NCBI GenBank assembly: GCA_017540945.1
Contig: JAFYAB010000014.1
Location: 1-46,425 of the forward strand
Length of the DNA: 46,425 nt
Direction: 5' to 3'
Source of the DNA: Oscillospiraceae bacterium
GTDB taxonomy: Bacteria; Bacillota_A; Clostridia; Oscillospirales; Oscillospiraceae
Shown: positions 1-46,425 of the stretch, one piece after another
Layout: each line of letters begins with the position of its first letter
How positions within the stretch are numbered: position 1 is the stretch's first letter
Program-made: the position numbers and the translations under genes
The notes under the pieces: generated by a model
The model's database searches: none
What the model saw: the letters and a program-made list of their open reading frames with translations, nothing else
What the model was told of the DNA's origin: nothing

Positions 1-1101
1 CTCATGAGCCACCAGGACGTGGTCCCCGCCGAGGGAGACTGGACCCACGGGCCCTTTTCCGGCGACATCGAGGACGGCAAGGTCTGGGGCCGGGGCAGCT
101 CCGATACGAAGTGCTCCGTTTTCGCCTTCTTTGAGGCGGTGGAGGAGCTGCTGGCGGAGGGCTTCGTTCCGCCCCAGGACGTCTATCTCTCCTCCTCCTG
201 CACGGAGGAATGGGCCGGCCCCGGCTGCCGGAAGCTGGTGGACGAGCTCAAGCGCCGGGGCGTAAAGCCCTGGCTGGTCTGCGACGAGGGCGGCGGCATC
301 ATCACCGACCCCATCGCCGGGATCCCCGGCAGCTTCGCCATGATGGGCGTCTTTGAAAAGGGCAAGGCGGACGTGAAGTTCACCGCCCGCTCCTCGGGCG
401 GTCATGCCAGCGCGCCCCCCGCCCACAGCCCCATTGCCCGGCTGGCCGCCTTTGTGGACCGGGTGGAGCGGCGTTCCCCCTTCAAAAAACAATTCGAGCC
501 GGAGGTCCGGGCCATGTTCACCCGGCTTTCCCCCTACGGGGGCTTCGGTCTGCGGCTGCTCTTCGGCAACATCTGGCTCTTCGGCCCCCTGCTGAAGCTG
601 GTGATGCCCAAGCTCTCCGCCCAGGCGGGAGCCCTGCTGAAAACGACAATCGCCTTCACCATGCAGTCCGGCTCCGACGCCTGCAACGTCCTGCCCCAGG
701 CGGCCGACCTCTGGGCCAACATGCGCTTCATTCCCCACCAGGGCATGGAGGAAAGCCTGGACATCATTCGGAAGCTGGCGAGCAAATACGGTCTCGAGAC
801 GGAGGTCCGGGCGGCCAGCGACTACACCGCGGCCACGGATATCCACGGCGAGGCCTGGCGGTATGTCACCCGCATCGTGGAGCAGAGCTTCCCCGGCCTG
901 CCCGCCTGTCCCTATGTGATGACCGGGGCCACCGACGCCCGCTTCTACCAGGCCATCTGCGACAACGTGATCCGCTTCGCGCCGGTGATCTACGGGCCGG
1001 AGCAGATGCAGGGCATGCACGGGGTCAACGAGAACATCGAATACAACTGTCTGCCCGGAGCCGTGGACTTCTACAAGAACCTGATCCGGGGGCTTTCCTG
1101 A
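1..1101 (+). CDS. M20 family metallopeptidase, 5' end outside the window
   Basis: This is a zinc-dependent M20 amidohydrolase or carboxypeptidase, probably cleaving a dipeptide or N-acyl amino acid. The open frame continues to base 1, and the first visible residues (L-MSHQDVVPAEGDW) match the internal metal-binding SHxDVVP segment of the family. The ATG at 4 is therefore not the real start, and roughly 80-100 N-terminal residues are missing. The second metal-site segment GRGSSDTK, the catalytic pair in SCTEEWAGPG, a dimerisation domain around residues 110-240 and the C-terminal metal ligand region GMHGVNENI are all visible, as is VMTGATDARFY, typical of the PM20D1/CPS1-like branch. The substrate cannot be read from the sequence. 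Confidence 0.85.
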   Translation, partial: LMSHQDVVPAEGDWTHGPFSGDIEDGKVWGRGSSDTKCSVFAFFEAVEELLAEGFVPPQDVYLSSSCTEEWAGPGCRKLVDELKRRGVKPWLVCDEGGGIITDPIAGIPGSFAMMGVFEKGKADVKFTARSSGGHASAPPAHSPIARLAAFVDRVERRSPFKKQFEPEVRAMFTRLSPYGGFGLRLLFGNIWLFGPLLKLVMPKLSAQAGALLKTTIAFTMQSGSDACNVLPQAADLWANMRFIPHQGMEESLDIIRKLASKYGLETEVRAASDYTAATDIHGEAWRYVTRIVEQSFPGLPACPYVMTGATDARFYQAICDNVIRFAPVIYGPEQMQGMHGVNENIEYNCLPGAVDFYKNLIRGLS

Positions 1102-1141
1102 GCTGCTGACTCATCGATTCCGGAAAAATCCGCGCCGGATT

Positions 1142-1169
1142 CCAACCTGAACGCCCCTTCGTCCGTCTT
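1142..1169 (+). promoter_or_regulatory. Candidate ECF-type promoter before the sigma factor operon
   Basis: CCAACC at 1142-1147 and CGTCTT at 1164-1169 are separated by 16 bases. ECF sigma factors often use an AAC-containing -35 and a CGTC-type -10 at this spacing, so the site could be read by the ECF factor encoded just downstream (autoregulation). The leader would be very short, because the ribosome binding site starts near 1177. This is a pattern match only. Confidence 0.35.
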
Positions 1170-1191
1170 ATCTGCAGAGGGAGGGATGCGT

Positions 1192-1377
1192 ATGTACGGA
1201 AGGGATCCGATCCGGGAGCTGTATCACCGCTGGCTGGACGCATTGTTTCCGCTGCCGCCCTCCGTCGAGGGGATCCTGGCCCGTTTGCCCTCCCAACAGG
1301 AGCGGCGATGCCCGGATCGCACACCGGAACAACGCGGCCCCTTAGGCGCCGCGACACATGAGGAGGAGCGCGTATGA
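1192..1377 (+). CDS. Small hypothetical protein coupled to the sigma factor gene
   Basis: A 61-residue reading frame starts at ATG 1192, behind GAGGGAGGG about 6 bases away; an ATG at 1186 lies too close to that site. It ends in an ATGA overlap with the start of the sigma factor gene at 1374, which suggests translational coupling. The N-terminal half (MYGRDPIRELYHRWLDALFP) looks like an amphipathic helix, and the C-terminal half is rich in Arg, Glu and Pro. I recognise no family. It may be a real small protein, perhaps a partner of the sigma factor, or only a leader that sets the translation of the next gene. Confidence 0.4.
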   Translation: MYGRDPIRELYHRWLDALFPLPPSVEGILARLPSQQERRCPDRTPEQRGPLGAATHEEERV

Positions 1378-3746
1378 AACACAAGAAGCAACTGACGGAG
1401 GCGGAACTGGTCCGCTCCGCGAAGTCGGGAGACCGGGAGGCCATGGCCGCCATCTACGAAGCCACTTACCCGGAACTCTGGCGCACAGTCCGCGCCATGG
1501 TCAAAAACGGGGAGGACGTCAACGACATCCTCCAGGACAGCTATCTGAAGGCCTTCTCCAAGCTGGAGCTCCTGGAGGACGAGGCCGCCCTGCGGCCCTG
1601 GCTGCGCCAAATCGCCGCAAACACCGCCCGGGATCAGCTGAGACGATCCAAGCCCCTGCTCTTCTCCGAGCTGACTGAGGAAGAAGCGGCTCCCCTCCCC
1701 GAGCTCCCGGAGCAGGACGAAAGAGCCCTCCCGGAGCAGGCGCTGGAGCAGAAGGAGCGGGCCCGACTGGTCCGGGAGCTGTTGGAAGCTCTCAGCGATG
1801 GCCAGCGTCTGATTCTGGGCCTGTACTACTACGAGGATCTGTCGGTCCGGCAGATCGCCGAGACCCTGGAAATCTCTGAGAACACCGTCAAGAGCCAGCT
1901 CTGGGCCGGACGAAAACGGATCGAGAGCCGCGTCCGGGAGCTGGAACGGCAGGGATTTTCTCTCGGCGGGCTGGCGTCGCAGGCCCTTTTCCGGCGCCTG
2001 CTGCAGGAGGAGCTTGGGCAGGCTCCGGCGCATGTCCCGGCGCAGACCCCGCTTGCCATTGCTGCCGAAGGCGCCTCAGCCATAAAGGGCGGAACCGTCC
2101 ACGCAGTGAGCGCCGCCAGCCATATTCTGCAGCGGGTCCTGGCCGCCGGTGCGGCCGCTCTGCTGCTGAGCGGCGTTGGCTGGGGCGTTTTCCGGCTGGC
2201 CCAGCGCCGGGATCCCGGCCCCGGCCCCGCTCCCTCCCAAGCCGCCGAGACCCAAAGCGAGATCCCGCCGGAGCCCACGGAGCCCGCAAGCGCCCGGCCC
2301 CGGGGCGTGATCACAGAGGACCGCTATCAAAACGAGTTTTTCGGTCTGCGCTATACGCTGCCGGAGGGCTGCGCCTTCCGGGATCCGGCGGAGCTGGCGA
2401 AAGCCGAAGACCAGCTGGATCTTGAGGTCTATGACCAGGAGCAGCCCCAGGACTGGGTCCTGCGGATAGAGATCCGGGAGCTGCGGGCTGATCCCGATGT
2501 CGGGAGCGCCGCGGACTATTTTGCCGCCGACGAGGCGCAGACCCGCGCCGATCTGCAAGCGCAGCTGATTGCCCTGCGGGCCTATGAGCCCGGGCGGCGG
2601 ATCCTGGACGGTCGGGCCTGCGACAGCGTGGAGCTGCAGATGGCGGACGGCGCGATCTACTATTTCGGCACCATGACGGGCGTTCTGCGAGCGCCCTGGA
2701 TCGCGGTGATCTCAGCCCGGGGCCGCAGCCCTTCCGCGCCGAAGCAGCTGTTGGACCGCTTCAGCTGGCTGGAGCCCCGGGAACTGCTGCCCATCCCGGC
2801 CATGAACGCCCGGGTCGGGAGCCCCATACTGGAGGAGGCCTGTGAACTGGTCCCGGCCCCGACTGACAGCGGCAGCCGGACGCTCAGCGTCAACTATACG
2901 GACATGGAGCAGGGCATTGACGTCACGCGGCGTTATGACCTGGCGGACACGACGCCCGGGGAGACCGAGCCGGAGATCCGCCTGCTCCGGGACTGCGGGC
3001 TGTGGAGCAGCCTGTCCTGGCAATCGGAGCCGGTGACAGACGCCGCTGACCGGGAATTCCTGCTCTCCATTCTACGGGATACGGAATTTTCACCGACGGA
3101 AGAGGAAACGCATGGTGATTACACTCTCTGGCTCGTCATCGGAGAGGAGCGCTGCGGGATCTTCCCGGACGACACCGTGGTCTGTGACCGTGGCACGGGC
3201 CGCTGCGATTATCTTCGGGCCAGCGCCATTGCCTGGAAATATGCCAATCGCAGCGAGATCGGTCAGGATGGGATCTCCCTGGAGCTGAGGGGTCTTTCCG
3301 CGCTTTCATTCATGGCGGATGACGGCAGCGTCCATACCCGCCGCCCGGATCCCGCCTGCTATAAGCTCTGCCTTTCCGCCCCTGAGCTGCACCTGGACCT
3401 GGACCTGGAGGCCGCGCAGCAGCTTCTGTCCCACATCCTCGGGCAGCGGGACGGTCTGGAGCTCTCCCTGCTGCCAACGCCCTTTGATTGGTTCCCGACG
3501 GGCACGCCCATCTGCATGACGGAGTATTTGACCGAAGAGAACAGCGGCTTCCCGCGGGGAACCCTGCGGCTCTGGCTCTATCCCGACGGGACCCTGGCCT
3601 GCCTGTCGAAGCAGAGCTACTTTTACAACGTCAATCTCTGGCAGCTGGAAACCATAACGCCGGACTGGTCCAGGCTCTGCGTGATCCGCAACGCCTTCGA
3701 CTGGAACGAGCTGATTGCGGCGCTGGAGTGTTATTCCGATTCCTGA
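1374..3746 (+). CDS. ECF-type sigma factor fused to a transmembrane segment and large outer domain
   Basis: The N-terminal ~190 residues are a sigma-70 family ECF factor: region 2 (about residues 10-85, with AIYEATYPELWRTVRAMV and DVNDILQDSYLKAF) and region 4 (about 125-185, with the helix-turn-helix RQIAETLEISENTVKSQL). A linker leads to one hydrophobic helix at about 255-274 (VLAAGAAALLLSGVGWGVF). About 515 residues follow that should lie outside the cell, starting with a Pro/Glu-rich stretch and then a mixed alpha/beta domain with YQNEFFGLRYTLPEG. Usual ECF factors have 160-200 residues, so this is a 790-residue membrane-tethered form. The outer part may act as a sensor or built-in anti-sigma module, with release by proteolysis; that role is inference. 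The start is set by GAGGAG upstream of ATG 1374. Confidence 0.8.
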   Translation: MKHKKQLTEAELVRSAKSGDREAMAAIYEATYPELWRTVRAMVKNGEDVNDILQDSYLKAFSKLELLEDEAALRPWLRQIAANTARDQLRRSKPLLFSELTEEEAAPLPELPEQDERALPEQALEQKERARLVRELLEALSDGQRLILGLYYYEDLSVRQIAETLEISENTVKSQLWAGRKRIESRVRELERQGFSLGGLASQALFRRLLQEELGQAPAHVPAQTPLAIAAEGASAIKGGTVHAVSAASHILQRVLAAGAAALLLSGVGWGVFRLAQRRDPGPGPAPSQAAETQSEIPPEPTEPASARPRGVITEDRYQNEFFGLRYTLPEGCAFRDPAELAKAEDQLDLEVYDQEQPQDWVLRIEIRELRADPDVGSAADYFAADEAQTRADLQAQLIALRAYEPGRRILDGRACDSVELQMADGAIYYFGTMTGVLRAPWIAVISARGRSPSAPKQLLDRFSWLEPRELLPIPAMNARVGSPILEEACELVPAPTDSGSRTLSVNYTDMEQGIDVTRRYDLADTTPGETEPEIRLLRDCGLWSSLSWQSEPVTDAADREFLLSILRDTEFSPTEEETHGDYTLWLVIGEERCGIFPDDTVVCDRGTGRCDYLRASAIAWKYANRSEIGQDGISLELRGLSALSFMADDGSVHTRRPDPACYKLCLSAPELHLDLDLEAAQQLLSHILGQRDGLELSLLPTPFDWFPTGTPICMTEYLTEENSGFPRGTLRLWLYPDGTLACLSKQSYFYNVNLWQLETITPDWSRLCVIRNAFDWNELIAALECYSDS

Positions 3747-3777
3747 TTCAAAACCACAGCGCGGGAGGAGAACAAAC

Positions 3778-5016
3778 ATGAAGCAATACAAAGTCGGCGT
3801 GATCGGCCTGGGCTGCCGGGGCGCCTGGTGGGTGGAGGAGCTGCTCTCCGATCTGACCTATGTGGAAATCACCGGGCTCTGCGACCTCTATGCGGACCGG
3901 ATCGAGGCGGCGAAGGAGGCCCTGGTCAGAAAGGGCCGCCCCGCGCCCGCGGTGCTGACCGCGGATTACAAAGCCCTGATCGACGCGCCGGAGGTGGAGC
4001 TGGTGATGGTCTTCTCCGCCTGGGCCAACCATGTGGAGGCCGCCCTGCGGGCCATGTGGGCCGGAAAGCCCGTGGCCGTCGAGGTGGGCGGCGCGTACAG
4101 CCTGGAGGAATGCTGGGCCCTGGTAAAGACCCAGGAGCAGAGCGGCACGCCCTTCATGCTGCTGGAAAACTGCTGCTACGGGGAGTATGAGCTGATGGCC
4201 CTGAACATGGTGCGCCATGGGCTCTTCGGCGACGTGGTACACTGCGACGGCGGCTATCTCCACGACCTGCGGGACGAGGTCAGCCGGGGCAACGAAAACC
4301 GCCACTACCGCTTCCGCGAATACCTGACGGCGAACCGCGAAAACTACCCCACCCACGAGATCGGTCCCATCGCAAAGATCATGAAAATCAACCGGGGCAA
4401 CCGCTTCGTCTCCCTGGTCTCCGCGGCCTCCCGGGCCGCGGGGCTTCACGCCTACATCCTGGACCACGAGGATCTGCGGGAGCAGTACGCGGACACGGTC
4501 TTCCGCCAGGGCGACATCGTAAAGACCCTGATCAGCTGCGCAGACGGCTCCACCGTGGCCATCACCCTGGACACCACCCTGCCCCGTTATTACAGCCGGG
4601 GGCTCTGCGTCCGGGGCACCAAGGGCTTCTACGAGGAAGCTACCCAGTCCGTTTTTCTGGACGGGCAGGACTACGGCATGGCGGAGTGGAACTGGGCGCC
4701 TCAGTTCGGCAACCGGAAGGACTACCTCCGGCAGTGGGAGCACCCCATCTGGAAGCGCTACAAGGGCGACGGGGTGAAGGAAAAGGGCCACGGAGGCATG
4801 GACTTCCTGGTGATGGACGCCTTCTTCGAGGCCCTGGACAAGGGCCTTCCCATGCCCGTCGACGTCTATGACGCGGCGGCCTGGATGGCGATCTCCGCCC
4901 TGAGCGCCCAATCCATCGCCGCAGGCTCCGTGTCCCTCCCCTTCCCGGATTTTACCGAGGGCCGCTGGGAGCACCCGGAGCCGGAGCCGGATTGGAAATA
5001 CCGGATGGAGCCATAG
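3778..5016 (+). CDS. Gfo/Idh/MocA family NAD(P)-dependent oxidoreductase
   Basis: The 412-residue protein begins with a Rossmann fold (KVGVIGLGCRGAWWVEEL, residues 4-21) followed by the family segment PVAVEVGGAYSLEECWAL near residue 100, where family members have EKP. The C-terminal half resembles the alpha/beta substrate domain, with a His-rich region (NYPTHEIGPIAKIM) that fits the catalytic loop of glycoside hydrolase family 109-like or inositol/sugar dehydrogenase members. It would oxidise or reduce a sugar, inositol or related polyol. The start at 3778 follows GGGAGGAG; an upstream in-frame start at 3715 lies inside the sigma factor gene and is rejected. It sits 31 bases after that gene, so the two may be co-transcribed. 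Confidence 0.85.
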   Translation: MKQYKVGVIGLGCRGAWWVEELLSDLTYVEITGLCDLYADRIEAAKEALVRKGRPAPAVLTADYKALIDAPEVELVMVFSAWANHVEAALRAMWAGKPVAVEVGGAYSLEECWALVKTQEQSGTPFMLLENCCYGEYELMALNMVRHGLFGDVVHCDGGYLHDLRDEVSRGNENRHYRFREYLTANRENYPTHEIGPIAKIMKINRGNRFVSLVSAASRAAGLHAYILDHEDLREQYADTVFRQGDIVKTLISCADGSTVAITLDTTLPRYYSRGLCVRGTKGFYEEATQSVFLDGQDYGMAEWNWAPQFGNRKDYLRQWEHPIWKRYKGDGVKEKGHGGMDFLVMDAFFEALDKGLPMPVDVYDAAAWMAISALSAQSIAAGSVSLPFPDFTEGRWEHPEPEPDWKYRMEP

Positions 5017-5052
5017 GAAGCGGATCGGATGCAAAGAAAGGCGGTGCACTGC

Positions 5053-6048
5053 ATGAAACAGATACGGATCTACGGGACCCTGGGCCCGGCCTGCGCGGAC
5101 GCGGACACCTTGGAGCGGATGTTCCGGGCGGGCATGACCGGCCTGCGGCTGAATCTGTCCCACACGACGCTGGAGGCCGCCGGGCCCATGATCGAAACCT
5201 GTCACCGGGCCGCCCGGGCCTGCGGGGCCGCGTCGGAGCTGCTGATCGACATGCAGGGCCCGGAGCTGCGGCTGGGGGTCCTGGCCGCGACGCTTCCCTT
5301 GGAGACCGGCGCTGAGGTCTTCTTCGACAGTCTCCCCTTCCCCGAGGAAGTCAAAGGCGCTCTGACGGACTGGCCCCGGGGCCAGGAGCTCCTGCTGGAC
5401 GACGGAAAGCTGCTGCTGCGCGTCGAGGGGCCGGGGCTTCTGCGGGTGCTCCGGGGCGGACTGCTGGAGAGCCGCAAGAGCGTGGCCTTGCCGGGCCGCG
5501 TGATCCATACCCCCGCCGTGACGGAGACCGACCGGCGCAATCTGGCCCGGGCTAGGGATTTCGGCGTGACGGCGGTGATGCAGCCCTTTGTGCGGGGTCC
5601 GGAGGATCTGATGGAAGTGCGGGACGCCCTGAAACAGGCGGGCTGTCCGGAGCTCCGGCTGCTGGCGAAGATCGAAAATCTGGAGGGCGTCCGGGCTTTG
5701 GAGACCATCCTCCCCTGCTGCGACGAAATCGTGATCGCCCGGGGAGACCTGGGGAACGCGGTGCCCCTCTGGGAGCTGCCCGGGGTCCAGAAGCGGATCG
5801 CCGCCGCCTGCCGCCGGGCGGGTCGGGATTTCATGGTGGTGACCCAGATGCTGGATTCCATGACCCATCGGCCCATTCCCACCCGGGCGGAAGTCAGCGA
5901 TATCTTCAACGCCGTGCTGGACGGGGCCGCCTCCGTCATGGTGACCGGAGAGACGGCCTCCGGCGAATACCCCGTGGAGACCATCCGCTATCTGTGCAAA
6001 ACCGTCCGGGCGGCGGAAGCCTTTTCCTGTCAGGCGTCGGACGGATGA
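5053..6048 (+). CDS. Pyruvate kinase homologue without the C-terminal domain
   Basis: The 331-residue protein has the pyruvate kinase barrel: GTLGPA and LRLNLSH near the N-terminus, AKIENLEGVRALE with the catalytic Lys, EIVIARGDLG, and VTQMLDSMTHRPIPTRAEVSD followed by MVTGETASGEYP. The usual DTKGPEIRT is DMQGPELRLG here, so a Lys is replaced by Gln, and the B domain is short. Ordinary bacterial pyruvate kinases have about 470-585 residues; the allosteric/tetramer domain is absent and the frame stops right after the barrel. The start at 5053 gives the family N-terminus MKQIRIYGTLGP; an upstream in-frame ATG at 5029 is less likely. It follows the Gfo/Idh gene by 36 bases. It may act on a related enolpyruvate or aldol substrate instead of being the glycolytic enzyme. 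Confidence 0.75.
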   Translation: MKQIRIYGTLGPACADADTLERMFRAGMTGLRLNLSHTTLEAAGPMIETCHRAARACGAASELLIDMQGPELRLGVLAATLPLETGAEVFFDSLPFPEEVKGALTDWPRGQELLLDDGKLLLRVEGPGLLRVLRGGLLESRKSVALPGRVIHTPAVTETDRRNLARARDFGVTAVMQPFVRGPEDLMEVRDALKQAGCPELRLLAKIENLEGVRALETILPCCDEIVIARGDLGNAVPLWELPGVQKRIAAACRRAGRDFMVVTQMLDSMTHRPIPTRAEVSDIFNAVLDGAASVMVTGETASGEYPVETIRYLCKTVRAAEAFSCQASDG

Positions 6049-6056
6049 CGCAAAGA

Positions 6057-6100
6057 ACCGGCAGGGGAACGAAGCGACGTTCCCCTGCCGGTCTTTTTTT
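6057..6100 (+). terminator. Strong intrinsic terminator
   Basis: A perfect 15-bp stem (ACCGGCAGGGGAACG at 6057-6071 with its complement at 6078-6092) has a 6-base loop and is followed by C and seven T. It ends the operon that finishes with the pyruvate kinase homologue. The facing minus-strand gene ends at 6206, and the site might also serve it, although the minus side lacks a long T run. Confidence 0.9.
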
Positions 6101-6205
6101 GTTGTTTCTCGGTTTTCTGTGCTGCGAATGACGAGATGGTCGGGCCGCTCCGCCGCCCGCGCAGAGTTCCTGATCGGGGCGGGAACCCTTTCCCGTTCCG
6201 CCTGC

Positions 6206-7240
6206 CTATTCCGCCCGCAGCAGGTAGGCCCGGAGCAGCTCGTAGGTGTTGCGGATCCCATTTATGTGCATACGCTCGTAGCCGTGGCTGTTGGCGGTGC
6301 CGGGACCGATGGCGGCGTGGCGGACGTCGTAGCCCGCCAAAACGGAGGCGTCCGCGTCCGTGGCGTAGTGGGGCGTGAAAATGTCCACCGCGTAGTCCAG
6401 ACCCGCGGCTCCGGCGGTCCGCACCAGCTCGTTGGTCATCTCCCAGTGATAGGGGAACCGGGTGTCCTTGGCAAAGATGGAGACCTTCTCCTCATCGGAG
6501 GTCTGATCCGGACCGGTGGGCGCGATGTCCAGGGCCAGGATGTCCTCCACGTCCTCCGGCAGCCAGGTGGTGCCGTGGCCGATCTCCTCGTACATGGCAA
6601 AGTAGGCGTAGACCCTCCGACGGGGCGCCAGACCCGCCTCCTTCAGCTCCTTCATCAGCGCCAGCAGCAGGGCGGCGCAGGCCTTGTCGTCCAGGAAGTG
6701 GGACTTGATGTAGCCCCCCGCCCGGGTGAAGCGGGGCTCCAGGGCGATCATGTCGCCGGTCTCAATGCCCAGAGCCCGGACCTCCGCCGGCGTATGCACC
6801 GGCTCGTCCAGCACCACGCAGACGTTGCTCCGGTAGTCCGGGGCGGTCTTGCGCAGCTCGTCCTCGGTGACGTGGACGGAGGCCGGGGTCCGGCAGACGG
6901 TGCCGGTGTAGATCCTGTCGTCCCGGGTGTGAAGCCGGACGTTCATCCCCATGCAGTAGAAGGGATAGAGCCCGCCCACGGGGCAGACCTGGAGGCTGCC
7001 GTCGGCGTTCAGCTTGCGGACCATGAGGCCGATGTCGTCCAGATGGGCCGTAACGGCGATGGGGCTGGTCTCCCCGCCGAAGGGAACGATGACGCCGCCC
7101 TTGCGGCAGACCCTGCTCTCATAGCCCAGCCGGTTCAATTCGAGGAGCAGCCAGTCCTGAATCTCCCGGAACTGGCCGGTGGTGCTGTCGATGTCCAGCA
7201 GCCCCTTCAAGCATTCAAAAAAGTATCGTTCGTCAAACAT
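6206..7240 (-). CDS. M42 family aminopeptidase (glutamyl/deblocking type)
   Basis: The 344-residue protein is a co-catalytic metallopeptidase of the M42 family, which forms tetrahedral dodecamers and trims N-terminal residues from peptides in the cytoplasm. Visible family segments are VTAHLDDIGLMV (first metal His/Asp), FLDDKACAALLLALM (bridging Asp), MYEEIGHGTTW (catalytic Glu and ligand Glu), DIAPTG and the C-terminal GTANSHGYERMHINGI with the last His ligand. The start is set at 7240 by AAAGGAG about 10 bases upstream and by MFDERYFFECLKGLL matching a normal N-terminus; a longer frame running to 7462 would cross the promoter and is rejected. It is divergent from the MATE/NRPS operon. Confidence 0.92.
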   Translation of the reverse strand: MFDERYFFECLKGLLDIDSTTGQFREIQDWLLLELNRLGYESRVCRKGGVIVPFGGETSPIAVTAHLDDIGLMVRKLNADGSLQVCPVGGLYPFYCMGMNVRLHTRDDRIYTGTVCRTPASVHVTEDELRKTAPDYRSNVCVVLDEPVHTPAEVRALGIETGDMIALEPRFTRAGGYIKSHFLDDKACAALLLALMKELKEAGLAPRRRVYAYFAMYEEIGHGTTWLPEDVEDILALDIAPTGPDQTSDEEKVSIFAKDTRFPYHWEMTNELVRTAGAAGLDYAVDIFTPHYATDADASVLAGYDVRHAAIGPGTANSHGYERMHINGIRNTYELLRAYLLRAE

Positions 7241-7291
7241 GGTAAGCAGACTCCTTTTCCCTTTGGTTTCCCTGTAAACGGGTGTTAATTT

Positions 7292-7320
7292 ATTGTAACC
7301 CATCCGCCGCGAAAAAGCAA
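7292..7320 (-). promoter_or_regulatory. Sigma-A type promoter for the M42 peptidase gene
   Basis: On the minus strand TTGCTT (7320-7315) and TACAAT (7297-7292) are 17 bases apart, and the -10 lies about 50 bases before the start codon. The spacing and sequence fit a housekeeping promoter. Confidence 0.6.
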
Positions 7321-7400
7321 TCCCGTTCTTGATTCCCTTCATTGCAGCGGAGCAAAAGCGAAAGCCCTTGTAAAAAACGGAAATCCCTGCATTTTCTCTC

Positions 7401-7429
7401 TTTTCATTTCCAATATTGTTTTGTATAAT
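7401..7429 (+). promoter_or_regulatory. Sigma-A type promoter for the MATE/NRPS operon
   Basis: TTTTCA at 7401-7406 and a perfect TATAAT at 7424-7429 are spaced by 17 bases, about 30 bases before the ATG at 7461. The surrounding stretch 7380-7440 is AT-rich, unlike the genes on either side. With only 13 bases between the MATE and NRPS genes, this is the only promoter I can see for the biosynthetic operon. Confidence 0.6.
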
Positions 7430-7460
7430 ATAGAGAAATGATCTGTTTCGGAGGTTCTCC

Positions 7461-8795
7461 ATGGACTATCTGCACGATTCCCACCGCTCCATGTTCCGGC
7501 GGCTGCTGCCCTCGGCCATCGGGGCGATGCTGAGCGAGACCGTGGCGTCCCTGATCGACGCGCTGATCCTCAGCAAATATCTGGGACCGGACATGCTCAG
7601 CACCATCAGCATTTGCATGCCCATCTACATGTTCGTCAACACCCTCTCAATGCTGATCGTCTCCGGCGGCGCCACCCTCTTTGCCCAGGCTCTGGGCCGG
7701 GGCGACCGGGAGGAAGCCCAGCGCTGCTATACCTGCTCCATCGTGATGATGGTGCTCTGCGGGGCGGTGCTCACCGCGAGCGGTCTGGCCTTCACCGAGA
7801 CCATCATCCGGGCCCTGGGTGCCGACGGCGTGGCCCTGGCCCCCACCCTGGGCTACGCCCGGGTCCTGTTCTGCTTTATGATCCCCCTGGTGCTCTACCA
7901 GCAGCTGATGATCTACGTCCGCTTCGACGAAGCCCCCATCCTCTCCCTGGTCTCCACCATCGTCTGCGCCGTGGTAAACCTGGTGCTGGACGTGCTCTTC
8001 GTGGGGCCCCTGCAGATGGGCTCCCCCGGCGCGGCCCTGGCCACCTGCCTGGCCTACACCGTGGCCATGCTGATCAACGCAGCCCATCTGCTCTCCAGGA
8101 AGAACGGGCTGATCCTGCGCAGGGGCAGTCTGGGCGGCAAGCGGGTGCTGCGAATCCTGAAGACCGGCATCCCCCTCTCCATCACCCAGCTGGGCATGGC
8201 CATCGCCACCTCCATCTTCAACGTCCAGCTGATGAAGGTGGGCGGGGTCATGTTCCAGGACATCTACAGTGTCATAACCCAGCTTTCCGTGGTGGCCATG
8301 GCCCTCTACGAGGGCATCGCCCAGGCCTGCCAGCCCATCATGGCGGCCTGCTTCGGGGCCGGGAAGCGGGACCGGCTCACCAAGACCCTGCGCTACGGCT
8401 TCCGCATGGAGCTGGGGGCCATGATCTTTGCCACGGTGGTCTACCTCCTGCTGGCCGGAACGGTGGCAAATCTCTTCTCCATGAAGGAGGAGGCCATTCA
8501 CGGCACCGCGGTCTACGCGGTCCGGGCCTACGCCTGCTCCCTGCTCTTCACAGGCTTCAACACCATGATCATCTACTATTTCCAGGTCCAGGAGCGCAGC
8601 GCCGCGGCCACGGCGATCACCCTGCTCAGCGGCACGGTGCTGCCGGTACTGGCCCTCTACGCCCTGAGCCCCCTGCGGGAGGGACTGGGCGTCTGGTGGT
8701 GCTATCTGCCCGCCCAGGGTCTGACCCTGATCCTCAGCATGATCCTCTATTTCAAAGACAAACAAAACGCCGCGCCCGCGGGCGCGGCTGCATAA
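7461..8795 (+). CDS. MATE family efflux transporter
   Basis: A 444-residue integral membrane protein with about 12 hydrophobic segments in two repeated halves, starting with FRRLLPSAIGAMLSETVASL, typical of MATE (NorM/DinF-like) drug/sodium or drug/proton antiporters. GGTTCTCC is a weak ribosome binding site before ATG 7461. The gene ends 13 bases before the NRPS start, and the NRPS ribosome binding site lies in this gap, so the two are surely co-transcribed. The context suggests that it exports the NRPS product or protects the cell from it; that is inference. The gene carries no visible defect. Confidence 0.92.
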   Translation: MDYLHDSHRSMFRRLLPSAIGAMLSETVASLIDALILSKYLGPDMLSTISICMPIYMFVNTLSMLIVSGGATLFAQALGRGDREEAQRCYTCSIVMMVLCGAVLTASGLAFTETIIRALGADGVALAPTLGYARVLFCFMIPLVLYQQLMIYVRFDEAPILSLVSTIVCAVVNLVLDVLFVGPLQMGSPGAALATCLAYTVAMLINAAHLLSRKNGLILRRGSLGGKRVLRILKTGIPLSITQLGMAIATSIFNVQLMKVGGVMFQDIYSVITQLSVVAMALYEGIAQACQPIMAACFGAGKRDRLTKTLRYGFRMELGAMIFATVVYLLLAGTVANLFSMKEEAIHGTAVYAVRAYACSLLFTGFNTMIIYYFQVQERSAAATAITLLSGTVLPVLALYALSPLREGLGVWWCYLPAQGLTLILSMILYFKDKQNAAPAGAAA

Positions 8796-8808
8796 AGGAG
8801 GCTGCAAC

Positions 8809-11800
8809 ATGACAGAACAGCAGCTCGCCTGGTGGCGATCCCAGTATTCCGGTCTGGAGACCGATTCCTGCCCGACGATAGACCTGCCAGACAACGAGCT
8901 CGGCGGGGCGCTGGCCCGGGTATCCCTCCCCTGGCGGGGTGACGCGGAGCTGCTTACCGCCGCCTTTGCCTATATTCTCGGCAAATTCACCTGCCAGAAT
9001 GAAAGCCTGTTCTGGATCCGGGAGGCGGAGGGCTTCTCCCATCCCTTCTATCTGAGCTTTGACGAGACCGCCCCGACGGCGGACTATCTGAGCGATTCCG
9101 CCGCCCGGCGCCGGGCCTGCCTGGAGCACCCGGAGGCCGAGGAGACCGCTCTGGCGGAGGCTCTGGGCCTCAGCCGGGATATTCTGCTCTGTCTCTCCGG
9201 CCCCGCGCCGACGGAGGCGGGCTGGCGGCTCTGCCTCCGCCCGGAGGACGACTGCCTGGCCCTCTATTACCGGGAGGGCTGGTATCTGGCGGAGAATATG
9301 GAGCGGCTGCTGAAGGCCCTTCTGCGGGTGGCGGAGCAGCTGTCCGCCTGTCCCCGGCTTTGCGAGCTGGTCCTGGCGGGTCCCGAGGATCTGGCGCAGC
9401 AGGCGGCCTTCCCCCACTGGGATCTTCCCGCCTCCGCTCCCAGCGTCCCGGCTTTGCTGGCCCGCTCCTTCGCACAGAACCCGGAGCGCACCGCCGTGGT
9501 CTACGAGAGCGAGCGCTGGACCTACAAGACCCTGGACGCCCTGACGGACCGCATCGCCGCCGCCATGGCGGATCGGGGCATCGGCAAGGGCAAGGTGGTC
9601 TCCACGCTGCTGCCCCGTTGCAAGTGGATGCCTGCGGTGGCCATCGCCGTGCTGAAGACCGGCGCTGCCTATCAGCCCCTGGACCCCTCTTACCCGCCCG
9701 AGCGGCTGAACTTCATGGTGCAGGACAGCAGCGCCGCCCTGCTGGTGGCGGATCGGGAGCTGCGGACGCTGCTGACGGACTACGACGGCCCCGTGCTCTA
9801 CACCGACGAGCTCTCTGAGCTGCCCGCCGCCGGTCCTCTGGACCGGGAGATCGGGCCCCAGGACCCCTTCATCCTGCTCTACACCTCCGGCACCACCGGC
9901 ACCCCCAAGGGGGTGATCCTGACCCACGGCAACCTGGTGAGCTTCATCGACTGGTATATCCCCAGATTCGAGCTGAACACCGAGAGCCGCAGCGCGGCCT
10001 ATGCCAGCTTCGGCTTCGACGCCAACATGATGGACACCTATCCCATCCTCTGCGCCGGCGGCCAGCTGCACATCCTCTCCGACGAGGTCCGCTTCGACCT
10101 GCGGGCCATTGACCGCTATTTCAACGAAAACCAGATCACCCACAGCTTCATGACCACCCAGGTGGGCCGCCAGTACGCGCTGATGACGAGCTGCCCCAGC
10201 CTGCGCTTCCTGTCCGTGGGCGGCGAGGCTCTGGTGCCCCTGGAGCCTCCGAAGGGAATCTCCTTCTTCAACGTCTACGGGCCCACGGAGTGCACCATCC
10301 TCACCACCATCTACCAGGTCCGCAGCGGCAGCAAGCGGCTGCCCATCGGCGTTCCTCTGAACAACCTCCGGCTCTACGTGGCGGACCGCTTCCACCGGCT
10401 CCTGCCCGTGGGCGCCCTGGGCGAGCTGCTGATTGCCGGCGCTCAGGTGGGCGCGGGCTATCTGAACCGTCCGGAGAAGAGCGCCGAGGTCTTCATCCGC
10501 AACCCCTTTGACGACGATCCCCGCTTCCAGCGGATGTACTGCTCCGGCGACGTGGTGCGCTGGGGCGCCGACGGCAACGTGGAGTTCGTGGGCCGCCGGG
10601 ACGGCCAGGTAAAGATCCGCGGCTTCCGCATCGAAATGACGGAGGTGGAGCGGGTCATTCGGGACTACCCCGGCGTCACCGACGCCACGGTGGTGGCCAA
10701 GGACGCTCCCGCCGGCGGCAAGATGATCGTGGGCTACCTGGTGGCGGATCACCCCGTGGATATGGCCGAGCTGGAGCGCTTCATCCTGGAGCGCAAGCCC
10801 CCCTATATGGTCCCTGCCGTCACCATGCAGATCGACAAGATCCCTTTGAATGTCAACAGCAAGGTGGACAAGCGGGCTCTGCCGGAGCCGGTCTTTGCGG
10901 CCCCCGCCGCCGAGGACGCCGGCCCCAGAGCCAGGACCGCCCTGGAGGAGACCCTCTATCAGATCGTCGGCCCCATCGTGGGCGTCGAGGACTTCCCCGT
11001 GGAGGCGGCGCTGGATACCCTGGGCCTGACCTCCATCTCGGCCCTGATGCTGGCGGTGGAGCTGGAGGACCGCTTCGGCCACAGCCCCGACGTCAGCGCC
11101 CTGCCCCACAGCAGTCTGCTCTCCATTGAGAACGAGCTGGTGGCCCACTTCATGCAGGCCAAGCCCGCGGAGAGCGCCCCCGCCCAGGCGGAGGGACCCT
11201 ACCCCCTGACCAAGACCCAGCTGGGCATCTACGCCGCCTGCATGCTGGACCCGGAGAACGACTCCTACCAGCTGCCCTTCCTCTTCCGGCTTGATCGGCA
11301 TACCGACGTGGACCGGCTCTGTCGGGCCCTGGAGCAGACCGTGGCGGCTCACCCCGCCCTCCACTGCCGCATCGTGCCGGATCGGAGCTGTACCGCGGTG
11401 ATGGTCCCCGTGGAAAACGACTTCACGATCCAGCCCCGGGAGGGCAGCGAGGCCTTCCTGGAGGCCCGTCTGGCGGAGGGAGACCGCTTCGATCTGGAGC
11501 ACGACGCTCCCTACCGCATCGAGGTCTGGCGCACCGAGGCCGGCTGCTATCTCTACCTCAACTTCCACCACATCCTCTTCGACGGCAGCTCTTTGGTGGT
11601 GTTCATGGAGGATCTGGCCCGGGCCTTCGCCGGCGAGGAGCTGACACCGGAAAGCTATTCCCAGTTCTCCCTGGCCCTGGACGAGCGGGCCGCCCGCCAG
11701 AGCCCGGCCTATGAGGAGGCCAAGGCCGTCTATGACCGGATCTTCAACGGTGTGGACGTGAATTCCCTGCCGGAAGCCGACGGCGGCGACGGCCAGACGG

Positions 11801-14800
11801 AGCTTCACACCCAATGGCTCCGCCTGGGCGAGGGCCTGCCCGAAAAGGTCCAGGCCTGGTGCCGGGCCAATCAGGTGACGGAGAACGCCTTCTTCACCTG
11901 CGCCTTCGCCTATACCCTGGCCCGGATCGCCGGACAGGAGGAGGCCCTCTTCTGCAACATCTACAACGGCCGCAACGACCCCAGGAGCTTCCGCATCCTG
12001 GGCATGCTGGTCAAGACCTATCCCTTCTATCAGAGCTTTGCGGGCGGGGAGCCCATCGCCGAGACCGTGCGGAGCACCGCCGCCCGGATCCGGGAGCTGA
12101 CAGCCAACGACCTCTACTCCTTCGCCGAGCTCAGCGCCGCCTACGGCATCAAGCCCGACATCCTCTTTGCCTACCAGGGCAGCGCCTTCCTGGAATTCTC
12201 CGTGGCGGGCCAGACCGTCAAGGCCGAGGCCCTGGGCCTCAAGGACGTGCAGGCCGCCCTCTCCGTGGACGTGTTCCTGGAGGACGGGGGCTACGCCATC
12301 AGCGCGGACTACGCCCCGGAGCGTTACAGCGGCCGGATGATCCGCTCCCTGCTGGGACTCTTCGGCAAGGTGGCGACGGATATGCTCCGGGCTCCCAGCC
12401 TGGCGGCCATCGACCTGATGACCCCCGAGGCCGCGGCCCTGCTGGAGCAGGTCAACGACACCGACTGGCCCGTGGAATACCGCCCCGCCCACTGCCTGCT
12501 GGAGCGCAGCGCCGCCGCCTGCCCGGAGAAGCTGGCCGTGGTGACCCCCACGGAGAAGCTGACGTACCGGGAGCTGAACGCCCTGGCCAACCGGCTGGCC
12601 CACGGCCTGATCGCCCTGGGCGTGGGCCCCGGGCGCATCGCCGCCCTGATGCTGGAGCGCAGCGCCAGGGTCTACGTGACCCGCCAGGGCATCCTGAAAT
12701 CCGGCGGCGCCTTCCTCTCCATCGACCCCGCCTATCCCGACGACCGGGTCCGGGTCATGTGCGAGGATTCCGGCGCGGCGGTGCTGATCGTGACCCGGGA
12801 CATTCTGGAGGCCCGGAAGGCTTTCCTGGACAGCCTCCCCTGCCGGGTGCTGACCGTGGAGGAGCTGCTCCTCCACGAAAATGACACCAACCCGGACATC
12901 TGGGTGGAGCCCGACGAGCTCTGCTACAGCATCTTCACCTCCGGCTCCACCGGCAAGCCCAAGGGCGTGCTGCTGACCCAGAAAAATCTCATCAACTTTG
13001 TGGACGCGAACCCCAAGAACCCGGAGATCCTGGGCTATACGAACTACGCCTCCGTCTCCCTGGCCCTGGCGGCCATCACCTTCGACGTGTCCATCATGGA
13101 GGAATTCATCCCCCTGGCCCACGGCATGACCATCGCCATGACCACCGAGGAGGAGATCCACAATCCCGCCGCCCTGGCCCGCTTTATGACGGAGAACGGG
13201 GTGGACATGATGAGCTGCACCCCCTCCTTCCTCTCCAACTGCATCGGCCTGTCCGTGATGAAGCCCGCCCTGGTCCACGTGAAATCCTATGACTTCGGCG
13301 CCGAGGCCTTCCCCGCCGCCCTCTACGGCAAGATCAAAGCCCTCAACCCCGAGGCCCACATCATGAACGGCTACGGCCCCACCGAGGCCACGGTGAGCTG
13401 CACCGTGGACGTGGTGACGGACCCCGGCTATATCACCATCGGCCGGCCCGCCTCCAACGTCCGGGCCTATGTGCTGGACGCCCAGGACCGCCCCCTGCCG
13501 CCGCTGATCCCCGGCGAACTGGTGATCGCGGGCGACGGCGTGGGCCGGGGCTACGTGCTGCGGCCGGAGCTCAACGCGGAGAAGTTCTTCACCGTGGAGG
13601 GCCGCCGGGCCTATCGCAGCGGCGACCTGGCCGCCTGGACCCCCGACGGCCGCATCCGCTTCCGGGGCCGCACCGACAACCAGGTGAAGCTCCGGGGCCT
13701 GCGGGTGGAGCTGGGCGAGATCGAGAGCGCCATCAACGCCTGCCCCGACGTGCTGACCTCCATCGTCATTATGACCGGCGAGGAGAACAACCGCTTCCTG
13801 GCGGGCTACTACACCGCCAGCCGGGAGATCGACCCCGCCGAGGTGAAGGCGGAGATCTCCAGGAGTCTGACCGGCTACATGGTCCCCGGCGTGCTGATGC
13901 AGCTGCCGGAGATGCCCCTGACCCAGAACGGCAAGATCGACAAGAAAAAGCTGCCCCAGGTGGAATACCAGCCCGACCAGGGCGAATATATCGCCCCGGC
14001 CAACGAGACGGAGGCGGATTTCTGCGGCTGGTTCGCGGAGCTGCTGAATCTGGATAAGGTCAGCGCCGACGGCAACTTCTTCGAGCTGGGCGGCACCTCC
14101 CTCTCCGCCGCCATCATCGCCATGAACGCCGCAGACAAGGGCTATCCCATCGTCTACGCCGACGTCTTCAAGGCCCAGACCCCCAGAGCCCTGGCGGCCC
14201 TGGCCAAGGGCGAGGCTCCCGAGGCCGTCGACCCGGAGCTGGAGGCCCTCCGCAGCTACGACTACGGCACCCTGGATCTGAGCCACAACGACGAGGCCTT
14301 CCTGCGGGAGATCCGCCGGGGAGAGATCGGCAGCATCCTGCTGGCCGGCGCCTCCGGCTTCCTGGGCATCCATGTGCTGCGGGAATACCTGCATGATTAC
14401 AGCGGCACCGCCTTCTGCCTGCTGCGGGGCCGGCAGCCCCTGGCCCGGCTGAAGGAGCTGTACTACTACTATTTTGAGGAGGCCCTGGACCGGTATCTGG
14501 CCGAGGGACGGGTGCAGATCGTCAACGCCGACGTCACCGACGCCGCCTCCCTGACCGCCGCGGAGCAGATCCCCTTCGACACCTGCATCAACTGCGCCGC
14601 CCTGGTGAAGCACTTCGTCAAGGACGACAGCCTGGAGCGGGTCAACGTCACCGGCGTGAAGAACCTGATCGCCCTCTGCCGGAAGACCGGCCGGCGGCTG
14701 GTACAGACCTCCACCGTCAGCGTGGCGGGCGAGGGTCTGGACGGCCAGCCCCCCAGAGACTGGACCATCAGCGAGCGGGAGCTCTACCACGGCCAGCTGC

Positions 14801-15411
14801 TGGACAACGCCTACGTGCTCTCCAAGTTCAAGGCCGAGCGGGCCATGCTGGAGGCCGTGGCGCAGGGTCTGGACGGCAAGATCGCCCGGCTGGGCAATCT
14901 GATGGGCCGCCACTCCGACGGCGAATTCCAGGTGAACTTCCGCAGCAACGCCTTCATCCGCTCCCTGGCCAGCTACAAGGCCATCGGCGCCGTCCCCTAC
15001 TCCCAGCTCAACGCCCTGACGGACTTCTCCGAGATCGACATGACCGCCAAGGCCATCCTGCTGCTGGCGGGAACGGACAAGCGCTTCACGGTCTTCCACC
15101 CCATCAACAACCACACCGTCACCTTCGCGGACATCCTCTACGCCATGCGGGCCTACGGCTTTGACCTGGAGGCCGTGGAGGACGAGGAATTCGCCCGGCG
15201 CATGGCGGAAGCCGGCAGCGCCGGCGGCGCCCTGATCGCCTACGAGAGCAAGGAGGGCGCGGAGCGGCGCTACGAGCTGGGCGCGGACTGCGCCTTCACC
15301 ACCAACGCCCTCTACCGGCTGGGCTTCAAGTGGCCCGTCACCGGCGAGACCTACATCGTCCAGATGCTCAAGGCCCTGGACGAGCTGGAAATGTTCGAAG
15401 AAGATCTTTGA
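8809..15411 (+). CDS. Dimodular non-ribosomal peptide synthetase with terminal reductase
   Basis: The 2200-residue enzyme has the order (partial C)-A-PCP-C-A-PCP-R. Residues 1-215 resemble only the C-terminal half of a condensation domain (ELLTAAFAYILGKF aligns with the same part of the real C domain) and lack HHxxxDG. A1 has TSGTTGTPKG at 359-368, and PCP1 has its phosphopantetheine Ser at about 742. The true C domain carries HHILFDG at 920-926. A2 has TSGSTGKPKG at 1377-1386, and PCP2 (LGGTSLSA) has Ser about 1764. The reductase has GASGFLG at 1847-1853 and Tyr2002/Lys2006. By hand alignment to GrsA the specificity residues read DAMFLVVILK (A1) and DVMSYFGVSK (A2). The product should be released as a dipeptide aldehyde, which can cyclise to a dihydropyrazinone or pyrazinone, as shown for related gut Clostridia clusters (Guo and colleagues, 2017). 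AAAGGAGG precedes the start. No phosphopantetheinyl transferase is in the window. Confidence 0.93.
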   Translation: MTEQQLAWWRSQYSGLETDSCPTIDLPDNELGGALARVSLPWRGDAELLTAAFAYILGKFTCQNESLFWIREAEGFSHPFYLSFDETAPTADYLSDSAARRRACLEHPEAEETALAEALGLSRDILLCLSGPAPTEAGWRLCLRPEDDCLALYYREGWYLAENMERLLKALLRVAEQLSACPRLCELVLAGPEDLAQQAAFPHWDLPASAPSVPALLARSFAQNPERTAVVYESERWTYKTLDALTDRIAAAMADRGIGKGKVVSTLLPRCKWMPAVAIAVLKTGAAYQPLDPSYPPERLNFMVQDSSAALLVADRELRTLLTDYDGPVLYTDELSELPAAGPLDREIGPQDPFILLYTSGTTGTPKGVILTHGNLVSFIDWYIPRFELNTESRSAAYASFGFDANMMDTYPILCAGGQLHILSDEVRFDLRAIDRYFNENQITHSFMTTQVGRQYALMTSCPSLRFLSVGGEALVPLEPPKGISFFNVYGPTECTILTTIYQVRSGSKRLPIGVPLNNLRLYVADRFHRLLPVGALGELLIAGAQVGAGYLNRPEKSAEVFIRNPFDDDPRFQRMYCSGDVVRWGADGNVEFVGRRDGQVKIRGFRIEMTEVERVIRDYPGVTDATVVAKDAPAGGKMIVGYLVADHPVDMAELERFILERKPPYMVPAVTMQIDKIPLNVNSKVDKRALPEPVFAAPAAEDAGPRARTALEETLYQIVGPIVGVEDFPVEAALDTLGLTSISALMLAVELEDRFGHSPDVSALPHSSLLSIENELVAHFMQAKPAESAPAQAEGPYPLTKTQLGIYAACMLDPENDSYQLPFLFRLDRHTDVDRLCRALEQTVAAHPALHCRIVPDRSCTAVMVPVENDFTIQPREGSEAFLEARLAEGDRFDLEHDAPYRIEVWRTEAGCYLYLNFHHILFDGSSLVVFMEDLARAFAGEELTPESYSQFSLALDERAARQSPAYEEAKAVYDRIFNGVDVNSLPEADGGDGQTELHTQWLRLGEGLPEKVQAWCRANQVTENAFFTCAFAYTLARIAGQEEALFCNIYNGRNDPRSFRILGMLVKTYPFYQSFAGGEPIAETVRSTAARIRELTANDLYSFAELSAAYGIKPDILFAYQGSAFLEFSVAGQTVKAEALGLKDVQAALSVDVFLEDGGYAISADYAPERYSGRMIRSLLGLFGKVATDMLRAPSLAAIDLMTPEAAALLEQVNDTDWPVEYRPAHCLLERSAAACPEKLAVVTPTEKLTYRELNALANRLAHGLIALGVGPGRIAALMLERSARVYVTRQGILKSGGAFLSIDPAYPDDRVRVMCEDSGAAVLIVTRDILEARKAFLDSLPCRVLTVEELLLHENDTNPDIWVEPDELCYSIFTSGSTGKPKGVLLTQKNLINFVDANPKNPEILGYTNYASVSLALAAITFDVSIMEEFIPLAHGMTIAMTTEEEIHNPAALARFMTENGVDMMSCTPSFLSNCIGLSVMKPALVHVKSYDFGAEAFPAALYGKIKALNPEAHIMNGYGPTEATVSCTVDVVTDPGYITIGRPASNVRAYVLDAQDRPLPPLIPGELVIAGDGVGRGYVLRPELNAEKFFTVEGRRAYRSGDLAAWTPDGRIRFRGRTDNQVKLRGLRVELGEIESAINACPDVLTSIVIMTGEENNRFLAGYYTASREIDPAEVKAEISRSLTGYMVPGVLMQLPEMPLTQNGKIDKKKLPQVEYQPDQGEYIAPANETEADFCGWFAELLNLDKVSADGNFFELGGTSLSAAIIAMNAADKGYPIVYADVFKAQTPRALAALAKGEAPEAVDPELEALRSYDYGTLDLSHNDEAFLREIRRGEIGSILLAGASGFLGIHVLREYLHDYSGTAFCLLRGRQPLARLKELYYYYFEEALDRYLAEGRVQIVNADVTDAASLTAAEQIPFDTCINCAALVKHFVKDDSLERVNVTGVKNLIALCRKTGRRLVQTSTVSVAGEGLDGQPPRDWTISERELYHGQLLDNAYVLSKFKAERAMLEAVAQGLDGKIARLGNLMGRHSDGEFQVNFRSNAFIRSLASYKAIGAVPYSQLNALTDFSEIDMTAKAILLLAGTDKRFTVFHPINNHTVTFADILYAMRAYGFDLEAVEDEEFARRMAEAGSAGGALIAYESKEGAERRYELGADCAFTTNALYRLGFKWPVTGETYIVQMLKALDELEMFEEDL

Positions 15412-15430
15412 TCCAAAAGGAGGAATTGCT

Positions 15431-15724
15431 ATGACCATTGAAAAGCGCATGGAAGGCGCCCGGGCCGAATGGTCTCTCATCGGCTGGCTGGACACCCAAT
15501 CCGCTCCCGAGCTGGAGGCCACCCTGGCGGAGCTGACCCCCGAGACCGAGGCTCTGACCCTGGATCTGGCCCAGGTGGAATACGTCTCCTCGGCGGGCCT
15601 GCGGCAGCTGGTGGCCGCCCATAAGAAGCTGGGCGGGAATCTGACGCTCCGGAACGTCAACGAGGAGATCCTGAACGTGATCCGGATGACGGGACTGGAC
15701 CGCCGCCTCCGCATCGAAGCATGA
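15431..15724 (+). CDS. STAS domain anti-sigma factor antagonist
   Basis: The 97-residue protein is a single STAS domain like SpoIIAA/RsbV. The conserved switch segment VEYVSSAGLRQL places the phosphorylatable Ser at residue 53 or 54. Proteins of this family bind a HATPase-type anti-sigma kinase when unphosphorylated and are reset by a PP2C phosphatase. The start follows AAAAGGAGG, 19 bases after the NRPS stop, and its stop overlaps the next start (ATGA at 15721-15724), so it is translated together with the phosphatase/kinase protein. The likely function is a phospho-switch with that protein. No target sigma factor is encoded beside it. Confidence 0.9.
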   Translation: MTIEKRMEGARAEWSLIGWLDTQSAPELEATLAELTPETEALTLDLAQVEYVSSAGLRQLVAAHKKLGGNLTLRNVNEEILNVIRMTGLDRRLRIEA

Positions 15725-17688
15725 AGCGCAGTCTTCGACGCTGGCTGGCCATCTGCTTCGCCATGGCGCTGGTGATCTCCGTGACCGCCGCCTGCCTGTG
15801 GAGCTGGTACGACCTGCGGGAGAGCACCCTGGCCGAGCGCAAGGAGCGGGCCGTCAACTGCGCCCTGCTCACCGGGCAGACCCTGAAGCAGTCAGGCTTC
15901 GACTCCCGCCCCATGGGCTTTGGGCTGTCCTACGCCTTTGAGCGCAGCCATATGCGCCGGCTGTGCCAGATCTTTGAGATGGACTACCTCTACGTCTACA
16001 TCGTGGCGGAGGATCGACAGTCCATCACCTATCTGGTCAGCGTCGCCTCAGACGATCAGGCTGATCAGGCGATCCAGGACACCCGCTCCCAGGGCACGGT
16101 GGAGCCCCACGTCCTGCTGCCGGAGGAGCGCCAGATTCTGGACGGCAAGCTGGACGCGGCCCTGATCCAGACCGACAACGAAAAAGGCAGGGAGCTCACC
16201 TGGATCGTCCCCTATCGGGACCAGGGAGGCAATATTCTCGCGCTGATCGGCGCCGACTTCGGCTTCCAGGTGACCCAGAAGCTCCTGCTCCAGCGCACGC
16301 TGCGGCTTTTGATCCCCATTCTGCTGTCCATGCTGCTGGCCTACCTGATCCTGATGCTGCTGGTGACCAAGCGGGTCGTCCGGCCCATCCGGAAGCTGTC
16401 CGCCCGGATGAACTCCTTTGTGGCGGACCGGGACAAGCCCCTGGAGCCCGTGAGCATCCAATCGGTGGGCGAGATCGGCGAGATCGGCGAAGCCTTTGAA
16501 AAGATGCGCAGCGACACAAACGACTATCTGAGCCGCATCAGCGATCTGACAAAAAAGCAGACCGAGGCGGATGTCCAGATGAATGTGGCCCGCCGGATCC
16601 AGATGGGCCTGGTGCCCGAGCGGACCGAGCGGGCAGGCGCCGGTTGGGAGCTGGCCGCCGCCTCGCGGCCCACCCGCATGGTGGGCGGCGACTTCTACGA
16701 CGCCTTCCCCTGCGGCGACCGGATCTGTGCCCTGGTGGGAGACGTCTCCGGCAAGGGCGTCTCCGCGGCCCTCTTCATGTCCACCGCCAGGACCCTGCTG
16801 CGGGAAAAGCTGCTCTCGGGACTGGGCCCCGCCGAAGCCCTCAACGCCGCCAACGACACCCTCTGCTCCGTAAACCCGGAGGGCCTCTTTGCCACGGTCT
16901 TTGTGGGCTGTCTGGACCCGAAGACCGGCGAGCTCCTTTACGCCAACGCGGGCCATACCCGGCCCCTGCTCTGCGGTCCTGCCCCCGCGCTGCTGAATCC
17001 GGACCCGGGAATCGCTCTGGGTCTGTTTGAGGGCGCCGGCATCCAGGAGGAGCGGCTGCGGCTGGCACCAGGCGCGGGACTCCTGCTCTACACCGACGGC
17101 CTGACCGAGGCCCGCTCCCTGACGGAGGGCTTCTTCGGCGAGGAGCGCCTGCTGGAGGCCGCCAGATCCCTGCCCGCCGATCTCTCCGCCGGGCAGCTGC
17201 TGGATGCCATCGCGGGCGCCATGGACGCCTTCTGCGTCGGCGGCGATCAGTTTGACGATCTGGCGATCCTGGTGCTGCGGCATCCCGAACCGGAGCCGGA
17301 CTGGGAGTCCCTGCCGGTGGCCCTGTCGGCCTTTGATACCGTCAAGGCCCGGATCTTTGCCCTGCTGGGAGAAAACGCCGCGGCCCGCTCGGTGCTGCTG
17401 GCCTGCGACGAGATCCTGACCAACATTGTCTCCTACTCCGGTGCGGACCGGCTGCGCTTCCGCTGTCAGCGGGAGGACGGCGGGCTGCGGGTGGACTTTG
17501 CCGACAACGGGACCGCCTTCGATCCCAGTCAGGCGCCCCATGAGGCGGAATCCTTTGACGCCATGAGCGAGGGCGGCATGGGGCTGGGCCTGGTCCATCA
17601 GCTGGTTTCCTCCATGGAATACCGCCGCTGCGGGGAGGAAAATCGCCTTTGCCTGCACTTTGCCCCGGAGAAAGCGCCCGCGGACTGA
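15721..17688 (+). CDS. Membrane sensor with PP2C (SpoIIE/RsbU) phosphatase and HATPase domains
   Basis: The 655-residue protein has an N-terminal membrane helix (about 8-28), an outer sensor region of about 165 residues, a second membrane helix (about 197-218) and a HAMP linker with VVRPIRKLSARMN. A SpoIIE-type PP2C domain follows, with GGDFYD near 322, GDVSGKGVSAALFM, YTDGLTEAR and FDDLAILVLR, so the metal-binding Asp residues are present. Residues 535-650 form an RsbW/SpoIIAB-like ATPase with N box CDEILTN (562-568), DNGTAFDP (595-602) and GGMGLGL. The protein thus combines the phosphatase that reactivates a STAS protein with a domain that could phosphorylate it. It overlaps the STAS gene by 4 bases and lies in the NRPS operon, so it probably ties an outer signal to a sigma factor or other target. 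Confidence 0.92.
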   Translation: MKRSLRRWLAICFAMALVISVTAACLWSWYDLRESTLAERKERAVNCALLTGQTLKQSGFDSRPMGFGLSYAFERSHMRRLCQIFEMDYLYVYIVAEDRQSITYLVSVASDDQADQAIQDTRSQGTVEPHVLLPEERQILDGKLDAALIQTDNEKGRELTWIVPYRDQGGNILALIGADFGFQVTQKLLLQRTLRLLIPILLSMLLAYLILMLLVTKRVVRPIRKLSARMNSFVADRDKPLEPVSIQSVGEIGEIGEAFEKMRSDTNDYLSRISDLTKKQTEADVQMNVARRIQMGLVPERTERAGAGWELAAASRPTRMVGGDFYDAFPCGDRICALVGDVSGKGVSAALFMSTARTLLREKLLSGLGPAEALNAANDTLCSVNPEGLFATVFVGCLDPKTGELLYANAGHTRPLLCGPAPALLNPDPGIALGLFEGAGIQEERLRLAPGAGLLLYTDGLTEARSLTEGFFGEERLLEAARSLPADLSAGQLLDAIAGAMDAFCVGGDQFDDLAILVLRHPEPEPDWESLPVALSAFDTVKARIFALLGENAAARSVLLACDEILTNIVSYSGADRLRFRCQREDGGLRVDFADNGTAFDPSQAPHEAESFDAMSEGGMGLGLVHQLVSSMEYRRCGEENRLCLHFAPEKAPAD

Positions 17689-17747
17689 GCCCGGAGTCTC
17701 CGGGCTTTGGGCCGGACGACACCACAATTTTCATCGGAGGAACGAGC

Positions 17748-18215
17748 ATGCAGCTTCGATTTGCTGTTCTGGAGGATCTGCCCGCGGTAAACGTCCTGCG
17801 CAGGCAGGTCAACGAGCTCCATGTGACGGGACGGCCCGAGACCTTCAAGGCGGGCTTTCCGCCCGAGCTGGAGCACCACGTCTACACGGTTTTCCACGAC
17901 CCGGACCAAAAGATTCTCGTGGCCGAGGAGGACGGGCAGCTCTGCGGCTTCGCGGTGCTCCACCAGATCCGCAGGCCGGAAACGCCCTTCATGTACGAAC
18001 GGCGCTTTCTGGACGTGGATGAGTTTGGGGTAGCCCCGGCCTTTCGCCGCCGGGGCGTCGGCAGGGCGCTGATCGACCGGGCTAAGGCGTGGGCAAAGGA
18101 GCAAGGCTTCGACCGGCTGGAGCTCAACATGTGGGAGTTCAACCGGGACGCCCTGGCGTTCTATGAGGCGGTCGGTTTTCAAACCTATCGCCGGTATCTG
18201 GAGATCCCGCTGTAA
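17748..18215 (+). CDS. GNAT family N-acetyltransferase
   Basis: A 155-residue GNAT protein with the acetyl-CoA loop motif APAFRRRGVGRALIDRAKAWA (about residues 94-114) and a C-terminal ELNMWEFNRDALAFYEAVGF typical of Rim-like acetyltransferases. The start at 17748 follows TCGGAGGAAC; a longer frame from 17649 overlaps the phosphatase gene and is rejected. The gene lies 59 bases after the phosphatase gene and before the terminator at 18227, so it may be the last gene of the NRPS operon. It could modify an amine substrate or the peptide product, or be unrelated; the sequence does not decide this. Confidence 0.88.
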   Translation: MQLRFAVLEDLPAVNVLRRQVNELHVTGRPETFKAGFPPELEHHVYTVFHDPDQKILVAEEDGQLCGFAVLHQIRRPETPFMYERRFLDVDEFGVAPAFRRRGVGRALIDRAKAWAKEQGFDRLELNMWEFNRDALAFYEAVGFQTYRRYLEIPL

Positions 18216-18226
18216 AGCATAAAAAT

Positions 18227-18270
18227 CTGCCCCTGAAACGGCAATTCCGTTTCAGGGGCAGATCGTTTTT
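18227..18270. terminator. Bidirectional intrinsic terminator
   Basis: A perfect 15-bp stem (CTGCCCCTGAAACGG at 18227-18241, complement at 18247-18261) has a 5-base loop. T residues lie downstream (18266-18270), and on the minus strand the stem is followed by ATTTTTATG. It separates the convergent GNAT and XRE genes and ends both transcripts. Confidence 0.88.
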
Positions 18271-18277
18271 GGGGGGC

Positions 18278-19312
18278 TTACGCCTTCTCCCGCAGGCGGG
18301 CCAGCTCGGCCTTGGCGGTCTGGAGCTCGAGCTCTTCGGTGAAGCCCCACTCCTTTTCCAGCAGATCCACGATCCGGCCGTAGGTCTCGGCGGCCTTCGC
18401 GTAATCTCCGCGGATCTCCCAGATGTCCGCGATGGCCATCAGCTCATCCTGGAAGCGGGGGCGCCGGGGCTCCCGCTCAAAGGAGCGCTCGTAGAGGGTG
18501 ATGGCCCTGTCGTAGTCGCACTTGGCGGCGTAGTACTGGGCGGCCTCGAAGAGCCAGACGAAATCGTCCGGGTACTGTCTGCCCAGCTCCTCCACGATCC
18601 GGTCCGCCGTGGGCTCGTCGAAGCGGGCCAGGGCGATATGGGCCCGGTAGATCCCCACGTGGACGGGATTGACCCCCGGCATCCGGGCGTAGCGCGCCAG
18701 CAGGGCCTCGGCCTCGTCGGCCCGGTGGTCCGCCAGCAGATTGTCGAAGAGATAGGCGTAGGGCAGCGCCTCGTCGGGATTTGCCTCCACCAGCTCCCGG
18801 TAGAAGTCCACAGCCTTGTGGTGATTGGCGAAATTCCAGTCCCAGCAGGCGTGGCCCTCGGCCATCTGGAGCAAATACTGGCAGTTCTTCTCCCCCGGGG
18901 CTCTGCGGATGGCCTCCTTGGCCCAGCGCCGGACCTTCCCGGCGTCGGAGTACATCCGGTGCCAGTAGAGATAGGCCAGGAGCTCCGTAGCCCGTTTTTG
19001 ATGGGTCTCGTCCTGCAGCTGATCCTTCAGGAAGTCTTCATACTCCCGGAACAGCTCCTGGGGCAGGGTTTTTTCGTTATCCAGGCTGTTTTCGATGCGG
19101 TTCAGCCGCTGCTCGGCGCTGAGATCAAAAAGCTCGTCGATGCTGACGCCAAAGATCTCCGCCAGCTTGGGCAGCAGGGTGATGTCGGGCAGGGCCGCGC
19201 CGGTCTCCCATTTGGACACCGCCTGGGGACCCAGGCCCAGCTGCTCCGCCAGATTTTCCTGGGTGAGCCCCGCCTTGAAGCGGAGCTGTCTGATCTTCTT
19301 TCCAAGTTCCAT
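18278..19312 (-). CDS. XRE family regulator with TPR-like C-terminal domain
   Basis: The 344-residue protein starts with a Cro/CI helix-turn-helix (residues 4-60, KIRQLRFKAGLTQENLAEQLGLGPQAVSKWE written in two helices). About 250 residues of helical repeats rich in Ala, Tyr and Trp follow (for example ALLARYARMPGVNPVHVGI and KAAETYGRIVDLLEKEW). This pattern fits tetratricopeptide repeats that bind a peptide or protein signal, as in RRNPP-like or other XRE-TPR regulators. It is transcribed toward the NRPS operon from its own promoter (19350-19378). It may regulate that operon or other genes; no operator is recognisable. Confidence 0.85.
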   Translation of the reverse strand: MELGKKIRQLRFKAGLTQENLAEQLGLGPQAVSKWETGAALPDITLLPKLAEIFGVSIDELFDLSAEQRLNRIENSLDNEKTLPQELFREYEDFLKDQLQDETHQKRATELLAYLYWHRMYSDAGKVRRWAKEAIRRAPGEKNCQYLLQMAEGHACWDWNFANHHKAVDFYRELVEANPDEALPYAYLFDNLLADHRADEAEALLARYARMPGVNPVHVGIYRAHIALARFDEPTADRIVEELGRQYPDDFVWLFEAAQYYAAKCDYDRAITLYERSFEREPRRPRFQDELMAIADIWEIRGDYAKAAETYGRIVDLLEKEWGFTEELELQTAKAELARLREKA

Positions 19313-19349
19313 GATTCTGTCCTCCTGTTTTGTTTTTGCTTACACCATG

Positions 19350-19378
19350 ATTATAGAACAGAGTTTTCGCAAAAACAA
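19350..19378 (-). promoter_or_regulatory. Sigma-A type promoter for the XRE/TPR regulator
   Basis: On the minus strand TTGTTT (19378-19373) and TATAAT (19355-19350) are spaced by 17 bases, about 38 bases before the start. AGGAGG sits directly before the ATG. Confidence 0.65.
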
Positions 19379-19598
19379 TGGCGCGGCCTTCGAGTTGGCT
19401 CGCCTGTTGGTGGAGTCGCCATCGTGTTTCGCGTCAAAGGGCGGCGCATCGATCCCATTGTATCCGGTGCCCTCCGGCTTGTCAAGCCCCGGGGCCCGCG
19501 AAAAACATGTGGCTTTTTTCGGCGACTTGTGCTATACTCAGCGCAGAAGAGCAGCGGCTCCGCGCCGCCACTGAAAAATGTTCAGAGGAATTGTCCGT

Positions 19599-21173
19599 AT
19601 GCAAACGCCCATCCGCGATTTCGTGCTCCGTTATGAATCCCTCCGTCCCGCCCGGTTCCATATGCCGGGGCACAAGGGCCGGGGGCCCTTGGGTTGCGAG
19701 GAATGGGACATCACGGAGATCCCGGGGGCCGATTCCCTCTGCGAGGCTGCCGGGATCATCGCCGGGAGCGAGGCCAACGCCTCGAAGCTCTTCGGCTGCC
19801 CCACGTTTTACTCCACGGAGGGATCGTCCCACTGCATCCGGGCGATGCTCCTGCTGGCGATGCAGTATACCTGTAGGGACAAGCATTGCTTGTCCGCCAG
19901 ATCCGATGAGGCAACATGGGACGGGGAAAAACGGATTGCCACGGCCAGTGTGCGCACTGGCCTCGCAATGACAGATACGAAACGATTCCGCGTCCTGGCG
20001 GCCCGGAACGTGCATCGGGCCTTTCTGACCGCGGCGGCGCTGCTGGATCTGGACGTCTGCTGGCTTCCAAATGTGGACGGCTCGTATCTCTCCGCGTCAG
20101 TGACGCCGGAGGCCCTGGACGCAGCCCTGGCGGAAACCGGAGCTTCGGCGGTCTATCTGACCTGCCCGGACTATTTGGGCTTTCTGCCCGATCTGCGGCC
20201 TCTGGCCGCCGTCTGCCACAGCCGGGGCGCCCTGCTGCTGGTGGACAACGCCCACGGGGCCTATCTGCGCTTCCTCTCCCCCTCCCGGCACCCCATGGAC
20301 CTGGGGGCCGACCTCTGCTGCGACTCCGCCCACAAGACCCTGCCCGTGCTGACGGGCGGGGCGTACCTGCACGTATCCGAAGCGCTCAGCACAGGGGAAG
20401 GCGCTCTGCATCCTCAGGCCGTGCGCGACGCTTTGGCGCTCTTCGGGTCTACGAGCCCGTCCTATCTGATTTTGCAGTCCCTCGATCTTGACAATCCCTA
20501 TTTGGAAACCCTGTCCGAAGAGCTGGCGGCCTTTTTGCCCCGGGTCGAGGCCCTGAAGACCCGGCTGCGGGCCGCGGGCTGGCGGCTGATGGGCGACGAG
20601 CCCCTGAAGCTGACGCTTTGCTGTCATTCTGAGCCTTGCCCTGAGCAAGGTCGAAGGGGAAGCGAAGAATCCGTACTCCCTGCGGCCCAAAAGGACGGGG
20701 GAACGGATCCTTCGACTCCGCTCCGCTCCGCTCAGGATGACAAACCCGGGAACGGTCTCGCGCTGGCCGCCGCCCTGGAACGGGAAGGGATCCTCTGCGA
20801 ATTCGCGGACCCGGATTTCGCGGTGTTTATGCTCTCGCCGCAGAATACGCAGGAGGAGCTGGATCGGCTGGAGCAAGCCCTCATCAGGGAAATCCGCCCT
20901 CGACAATCCGGCGCAAGCCGGCAAATAAAACCACTTGTCCCCTGTCACTTATCACCTGTCGCTTCTCCCGTCTGCTCCATCCGGGAGGCCATGCTGGCCC
21001 CGGCGGAGACGGTCCCGGCGGCAAAGAGCCTGGGGCGGGTGCTGGCAACGCCCGGGGTGAGCTGCCCCCCCGCGGTGCCCATCCTCATGCCGGGAGAGCG
21101 GATTTCAGCAGCCGACCTCGTCGCCTTTGAACGATATGGGATCGAAGCGGTATCTGTATTGTCCCTCAAATAA
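19599..21173 (+). CDS. Orn/Lys/Arg decarboxylase homologue with three in-frame repeat insertions
   Basis: A fold-type I PLP enzyme of the YaaO/SpeA family: RPARFHMPGHKGRG at the N-terminus, FGCPTFYSTEGSSHCIRAML, LVDNAHGAYL and the PLP lysine in CDSAHKTLPVLTGG. The C-terminal domain has PAVPILMPGERI. The start at 19599 follows AGAGGA; ATG 19578 has no ribosome binding site. A possible -10 (TATACT) lies at 19533-19538. The 524 residues include three segments foreign to the family, coded by dispersed repeats: about 41 residues from 19864, about 44 from 20623 and about 24 from 20900. Without them the protein would have about 415 residues. The frame is kept throughout. Whether the enzyme still works is open; the first insert lies in the large domain between conserved blocks. 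Confidence 0.8.
   Translation: MQTPIRDFVLRYESLRPARFHMPGHKGRGPLGCEEWDITEIPGADSLCEAAGIIAGSEANASKLFGCPTFYSTEGSSHCIRAMLLLAMQYTCRDKHCLSARSDEATWDGEKRIATASVRTGLAMTDTKRFRVLAARNVHRAFLTAAALLDLDVCWLPNVDGSYLSASVTPEALDAALAETGASAVYLTCPDYLGFLPDLRPLAAVCHSRGALLLVDNAHGAYLRFLSPSRHPMDLGADLCCDSAHKTLPVLTGGAYLHVSEALSTGEGALHPQAVRDALALFGSTSPSYLILQSLDLDNPYLETLSEELAAFLPRVEALKTRLRAAGWRLMGDEPLKLTLCCHSEPCPEQGRRGSEESVLPAAQKDGGTDPSTPLRSAQDDKPGNGLALAAALEREGILCEFADPDFAVFMLSPQNTQEELDRLEQALIREIRPRQSGASRQIKPLVPCHLSPVASPVCSIREAMLAPAETVPAAKSLGRVLATPGVSCPPAVPILMPGERISAADLVAFERYGIEAVSVLSLK
19864..19990 (+). repeat. In-frame repeat insertion 1 in the decarboxylase gene
   Basis: The segment contains the palindrome GGACAAGCATTGCTTGTCC behind a TAG, identical to the REP-like elements near 34324 and 35433. 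It then has GGATTGCCACGGCCAGTG with TGCGCACTGGCCTCGCAATG, a second palindromic repeat. It codes for YTCRDKHCLSARSDEATW and more, about 41 residues, between the conserved CIRAMLLLAMQ and RVLAARNVHRAF. Confidence 0.8.
20623..20755 (+). repeat. In-frame repeat insertion 2 in the decarboxylase gene
   Basis: The element is bounded by the inverted ends TGTCATTCTGAGC and GCTCAGGATGACA, with GAAGCGAAGAATCC and GGATCCTTCGACTC inside, which also pair. This type of repeat is common between genes in many gut bacteria. Here it codes for about 44 residues (CHSEPCPEQGRRGSEES and onward) in the middle of the C-terminal part. Confidence 0.8.
20900..20970 (+). repeat. In-frame repeat insertion 3 in the decarboxylase gene
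   Basis: CGACAATCCGGCGCAAGCCG followed by CTTGTCCCCTGTCACTTATC and ACCTGTCGCTTCTCCC has low-complexity direct repeats (CCTGTCxCTT) unlike the rest of the gene. It codes for about 24 residues rich in Pro, Ser and Val between IREIRP and CSIREAMLAPAE. The ends of the insert are less clear than for the other two. Confidence 0.55.
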
Positions 21174-21208
21174 AACAGGCTGCATGGTCTGTTTTTATTT
21201 GCGGGATA

Positions 21209-21244
21209 ATTACCTATTGACAAAGTAGGTAATTGTGTTATAAT
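21209..21244 (+). promoter_or_regulatory. Promoter with overlapping operator for the isc operon
   Basis: TTGACA (21217-21222) and TATAAT (21239-21244) are spaced by 16 bases. The inverted repeat ATTACCTA-N9-TAGGTAAT (21209-21216 and 21226-21233) covers the -35. The layout resembles Rrf2-family operators such as those of CymR and IscR, so the Rrf2 protein encoded at 22961 is the likely ligand. The promoter call is firm; the regulator is inferred from position. Confidence 0.75.
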
Positions 21245-21273
21245 ACCTCCAGAGAAACAAAAGGAGGCTCCTT

Positions 21274-22467
<1,194 letters not shown>

Positions 22468-22473
22468 TATATC

Positions 22474-22497
22474 GCGGCGCACACTGTGCGCCGCTAC
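22474..22497. repeat. Short GTAG-headed palindrome between iscS and iscU
   Basis: The core GGCGCACACTGTGCGCC is a near-perfect palindrome. Read on the minus strand it begins with GTAG followed by the palindrome, the layout of REP elements. The same core recurs at 27390-27411. It may form a hairpin between two co-transcribed genes. Confidence 0.75.
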
Positions 22498-22525
22498 CGA
22501 ACTATGAACCAAAGGAGATAATCAA

Positions 22526-22957
22526 ATGGCACTTTATTCCGAAAAGGTTATGGACCACTTCCGCAATCCCCGGAACGTGGGCGTCATCGAGGACGCCGAC
22601 GGCGTGGGCGAGGTGGGAAACGCCAAATGCGGCGACATCATGAAGATCTATCTGAAGATCAAGGACGACAGGATCGATGACGTGAAATTCGAGACCTTCG
22701 GCTGCGGCTCCGCCATCGCCTCCAGCTCCATGGCCACGGAGCTCATCAAGGGCCAGCCCGTGTCCGAGGCTCTGAAGCTGACCAACCAGGCGGTCACCGA
22801 GGCCCTGGACGGCCTGCCCGCCCACAAGCTCCACTGCTCCGTCCTGGCGGAGGAGGCCATCAAGGCGGCCATGAAGGACTACTACGACCGCCACGGCATC
22901 GCCTACGACGAGAGCCAGTTCCCCGCCGCCCACGACTGTGAGCACTGCGGCGTATAA
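22526..22957 (+). CDS. iscU: Fe-S cluster assembly scaffold protein (IscU/NifU-like)
   Basis: The 143-residue protein has the NifU N-terminal fold with the three cluster-binding cysteines in GNAKCGD, ETFGCGSAIASS and HKLHCSVLAEEA, and the N-terminal VMDHFRNPRNVG. It receives sulfur from IscS and builds [2Fe-2S] clusters. The C-terminus adds a short tail with two more cysteines (CEHCGV) that is common in Firmicute homologues. AAAGGAG is well placed before the start. The Rrf2 gene starts 3 bases after its stop. Confidence 0.95.
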   Translation: MALYSEKVMDHFRNPRNVGVIEDADGVGEVGNAKCGDIMKIYLKIKDDRIDDVKFETFGCGSAIASSSMATELIKGQPVSEALKLTNQAVTEALDGLPAHKLHCSVLAEEAIKAAMKDYYDRHGIAYDESQFPAAHDCEHCGV

Positions 22958-22960
22958 GTC

Positions 22961-23359
22961 ATGGCTGCGATGATTTCCAGCCGGGGCCGCTATGCCCTGC
23001 GCGTCATGACCGACCTGGCGGCCCAGGACCCGGAACGGCCGGTGGCTCTGAAGGAGATCGCCGCGCGGCAGGCGCTGTCCCAGAAGTATCTGGAGGCCAT
23101 CATGACCACCCTCTCCAAGGGCGGTCTGGTGGAGGGTCAGCACGGCAAGGGCGGCGGCTATCGCCTGAGCCGGAGGCCGGAGGAGTACTCCCTGGGAGAG
23201 ATCCTGCGGCTCACCGAGGGCAGTCTGGCCCCCGTGGCCTGTCTGGAGGACGGCGCCGAGCGCTGCGCCCACCCCTGCTCCTCCCTGCCCGTATGGGAGG
23301 AGCTGGAGCGGCTGGTGGCCGATTATCTGGACAGCGTCAGTCTGGCGGATCTTCTGTAA
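22961..23359 (+). CDS. Rrf2 family transcriptional regulator (IscR-like)
   Basis: The 132-residue protein has the winged helix of the Rrf2 family (SRGRYALRVMTDLA, then IAARQALSQKYLEAIMTTL, then GKGGGYRLSR). Three cysteines follow at 94, 102 and 106 (C-x7-C-x3-C), the likely [2Fe-2S] ligands as in IscR, though the spacing differs from the x5/x5 of E. coli. It is the last gene of the iscS-iscU operon and probably binds the inverted repeat at 21209-21233, giving feedback by cluster status. A CymR-type role in cysteine control is an alternative, but the cysteines favour the cluster sensor. Confidence 0.88.
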   Translation: MAAMISSRGRYALRVMTDLAAQDPERPVALKEIAARQALSQKYLEAIMTTLSKGGLVEGQHGKGGGYRLSRRPEEYSLGEILRLTEGSLAPVACLEDGAERCAHPCSSLPVWEELERLVADYLDSVSLADLL

Positions 23360-23384
23360 AATCACGGTCTTTGGTTCTAAGGTT

Positions 23385-23416
23385 CCCTCCCGCGTCATAT
23401 CTATGACACGGGAGGG
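23385..23416 (+). terminator. Hairpin after the isc operon that also covers the spoIIP ribosome binding site
   Basis: CCCTCCCGCGTCATA (23385-23399) pairs with TATGACACGGGAGGG (23402-23416), 15 bp with one mismatch. The 3' arm contains GGGAGGG, the only ribosome binding site for the ATG at 23423. ATTTTC follows, a weak T run. It may end the isc transcript, and it would hide the start site of spoIIP in any read-through RNA. Confidence 0.6.
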
Positions 23417-23422
23417 ATTTTC

Positions 23423-24520
23423 ATGTACCCGATACTGTACCGTAAGAAAACGCGGACGAGCTTCCTGGCCTGCCTGCTTCTGCTTGCCTTGACGATCCGC
23501 GTCCTTGGCGAGCCGGAGCTGCGCGGAATGGTCTGGGCGCGAACGAAGGACGTCCTGGGCAGCGAGGCGCTTTTCAGGACGGTGCTGTTCTTGGAAACCG
23601 GCGTCCTGCCCGAAAAGCTGTCCACCCCTGTTCAGCTTCCGCCCGCCGGAGACGAGCCCGCCCCGGAACGCGGGAATCTTCCCGCCGCTGCCGTAAGCCA
23701 GACCGAAGACACGCAGACTCCCGCAACGGCCGCGCCGACCCCCTTCACGACGGAGGCCGTCCCCGCGGCTGTCGCCCCACAGCCCGCGCCGTTTACGGCG
23801 GCGGAGGCGGAGGCCCTCTCCCTCCGGGGGAACTGCACATACCCGGTGGACAAGGCCGCCCTGCTGCTGCGGCCCCTGGGCTGGCCTTCCCTGCCAGGGC
23901 CCAAGGTGCTGATCCTCCACAGTCACTCCTGTGAGGCCTATACCCAGAGCGAGGGACACAGCTACCTTGCCAGCGACAATTACCGGACCCTGGACCTGTC
24001 CAACAACGTCACAGCAGTGGGGGACGCCCTGGCGGAAGCTCTGGCCGACTTGGGGGTGGAGCTCATCCATGACCGGAGCTACAACGACTATCCCAGCTAC
24101 AACGCCTCCTACGGGGTGGCCCGGGAGAAGATCCAGGCCTATCTGGAGCAATACCCCTCCATCGTACTGGTGCTGGACCTGCACCGGGACGCCCTGGAAA
24201 AGCCCGTCCGGGAGACAGTGGAGCGGGACGGTCAAACGCTGGCGCCTCTGATGCTGGCCGTGGGCAGCGACCAGGGCGGGCTCAACCATCCCCACTGGGA
24301 GGACAACCTCTCCTGCGGTCTCAAGCTCCAGGCTCTGGGCTGCCGGGACGAGCCCTGTCTGTTCAAGAAGCTCTCCTTCCGAAAGGAGCGCTTCAACGGG
24401 GACCTGTCCCCCGGCGCTCTCATCGTGGAGGTAGGCTCCACGGAGAACACCCTGGAGGAGGCCCAGGCCTCCATGCCCTATCTGGCGCGGTATATCGCGG
24501 AGCTGCTGCGCTGCCCATAA
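23423..24520 (+). CDS. spoIIP: Stage II sporulation protein P
   Basis: The 365-residue protein has an N-terminal membrane helix (about residues 10-26), a Pro/Ala-rich linker of about 100 residues, and the SpoIIP catalytic domain with VLILHSHSCEAYTQ (zinc His), YRTLDLSNNVTAVGDALAEAL, DLGVELIHDRSYNDYPSYNASYG and VLVLDLHRDAL. SpoIIP is a peptidoglycan amidase and endopeptidase that acts with SpoIID during engulfment in the mother cell. Its presence shows that the organism carries the sporulation programme. A SpoIIQ-like gene is also in this window at 29969. I see no clear sigma-E promoter in the short upstream gap. Confidence 0.92.
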   Translation: MYPILYRKKTRTSFLACLLLLALTIRVLGEPELRGMVWARTKDVLGSEALFRTVLFLETGVLPEKLSTPVQLPPAGDEPAPERGNLPAAAVSQTEDTQTPATAAPTPFTTEAVPAAVAPQPAPFTAAEAEALSLRGNCTYPVDKAALLLRPLGWPSLPGPKVLILHSHSCEAYTQSEGHSYLASDNYRTLDLSNNVTAVGDALAEALADLGVELIHDRSYNDYPSYNASYGVAREKIQAYLEQYPSIVLVLDLHRDALEKPVRETVERDGQTLAPLMLAVGSDQGGLNHPHWEDNLSCGLKLQALGCRDEPCLFKKLSFRKERFNGDLSPGALIVEVGSTENTLEEAQASMPYLARYIAELLRCP

Positions 24521-24735
24521 AAAGTAATAAGTAAGAAGTAATAAGTAATAGGTGTTCGTGTCGATGCCGTTTACTTATTACTTATTACGTATCTGTTCAG
24601 TAGCCCCCTCATCCGTAGGGGCGGATGCCCACATCCGCCCTTATTTCCGGGCAAACCCCGGCAGATAGGGCCGATGTAGTCATCGGCCCCTACGAGCTGC
24701 TGAATAATAACCTTATTACCTATTACTTATTCCTT
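24521..24735. repeat. Intergenic repeat block with AGTAATAAGTAAT arms
   Basis: Direct copies of AGTAATAAGTAAT-type sequence at 24524-24551 face inverted copies (ATTACTTATTAC) at 24571-24591 and 24711-24731. They flank the REP pair at 24615-24693. No coding sequence is visible in the gap 24521-24812. Confidence 0.7.
24615..24693. repeat. GTAG-headed inverted REP pair (REPIN-like), copy 1
   Basis: Two palindromes in opposite orientation, each starting with GTAG at the outer end: GTAGGGGCGGATGCCCACAT on the plus strand and GTAGGGGCCGATGACTACAT on the minus strand, with a spacer of about 25 bases. The same arrangement recurs at 26276, 41088 and 46181. Confidence 0.85.
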
Positions 24736-24757
24736 TCAAATATGCCTTTCTGTTTGC

Positions 24758-24786
24758 TTGCCAATCGAAGCGGGCTGTGATATAAT
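24758..24786 (+). promoter_or_regulatory. Sigma-A type promoter for the RNase HI fusion gene
   Basis: TTGCCA (24758-24763) and TATAAT (24781-24786) are spaced by 17 bases, 26 bases before the ATG at 24813. Confidence 0.75.
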
Positions 24787-24812
24787 ATGAAAAAACCTTT
24801 CAGGAGCGCATC

Positions 24813-26252
24813 ATGAAAACAGTAATCATATATACGGACGGAGCCTGCAGCGGGAATCCCGGGCCCGGGGGCTGGGGCGCGATCCTGGAGTACCGGGGCC
24901 GGGAAAAGGAGCTCTCCGGCGCCGAGGCCCGGACCACCAACAACCGCATGGAGCTCACCGCCGTGATCCGGGCTCTGGAGCAGCTTAAGGAGCCCTGCCG
25001 GGTGGAGCTGTACTCCGACTCCAAATACATCGTTGACGCCCTGAGCCTGGGCTGGGCCAAGGGCTGGCAGGCCAAGGGCTGGAAAAAGCCCGACAAGAAG
25101 CCCGCTCTGAACCCGGATCTCTGGCAGCGGCTCTTGGAGCTCTGCGACACGCACAGCGTCAGCTGCCACTGGGTCAAGGGCCACGCGGACAACCCCAAAA
25201 ACGAACGCTGCGACGAATTGGCCGTGGCGGCCCGGGAAGCCATCGTTTCAGAAGAAATACGCGGACGGCAGAGCGCCGTCCCTGCAGAAAAGGAGGCCAG
25301 CGCCATGTCTGAAAAAGCCATCGTCTACTTTACCCGCGAGCTCTCCCCCGAGGGCTTGAAGAAACTCTTTGCCCGCATTTCCGCCCCCCTAACCGGCAAG
25401 GTGGCCGTGAAGCTGCACACCGGCGAGAAAAACGGTCCCAACATTATTCCCTCCGCCTGGGTCAAGGAATTCCTGGGCGAATGCCTGCCCGAGGCCACCA
25501 TCGTGGAGACCAACACCTTCTATGAGGGTGACCGCTACACCACCGAGCAGCACCGGGAAACCCTCAAGGTCAACGGCTGGACCTTCTGCCCCGTGGACAT
25601 CATGGACGAGGAGGGCACCGTGGATCTCCCCGTCGAGGGCGGCAAGTGGTTTGACCACATGACCATGGGCAGCCACGTGACCCGCTACGACTCCCTGCTG
25701 GCCCTGACCCACTTCAAGGGCCACACCATGGGCGGCTTCGGCGGCTCCAACAAAAACCTGGGCATCGGCATGGCCGACGGCCGCATCGGCAAGAAGATGA
25801 TCCACCAGCGGGAGGGCTCCGACGACATGTGGTCCATCGCCATGGACGAGCTGATGGAGCGCATCGCGGAATCCACCAAGGCCACCGTGGACCACTTCCG
25901 GGGCCATATCGCCTTCCTGAACGTGCTGCGGAACATGTCCGTCTCCTGCGACTGCGAGGGCGTCGGCGCCCAGCCCGTGGTGACCCCCAACATCGGCATG
26001 GTGGCCTCCCTGGACGTCCTCGCCGTGGATCAGGCCAGCGTGGATCTGGTCTACGCCCTGAATCCCGCCGACAACAAAGCCCTGACCGAGCGTATCGAGA
26101 CCCGCCACGGCCTGCGGCAGCTCAGCTATATGAAGGAGCTGGGCATGGGCAGCGACCAGTATGACCTCATCGATATCGACAACGGGGACAAGCTCATCTC
26201 CCCCGCCGAAGCCGTCAAAGACGTCGTGCCTTTCAGCCCCTTCGCGCTGTAA
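24813..26252 (+). CDS. rnhA: RNase HI fused in frame to a DUF362 protein
   Basis: Residues 1-148 are a full RNase HI ([60 protein letters not shown]), with the catalytic Asp, Glu, Asp, Asp set visible. It would cut RNA in RNA-DNA hybrids. Residues 165-479 form a DUF362-type protein with [40 protein letters not shown] and CDCEG, of unknown function and linked to Fe-S centres in annotation. The linker at 25230-25304 looks like a former intergenic gap: it contains AAAAGGAGG at a normal distance from an in-frame ATG at 25305. A 315-residue DUF362 protein may therefore also be made alone. There is no stop codon between the two parts. Confidence 0.85.
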
Positions 26253-26275
26253 ACGGAACAAACCCGTAGGGGCCG

Positions 26276-26344
26276 ATGCCCACATCGGCCCTTCCTGCCA
26301 ATGATTGCCCGCAAACGAGGGCGGATGTGGGCATCCGCCCCTAC
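26276..26344. repeat. GTAG-headed inverted REP pair (REPIN-like), copy 2
   Basis: GTAGGGGCCGATGCCCACAT on the plus strand and GTAGGGGCGGATGCCCACAT on the minus strand face outward, with a 17-26 base spacer. It lies between the RNase HI fusion and birA, ending 17 bases before the birA start. Confidence 0.85.
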
Positions 26345-26361
26345 GAAGAAGGGTGGAAAGC

Positions 26362-27333
26362 GTGGACAAACGTGAACTGATAGACCTGCTCCGGGCGGGG
26401 GAATACGTCTCCGGCGCGGAGCTGGGCAAGCGGCTGGGCGTCTCCCGGGCGGCGGTGTCCAAGGCCGTCGCCGCTCTGAAGCGGGAGGGCTGGCAGATTG
26501 CGTCCGTCCCCAACCGGGGTCACCGCCTCTGCGCCGAGCCCGACCGCCTGGACCGGGCCGCCATCCTGGACGCTCTGGGGACGCACCCCTGGGCGGACAC
26601 CGTCGAGCTTCTGGACACGGTGGACTCCACCAACAACCATCTGAAGGCCCTCGGCGCAGCGGGAGCGCCCCATGGGACCGTCGCAGTGGCGGACGCCCAG
26701 ACCGGAGGCCGGGGACGGCTGGGCCGGCGCTTCGACTCCGCGCCCGGGGCGGGGATCTATCTCTCCGTCCTGCTGCGGCCCGCCTGCCCGCCCGCCGAGC
26801 TCATGACCCTCACCGCCCAGGCCGCCGTGGCGGTCCGCCGGGCTATCCGGGAGGCCGCGGGAGTCGAGGCCGGGATCAAATGGGTCAACGACCTGGTGCT
26901 GAACGGAAAAAAGCTCTGCGGCATTCTGACGGAGCTCTCCCTGGAGGCCGAGAGCAGCCTGGTCTCCTACGCCGTGGTGGGCGTGGGGGTCAACTGCAAC
27001 CGTCCCGTCGTGGCATTCCCCCCCGAACTCCGCGGGACCGCGGGCTCCCTCCTGTCCCAGACCGGGAAGCGGGTGGACCGGAACACCCTGGCCGCCGCCC
27101 TGATCCGGGAGCTGTCGGCCCTGCCGAAGCTGGACTGGCGGGAGGAATACCGGGCCGCCTGTGTGAATATCGGAAAGGAAATCCAGATCCTTGCCCCCGG
27201 CCAGGCGCCCCGCCCCGGCACCGCCCTGGACGTGGGCCCCAACGCCGAGCTGCTGGTCCAAACGGACGCCGGCGTCGAAGCCGTCCAATCCGGCGAGGTC
27301 TCCGTGCGGGGAATGTATGGCTACGTTCCGTAA
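26362..27333 (+). CDS. birA: Biotin--protein ligase / biotin operon repressor
   Basis: The 323-residue protein has an N-terminal winged helix (LIDLLRAGEYVSGAELGKRL, VSRAAVSKAVAALKREG) and the ligase domain with LLDTVDSTNNHLKAL, the biotin/AMP loop GGRGRLGRRFDSAPGAGIYLS, GIKWVNDLVLNGKKLCGILTE and a C-terminal SH3-like piece. It attaches biotin to carboxylase carrier proteins and, with the winged helix, probably represses biotin genes. I set the start at GTG 26362 behind AAGGGTGG. An upstream in-frame ATG at 26305 would put the REP element inside the protein, and no ribosome binding site supports it. Confidence 0.92.
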   Translation: MDKRELIDLLRAGEYVSGAELGKRLGVSRAAVSKAVAALKREGWQIASVPNRGHRLCAEPDRLDRAAILDALGTHPWADTVELLDTVDSTNNHLKALGAAGAPHGTVAVADAQTGGRGRLGRRFDSAPGAGIYLSVLLRPACPPAELMTLTAQAAVAVRRAIREAAGVEAGIKWVNDLVLNGKKLCGILTELSLEAESSLVSYAVVGVGVNCNRPVVAFPPELRGTAGSLLSQTGKRVDRNTLAAALIRELSALPKLDWREEYRAACVNIGKEIQILAPGQAPRPGTALDVGPNAELLVQTDAGVEAVQSGEVSVRGMYGYVP

Positions 27334-27387
27334 TCTGCATGCAGGGACAAGCCGCCCACCGCGATTTGAACCCCGAATCCCAAAAAT

Positions 27388-27411
27388 CATGGCGCACACT
27401 GTGCGCCGCTA
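27388..27411. repeat. Short GTAG-headed palindrome before pepT
   Basis: GGCGCACACTGTGCGCC followed by GCTAC is the second copy of the palindrome at 22474. On the minus strand it reads GTAG and then the palindrome. It lies 44 bases before the pepT start. Confidence 0.75.
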
Positions 27412-27454
27412 CAGATATGCAGATACAATACAGAAAAACAGCGGAGGTATACAC

Positions 27455-28654
27455 ATGAACGTCACCGAGAGATTCCTGAAGTACGTCGCCTTTGACACCC
27501 AATCCGACGAAAACAGCGAGAGCTGTCCCTCCACCGCCAAGCAGAAGGAGCTGGGCGCTTTCCTCGTGGAGGACATGAAGGCCATCGGCATCGCCGACGC
27601 CCGGATGGACGAATACGGCTATGTCTACGGCTCCGTCCCCGGCACCGTCGAGGCCCCGGTCATCGGTCTCATCGCCCACATGGACACCTCGCCGGACTGC
27701 TCCGGCAAGGACGTCAAGCCCCGGATCGTGGACTACAAGGGCGGCGACCTGGTGCTGAACGAAGCGGAGAAGATCGTCATGAAGGTCAAGGACTTCCCCA
27801 GCCTGAAATGGAACGAGGGCAAGCACCTGATCGTCACCGACGGCAGCACCCTGCTGGGCGCCGACGACAAGGCCGGCGTTGCGGAGATCCTCACCGCCGT
27901 GGAGGAGCTGCTGGCCGAGGGCGGCCCCCGGGTCCCCCTGCGGCTGGCCTTCACCCCCGACGAGGAGGTGGGCCGCGGCGCGGACCGCTTCGACGTGAAG
28001 GGCTTCGGGGCGGAGTTCGCCTACACCGCCGACGGCGGCACCCTGGGCGAGCTGGAATATGAGAACTTCAACGCCGCCGCGGCCACGGTGGTGTTCAAGG
28101 GCGTCTCCATCCACCCGGGCAGCGCCAAGGGCCGGATGATCAACGCCATGCAGGTGGCCGTGGACTTCCACAGCATGCTGCCCAGCCACGAGCGGCCCGA
28201 GTACACCGAGGGCTACGAGGGCTTCTCCATGCTGGCCCACATGCAGGGCAGTATCGAGGAGGCCAGGCTCCAGTATATCATCCGGGACCACGACCGCTTC
28301 AAGTTTGAGCAGAAGAAGTCCCGCTTCCAGATGATTGCCCGCTACCTCAATGAGCGCTGGGGCGAGGGCACCGTCACCGTCAGCCTGAAGGACAGCTACT
28401 ACAACATGAAGGAGAAGATCCTCCCGGTCATGCATGTGGTGGAGCGGGCCAAGGCCGCCATGCGCGCCGCCGGGATGGACCCGGTGGCCGTACCCATCCG
28501 GGGCGGCACCGACGGGGCCCGGCTCAGCTTCGAGGGCCTGCCCTGTCCCAACCTCTGCACCGGCGGTGAGAACTACCACGGGCGCTATGAGTACATCCCC
28601 GTGGAGGACATGGAGCGCTGCGTGCAGATGCTCAAGCACATCGCCCGGCCGTGA
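27455..28654 (+). CDS. pepT: Peptidase T (M20B aminotripeptidase)
   Basis: The 399-residue cytoplasmic zinc peptidase releases the N-terminal residue of tripeptides. Family segments are YVAFDTQSDENSESCPST, IGLIAHMDTSPDCSG with the first metal His, GADDKAGVAEILTA, FTPDEEVGRGADRFD with the catalytic Glu, TADGGTLGELEYENFNAA and RGGTDGARLSFEGLPCPNLCTGG with the C-terminal His region NYHGRYEY. The start at 27455 follows GCGGAGG; the longer frame into birA is a shadow. The next gene starts in a GTGA overlap at 28651. Confidence 0.95.
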   Translation: MNVTERFLKYVAFDTQSDENSESCPSTAKQKELGAFLVEDMKAIGIADARMDEYGYVYGSVPGTVEAPVIGLIAHMDTSPDCSGKDVKPRIVDYKGGDLVLNEAEKIVMKVKDFPSLKWNEGKHLIVTDGSTLLGADDKAGVAEILTAVEELLAEGGPRVPLRLAFTPDEEVGRGADRFDVKGFGAEFAYTADGGTLGELEYENFNAAAATVVFKGVSIHPGSAKGRMINAMQVAVDFHSMLPSHERPEYTEGYEGFSMLAHMQGSIEEARLQYIIRDHDRFKFEQKKSRFQMIARYLNERWGEGTVTVSLKDSYYNMKEKILPVMHVVERAKAAMRAAGMDPVAVPIRGGTDGARLSFEGLPCPNLCTGGENYHGRYEYIPVEDMERCVQMLKHIARP

Positions 28655-29829
28655 AGCACCTGGCCCCCGCCTGCTTCCGGGCCTTTGCCTGCGCCGCGGG
28701 CAGCTGCCCCGACAGCTGCTGCCGCGCCGGCTGGGAGATCGTCGTAGACCCCGATACCTGCGAGCTTTACCGGACCCTTTGCGGACCCACGGCCGAGCGG
28801 GTCCGCAAAGGGGTCCTTCCCGGCGCGGAGACCATACTGAGGCAGAATGAAAACCGCGTCTGCGTCCTGCTGGACCCGGACGGGCTCTGCCATGTCCAGC
28901 GGAACTTCGGCCACGAAGCCCTGTGCCGGGTCTGCCGGGAGTATCCCCGCTTCCATCGGGAGTTCGGCAATCTGACGGAGCACGGGCTCAGTCTGAGCTG
29001 CCCCACGGCCTACGCCCTGGCGACCTCGGCCCCGCCCGTCTGGGAGGAATGGGAGGACGAGGCGCCCGTCGTCCCCAACGAGCTGGACCCGGAGGCCTAT
29101 CTGCGCCTGCGAAGGGGACGGACCCTGGCGCTGGAGCTCCTGACCCGGAAGGAGCTGAGCCTGGAACGGCGGCTGACGCTGGTATGGAAGCTGGCCGCCG
29201 CCATGCAGTCCGCCCCGGAGCGCCGGATCAGGCACGATTACGCCCTCCGGCTCAAACGCTGGGAAAGCCTGCCGTCGCATCGTAGGGACAAGCATTGCTT
29301 GTCCGGTTTGCGCAGCAAACAATCGCACGGAGGGCGATCCCGGGATCCCGCGGCAAGAGGACTCATCAATCAACGAACTTGCAGCGCCGTCAGAGTTTGC
29401 CTGGCGGCAAATGCGTTCGTTCCGAACGCAGCCGCCCTCGCCCGCCGCTTCCTCTCCCTGGAGATCCTCTCCCCCGCCTGGAAGGACGCTCTGGAGCGCT
29501 TCGCGGCGCTGGCAGACGGGGAGCGGGCGATCCATGATCGCCCCTCCAGGGCGGAAGGTCGGACGACCGAGCGCCCCCCCTGCGGGGAACTGCTGTCGCC
29601 GTCCGACCCGGAGCCCTACGCCCGCTGGCTCTGGTATGCGCTCTACAAGTACTGGCTGGACGCCCTGGACGACGGGAATCTGCTGGGGCGGGTGGCGCGC
29701 GCTCTGGACATGCTCCTGCTGGGCCTGGCGATGGACCGGGCTTTCCCGGCCGAAGGCCCCTTCCTGCGGCGGATCAGCCGGGAGATCGAGCACTGCGAGG
29801 AAAACCTGGCCGCCCTGTTGCAATATTAG
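28651..29829 (+). CDS. FliB-like (flagellin lysine N-methylase family) protein with an in-frame insertion
   Basis: The N-terminus carries the Cys-rich metal-binding pattern of the family: CFRAFACAAGSCPDSCC, then CHVQRNFGHEALCRVCREYPR and LSLSCPTAYAL. The C-terminal part (RWLWYALYKYWLDALDDGNLLGRVARAL) also matches, with about 390 residues in all. The protein may methylate lysines of flagellin or another protein; no flagellar genes are in this window. It starts at GTG 28651 overlapping the pepT stop. About 50 residues coded by 29275-29435 derive from a dispersed palindromic repeat (RRDKHCLSGLRSKQ and onward) and separate two conserved helices. A palindrome near 29522 (GGGCGATCCATGATCGCCC) suggests a second small insertion. 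Confidence 0.75.
   Translation: MKHLAPACFRAFACAAGSCPDSCCRAGWEIVVDPDTCELYRTLCGPTAERVRKGVLPGAETILRQNENRVCVLLDPDGLCHVQRNFGHEALCRVCREYPRFHREFGNLTEHGLSLSCPTAYALATSAPPVWEEWEDEAPVVPNELDPEAYLRLRRGRTLALELLTRKELSLERRLTLVWKLAAAMQSAPERRIRHDYALRLKRWESLPSHRRDKHCLSGLRSKQSHGGRSRDPAARGLINQRTCSAVRVCLAANAFVPNAAALARRFLSLEILSPAWKDALERFAALADGERAIHDRPSRAEGRTTERPPCGELLSPSDPEPYARWLWYALYKYWLDALDDGNLLGRVARALDMLLLGLAMDRAFPAEGPFLRRISREIEHCEENLAALLQY
29275..29435 (+). repeat. In-frame REP-like insertion in the FliB-like gene
   Basis: The left part (29283-29340) has GTAG, GGACAAGCATTGCTTGTCC, GGTTTGCGCAGCAAAC and an ATCGC/GCGAT pair, as in the 136-base elements at 34324 and 35433. The right part has TTTGCCTGGCGGCAAATGCG and TTCGTTCCGAAC, matching their right side. 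The middle differs (GGGATCCCGC and a GACTCATCAATC stretch). The total length is a multiple of three and leaves the frame open. Confidence 0.8.
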
Positions 29830-29847
29830 ATATTGTACGGCATATTT

Positions 29848-29913
29848 CCCTGGGCTTTGCCCAGGGCGGCATCCGCAGAAAGTGGATGCCGGAAAAAAGT
29901 TTCTGACTTTTTT
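29848..29913 (+). terminator. Terminator region with three consecutive hairpins
   Basis: CCCTGGGC/GCCCAGGG (29848-29866), GGCATCC/GGATGCC (29868-29890) and an A-rich stem AAAAAAGT/ACTTTTTT (29893-29913) follow the FliB-like gene and end in six T. Confidence 0.75.
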
Positions 29914-29924
29914 ATCAAATATTC

Positions 29925-29963
29925 GTATAAAACAAAGGACCGGAGCGACGGCTTCGGTCCTTT
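29925..29963 (-). terminator. Intrinsic terminator of the SpoIIQ-like gene
   Basis: The stem AAAGGACCG (29934-29942) / CGGTCCTTT (29955-29963) is followed on the minus strand by GTTTTATAC. It lies 6 bases after the stop codon of the minus-strand gene. Confidence 0.75.
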
Positions 29964-29968
29964 CTGCG

Positions 29969-30700
29969 TCAGTTCCCGCTCAAATAGGCCTCGGGGTCCT
30001 GGGGCACGTTGTTTTTATATACGGCAAAGTGCAGATGGGGCTCGTCCTTCCGCTCGCCCAGGGCCGTCCTGCCCACGGTGCCGATGGCCTGACCCGCGAT
30101 GACATGATCGCCGGCGGAGACGGAAACCTCCTCGGCCAGGTTCGCGTAGTGGGTCACATAACCGCCCGCATGCTCCACGGTGACAGTCTTCCCCAGCAGA
30201 TCGTCGGTGAAGACCGACAGGACGGTTCCCTCCGCCACGGCCTTAACCTCGCTGCCCTCCGGGGCGCCAATGTCCATGCCGGGATGGGTTCGCCAGTCCC
30301 GGGTGGTGGCGTTGTAGCTCAGCCTCTCCATGCTGTAGCCCTGAACCACCGTTCCCTCCGTGGGACGGCAGAGGGGCGCGCCGGGTCTGGGGGCCGGCTT
30401 GCCCTCGTCGGGTTTGCCCGCGGCCTCCGTGCTCTCCGGTTCGGGACTCGTGGCCGTCGCCGGATGGTTGGGCCTGACGATCTTGGCCGGGGGATCCGCG
30501 GCAGCCCGGGCCGCTCCCTGGGGCAGGGTGGGCAGCACCGCCGCCTGGACTGCGTCGGGAACGCTCAGCTCATCGTCGGTCTGATCCAGACTCCGGACAA
30601 AGAGCCAGCCGGAGATCGCCACCGCGGCCAGGCAGACCGCAAAGGCCAGGTAATAGCCCTTTTCGTACAACAGGTTTTTCAGTGTTTGTTTCCATTTCAT
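29969..30700 (-). CDS. M23 family peptidase, SpoIIQ-like
   Basis: The 243-residue protein has one N-terminal membrane helix (about 17-35), a Pro/Ala-rich linker and a LytM/M23 domain. The zinc-binding set is complete: H139-x3-D143 (HPGMD) and H222-x-H224 (HLHF). B. subtilis SpoIIQ lacks part of this set, whereas clostridial SpoIIQ usually keeps it, so this could cut peptidoglycan. The length, topology and a sigma-F-type promoter (30721-30748) point to SpoIIQ, the forespore half of the engulfment channel with SpoIIIAH. A general M23 cell wall hydrolase is the alternative. GGAGGTG precedes the start. Confidence 0.78.
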   Translation of the reverse strand: MKWKQTLKNLLYEKGYYLAFAVCLAAVAISGWLFVRSLDQTDDELSVPDAVQAAVLPTLPQGAARAAADPPAKIVRPNHPATATSPEPESTEAAGKPDEGKPAPRPGAPLCRPTEGTVVQGYSMERLSYNATTRDWRTHPGMDIGAPEGSEVKAVAEGTVLSVFTDDLLGKTVTVEHAGGYVTHYANLAEEVSVSAGDHVIAGQAIGTVGRTALGERKDEPHLHFAVYKNNVPQDPEAYLSGN

Positions 30701-30720
30701 GGGAATTCACCTCCGCTGGG

Positions 30721-30748
30721 AGTATGCCCCGGGGAGGAAAAATTATAC
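30721..30748 (-). promoter_or_regulatory. Candidate sigma-F/sigma-G promoter before the SpoIIQ-like gene
   Basis: On the minus strand GTATA (30748-30744) and GGGCATACT (30729-30721) are 14 bases apart. This fits the B. subtilis forespore consensus GYATA with a -10 of GGNNANANT. The transcript would start just ahead of the ribosome binding site at 30714-30708. A TATAAT also overlaps the site, so a housekeeping promoter cannot be excluded. Confidence 0.55.
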
Positions 30749-30752
30749 AGCG

Positions 30753-30788
30753 CAGCCCGGCCGGAGGAAAAATTCTCCGGCCGGGCTG
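30753..30788 (-). terminator. Hairpin terminator after the small P-loop gene
   Basis: CAGCCCGGCCGGAG (30753-30766) pairs perfectly over 14 bp with 30775-30788, with an 8-base loop. On the minus strand a T-rich stretch (ATAATTTTTCC) follows after a short gap. It would insulate the SpoIIQ-like gene from upstream transcription. Confidence 0.7.
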
Positions 30789-30831
30789 TGTTGTCTTCCG
30801 TTTTACCGTTCTGCAGAACGGCAGCGCAGGA

Positions 30832-31242
30832 TTACATGTAGGTCCGCAGGGCGGCGGGGGCGGCTGCGGGGTCCAGGCGGGCGGTCATCGTAAAGCTGAT
30901 GCCGTTCTCCGCGCCGAAGCTTTTGCACCAGCCGCAGAAGCCGGCCAGGACATCCGGATCGTCCGTGCCCAGCAGGCGATGGACGCTCTTCAGATAGATG
31001 TGGGTAATGTCAAAGTTCCCGGCGTGCAGGCCGGAAATAAAGGCCTTGAGGGACTCCGCGCCCTCCAGCTGATAGGCCTGATACTCGATCAGGCGGACCT
31101 TGTAGTTGAGGTCGAAGCGCAGGGCGGTTTTGGGCTCGATGCAGACCAGGCTGCCGCGCTCCTTCTCCACCGCCTCGTTGATCTCGTTGACCATTTGTTG
31201 GGTTTTGCCGGTGCCGCTGAGGCCGGCGATCAGTTTGACCAT
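30832..31242 (-). CDS. Small P-loop protein of unknown function
   Basis: The 136-residue protein begins with a Walker A motif (LIAGLSGTGKTQQMVNEI, residues 4-21) and has a hydrophobic beta strand followed by polar residues that could be a Walker B (NFDITHIYLKSVHRLLG). No other kinase or ATPase signature is clear, and the length is that of a minimal P-loop fold. GAAGGAG lies about 10 bases before the start. It is 69 bases downstream of pgi on the same strand and may share its transcript. I do not recognise the family beyond a P-loop NTPase. Confidence 0.75.
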   Translation of the reverse strand: MVKLIAGLSGTGKTQQMVNEINEAVEKERGSLVCIEPKTALRFDLNYKVRLIEYQAYQLEGAESLKAFISGLHAGNFDITHIYLKSVHRLLGTDDPDVLAGFCGWCKSFGAENGISFTMTARLDPAAAPAALRTYM

Positions 31243-31311
31243 AGGAAATCGTCTCCTTCAATTATTCGATAAGCTGCTGCGTCCGTCCGAAGCGGACGCG
31301 CGTCGTAGTTT

Positions 31312-32610
31312 TTACTGCTCGTATCCCGGTTTTCCCAGGAGCTGGAACATGTTGCGTTTGTAGAATTCCACGCCGGGCTGGTTGAAGGGGTTGACCCCCA
31401 GCACATAGGCGGAGATGCCGCAGCTCAGCTCGAAGAACCAGAACAGCTCGCCCAGGGTGCGGTCGCAGACCTCGTCGGCCTGTACCAGAATGACGGGCAC
31501 GCCGCCGTCCACATGGGCCTCCAGGGTGCCCTGGAAGGCTTGCTCCTCCACGAAGTCCAGGCTCTTGCCCTCCAGATAGTTGAGGCCGTCCAGGTTCTTC
31601 CAATCCAGCTCGATCATGGTCTTCTTGCGGGGCGGCGCGAAGCGGATCACGGTCTCAAAGAGGTTCCGCTCGCCCTGCTGGATCATCTGGCCCAGGGAGT
31701 GCAGGTCGGCGGTGAACTCGGCGGCGGCCGGGAAAATGCCCTTGCCGTCCTTGCCCTCGGACTCGCCGAAGAGCTGCTGCCACCAGCCGCCGAAGAAGCG
31801 GGCCGCGGGCTCCCAGCTGCAGAGCAGCTCGATGGCCTTGCCCTTGCGGTAGAGCAGGTTGCGGGCCGCGGCATAGAGCCAGACGGGGTTCTCGAAGGAG
31901 AAGTCTGCCAAATCCCGCTGCGCGGAGGCGGCGCCGAACATGAGCTCCGTGATGTCCATGCCGGCCACGGCCATGGGCAGCAGACCCACCGCCGTCAGCA
32001 CGGAGTAACGGCCGCCCACGTCGGGCGGGATCACGAAGCTCTCCCAACCCTCCTCCGCGGCCATCTGACGCAGGGCGCCCTTGGCAGGATCGGTGGTGAC
32101 AAAGATGCGCTTCCTGGCCTCCTCGGCCCCGTATTTCCGCTCCAGCATCCACTTCAGGGCGCGGGTGGCGATGGCGGGCTCGGTGGTGGTGCCGGACTTG
32201 GAGATGATATTGATGGAGAAGTCCTTCTCCTCCAGCAGGGCGCAGAGCTCCTGCCAGGCCCGGGTGGAGAGGTTATTTCCCGCGAAGAAAATCTGCGGGT
32301 CCTTGCCCCGGAGGTTGTGATTCTGGCCCTTGACCAGCTCGATGGCGGCCCGGGGGCCCAGATAAGAGCCGCCGATGCCCACCACAACGAATGCGTCGGA
32401 GTGCTCGCGGATCCGCTTGGCGGCGGCTACGATGCGGCGCATCTCGTCGGTGGCTTCAAAGACAGGCAGGTCCAGCCAGCCCAGATAATCGGAGCCGGGG
32501 CCCTTTCGTTCAATCAGCGTTCGGTGGGCCGCAAAGACCTCTTTTTCCAGCGCCAGCAGATCATTGAGGGAATAATCGCCCCAAAAATTGGAAATATCCA
32601 CATTGATCAT
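31312..32610 (-). CDS. pgi: Glucose-6-phosphate isomerase
   Basis: The 432-residue enzyme interconverts glucose 6-phosphate and fructose 6-phosphate in the cytoplasm. Family segments are VVGIGGSYLGPRAAIEL, NIISKSGTTTEPAIATR (phosphate-binding SKSGTT), PPDVGGRYSVLTAVGLLP, QQLFGESEGKDGKGIFP and GVNPFNQPGVEFYKRNMF near the C-terminus. The length fits the short Gram-positive form (about 450). The start follows GCGAGGT. The gene is divergent from the polyamine locus and has its own promoter at 32646-32674. Confidence 0.96.
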   Translation of the reverse strand: MINVDISNFWGDYSLNDLLALEKEVFAAHRTLIERKGPGSDYLGWLDLPVFEATDEMRRIVAAAKRIREHSDAFVVVGIGGSYLGPRAAIELVKGQNHNLRGKDPQIFFAGNNLSTRAWQELCALLEEKDFSINIISKSGTTTEPAIATRALKWMLERKYGAEEARKRIFVTTDPAKGALRQMAAEEGWESFVIPPDVGGRYSVLTAVGLLPMAVAGMDITELMFGAASAQRDLADFSFENPVWLYAAARNLLYRKGKAIELLCSWEPAARFFGGWWQQLFGESEGKDGKGIFPAAAEFTADLHSLGQMIQQGERNLFETVIRFAPPRKKTMIELDWKNLDGLNYLEGKSLDFVEEQAFQGTLEAHVDGGVPVILVQADEVCDRTLGELFWFFELSCGISAYVLGVNPFNQPGVEFYKRNMFQLLGKPGYEQ

Positions 32611-32645
32611 ACTGCGTACCTCGCAATACTTATTTCTGCATCTAT

Positions 32646-32674
32646 ATCATAACCGATTTCGCGCCGGAAAACAA
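32646..32674 (-). promoter_or_regulatory. Sigma-A type promoter for pgi
   Basis: On the minus strand TTGTTT (32674-32669) and TATGAT (32651-32646) are spaced by 17 bases, about 36 bases before the start codon. Confidence 0.6.
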
Positions 32675-32708
32675 TGGGGAATTTGATTTATTTACAGATT
32701 ATTTATTA

Positions 32709-32737
32709 TTGACTTCCGCGCTCATTTTTTGTATATT
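32709..32737 (+). promoter_or_regulatory. Sigma-A type promoter for the polyamine locus
   Basis: TTGACT (32709-32714) and TATATT (32732-32737) are spaced by 17 bases. The transcript would have a leader of about 110 bases that contains the hairpin at 32805-32837. Confidence 0.75.
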
Positions 32738-32804
32738 ATACACAGAAAACGTCAAACTGCTGATTGCGACTGATTGTTTTGAATTGGGGCTTTCGGCCTT
32801 GTCT

Positions 32805-32837
32805 TCACAGGCTGCGCAAGCCTGTGATTTTTCTTTT
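32805..32837 (+). terminator. Terminator-like hairpin in the decarboxylase leader (possible attenuator)
   Basis: TCACAGGCT (32805-32813) and AGCCTGTGA (32819-32827) form a 9-bp stem with a 5-base loop, followed by TTTTTCTTTT. It has the form of an intrinsic terminator but lies between the promoter and the ATG at 32853, so it should reduce transcription unless something relieves it. Confidence 0.65.
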
Positions 32838-32852
32838 CTGGGGGTATCCGCC

Positions 32853-34313
32853 ATGTACGATCCTGCTGTTTGTCTCGACCAGCACCGTGCGCCCATCTAC
32901 GAGGCGCTCCAGACCTTCCGCCAAATGCGGGTGGTCCCCTTTGACGTGCCCGGCCACAAGCACGGCCGGGGCAATCCCGAAATGACCGCCTTCCTGGGGG
33001 AAAAATGCGTCACCATCGACGTCAACTCCATGAAGCCCCTGGACAATCTCTGCCACCCGGTCTCCGTCATCAAGGAGGCCGAGGAGCTGGCCGCCGACGC
33101 CTTCGGCGCGGCCCACGCCTTCCTGATGGTGGGCGGCACCACCAGCTCCGTCCAGACCATGGTGCTGGCCACCTGCAAGCGGGGCGACAAGATCATCCTG
33201 CCCCGGAACGTCCACCGCTCCGTCATCAACGCCCTGGTGCTCTGCGGCGCGGTGCCGGTCTACGTGAACCCCGAGGTGGACGACCGGCTGGGCATCTCCC
33301 TGGGCATGCGCCGGGATCAGGTCTTCAAGGCCATCCGGGAGAACCCGGACGCGGTGGCCGTGTTGGTGAACAACCCCACCTACTACGGCGTCTGCTCCGA
33401 TCTCAAGTCCATTGTCCGCATGGCCCACGACGCCGGGATGTACTGCCTGGCCGATGAGGCCCACGGCACCCACTTCTACTTCGGAGCCGGGATGCCCACC
33501 TCCGCCATGGAGGCAGGGGCGGATATGGCCGCCGTCTCCATGCACAAGTCCGGCGGCTCCCTGACCCAGTCCTCCTTCCTGCTGACGGGCCCCCATATGA
33601 ACCCCGGCCACGTGCGGCAGATCATCAACCTGACCCAGACCACCTCCGGCTCCTATCTGCTCATGTCCTCCCTGGACATCTCCCGCCGGATGCTGGCCCT
33701 CCGGGGCCGGGAGATCTTCGCCAAGGTGGTCACCATGGCGGACTACGCCCGGGAGGAGATCAACGCCATCGGCGGCTACTACGCCTTCGGCAAGGAGCTG
33801 GTCAACGGCGACTCCGTCTTCGACTTTGACCCCACGAAGCTCTCCATCCATACGAGGGACATCGGCCTGGCGGGCATCGAGGTCTACGACATTCTGCGGG
33901 ACGAGTACGACATCCAGATCGAGTTCGGCGACATCGGCAACATCCTGGCTTACCTCTCCATCGGCGACCGGCCCCAGGAGCTGGAGCGTTTGGTCTCCGC
34001 CCTGGCGGAGATCCGCCGCCGCTACCAGCGGGACGGTTCGGGCCTGCTGGACACCGAGTATCTGGACCCCGAGGTGGTGGCCACGCCCCAGGAGGCCTTC
34101 TACGCCCCCAAGAAGTCCGTGCCGCTGGACGAGAGCGAGGGCTGCGTGTGCAGCGAGTTCGTCATGTGCTACCCTCCCGGCATCCCCATCCTGGCCCCCG
34201 GCGAGCGCATCACCCGGGATATCCTGGACTATATCCAGTTCGCCAAGGAAAAGGGCTGCTCCATGACCGGCCCCGAGGACCCGGACATTTTAAGATTGAA
34301 CGTTTTAGCCTGA
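32853..34313 (+). CDS. speA: Arginine/lysine/ornithine decarboxylase (SpeA-like)
   Basis: The 486-residue fold-type I PLP decarboxylase has PFDVPGHKHGRGN near the N-terminus, FLMVGGTTSSVQTMVLA, LADEAHGTHFYFG, the PLP lysine in AVSMHKSGGSLTQSS, and the C-terminal VMCYPPGIPILAPGERIT. The neighbouring agmatinase suggests that arginine is the substrate, giving agmatine, but lysine or ornithine cannot be excluded from sequence. The start at 32853 lies behind a weak GGGGGT; the frame upstream to 32709 runs over the promoter and is not coding. It opens the polyamine locus. About 1.5 kb of REP and RAYT sequence separate it from speE. Confidence 0.9.
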   Translation: MYDPAVCLDQHRAPIYEALQTFRQMRVVPFDVPGHKHGRGNPEMTAFLGEKCVTIDVNSMKPLDNLCHPVSVIKEAEELAADAFGAAHAFLMVGGTTSSVQTMVLATCKRGDKIILPRNVHRSVINALVLCGAVPVYVNPEVDDRLGISLGMRRDQVFKAIRENPDAVAVLVNNPTYYGVCSDLKSIVRMAHDAGMYCLADEAHGTHFYFGAGMPTSAMEAGADMAAVSMHKSGGSLTQSSFLLTGPHMNPGHVRQIINLTQTTSGSYLLMSSLDISRRMLALRGREIFAKVVTMADYAREEINAIGGYYAFGKELVNGDSVFDFDPTKLSIHTRDIGLAGIEVYDILRDEYDIQIEFGDIGNILAYLSIGDRPQELERLVSALAEIRRRYQRDGSGLLDTEYLDPEVVATPQEAFYAPKKSVPLDESEGCVCSEFVMCYPPGIPILAPGERITRDILDYIQFAKEKGCSMTGPEDPDILRLNVLA

Positions 34314-34323
34314 CGGCCCAAAT

Positions 34324-34459
34324 GTAGGGACAAGCATTGCTTGTCCGGTTTGCGAAGCAAACAATCGCCCGCAGGGCGATCCGCCCAGGTGCAGAAACGA
34401 ATTTGCCTCCGGCAAATTGCATTCGTTCCGAATGCCGGACAAGCAATGCTTGTCCCTAC
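34324..34459. repeat. 136-base palindromic REP-like element, copy 1
   Basis: The element runs from GTAGGGACAAGCATTGC to GCAATGCTTGTCCCTAC, so its 23-base ends are inverted repeats headed by GTAG. Inside are further palindromes: GGTTTGCGAAGCAAAC, ATCGCCCGCAGGGCGAT and AATTTGCCTCCGGCAAATT. It lies just after speA. Copy 2 at 35433 is nearly identical and has the same length. Confidence 0.9.
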
Positions 34460-34524
34460 AAACGATATTCAGGAGCCCCTCTCCCCTGTGTCGCTTTGAA
34501 AAAACGGAAAAGGAGGTCTGGACA

Positions 34525-34845
34525 ATGCGTACAGGTGAATGGATCACCGCCATTGCCGCGTTTCTCCTCTCTGGCGGTTTCGGCGTCCTCAGTATCCGGC
34601 ATTTTCTGGAGCGGGGGTATCTGCTGAACAACGCCTGGATCTTCGCATCGGAAAAAGAACGGGAAAACATGGACAAAAAACCGCACTATCGCCAGTCCGC
34701 CGTGGTCTTCTGCCTTTGCAGCCTTCTCTTTCTGATCATCGGCCTGTCTATCGTTTTTCACAACTCCAAACTATCGCTGCTTGAGATCCCCGTCGCAATC
34801 GCAGCCATCGTCTATGCAATTGTTTCATCGATCCGCCACCCATAG
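34525..34845 (+). CDS. DUF3784-like small membrane protein
   Basis: The 106-residue protein has a hydrophobic N-terminus (WITAIAAFLLSGGFGVLSI), the central segment LLNNAWIFASEKERENMDKKPHYRQSA written here in two parts for length, and two further hydrophobic helices. This matches the DUF3784 pattern seen in many Clostridia, whose function is not known. AAAAGGAGG stands before the ATG at 34525. Upstream in-frame codons belong to the REP element. It sits between the REP element and the RAYT gene, so it may have moved in with that block. Confidence 0.72.
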   Translation: MRTGEWITAIAAFLLSGGFGVLSIRHFLERGYLLNNAWIFASEKERENMDKKPHYRQSAVVFCLCSLLFLIIGLSIVFHNSKLSLLEIPVAIAAIVYAIVSSIRHP

Positions 34846-34864
34846 GCTGCCTGCCGTCCGCTTT

Positions 34865-34887
34865 GTAGGGACAAGCATTGCTTGTCC
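34865..34887 (+). repeat. Single REP (half element) before the RAYT gene
   Basis: GTAG plus GGACAAGCATTGCTTGTCC, the left end of the 136-base element alone, lies 43 bases before the RAYT start. Confidence 0.85.
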
Positions 34888-34930
34888 GCGACCCCGCACG
34901 CAGGGACAAACACGATGAGGAGTTTCGATC

Positions 34931-35407
34931 ATGACCATACGCCCGGAGCGAGAGCCGAACCGTCTGCAAACGTATGACTATCAGACGCCGGGGTACTATT
35001 TTCTAACCTTTTGCACGGCGGACAGAGCCTGCCTTTTGGGCCATATTACCGAAGCGGATGAAACGCGCCGTTCTTTTGTGATTCTGAGCGAAGCGGGCGT
35101 AGTTGTTGACAAAGTCATCCGATCCATTTCTGCCCATTATCCCGGCGTTTCATTGGACAAATACGTCATCATGCCCAACCATGTTCATCTGATCCTGGTT
35201 TTGCAGGATACCGGAAAGCCCTGTCCGAGCATTTCCAGAATCGTCCAGCAGTTGAAGGGCGTAATTACAAAACGCCTGGGCAAAAACATCTGGCAGATCC
35301 ATTTCCACGACCATGTGATCCGCAGCGAACAGGACTACCGGGAGATCTGGCAGTATATCGACAACAATCCCACAAAGTGGTCTCTGGACAGGTATTACGT
35401 CCCCTGA
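34931..35407 (+). CDS. REP-associated tyrosine transposase (RAYT)
   Basis: The 158-residue protein belongs to the Y1/HUH transposase family. It has the RAYT N-terminal form RLQTYDYQTPGYYFLTFCT, the HUH motif in MPNHVHLIL (His84 and His86), and the C-terminal YREIWQYIDNNP with the likely catalytic tyrosine (136 or 142). RAYTs are single-copy enzymes linked to the spread of REP palindromes with a GTAG or GGAG head. Here REP-like elements flank the gene on both sides (34324, 34865, 35433). GAGGAG lies before the start. The base composition is more AT-rich than the polyamine genes around it. It splits speA from speE. Confidence 0.9.
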   Translation: MTIRPEREPNRLQTYDYQTPGYYFLTFCTADRACLLGHITEADETRRSFVILSEAGVVVDKVIRSISAHYPGVSLDKYVIMPNHVHLILVLQDTGKPCPSISRIVQQLKGVITKRLGKNIWQIHFHDHVIRSEQDYREIWQYIDNNPTKWSLDRYYVP

Positions 35408-35432
35408 TCCGACCGCACCCATGATATCCTGC

Positions 35433-35568
35433 GTAGGGACAAGCATCGCTTGTCCGGTTTGCGAAGCAAACAATCGCCCGCAGGGCGATCCGCCCAGGTG
35501 CAGAAACGAATTTGCCTCCGGCAAATCGCATTCGTTCCGAATGCCGGACAAGCAATGCTTGTCCCTAC
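35433..35568. repeat. 136-base palindromic REP-like element, copy 2
   Basis: Same length and order as copy 1, with few base changes (CATCGC for CATTGC, AAATCGC for AAATTGC). It begins 26 bases after the RAYT stop and leads straight into the tandem array. Confidence 0.9.
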
Positions 35569-35776
35569 AAAGTAAACCTTCCCTGCTCAAAGGGAGCGGA
35601 CAAGCAATGCTTGTCCCTACAAAGTAAACCTACCCTGCTCAAAGGGAGCGGACAAGCAATGTTTGTCCCTACAAAGTAAACCTTCCCTGCTCAAAGGGAG
35701 CGGACAAGCAATGCTTGTCCCTACAAAGTAAACCTTCCCTGCTCAAAGGGAGCGGACAAGCAATGCTTGTCCCTAC
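35569..35776 (+). repeat. Four tandem copies of a 52-base unit with a REP end
   Basis: Units start at 35569, 35621, 35673 and 35725. Each begins AAAGTAAACC, has CCCTGCTCAAAGGGAGC and ends with GGACAAGCAATGCTTGTCC plus CTAC, which is the right end of the 136-base element. Only two bases differ (TACCC in unit 2, a T in the palindrome of unit 2). The stretch 35408-35798 holds no gene. The array ends 22 bases before the speE start. Confidence 0.92.
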
Positions 35777-35798
35777 AAACATGACAGGAGGAATCTCC

Positions 35799-36653
35799 AT
35801 GGAACTTTGGTTCTCCGAATTCCACGCCCCGGATGTGAAGCACTCCATCCGCATCAACAAACACCTGTTTTCCCATCAATCGGATTATCAACGCATCGAC
35901 ATCTTCGACACCCCGGAATTCGGCCGGGTCCTGGCCCTGGATGGCAACGTGCAGCTCACGGAGCGGGACGAATTCATCTACGACGAGATGATCACCCACG
36001 TGCCCATGGCGGTCCACCCGGGCATCAAGGACGTGCTGGTGATCGGCGCCGGCGACGGCGGCGTGGTCAAGGAGCTGGCCCGCTATGAGCGGATCGAGCG
36101 CATCGACCTGGTGGAGATGGACCCCGAGGTCATCAAGGCCTGCCGGGCCTACCTGCCGGAGAACGCCTCCCGTCTGGACGACCGCCGGGTCCACATCTAC
36201 TACGACAACGCCCTGCGCTTCATCCGCCGCTGCAAGGAGCAGTACGACCTGATCATCGTGGACTCCACGGACCCCTTCGGCCCCTCCGAGGGCTACTTCA
36301 CCCGGGAGTTCTACGGCATCTGTTACAACGCGCTGCGGGAGGACGGCATCATGGTCAACCAGCAGGGCAGCCCCTTCTATCAGCACGACGCCGAGGCCAT
36401 GCAGCGCTCCCATCAGCGCATTGTCCACACCTTCCCGATCTCCCGGGTCTACCAGGCCCACATCCCCACCTACGCCGCAGGCTACTGGACCTTCGGCTTC
36501 GCCTCCAAGAAGTACCACCCGGTGGACGACCTGGACGCCGAGGGCTGGAACAAGCTGAATCTGCAGACGAAATACTATACCACCCGGCTCCACGTGGGCG
36601 CCTTCTGCCTGCCCGCGTTCCTGGAAAAGCTCCTGAAGGAGGTAGAATCATGA
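35799..36653 (+). CDS. speE: Spermidine synthase / polyamine aminopropyltransferase
   Basis: The 284-residue enzyme transfers aminopropyl from decarboxylated SAM to putrescine (or agmatine). It shows the N-terminal beta barrel (KHSIRINKHLFSHQSDYQRI, LDGNVQLTERDEFIYDEM), the SAM fold motif LVIGAGDGGVVKEL, the acidic DLVEMDPEV and the catalytic IIVDSTDPFGPSEG. CAGGAGG precedes ATG 35799; the frame extending upstream crosses the tandem repeats and is rejected. It overlaps the agmatinase gene by 4 bases. No SAM decarboxylase (speD) is in the window. Confidence 0.95.
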   Translation: MELWFSEFHAPDVKHSIRINKHLFSHQSDYQRIDIFDTPEFGRVLALDGNVQLTERDEFIYDEMITHVPMAVHPGIKDVLVIGAGDGGVVKELARYERIERIDLVEMDPEVIKACRAYLPENASRLDDRRVHIYYDNALRFIRRCKEQYDLIIVDSTDPFGPSEGYFTREFYGICYNALREDGIMVNQQGSPFYQHDAEAMQRSHQRIVHTFPISRVYQAHIPTYAAGYWTFGFASKKYHPVDDLDAEGWNKLNLQTKYYTTRLHVGAFCLPAFLEKLLKEVES

Positions 36654-37507
36654 GACCCAACGTAGAGACCTTTATCGGCTGTGACACCGCCTTTGAGGAC
36701 GCAAAGCTGGTGCTGTTCGGCGCGCCCTTTGACTCCACCACCTCCTTCCGGCCCGGCGCCCGCTTCGGCTCCGCCGCCATCCGGCATGAGAGCTTCGGCA
36801 TCGAGACTTACAGCCCCTATCAGGACAAGGACCTGCTGGATTACCCCGTATTCGACAGCGGCGATCTGGAGCTCTGCTTCGGCTCCGCCGAGACCGCGCT
36901 GGCGGATATTGAGGCCAGGGCCGCGGAGATCCTGAAGGCGGGCAAGCTGCCCCTGCTGCTGGGCGGGGAGCATCTGGTGACCCTGGGCTCCGTGCGGGCC
37001 GTGTTGAAGAAATATCCCGATCTGCACATCGTCCACTTTGACGCCCACGCAGACCTGCGGGACGAGTATCTGGGAGCCAGGCTCAGCCACGCCTGCGTCA
37101 TGCGCCGCTGCCACGATCTGGTGGGGGACAACCGCATCCACCAGTTCTGCATCCGCAGCGGCGACCGGGATGAGTTCCGCTTTGCCGAGCTCCACACCGA
37201 GCTCCACCGCTTCGGCTTTGACGGCCTGGAGGTCTGCTGCGAGAAGCTGGCCGCGGAGGGCGTTCCGGTCTATTTCACCATCGACCTGGACTGCCTGGAC
37301 CCCGCCTTCTTCCCCGGCACCGGCACCCCCGAGGCCGGCGGCGTCCCCTTCTCCCGGCTGCTGGACGCCATCCTGACCGTGTCCCAAACCAAGGTCGTCG
37401 GCGCCGATATGAACGAGCTGGCTCCCATGCTGGACCCGTCGGGGGTCAGCACCGCGATGGCCTGCAAGGTGCTGCGGGAGCTTTTGCTCGCTTTGCTCGC
37501 AAGTTGA
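36650..37507 (+). CDS. speB: Agmatinase / ureohydrolase
   Basis: The 285-residue manganese enzyme hydrolyses agmatine to putrescine and urea (or the aminopropyl form to spermidine). The arginase family metal ligands are visible in LLGGEHLVTLG, IVHFDAHADLRDEY and YFTIDLDCLDPAFFPGTGTPEAGG. The start overlaps speE in ATGA, so the two are translated together. Repeat sequence follows directly after the stop. Confidence 0.95.
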   Translation: MRPNVETFIGCDTAFEDAKLVLFGAPFDSTTSFRPGARFGSAAIRHESFGIETYSPYQDKDLLDYPVFDSGDLELCFGSAETALADIEARAAEILKAGKLPLLLGGEHLVTLGSVRAVLKKYPDLHIVHFDAHADLRDEYLGARLSHACVMRRCHDLVGDNRIHQFCIRSGDRDEFRFAELHTELHRFGFDGLEVCCEKLAAEGVPVYFTIDLDCLDPAFFPGTGTPEAGGVPFSRLLDAILTVSQTKVVGADMNELAPMLDPSGVSTAMACKVLRELLLALLAS

Positions 37508-37700
37508 GAATTGAAAGTTGAAAGTTGAAAATGAAGGTGTTTTTCAGATTGCCATCTGAAAAACGACAATTAAATGATCGGCTTTCGACAACGCACCGCC
37601 CGTAGGGGCGGTCACCGGCCGCCCTAAAACCTCCCCTGCCAAGGGGAGGTGCCCCAGTGCGCACACTGGGGCGGAGGGGTCCGCCCCCGCCTCAGAGGCA
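37503..37700. repeat. Cluster of different short repeats after speB
   Basis: In order: GAATTGAAAGTTGAAAGTTG direct repeats, a perfect 11-bp hairpin GTTTTTCAGAT/ATCTGAAAAAC (37539-37564), a GTAG-headed REP (37602-37625), CCTCCCC/GGGGAGG, and CCCCAGTG/CACTGGGG. All are non-coding and of types found in other places of the window. The gap runs from 37508 to 37766. Confidence 0.75.
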
Positions 37701-37766
37701 CCCCGCCGTGGGAGCGGCCAATAAAGAGATCACCATCGCTAATCTGTGAAAGGACACGGAGAATAA

Positions 37767-38375
37767 TTGACAAAAACGATTCTTGATTACGCCAAAGGCC
37801 TTCTTTCCCACGCGGAGTTTGAAGCGGAGCTGTATCTGCACCCGGAGCTTTGGGACGAGTTGCAGGCGCTGATGCCGGAGGATGCGTCGAATCCGAGCAG
37901 TACGTTCTGGTGCTTGTTCCCAAACCGGAAGCTGCTGGAAACGGAGCGTTATCGCGTGAAGCAAGCCCTGCTGGCCTTCGGCTGGCGCGGCAGCCTGGCG
38001 CACGCGCTGGTCAGCGCCCTGGTCCGGTATCACGATCCTTCTGTTGAAATACGAGAGGCAATTGACGAATCCGACGTCTCGTTTTTAGAGCGGAACAATC
38101 TGGACTATATCGGCGGGCCGGAGTCAGACGGATTTGTTCGAGAACTCCTTTCGCGGGACACAGGCTGCTCCAACCAAGTCAAAAAGCAACATATCCGCGA
38201 AGCCTTCCACATTAACGCCCGGAAACGCCCCAGGTGGGTCCAGGAGCCGGAATGGCCCTTCCAAAGCGGAAAGCCCCTGCGGTTTGTTTCGCAGAGACAT
38301 GATGGGGACTTATTTGAATATCTGTTCGACAATCCCGAAAGTGGGGAGCAATTGACCATCACACAGTTAGCATAA
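37767..38375 (+). CDS. Hypothetical protein inserted in the polyamine locus
   Basis: A 202-residue soluble protein starting at TTG behind ACGGAG. It is rich in Glu, Asp, Trp and Leu and has no membrane segment or recognised motif. Visible parts are a helical N-terminus (ILDYAKGLLSHAEFEAELYL), SLAHALVSALVRYHDPSVEI in the middle, and a basic stretch INARKRPRWVQEPEWPF. Its composition is less GC-rich than the neighbours, and repeats border it on both sides, so it looks acquired. It could be a small toxin-immunity or defence-type protein, but nothing in the sequence proves this. Confidence 0.6.
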   Translation: MTKTILDYAKGLLSHAEFEAELYLHPELWDELQALMPEDASNPSSTFWCLFPNRKLLETERYRVKQALLAFGWRGSLAHALVSALVRYHDPSVEIREAIDESDVSFLERNNLDYIGGPESDGFVRELLSRDTGCSNQVKKQHIREAFHINARKRPRWVQEPEWPFQSGKPLRFVSQRHDGDLFEYLFDNPESGEQLTITQLA

Positions 38376-38454
38376 TGGCAGACAAACGGTCTCTGTACCA
38401 GTTTCGTTTCGCTGCGGCGATTGCGAAATCCTGCCGTCACTCTAAATGATTTCT

Positions 38455-38518
38455 GTTTTTCAATTCGCTGAATTGAAAAACTCCACAATTTTCAATTTTC
38501 AATTCTCAATTTTCAATT
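38455..38518. repeat. Perfect hairpin and AATTTTC repeats before the dehydrogenase gene
   Basis: GTTTTTCAATTC/GAATTGAAAAAC forms a perfect 12-bp stem (38455-38481) with a 3-base loop. Direct repeats of CAATTTTCAATT follow to about 38518. The outer arms (GTTTTTCA/TGAAAAAC) match the hairpin at 37539 and resemble the one at 41659. Confidence 0.8.
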
Positions 38519-38540
38519 CATTACACAGGAGGTATTTACT

Positions 38541-39800
38541 ATGAGCCGTGTTCTCGTCATCGGCTGCGGCGGCGTCGCCAACGTGGCCATCCGCAAGTGC
38601 TGCATGCTGCCCGAGGTCTTCACCGAGCTGTGCATCGCCAGCCGGACCAAGTCCAAGTGCGACGCCCTGGCCGCGGAGCTCAAGGACAAGACCGCCACGA
38701 AGATCACCACCGCCCGGATCAACGCCGACAGCGTGGAGGAGCTGTGCGATCTGATCAAGGCCTACAAGCCCGATCTGGTCATGAACATCGCCCTGCCCTA
38801 TCAGGATCTGAGCATCATGGAGGCCTGCCTCCGCTGCGGCGTCAACTACATGGACACCGCCAACTACGAGCCCGAGGACACCGACGATCCCGAGTGGCGC
38901 AAGGTCTACGAGAAGCGCTGCGAGGAAAAGGGCTTCTCCGCTCTGTTTGACTACTCCTGGCAATGGGCCTACCGGGAGCGCTTCGAGAAGGCCGGCCTGA
39001 CGGCCCTCCTCGGCTGCGGCTTCGACCCCGGCGTGACCCAGGCCTACTGCGCCTACGCCAAGAAGCATGAGTTCGACGAGATCGACACCATCGACATCCT
39101 GGACTGCAACGGCGGCGACCACGGCTACGCCTTCGCCACCAACTTCAACCCCGAGGTCAACCTCCGGGAGGTCAGCGCCCCCGGCTCCTACTGGGAGGAC
39201 GGTCACTGGGTGGAGATCCCCCCCATGGCCATCAAGCGGGAGTACGACTTCGACCAGGTGGGCCCCAAGGACATGTACCTGCTCCACCACGAGGAGATCG
39301 AGTCCCTGGCAGAGAACATCCCCGAGGTCAAGCGGATCCGCTTCTTCATGACCTTCGGCCAGAGCTATCTGACCCACATGAAGTGCCTGGAGAACGTGGG
39401 CATGCTCTCCACCACCCCCATCAACTTCGAGGGTCACGAGATCGTCCCCATCAAGTTCCTGAAGGCCCTGCTGCCCGATCCCGCCTCCCTGGGTCCCCGC
39501 ACCCACGGCAAGACCAACATCGGCTGCATCTTCACCGGCCGCAAGGACGGCAAGGAGAAGAAATACTATATCTACAACGTCTGCGACCACCAGGAGTGCT
39601 ACAAGGAAGTGGCCTCCCAGGCCATCTCCTACACCACCGGCGTCCCCGCCATGTGCGGCGCGCTGATGATGCTCACCGGCAAGTGGATCCAGCCCGGCGT
39701 CCACACCGTGGAGGAGTTCGACCCTGATCCCTTCCTGGCGGCCCTGGACAAATACGGCCTGCCCAAGTCCGAGTCCCACGACCCGGCCCTGGTCCCGTGA
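38541..39800 (+). CDS. Carboxynorspermidine/carboxyspermidine dehydrogenase (saccharopine dehydrogenase family)
   Basis: The 419-residue NADPH enzyme has the N-terminal VLVIGCGGVANVAIRKC, followed by KPDLVMNIALPYQDLSIMEACLRCGVNYMDTANYE, given here only as the start of a long conserved block. Also seen are LLGCGFDPGVTQAYCAYA and DCNGGDHGYAFATNFNPEVNL. These match the Lys1-like family that condenses aspartate semialdehyde with putrescine or diaminopropane. The neighbouring decarboxylase (39797, GTGA overlap) supports this over a lysine-pathway role. CAGGAGG precedes the start. Confidence 0.93.
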   Translation: MSRVLVIGCGGVANVAIRKCCMLPEVFTELCIASRTKSKCDALAAELKDKTATKITTARINADSVEELCDLIKAYKPDLVMNIALPYQDLSIMEACLRCGVNYMDTANYEPEDTDDPEWRKVYEKRCEEKGFSALFDYSWQWAYRERFEKAGLTALLGCGFDPGVTQAYCAYAKKHEFDEIDTIDILDCNGGDHGYAFATNFNPEVNLREVSAPGSYWEDGHWVEIPPMAIKREYDFDQVGPKDMYLLHHEEIESLAENIPEVKRIRFFMTFGQSYLTHMKCLENVGMLSTTPINFEGHEIVPIKFLKALLPDPASLGPRTHGKTNIGCIFTGRKDGKEKKYYIYNVCDHQECYKEVASQAISYTTGVPAMCGALMMLTGKWIQPGVHTVEEFDPDPFLAALDKYGLPKSESHDPALVP

Positions 39801-41077
39801 GCGCCGAGGCCCGCGCACCCTTCGCCGCTCTGGGCGGCAAGACCCCCGAAGAAGTCTTCGGGGGCCTTGTCACACCCTGCTACATTCTGGACGAGGGGCA
39901 GCTGAAACGAAACGGGGAGATTCTGGCCGGGGTTGCGGAGCGCAGCGGCTGCCGCTTCCTGCTGGCCCAGAAGGCCTTCTCCAACTACGACTGCTACCCG
40001 GTGCTGGCCCCCTATCTGGCCGGGACCGAGGCCAGCGGTCTGTTTGAGGCGCGACTGGGCTTCGAGGAGCTGCCGGACAAGGAGGTTCACGTCTTCTGCG
40101 GAGCCTACCGGGGCGACGAATTTGACGAGCTGCTGCGTTACGCGGGCCATATCGTCTTCAACTCCCCGGCCCAGCTGGCAAAGTTCGGCCCCCGGGCCAG
40201 GGCAGCGGGCAAGAGCCTGGGCCTGCGGGTCAACCCCGAGTGCTCCACCCAGGAGGGCCACGCCATCTACGACCCCTGCGCCCCCGGCTCCCGGCTGGGC
40301 ACCACCCGGGACCAGTGGGACAAGCAGATGAGCCCGGAGCTGATCGCCCTGCTGGACGGCCTCCACTTCCACACCCTCTGCGAGCAGGACTCCGACGATC
40401 TGGAAACCACATTGCAAGCCGTGGCGGAAAAGTTCGGCGACCTGCTCCCCCTGATGAAATGGCTCAACATGGGCGGCGGCCACCACGTCACCCGCCCCGA
40501 CTACGACATCCCCCGGCTGGAGCGCTGCATCCGCTTCGCCCAGGCCCAATGGGGCGTCACGGTCTACCTGGAGCCCGGCGAGGCCTGGGCCCTGAACGCC
40601 GGCTTCCTGGCGAGCCGGGTCCTGGATCTGACGGAGAACAACGGCGTCCGCAACGCGATCCTGGACTGCTCCGCCGCCTGCCACATGCCGGACGTGATCG
40701 AAATGCCCTATATGCCGCCGCTCTATGGAGCGGCGGAGGCAACAGGGGACAAGGAAACGGGAGATGCCTTCCCCCTGGGGGGAAGGTGGCCCGAAGGGCC
40801 GGATGAGGGGCGTCTCGACTCGAAACATGGTTTCGTGTACCGCCTCGGCGGGCCCTCCTGCCTCTCCGGCGACGTGATCGGCGACTACCGCTTCGACGCG
40901 CCGCTCAATGTGGGCGACCTGCTCCTCTTCGGCGACCTGGCCATCTACTCCACCTGCAAAAACAATACCTTCAACGGCATGCCCCTGCCGAACATCTGGC
41001 GGCGGCGCGAGGACGGGACCCTGGAACGGCTGACCGACTTCGGCTACCGGGATTTCAAAATGAGATTGGGGCGGTGA
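39797..41077 (+). CDS. nspC: Carboxynorspermidine decarboxylase with in-frame insertion
   Basis: The 426-residue PLP enzyme (alanine racemase fold) converts carboxy(nor)spermidine to (nor)spermidine. It has the PLP lysine at about 59 in LLAQKAFSNYD, LRVNPECSTQEGHAIYDPC, LHFHTLCEQ, MGGGHHVTR, YLEPGEAWAL and CHMPDVIEMPYMPPLYGA. The usual length is about 380. About 30 extra residues (GDKETGDAFPLGGRWPEGPD and onward) lie between PPLYGAAE and YRLGGPSCLSGD, coded by a repeat at 40735-40830. The conserved block after it is intact, and the insert replaces the short loop GEKP-type region of other NspC proteins. It starts at GTG in an overlap with the dehydrogenase gene. Confidence 0.9.
   Translation: MSAEARAPFAALGGKTPEEVFGGLVTPCYILDEGQLKRNGEILAGVAERSGCRFLLAQKAFSNYDCYPVLAPYLAGTEASGLFEARLGFEELPDKEVHVFCGAYRGDEFDELLRYAGHIVFNSPAQLAKFGPRARAAGKSLGLRVNPECSTQEGHAIYDPCAPGSRLGTTRDQWDKQMSPELIALLDGLHFHTLCEQDSDDLETTLQAVAEKFGDLLPLMKWLNMGGGHHVTRPDYDIPRLERCIRFAQAQWGVTVYLEPGEAWALNAGFLASRVLDLTENNGVRNAILDCSAACHMPDVIEMPYMPPLYGAAEATGDKETGDAFPLGGRWPEGPDEGRLDSKHGFVYRLGGPSCLSGDVIGDYRFDAPLNVGDLLLFGDLAIYSTCKNNTFNGMPLPNIWRRREDGTLERLTDFGYRDFKMRLGR
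40735..40830 (+). repeat. In-frame repeat insertion in nspC
   Basis: GCCTTCCCCCTGGGGGGAAG with TGGCCCGAAGGGCC, then CGAAACATGGTTTCG, form consecutive palindromes of the type usually found between genes. The stretch adds about 30 codons without breaking the frame. Confidence 0.75.
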
Positions 41078-41087
41078 CCACCGCACC

Positions 41088-41168
41088 GTAGGGGCCGATG
41101 CCCACATCGGCCCATTCAAGCGAGGGCCGATGTAGGCATACTTCGTGACTTTTCGAGTTCGGCCCTAC
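41088..41168. repeat. GTAG-headed inverted REP pair (REPIN-like), copy 3
   Basis: The left arm is GTAGGGGCCGATGCCCACAT. The right arm is inverted and carries a 20-base insert, ACTTCGTGACTTTTCGAGTT, inside the GGGCCGAT core. The same insert, with one change and inverted, is in the left arm of copy 4 at 46181. Confidence 0.85.
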
Positions 41169-41199
41169 AATGAATTGGCGCAAACAAGGAGGCCAAACC

Positions 41200-41640
41200 A
41201 TGACCGACATCCCCATCAAACGTCTGCGGCAAAACGCCGTTTTTCCCGCCTACGCCACCCCCAGCTCCGCCGGGGCGGACCTCTACGCCTGCCCGGACGG
41301 GCCCGTGACCCTGGCGCCCCACGAAACCGTGATGATCCCCCTGGGCTATTCCATGGCGATCCCCGAGGGCTGGGTGGGCCTGATCTTCGCCCGCAGCGGC
41401 CTGGCCTCCAAGCGGGACCTGGCCCCGGCCAACAAGGTGGGCGTGGTGGACGCCGACTACCGGGGCGAGTGGTGGATCCCCCTCCACAACCACGGCAGTG
41501 AGCCCCGGACCGTCCAGCCCGGCGAGCGCATCGCCCAACTGGTCATCGTCCCCTGCATGACCGCGGCTTTCAAAGAAGTGGACAGCCTCGACGAGACGGA
41601 ACGCGGCGCAGGCGGGTTCGGATCGACAGGGACCAATTGA
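41200..41640 (+). CDS. dut: Deoxyuridine 5'-triphosphate nucleotidohydrolase
   Basis: The 146-residue homotrimeric dUTPase hydrolyses dUTP to dUMP and keeps uracil out of DNA. All five family motifs are seen: SAGADLYA, ARSGLASK, GVVDADYRGEWWIPL, GERIAQLVIVP and RGAGGFGSTG at the C-terminus. The start at 41200 follows AAGGAGG; the ATG at 41170 lies in the repeat region. Confidence 0.96.
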   Translation: MTDIPIKRLRQNAVFPAYATPSSAGADLYACPDGPVTLAPHETVMIPLGYSMAIPEGWVGLIFARSGLASKRDLAPANKVGVVDADYRGEWWIPLHNHGSEPRTVQPGERIAQLVIVPCMTAAFKEVDSLDETERGAGGFGSTGTN

Positions 41641-41658
41641 TAAGCGACAATCAGATGC

Positions 41659-41684
41659 GTTTTGCAAATCGCGGATTGCAAAAC
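41659..41684. repeat. Hairpin after dut
   Basis: GTTTTGCAAATC (41659-41670) and GGATTGCAAAAC (41673-41684) form an imperfect hairpin followed by TCCGATCATTCTC. It resembles the hairpins at 37539 and 38455. The rest of the gap to 41823 shows no gene. Confidence 0.65.
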
Positions 41685-41823
41685 TCCGATCATTCTCAAG
41701 CCTCCATTCTCAAATGCGCACCGTCGGTAAGGTGCACGGTTGCCTGGGGTCGAACCTCCGGGCACCCGAGGCCGCGCCACGAAGCGAGTGCATGTCTATT
41801 TTGCGGAGGGGAAAGGGCCCCTA

Positions 41824-42981
41824 ATGAATAACGGCAAACTTCAGGCCAGAGATCCGGCAGCCGATATTTTGCGCTGCGTTGCCGCATTCTCTGTCATCAG
41901 CGTTCATTTCTTTATGAACAGCGGCTTCTATTCGTCACCGATCGATTGTCCGCGCATGATCGTGCTCTTGTTCATGCGCTCTGCTTTTGTCGTCTGCGTT
42001 CCGCTATTTCTAACGCTCACCGGCTATCTGATGACGAACAAGCGCTTGGTTCGCAGCTATTACCGGGGCATCCGGAACACGCTTTTCACCTATGTCGTCT
42101 CCGGCCTGTGCTGCATGCTGCTCTTCCCGGTCTTCTATCGGTGGCTGCAGCCTGTGCTCGGCCTTCCGGACAAGGCAATCTCCTCGTACAACTTCAAAGG
42201 GATCGTGTTCAAGCTGCTGGATTTCTCCGCTGCCCCCTACGCGTGGTACATTGAGATGTACATCGGCCTGTTTCTGCTGATACCGTTTCTGAACATCCTC
42301 TACCACGGGATCGACAGCAAACGGAAAAAGCAGGTTTTGCTTCTCACGCTGGCCGTGGTCGTCAATCTCTCCACCGTTGTAAATACCAACAATTTCACGC
42401 TTTCGGGCTGGTGGTCCCATCCCTCCATGTCCACCGACTATCAGCCTCTGATCCCCGACTACTGGATCGGTTTCTACCCGGTCTTCTACTATTTTCTCGG
42501 CTCCTATTTCCGCGAGTACGGCGTTAAGATGAAGCCCTGGCAGGCAGCGCTCGGCTTTGCCGCCGCCTGCCTGATTTCCGGCGGTTATAACCTGTGGAGA
42601 AGCTACGGCGCGAACTTCGTATTCGGGGTCTGGACGCTCTGGGCTTCTGCGCTCATCATCCCGCAGATCATTTTCCTGACCGCCTTCTTCACGAACCTCC
42701 GCTATTCGCGGATGTCAGATTCGCTTCGCTGGTGCTTTTATAAGCTCTCCGGCCTCTGTCTTGGTATCTATCTGACCTCCTGGATCTTTGACAACCTGTA
42801 CTACCCGATCCTGACTGCATCAATCCCGGAGGTGAGAGACCGGCTGGAAGCCTACTTCTGGATCGTACCGCTGGTCTTTACCTCCTCCGCCGTTCTTTCC
42901 TACGGGATCCAGAAGCTCTACAGCCTATGGTCCCTTCTGACCGCCGCGCTTGGCCGTTGCTTCCGCAGACCAAAGGTATGA
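41824..42981 (+). CDS. Acyltransferase family 3 membrane protein
   Basis: The 385-residue protein begins with the acyltransferase_3 pattern ILRCVAAFSVISVHFFMNSGF (His in membrane helix 1, given as key segment) and has about ten hydrophobic helices. These include VPLFLTLTGYLMTNK with the typical LTGY, and APYAWYIEMYIGLFLLIPFL. Members transfer acetyl or other acyl groups to sugars in surface polysaccharides or peptidoglycan. The start at 41824 follows GCGGAGGGG by a rather long gap. Codon use is more varied and less GC-rich than in the neighbours, and hairpin repeats stand before and after it, so recent gain is likely. Confidence 0.85.
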   Translation: MNNGKLQARDPAADILRCVAAFSVISVHFFMNSGFYSSPIDCPRMIVLLFMRSAFVVCVPLFLTLTGYLMTNKRLVRSYYRGIRNTLFTYVVSGLCCMLLFPVFYRWLQPVLGLPDKAISSYNFKGIVFKLLDFSAAPYAWYIEMYIGLFLLIPFLNILYHGIDSKRKKQVLLLTLAVVVNLSTVVNTNNFTLSGWWSHPSMSTDYQPLIPDYWIGFYPVFYYFLGSYFREYGVKMKPWQAALGFAAACLISGGYNLWRSYGANFVFGVWTLWASALIIPQIIFLTAFFTNLRYSRMSDSLRWCFYKLSGLCLGIYLTSWIFDNLYYPILTASIPEVRDRLEAYFWIVPLVFTSSAVLSYGIQKLYSLWSLLTAALGRCFRRPKV

Positions 42982-43072
42982 CGCGCTCCGCCCCGTTTCT
43001 TTCCGCCCGAATGAAAGGTGAAATTTGAAAAGGATCGGGCATTTTCAACTTTCAACACAAAAGGAGCCTCTT

Positions 43073-44902
43073 ATGTTTCTTCCCATTTCCAAAAAAGATA
43101 TAAAGGCCCGGGGCTGGGACCAGTGCGACTTCGTCTACGTGATCGGCGACGCCTACGTGGACCACCCCTCCTTCGGCCACGCCATCATCTCCCGGGTGCT
43201 GGAGCACGCGGGCTATAAGGTGGGTATCATCTCCCAGCCCGACTGGAAGGACCCGGCGTCCATCGACGTCCTGGGCCGGCCCCGGCTGGGCTTTTTGGTC
43301 ATGGGCGGGAACATGGACTCCATGGTGAACCACTATTCCGTCTTCAAGCACCACCGCAAAACCGACGCCTACACCCCCGGCGGGGTCACGGGCAAGCGCC
43401 CCGACTACGCCACGGTGGTCTACTGCAACCTGATCCGCCAGCGCTACAAGGACGTTCCCATCATCATCGGCGGCATGGAGGCCAGCCTCCGCCGCCTGGC
43501 CCACTACGACTATTGGAGCGACAAGATGAAGCGCTCCATCCTCCTGGACTCCCAGGCGGATCTGCTGCTCTACGGCATGGGGGAGCGCTCCATCGTGGAG
43601 GTGGCCGACGCCCTGAACGCGGGCCTCTCCGTGAAGGATCTGAGCTTCCTGGACGGCACGGTCTACCGCTCCAAAACCGTCGATCAGGTGGTGGACGGGA
43701 TCACCCTCCCGGACTGGGAGACGGTCAAGGCCGACAAGGCCGCCTACGCCCGCTCCTTCTACACCCAATATCTGAACACGGACCCCTTCACGGCGAAGCC
43801 CCTGATCGAGCCCTACGGGAAGGAGTACGTGATCCAGAACCCGCCCCAGAAGCCTCTGACGGAAGCGGAAATGGACGAGACCTACGATCTGCCCTACGAA
43901 AACGCCTACCACCCCAGCTATGAGAAGCTCGGCGGCGTGCCCGCCATCAAGGAGATCAAGTTCTCCCTGACCTCCAACCGAGGCTGCTTCGGCGGCTGCT
44001 CCTTCTGCGCCATCACCTTCCACCAGGGCCGGATCATCCAGACCCGCAGCCACGAATCCATCCTGCGGGAAGCCGAGCGCATGACGAAGGACCCGGACTT
44101 CAAGGGCTATATCCACGACGTGGGCGGCCCCACCGCCAACTTCCGTCTGCCCGCCTGCGAAAAGCAGCTCACCAAGGGCGTCTGCGCAGGCAAGCAGTGC
44201 CTCTTCCCCAAGCCCTGCCGGAACCTCCGGGCGGACCACTCGGACTATGTGGAGCTCCTGCGGAAGCTCCGGGCCCTGCCAGGGGTGAAAAAGGTCTTCA
44301 TCCGCAGCGGCATCCGCTTCGACTATCTGCTGGCGGACAAGGACGATACCTTCTTCCGGGAGCTGGTGAAATACCACGTCTCGGGCCAGCTCCGGGTGGC
44401 TCCGGAGCACGTTTCGGACCGGGTCCTCGACCTGATGGGCAAGCCCCGGAACGCGGTCTACGAGCGCTTTGTGGAGAAATACAAGACCCTCTGCGCGAAG
44501 ATGCACCTGGATCAGTACGTGGTTCCCTATCTGATGTCCTCCCATCCCGGCTCCCGGCTGGAGGACGCGATTGCTCTCGCGGAGCACGTCCGGGACATGG
44601 GCTACATGCCCGAGCAGGTCCAGGACTTCTACCCCACCCCCTCCACCATCTCCACGGTCATGTACTACACCGGCCTGGACCCCCGGACCATGCAGCCGGT
44701 CTACGTGGCGAAGGATCCCCGGGAGAAGGCCATGCAGAGGGCCCTGATCCAGTACCGGGACCCCAAAAACTACGCCCTGGTCCACGAGGCCCTGACCCTC
44801 TGCCACCGGGAGGACCTGATCGGAACAGGACCGAAATGCCTGATCAGGCCGCGGAAAAAATCAGCGGCAAAGCAGGAAAAAAGTAAGAAGTACCAGGTAT
44901 AA
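43073..44902 (+). CDS. YgiQ family radical SAM protein
   Basis: The 609-residue protein has the YgiQ N-terminal domain (DFVYVIGDAYVDHPSFGHAI, VGIISQPDW, GGMEASLRRLAHYDYW) and a radical SAM core with the cluster cysteines 305, 309 and 312 in SNRGCFGGCSFCAI. A C-terminal part with YVVPYLMSSHPGS and VQDFYPTPSTISTVMYYTG follows. The reaction of this widespread family is not known. AAAAGGAG stands before the ATG at 43073; an earlier in-frame start at 43025 lies in repeat-like AATTTGAAAAGG sequence. Confidence 0.93.
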   Translation: MFLPISKKDIKARGWDQCDFVYVIGDAYVDHPSFGHAIISRVLEHAGYKVGIISQPDWKDPASIDVLGRPRLGFLVMGGNMDSMVNHYSVFKHHRKTDAYTPGGVTGKRPDYATVVYCNLIRQRYKDVPIIIGGMEASLRRLAHYDYWSDKMKRSILLDSQADLLLYGMGERSIVEVADALNAGLSVKDLSFLDGTVYRSKTVDQVVDGITLPDWETVKADKAAYARSFYTQYLNTDPFTAKPLIEPYGKEYVIQNPPQKPLTEAEMDETYDLPYENAYHPSYEKLGGVPAIKEIKFSLTSNRGCFGGCSFCAITFHQGRIIQTRSHESILREAERMTKDPDFKGYIHDVGGPTANFRLPACEKQLTKGVCAGKQCLFPKPCRNLRADHSDYVELLRKLRALPGVKKVFIRSGIRFDYLLADKDDTFFRELVKYHVSGQLRVAPEHVSDRVLDLMGKPRNAVYERFVEKYKTLCAKMHLDQYVVPYLMSSHPGSRLEDAIALAEHVRDMGYMPEQVQDFYPTPSTISTVMYYTGLDPRTMQPVYVAKDPREKAMQRALIQYRDPKNYALVHEALTLCHREDLIGTGPKCLIRPRKKSAAKQEKSKKYQV

Positions 44903-44910
44903 ACAGCAGG

Positions 44911-44942
44911 AAAAAGGCGCTGGCCCGCTCTCGGGTCAGCGT
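44911..44942 (-). terminator. Terminator overlapping the stop codon of the unknown membrane protein gene
   Basis: GCGCTGGCCCG (44917-44927) pairs with CGGGTCAGCGT (44932-44942) over 11 bp including G-T pairs, and on the minus strand CCTTTTTCC follows. The stop codon at 44936-44938 is inside the stem. Confidence 0.75.
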
Positions 44943-45619
44943 CTTACATATTCCTTGATTTGACTATATGCCTGTTCGCCGCGGCTTTTGGATAAGCGGA
45001 TCACGAAAAGCCTGCCCCGGTTGTGAAGACGGTACTGCCAGACAAATCGCTCTGTAAATTCTCCGCAGCCCCGCAGCCGGAGCAGCAGCGTCGCGCCAAA
45101 CACAGACTCAAAAATCTTCACATCCCACAGCTCGCTGCGGGGGATCGTTTTGGTCCGTCTGCCTGTTCCGAGAACGGCGTCAGGCTGTACTCCCCTGGCA
45201 AGCTGTTCCGTGATGATCTCCGGCTCAAACTCGTCCGGGAAGCCGCGCAGGGAGGGAATGCTGTCTCTCTCCTGCAGGGGAGATTCATCTTTTATCCAAT
45301 GCGCGTGCGGAGGGGCCTGCTGGAGAGGAAGGATATTGAAATAAAACAACCATCCTCCATACCACCAGAGGATCTGAAGCTCCCGGTCCGTAAACTCATA
45401 GACTTTATATAAGCCCAGCAATGCCGAGCACGCCAGGAAAATGACTCCGGCTCCCGCTGCGGAGAGGACCAGCGCCAGCGCGTCGTTGATGCTCTCGGAG
45501 AACAGCCGCAGAATGATGCTATGAAGATAGATGCGAAGCAGAGAAAAAGGGAACAGGAATGAAGCGAAGCTCAGCAGAATGCGGATCGGCTCCCGGAGGC
45601 AGCGCACCTTGAAGTACAT
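44936..45619 (-). CDS. Hypothetical membrane protein
   Basis: A 227-residue protein with hydrophobic segments at about 10-32 and 44-72 and a soluble C-terminal part of about 140 residues with mixed charge (WDVKIFESVFGATLLLRL and RFVWQYRLHNRGRLFVIRL). The two membrane helices and the beta-rich tail recall PH-like or YcxB-like membrane proteins, but I cannot assign a family. Its ATG at 45617-45619 lies directly beside the nrdR stop (45621-45623), so they are co-transcribed. The base composition is lower in GC than nrdR. Confidence 0.65.
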   Translation of the reverse strand: MYFKVRCLREPIRILLSFASFLFPFSLLRIYLHSIILRLFSESINDALALVLSAAGAGVIFLACSALLGLYKVYEFTDRELQILWWYGGWLFYFNILPLQQAPPHAHWIKDESPLQERDSIPSLRGFPDEFEPEIITEQLARGVQPDAVLGTGRRTKTIPRSELWDVKIFESVFGATLLLRLRGCGEFTERFVWQYRLHNRGRLFVIRLSKSRGEQAYSQIKEYVRR

Positions 45620-45620
45620 C

Positions 45621-46076
45621 TTATTTTTCTTCGAGGATTTTGTTCAGCTCCTGCATGAAGCTGTGGATATCCTTGAACTGGCGGTAGACGGAGGCGAAGC
45701 GGACGTAGGCCACCTCGTCCAGGCTCTTGAGCTTCTCCATGACCTGCTCGCCGATGAACTCGGTGGTGATCTCCCGCTCCAGGGAGTTCTGGACCAGGGA
45801 CTCGATCTCGTTCACCGCGTTTTCCAGGTCCTGCATGGAGACGGGGCGCTTCTCACAGGCCCGCAGCATGCCGTTCATGATCTTATTGCGGTCAAAGGGC
45901 TGGCGGCTGTTGTCCCGCTTGACGACGATGATGGGCAGGCTCTCCACGGTCTCGTAGGTGGTAAAACGCTTCTGGCAGTTCAGGCATTCCCGGCGGCGGC
46001 GGATGCTGGTCCCGTCCTCGGAATGGCGGGAGTCGACAACCTTGCTCTCCTGGAACCCGCAGTGCGGACACTTCAT
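45621..46076 (-). CDS. nrdR: Transcriptional repressor NrdR
   Basis: The 151-residue regulator has the N-terminal zinc ribbon with Cys3, Cys6, Cys31 and Cys34 (MKCPHCGFQ and [16 protein letters not shown]) and an ATP-cone domain ([20 protein letters not shown]). It represses ribonucleotide reductase genes when dATP is bound. GGGGGAG precedes the start and a good promoter lies at 46118-46146. No nrd gene and no clear NrdR box are in the window. Confidence 0.96.
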
Positions 46077-46117
46077 ATGGTTCTCCCCCTTGCACAGTGA
46101 TACTATATGTATAGATT

Positions 46118-46146
46118 ATTATACCAAATTCGCCCGACGCTGTCCA
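46118..46146 (-). promoter_or_regulatory. Sigma-A type promoter for nrdR
   Basis: On the minus strand TGGACA (46146-46141) and TATAAT (46123-46118) are spaced by 17 bases, about 40 bases before the ATG. Confidence 0.75.
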
Positions 46147-46180
46147 GTGCTTTTTTTCGAAAATTCGGATTTGTCGCTCC

Positions 46181-46270
46181 GTAGGGGCCGAACTCGAAGA
46201 GTCACGAAGTATGCCCACATCGGCCCTATCCCGTATCGGTGTGAGGGCCGATGTGGGCATCGGCCCCTAC
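46181..46270. repeat. GTAG-headed inverted REP pair (REPIN-like), copy 4
   Basis: Both outer ends start with GTAGGGGCCGATG-type arms. The left arm is split after GTAGGGGCCG by the 20-base insert AACTCGAAGAGTCACGAAGT, the inverted match of the insert in copy 3. The right arm is complete. Confidence 0.85.
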
Positions 46271-46332
46271 GAAAGAAAGATCCTGACAAATCCCGATTCT
46301 GGTTATCGGCTTAACTCAGCAAGGCACAAGAT

Positions 46333-46425
46333 TTAGTTGCAGGAGGAAACGGCAAGGACCAGGCGGTCAAAGATCTGTCCGTGGAAACTCCTGCGGTTGA
46401 ACCTGTAGCAGAACTCGCTGAGATA
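46333..46425 (-). CDS. C-terminal end of an IS1595/ISXO2-like transposase, 5' part outside the window
   Basis: Reading inward from the right edge on the minus strand gives YLSEFCYRFNRRSFHG, then QIFDRLVLAVSSCN and a stop at 46333-46335. The pattern EFCYRFNRR followed by a FDRLL-like stretch is the usual end of ISXO2-like DDE transposases of the IS1595 group. Only 30 residues are visible, so it could be an intact insertion sequence or a remnant. Confidence 0.65.
   Translation of the reverse strand, partial: YLSEFCYRFNRRSFHGQIFDRLVLAVSSCN

Follow-up and report, generated by a model that had tools for sequence, protein, structure and literature searches.

The short Orn/Lys/Arg decarboxylase gene of an Oscillospiraceae bacterium, which belongs to the gut Clostridia, and of many of its relatives, carries dispersed repeats of several unrelated families at a few fixed loops, and these repeats are apparently, to judge from the open reading frames, translated as extra loops of the protein. 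Based on our results, we consider it quite probable that they are selfish, REP-like repeats which the protein tolerates as disordered loops, while its reading frame and the core of the enzyme are under purifying selection. The DNA from which we started, hereafter the window, is a stretch of 46,425 nucleotides (contig JAFYAB010000014.1), and we have compared it with related genomes and with the nearest homologues of its decarboxylase.

The window gene is a short-form Orn/Lys/Arg decarboxylase whose activity and substrate are predicted. Its assignment to this family in the original prediction was borne out by Pfam, which finds both the major and the C-terminal OKR_DC domains (PF01276, E 5.7e-20; PF03711, E 1.4e-05; both above cut-offs); NCBIfam gave matches only far below its cut-offs. 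The top match of the core, in sequence and in fold, is 2x3l (SAR0482 of Staphylococcus aureus), an entry of 446 residues, which is close to the insert-free length in this clade. The motif S243-A-H-K246-T is invariant in a 64-row alignment, S[AF]HKT being present in 119 of 120 homologues, and we take its lysine to be the catalytic, PLP-binding one. As had been predicted, the frame stays open through the inserted segments, from 19578 (the start in the list of open reading frames) or 19599 (the start common to the homologues, from which the product counts 524 amino acids) to 21173. Aligned with its best 120 homologues, the protein shows a core of roughly 440 residues, interrupted at four places of greatly varying length, which we call L1 to L4 (Table 1).

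Table 1. Repeat-bearing genes of the window, their loops and repeats (loop lengths are set against those of insert-free relatives; for L2, L3 and L4 the nucleotide totals take the loop one codon longer than its coordinates)
Feature	Position	Strand	Remarks
Short Orn/Lys/Arg decarboxylase gene	19599..21173	+	Pfam PF01276, PF03711; nearest solved relative 2x3l; S[AF]HKT motif
Loop L1, repeat-filled	19860..19988	+	43 residues against at most 11; 115/129 nt found at two or more other clade places
GTAG-tagged palindrome in L1	19872..19895	+	read as CRDKHCLS; further copies in the window
Second dispersed element in L1	19932..19974	+	read as RIATASVRTGLAMT; L1 query positions 39-118 match many places in the genus
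Loop L2	20373..20426	+	18 residues against at most 14; 0/57 nt match repeats
Loop L3, repeat-filled	20619..20759	+	47 residues against at most 10; 135/144 nt match elsewhere
121-nt element TGTCATTCTGAG ... CTCAGGATGACA filling L3	20622..20742	+	matches in 7/8 genomes
Loop L4, partly repeat	20883..20972	+	30 residues against at most 22; 29/93 nt match elsewhere
Low-copy repeat in L4	20932..20964	+	positions 37-69 of the L4-segment query
FliB-like gene	28651..29829	+	'flagellin lysine-N-methylase' in source names of homologues; second repeat-bearing gene of the window
GTAG-tagged palindrome with flank in the FliB-like gene	29282..29340	+	repeat family D4

In the window gene, 279 of the 423 loop bases, as against 3 of the 1152 core bases, have matches at two or more places elsewhere in the sampled DNA of the clade. 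The L1 segment is made of two elements, a GTAG palindrome and the element at 19932-19974, and has matches in 22 of the 23 genomes of the genus; the family of its palindrome has five plus-strand copies in the window by repeat search, and its stem occurs in 11 window hairpins when a hairpin scan takes both strands together. The 121-nt element of L3 finds 21 matches in genome G003 and at least 40 in genome G002 (40 of 71 candidates scored). Chance is no explanation for these two segments. The L4 segment has matches in 6 of the 23 genomes, in few copies, of which the strongest is the orthologous gene of G001; within it, 20932-20964 matches few places and 20900-20922 a single one. Three segments of dispersed repeat, of 41, 44 and 24 codons, had been predicted here. 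The first two, in L1 and L3, stood, the third, in L4, is only partly repeat and weaker, and the sizes had to be revised: compared with 25 insert-free relatives (P0096-P0120; longest loops 11, 14, 10 and 22 residues in L1 to L4), the net gains are about 32 (L1), 37 (L3) and 8 (L4) codons, because the reference loops already reach 11, 10 and 22 residues. We looked for the same residues in repeat-free homologues, and the insert-free relatives do not have them.

The expectation that the first two segments lie in loops agrees with an AlphaFold model of the decarboxylase, in which they are mostly coil, with pLDDT blocks down to 37-45. The model has pLDDT of at least 90 in 259 of 524 residues and places L1 at a helix-strand junction, L3 at a strand-helix junction (towards its end, L3 forms a short helix) and L4 between two helices; the inserts are mostly coil of low confidence, the lowest ten-residue blocks being 45 in L1, 37 in L3 and 54 in L4. 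Blocks at residues 21-50, in the conserved N-terminus, and 281-300 also average 42-60, so that low confidence alone is no marker of an insert.

Enlargement of these loops is widespread among the homologues. The protein set comprised the window protein and the best-scoring 120 homologues from a search of 5.8 billion sequences, in which the 7999 candidates sharing most words were scored; because only the best 120 of these were used, the 121 sequences are the nearest ones only. Counting a loop as enlarged when it exceeds the maximum of the insert-free reference by at least 8 residues, 74 of the 121 sequences have at least one enlarged loop, 240 loops in all and always at the same four places, and the other 47 have none. 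A named repeat family is matched by 180 of the 240. L2 is enlarged in 64 sequences, and all four loops together in 38, so the description of the window gene as having three hits was right as to the presence of repeats and understated their extent.

At the DNA level, we matched 21 decarboxylase ORFs, one from the window and the others from 20 related genomes, three being truncated at contig ends, against 786 kb from the same clade with the decarboxylase genes masked, core and loop being handled alike. In these 21 clade genes, 3009 of 6183 loop bases (49%) and 315 of 24841 core bases (1.3%) have matches at two or more other places. The loop share should not be read as a value for whole genomes, because the clade sample includes loci fetched for holding repeats, and loops with missed anchors (all in G016 and G018; some in G005, G006, G007, G010-G013, G017, G019 and G020) count as core. 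The enlarged loops of G006, G013 and G021 have no repeat match at two or more places in this 786-kb sample; in the G002 gene all four loops match elsewhere in its own genome (78 matches, the gene itself included). Within the genus of G003, the gene is found in 20 of 23 genomes, and in the other three there is no more than a paralogue, weak or about 30% identical. Seventeen of these ORFs are complete and three are cut by contig ends; enlarged loops occur in 13 of the 17, at lengths of 479-643 residues, and the loops are apparently of normal size in G007 (445 residues), G016 (452), G019 (446) and G018 (484, where this rests on the separately readable L1 and L3). The repeats are present in these genomes too: a search with the G002 gene gave 30 matches in G007, 44 in G016 and 10 in G019 (those to decarboxylase segments are counted), and one with the L1 segment gave 43 in G018, yet in all four genomes the loops that could be read are of normal size. 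For the loops to be filled, it is therefore not enough that a genome holds copies of the repeats.

The repeats belong to several families, namely GTAG-tagged REP-like palindromes, the 121-nt TGTCATTCTGAG element, an element with the ends GATTGCC..GCAATGA, the AAGCCTTCCCC element and micro-tandem arrays. The TGTCATTCTGAG and AAGCCTTCCCC elements, the micro-tandem arrays and the element at 19932-19974 are not GTAG elements. Those that are have the features by which the REP superfamily is recognised, a short palindrome with GTAG at one end and many copies. The window holds 24 GTAG hairpins, against 0-6 in 10 mononucleotide shuffles, and a few of the 24 look like chance; their density per kb is 0.23 in the G003 sample, 0.24 in the G002 sample and 0.06 in distant loci. 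The same GTAG palindrome is also the centre of a mostly intergenic array with a 52-nt step at 35493-35804 of the window, in which five 104-nt copies are in register. Two 89-nt inverted copies (24606-24694 and 26265-26353), with two opposite-strand GTAG hairpins each, flank an ORF at 24813-26252 whose N-terminus we take to resemble RNase HI, the remainder presumably being another domain.

In the loops, the palindrome GTAG-a occurs in four of its six frames, both strands included: CRDKHCLS is found 10 times, VGTSIACP 19 times, RTSNACPY (opposite strand) 15 times, and a further frame once, each loop being counted once per family in its best frame, with related GTAG families overlapping. It is absent in the loops from the frame that starts at its TAG and from one open frame. 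The other families show similar mixtures of frames and strands, and a family match is found in 196 of 472 loops as against 39 of 472 shuffled loops. The stop-bearing frames, scored with shorter pieces, were 16, of which 6 were too short to score, 9 gave no match and one (GTAG-f) gave 3 matches, possibly to sister families; several open repeat frames are likewise without loop matches. Of the frames through 34 intergenic repeat blocks (60-150 nt long), 45% contain no stop, from which about 15% of insertions would be expected to stay open and in frame in the absence of selection.

As to how the repeats move, a RAYT transposase as general mobiliser is not supported by presence and absence across the 23 genomes: Y1_Tnp (RAYT-like) is found in 12 of them, in 11 above the cut-off, and is absent from several repeat-rich MAGs, and a GTAG hairpin stands beside the RAYT-like gene in one of the five loci examined. 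No target-site duplication, such as a MITE would leave, is evident by eye at the loop borders, in a sample without a clean empty/filled pair at the DNA level. An assembly artefact is unlikely; the inserts recur across projects and sources, and P0001 repeats those of the window.

The loops turn over fast relative to the core. On a core tree of 96 proteins, with loops sorted into coarse classes, the loop content has changed at least 28 times in L1, 33 in L2, 25 in L3 and 26 in L4, a count that leaves out unassigned loops (22, 20, 7 and 22 of 96, respectively). P0007 and P0026 have cores that are 97.5% identical and a different L3, and P0026 and P0034, with cores 96.1% identical, have a different L1. 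Among pairs of loops of at least 22 residues, which are not independent of each other, the dissimilar ones make up 13% of 70 at 95-100% core identity and 94% of 2782 at 75-80%. Furthermore, P0026 and P0027 have an identical L1 with flanks 95% and 97% identical despite whole cores of 81% identity, which suggests that loops are exchanged between species by homologous recombination through the conserved flanks.

The decarboxylase is accompanied by other genes with such inserts. Our survey took in 415 called genes from the window and from the samples of G002 and G003; it could judge the 152 for which another genome or locus offered a homologue. Insertions of at least 10 residues occur in 10 of the 152, and in 7 of these 10 an insert matches at least five places, its own place and overlapping loci included: the decarboxylase in three genomes, a FliB-like gene in three, and a tRNA nucleotidyltransferase in G003. 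In three genomes the FliB-like gene (window 28651-29829, L002 19893-21257, L003 19133-20230) is separated by some 9 kb from the decarboxylase, and the two FliB-like proteins searched have no match in Pfam. Inserts of at least 12 residues are found in 71 of 99 FliB-like sequences, mostly in three regions, and many of them, not all, read as the same repeats. In the alpha subunit of the replicase, DnaE (112 proteins of more than 1100 residues among the best 120), 28 proteins have inserts of at least 10 residues, 22 of them at one site (homologues P0237-P0270) and 6 only at other places, where they are not repeat-like by eye; most of the single-site inserts look by eye like GTAG-type peptides, that of P0252 is a tandem array, and the copy of G003 is the only one seen as a repeat at the DNA level. 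In G003, repeat blocks also appear within the called frame of a uracil-DNA glycosylase gene (four blocks; L124 6950-8089) and inside a DUF2344 gene. Elsewhere in the window, 8809-15411 is an ORF of 2200 residues, which we take to resemble a nonribosomal peptide synthetase.

The small number of sites per gene, a single one in DnaE (22 of 112) and about three regions in the FliB-like protein, and the occupation of the same sites by unrelated families would also be expected if the loops were preferred by the mobilising machinery, the pattern then reflecting targeting more than selection. We regard this as unlikely, since one target rule would have to serve unrelated families. Moreover, repeat blocks are commoner between genes than inside them in the window (7 versus 2) and in the G003 sample (64 versus 24), with the opposite in the G002 sample (18 versus 24), the inside-gene counts including ordinary paralogue matches and probably miscalled genes.

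The peptides themselves, or the diversity of the loops, could instead be beneficial, for regulation, partner binding or folding. Such a benefit would be in keeping with how commonly the inserts are carried, with the one loop seemingly shared together with its flanks, and with the non-core codons of the pair G005-G013, in which pN is 0.157 and pS 0.341 (90 codons, native loop residues included). We find it quite improbable, however, as the frame and the strand in which one and the same family is read vary, so that the peptide sequence hardly matters, as the codon use of the loops is poorly adapted (0.34-0.60, versus 0.59-0.80 in the cores, the loops being worse in all three genomes), and as some members of the genus manage without inserts.

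The core of the decarboxylase is under purifying selection. Of 171 pairs, the 14 closest have a core dN/dS of 0.14-0.32 (dN 0.068 and dS 0.478 for G005-G013; 0.132 and 0.531 for the window and G001), and the insert-free pair G016-G019, with dN 0.128 and dS 0.689, is similar to the insert-bearing pairs. None of the 17 complete ORFs of the genus has a premature stop, the TGA in three rows being by its coordinates the gene's own. That the gene is under weak selection, which had been offered as one way to account for so many repeats, does not agree with a core dN/dS like that of the insert-free pair, and DnaE carries such peptides as well; of all the results, the DnaE inserts are the clearest argument against it. 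In codon adaptation the cores of the window (rank 8 of 28) and of G003 (63 of 193) fall below the median, as a decaying gene filling with repeats would, but the core of G002 ranks 94 of 116, and we rejected decay, a very remote prospect, on the core dN/dS and the intact ORFs. Low expression, as read from codon adaptation, was set aside too, the ranks being inconsistent between the three genomes. Finally, removal of the segments from the RNA, or their skipping by the ribosome, to leave a protein without them is barely credible: the palindromes could fold in RNA, but such a process would not need the frame and its openness, which are kept in every complete gene seen, and a known RNA element was not found, with no Rfam match at gathering score in 18000-31000 of the window.

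In the reading that we prefer, with selfish repeats tolerated as disordered loops, short dispersed repeats of several families would enter the genes of these Oscillospiraceae again and again. Frame-breaking insertions would be purged, and those in frame would survive only where an added disordered loop is tolerated, presumably at the four decarboxylase loops, at about three regions of the FliB-like protein and at one place in DnaE. Later repeats may land beside the first, expand in tandem or be replaced, the replacement probably occurring in part via between-species homologous recombination through conserved flanks. We infer tolerance of the loops rather than benefit from them, and likewise this order of the insertion events. 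There is a bolder reading, to which we give a small but real chance, that the loops are standing landing sites, in which unrelated repeats would be captured whatever the frame, provided that it is open, and then exchanged as cassettes between species by recombination via the conserved core, possibly through an insertion process that favours these sites. If this were true, a housekeeping enzyme and the DNA replicase would carry lineage-specific, fast-changing peptide cassettes.

Repeats inside protein genes have precedents, described here from the accessible parts of the articles cited. The comparison with Rickettsia drawn in the original prediction holds for the first two segments, which are dispersed repeats kept in frame. 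Rickettsia palindromic elements (Ogata et al., 2000) lie in frame within conserved protein genes, typically in non-structured segments (PMC2996958), insertion hot spots have been considered for them (PMC3767692), and a guanylate kinase bearing one has been assayed and found active, with a changed affinity for its substrate (PMC3767692, PMC2229807, PMC2996958). Our repeats are like them in being dispersed, palindromic and in frame inside conserved genes whose frame is intact, a likeness that concerns the way they act. The palindromes of the window bear GTAG. The differences are that the host is a genus of Clostridia, and that here several unrelated families, with more than one frame and either strand in use, share the same loops and replace one another between proteins of 96-97% core identity.

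GTAG and CGTC repeats are known to occur in genes, many of them for replication and repair, with different REPs at about the same recB site in two Xanthomonas species and a REP in DnaE of R. conorii (accessible part of PMC3733652). The GTAG-tagged REPs of that article resemble ours in the short palindrome, the GTAG at one end and the intragenic copies, whereas here the number of sites and the turnover per gene seem far higher and non-GTAG families join in; the string 'Clostridi' occurs 0 times in its main text. PARCEL elements are palindromic DNA that codes repeated peptides and spreads within and between genomes, and coding palindromes of Wolbachia and Methanocaldococcus are cited alongside them (PMC2996958, in whose main text 'Clostrid' occurs 0 times). 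In the accessible part of this source, PARCEL forms 25-residue amphipathic tandem domains in proteins of the membrane or of unknown function, unlike the loops of conserved enzymes reported here. The enterobacterial RU/ERIC are small mobile repeats that are fused in frame to genes (PMC2229807; see also PMC2759123), and the accessible part of PMC2229807 describes them as fusions or new peptides and not as a repeated refilling of fixed loops. The earlier remark that such cases are little known in Clostridia agrees with our finding no counterpart in the literature searched, outside which most subscription journals lie. As far as these searches go, the kind of phenomenon is already known, and what is new is the host group, together with the fact that unrelated families refill the same loops repeatedly, that frame and strand make no difference, and that the loops spread in a manner suggestive of recombination.

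In conclusion, the insertion of protein-coding repeats, so far a matter of scattered cases, can here be studied as a natural experiment that comprises hundreds of enlarged loops. As the same loops are refilled repeatedly across one genus, they offer a direct test of which loops accept random peptides, of how fast selfish DNA turns into protein, and of how such sequence spreads by recombination. For those who annotate these MAGs, much of the length variation seen here consists of repeats, and is neither error nor new domain.
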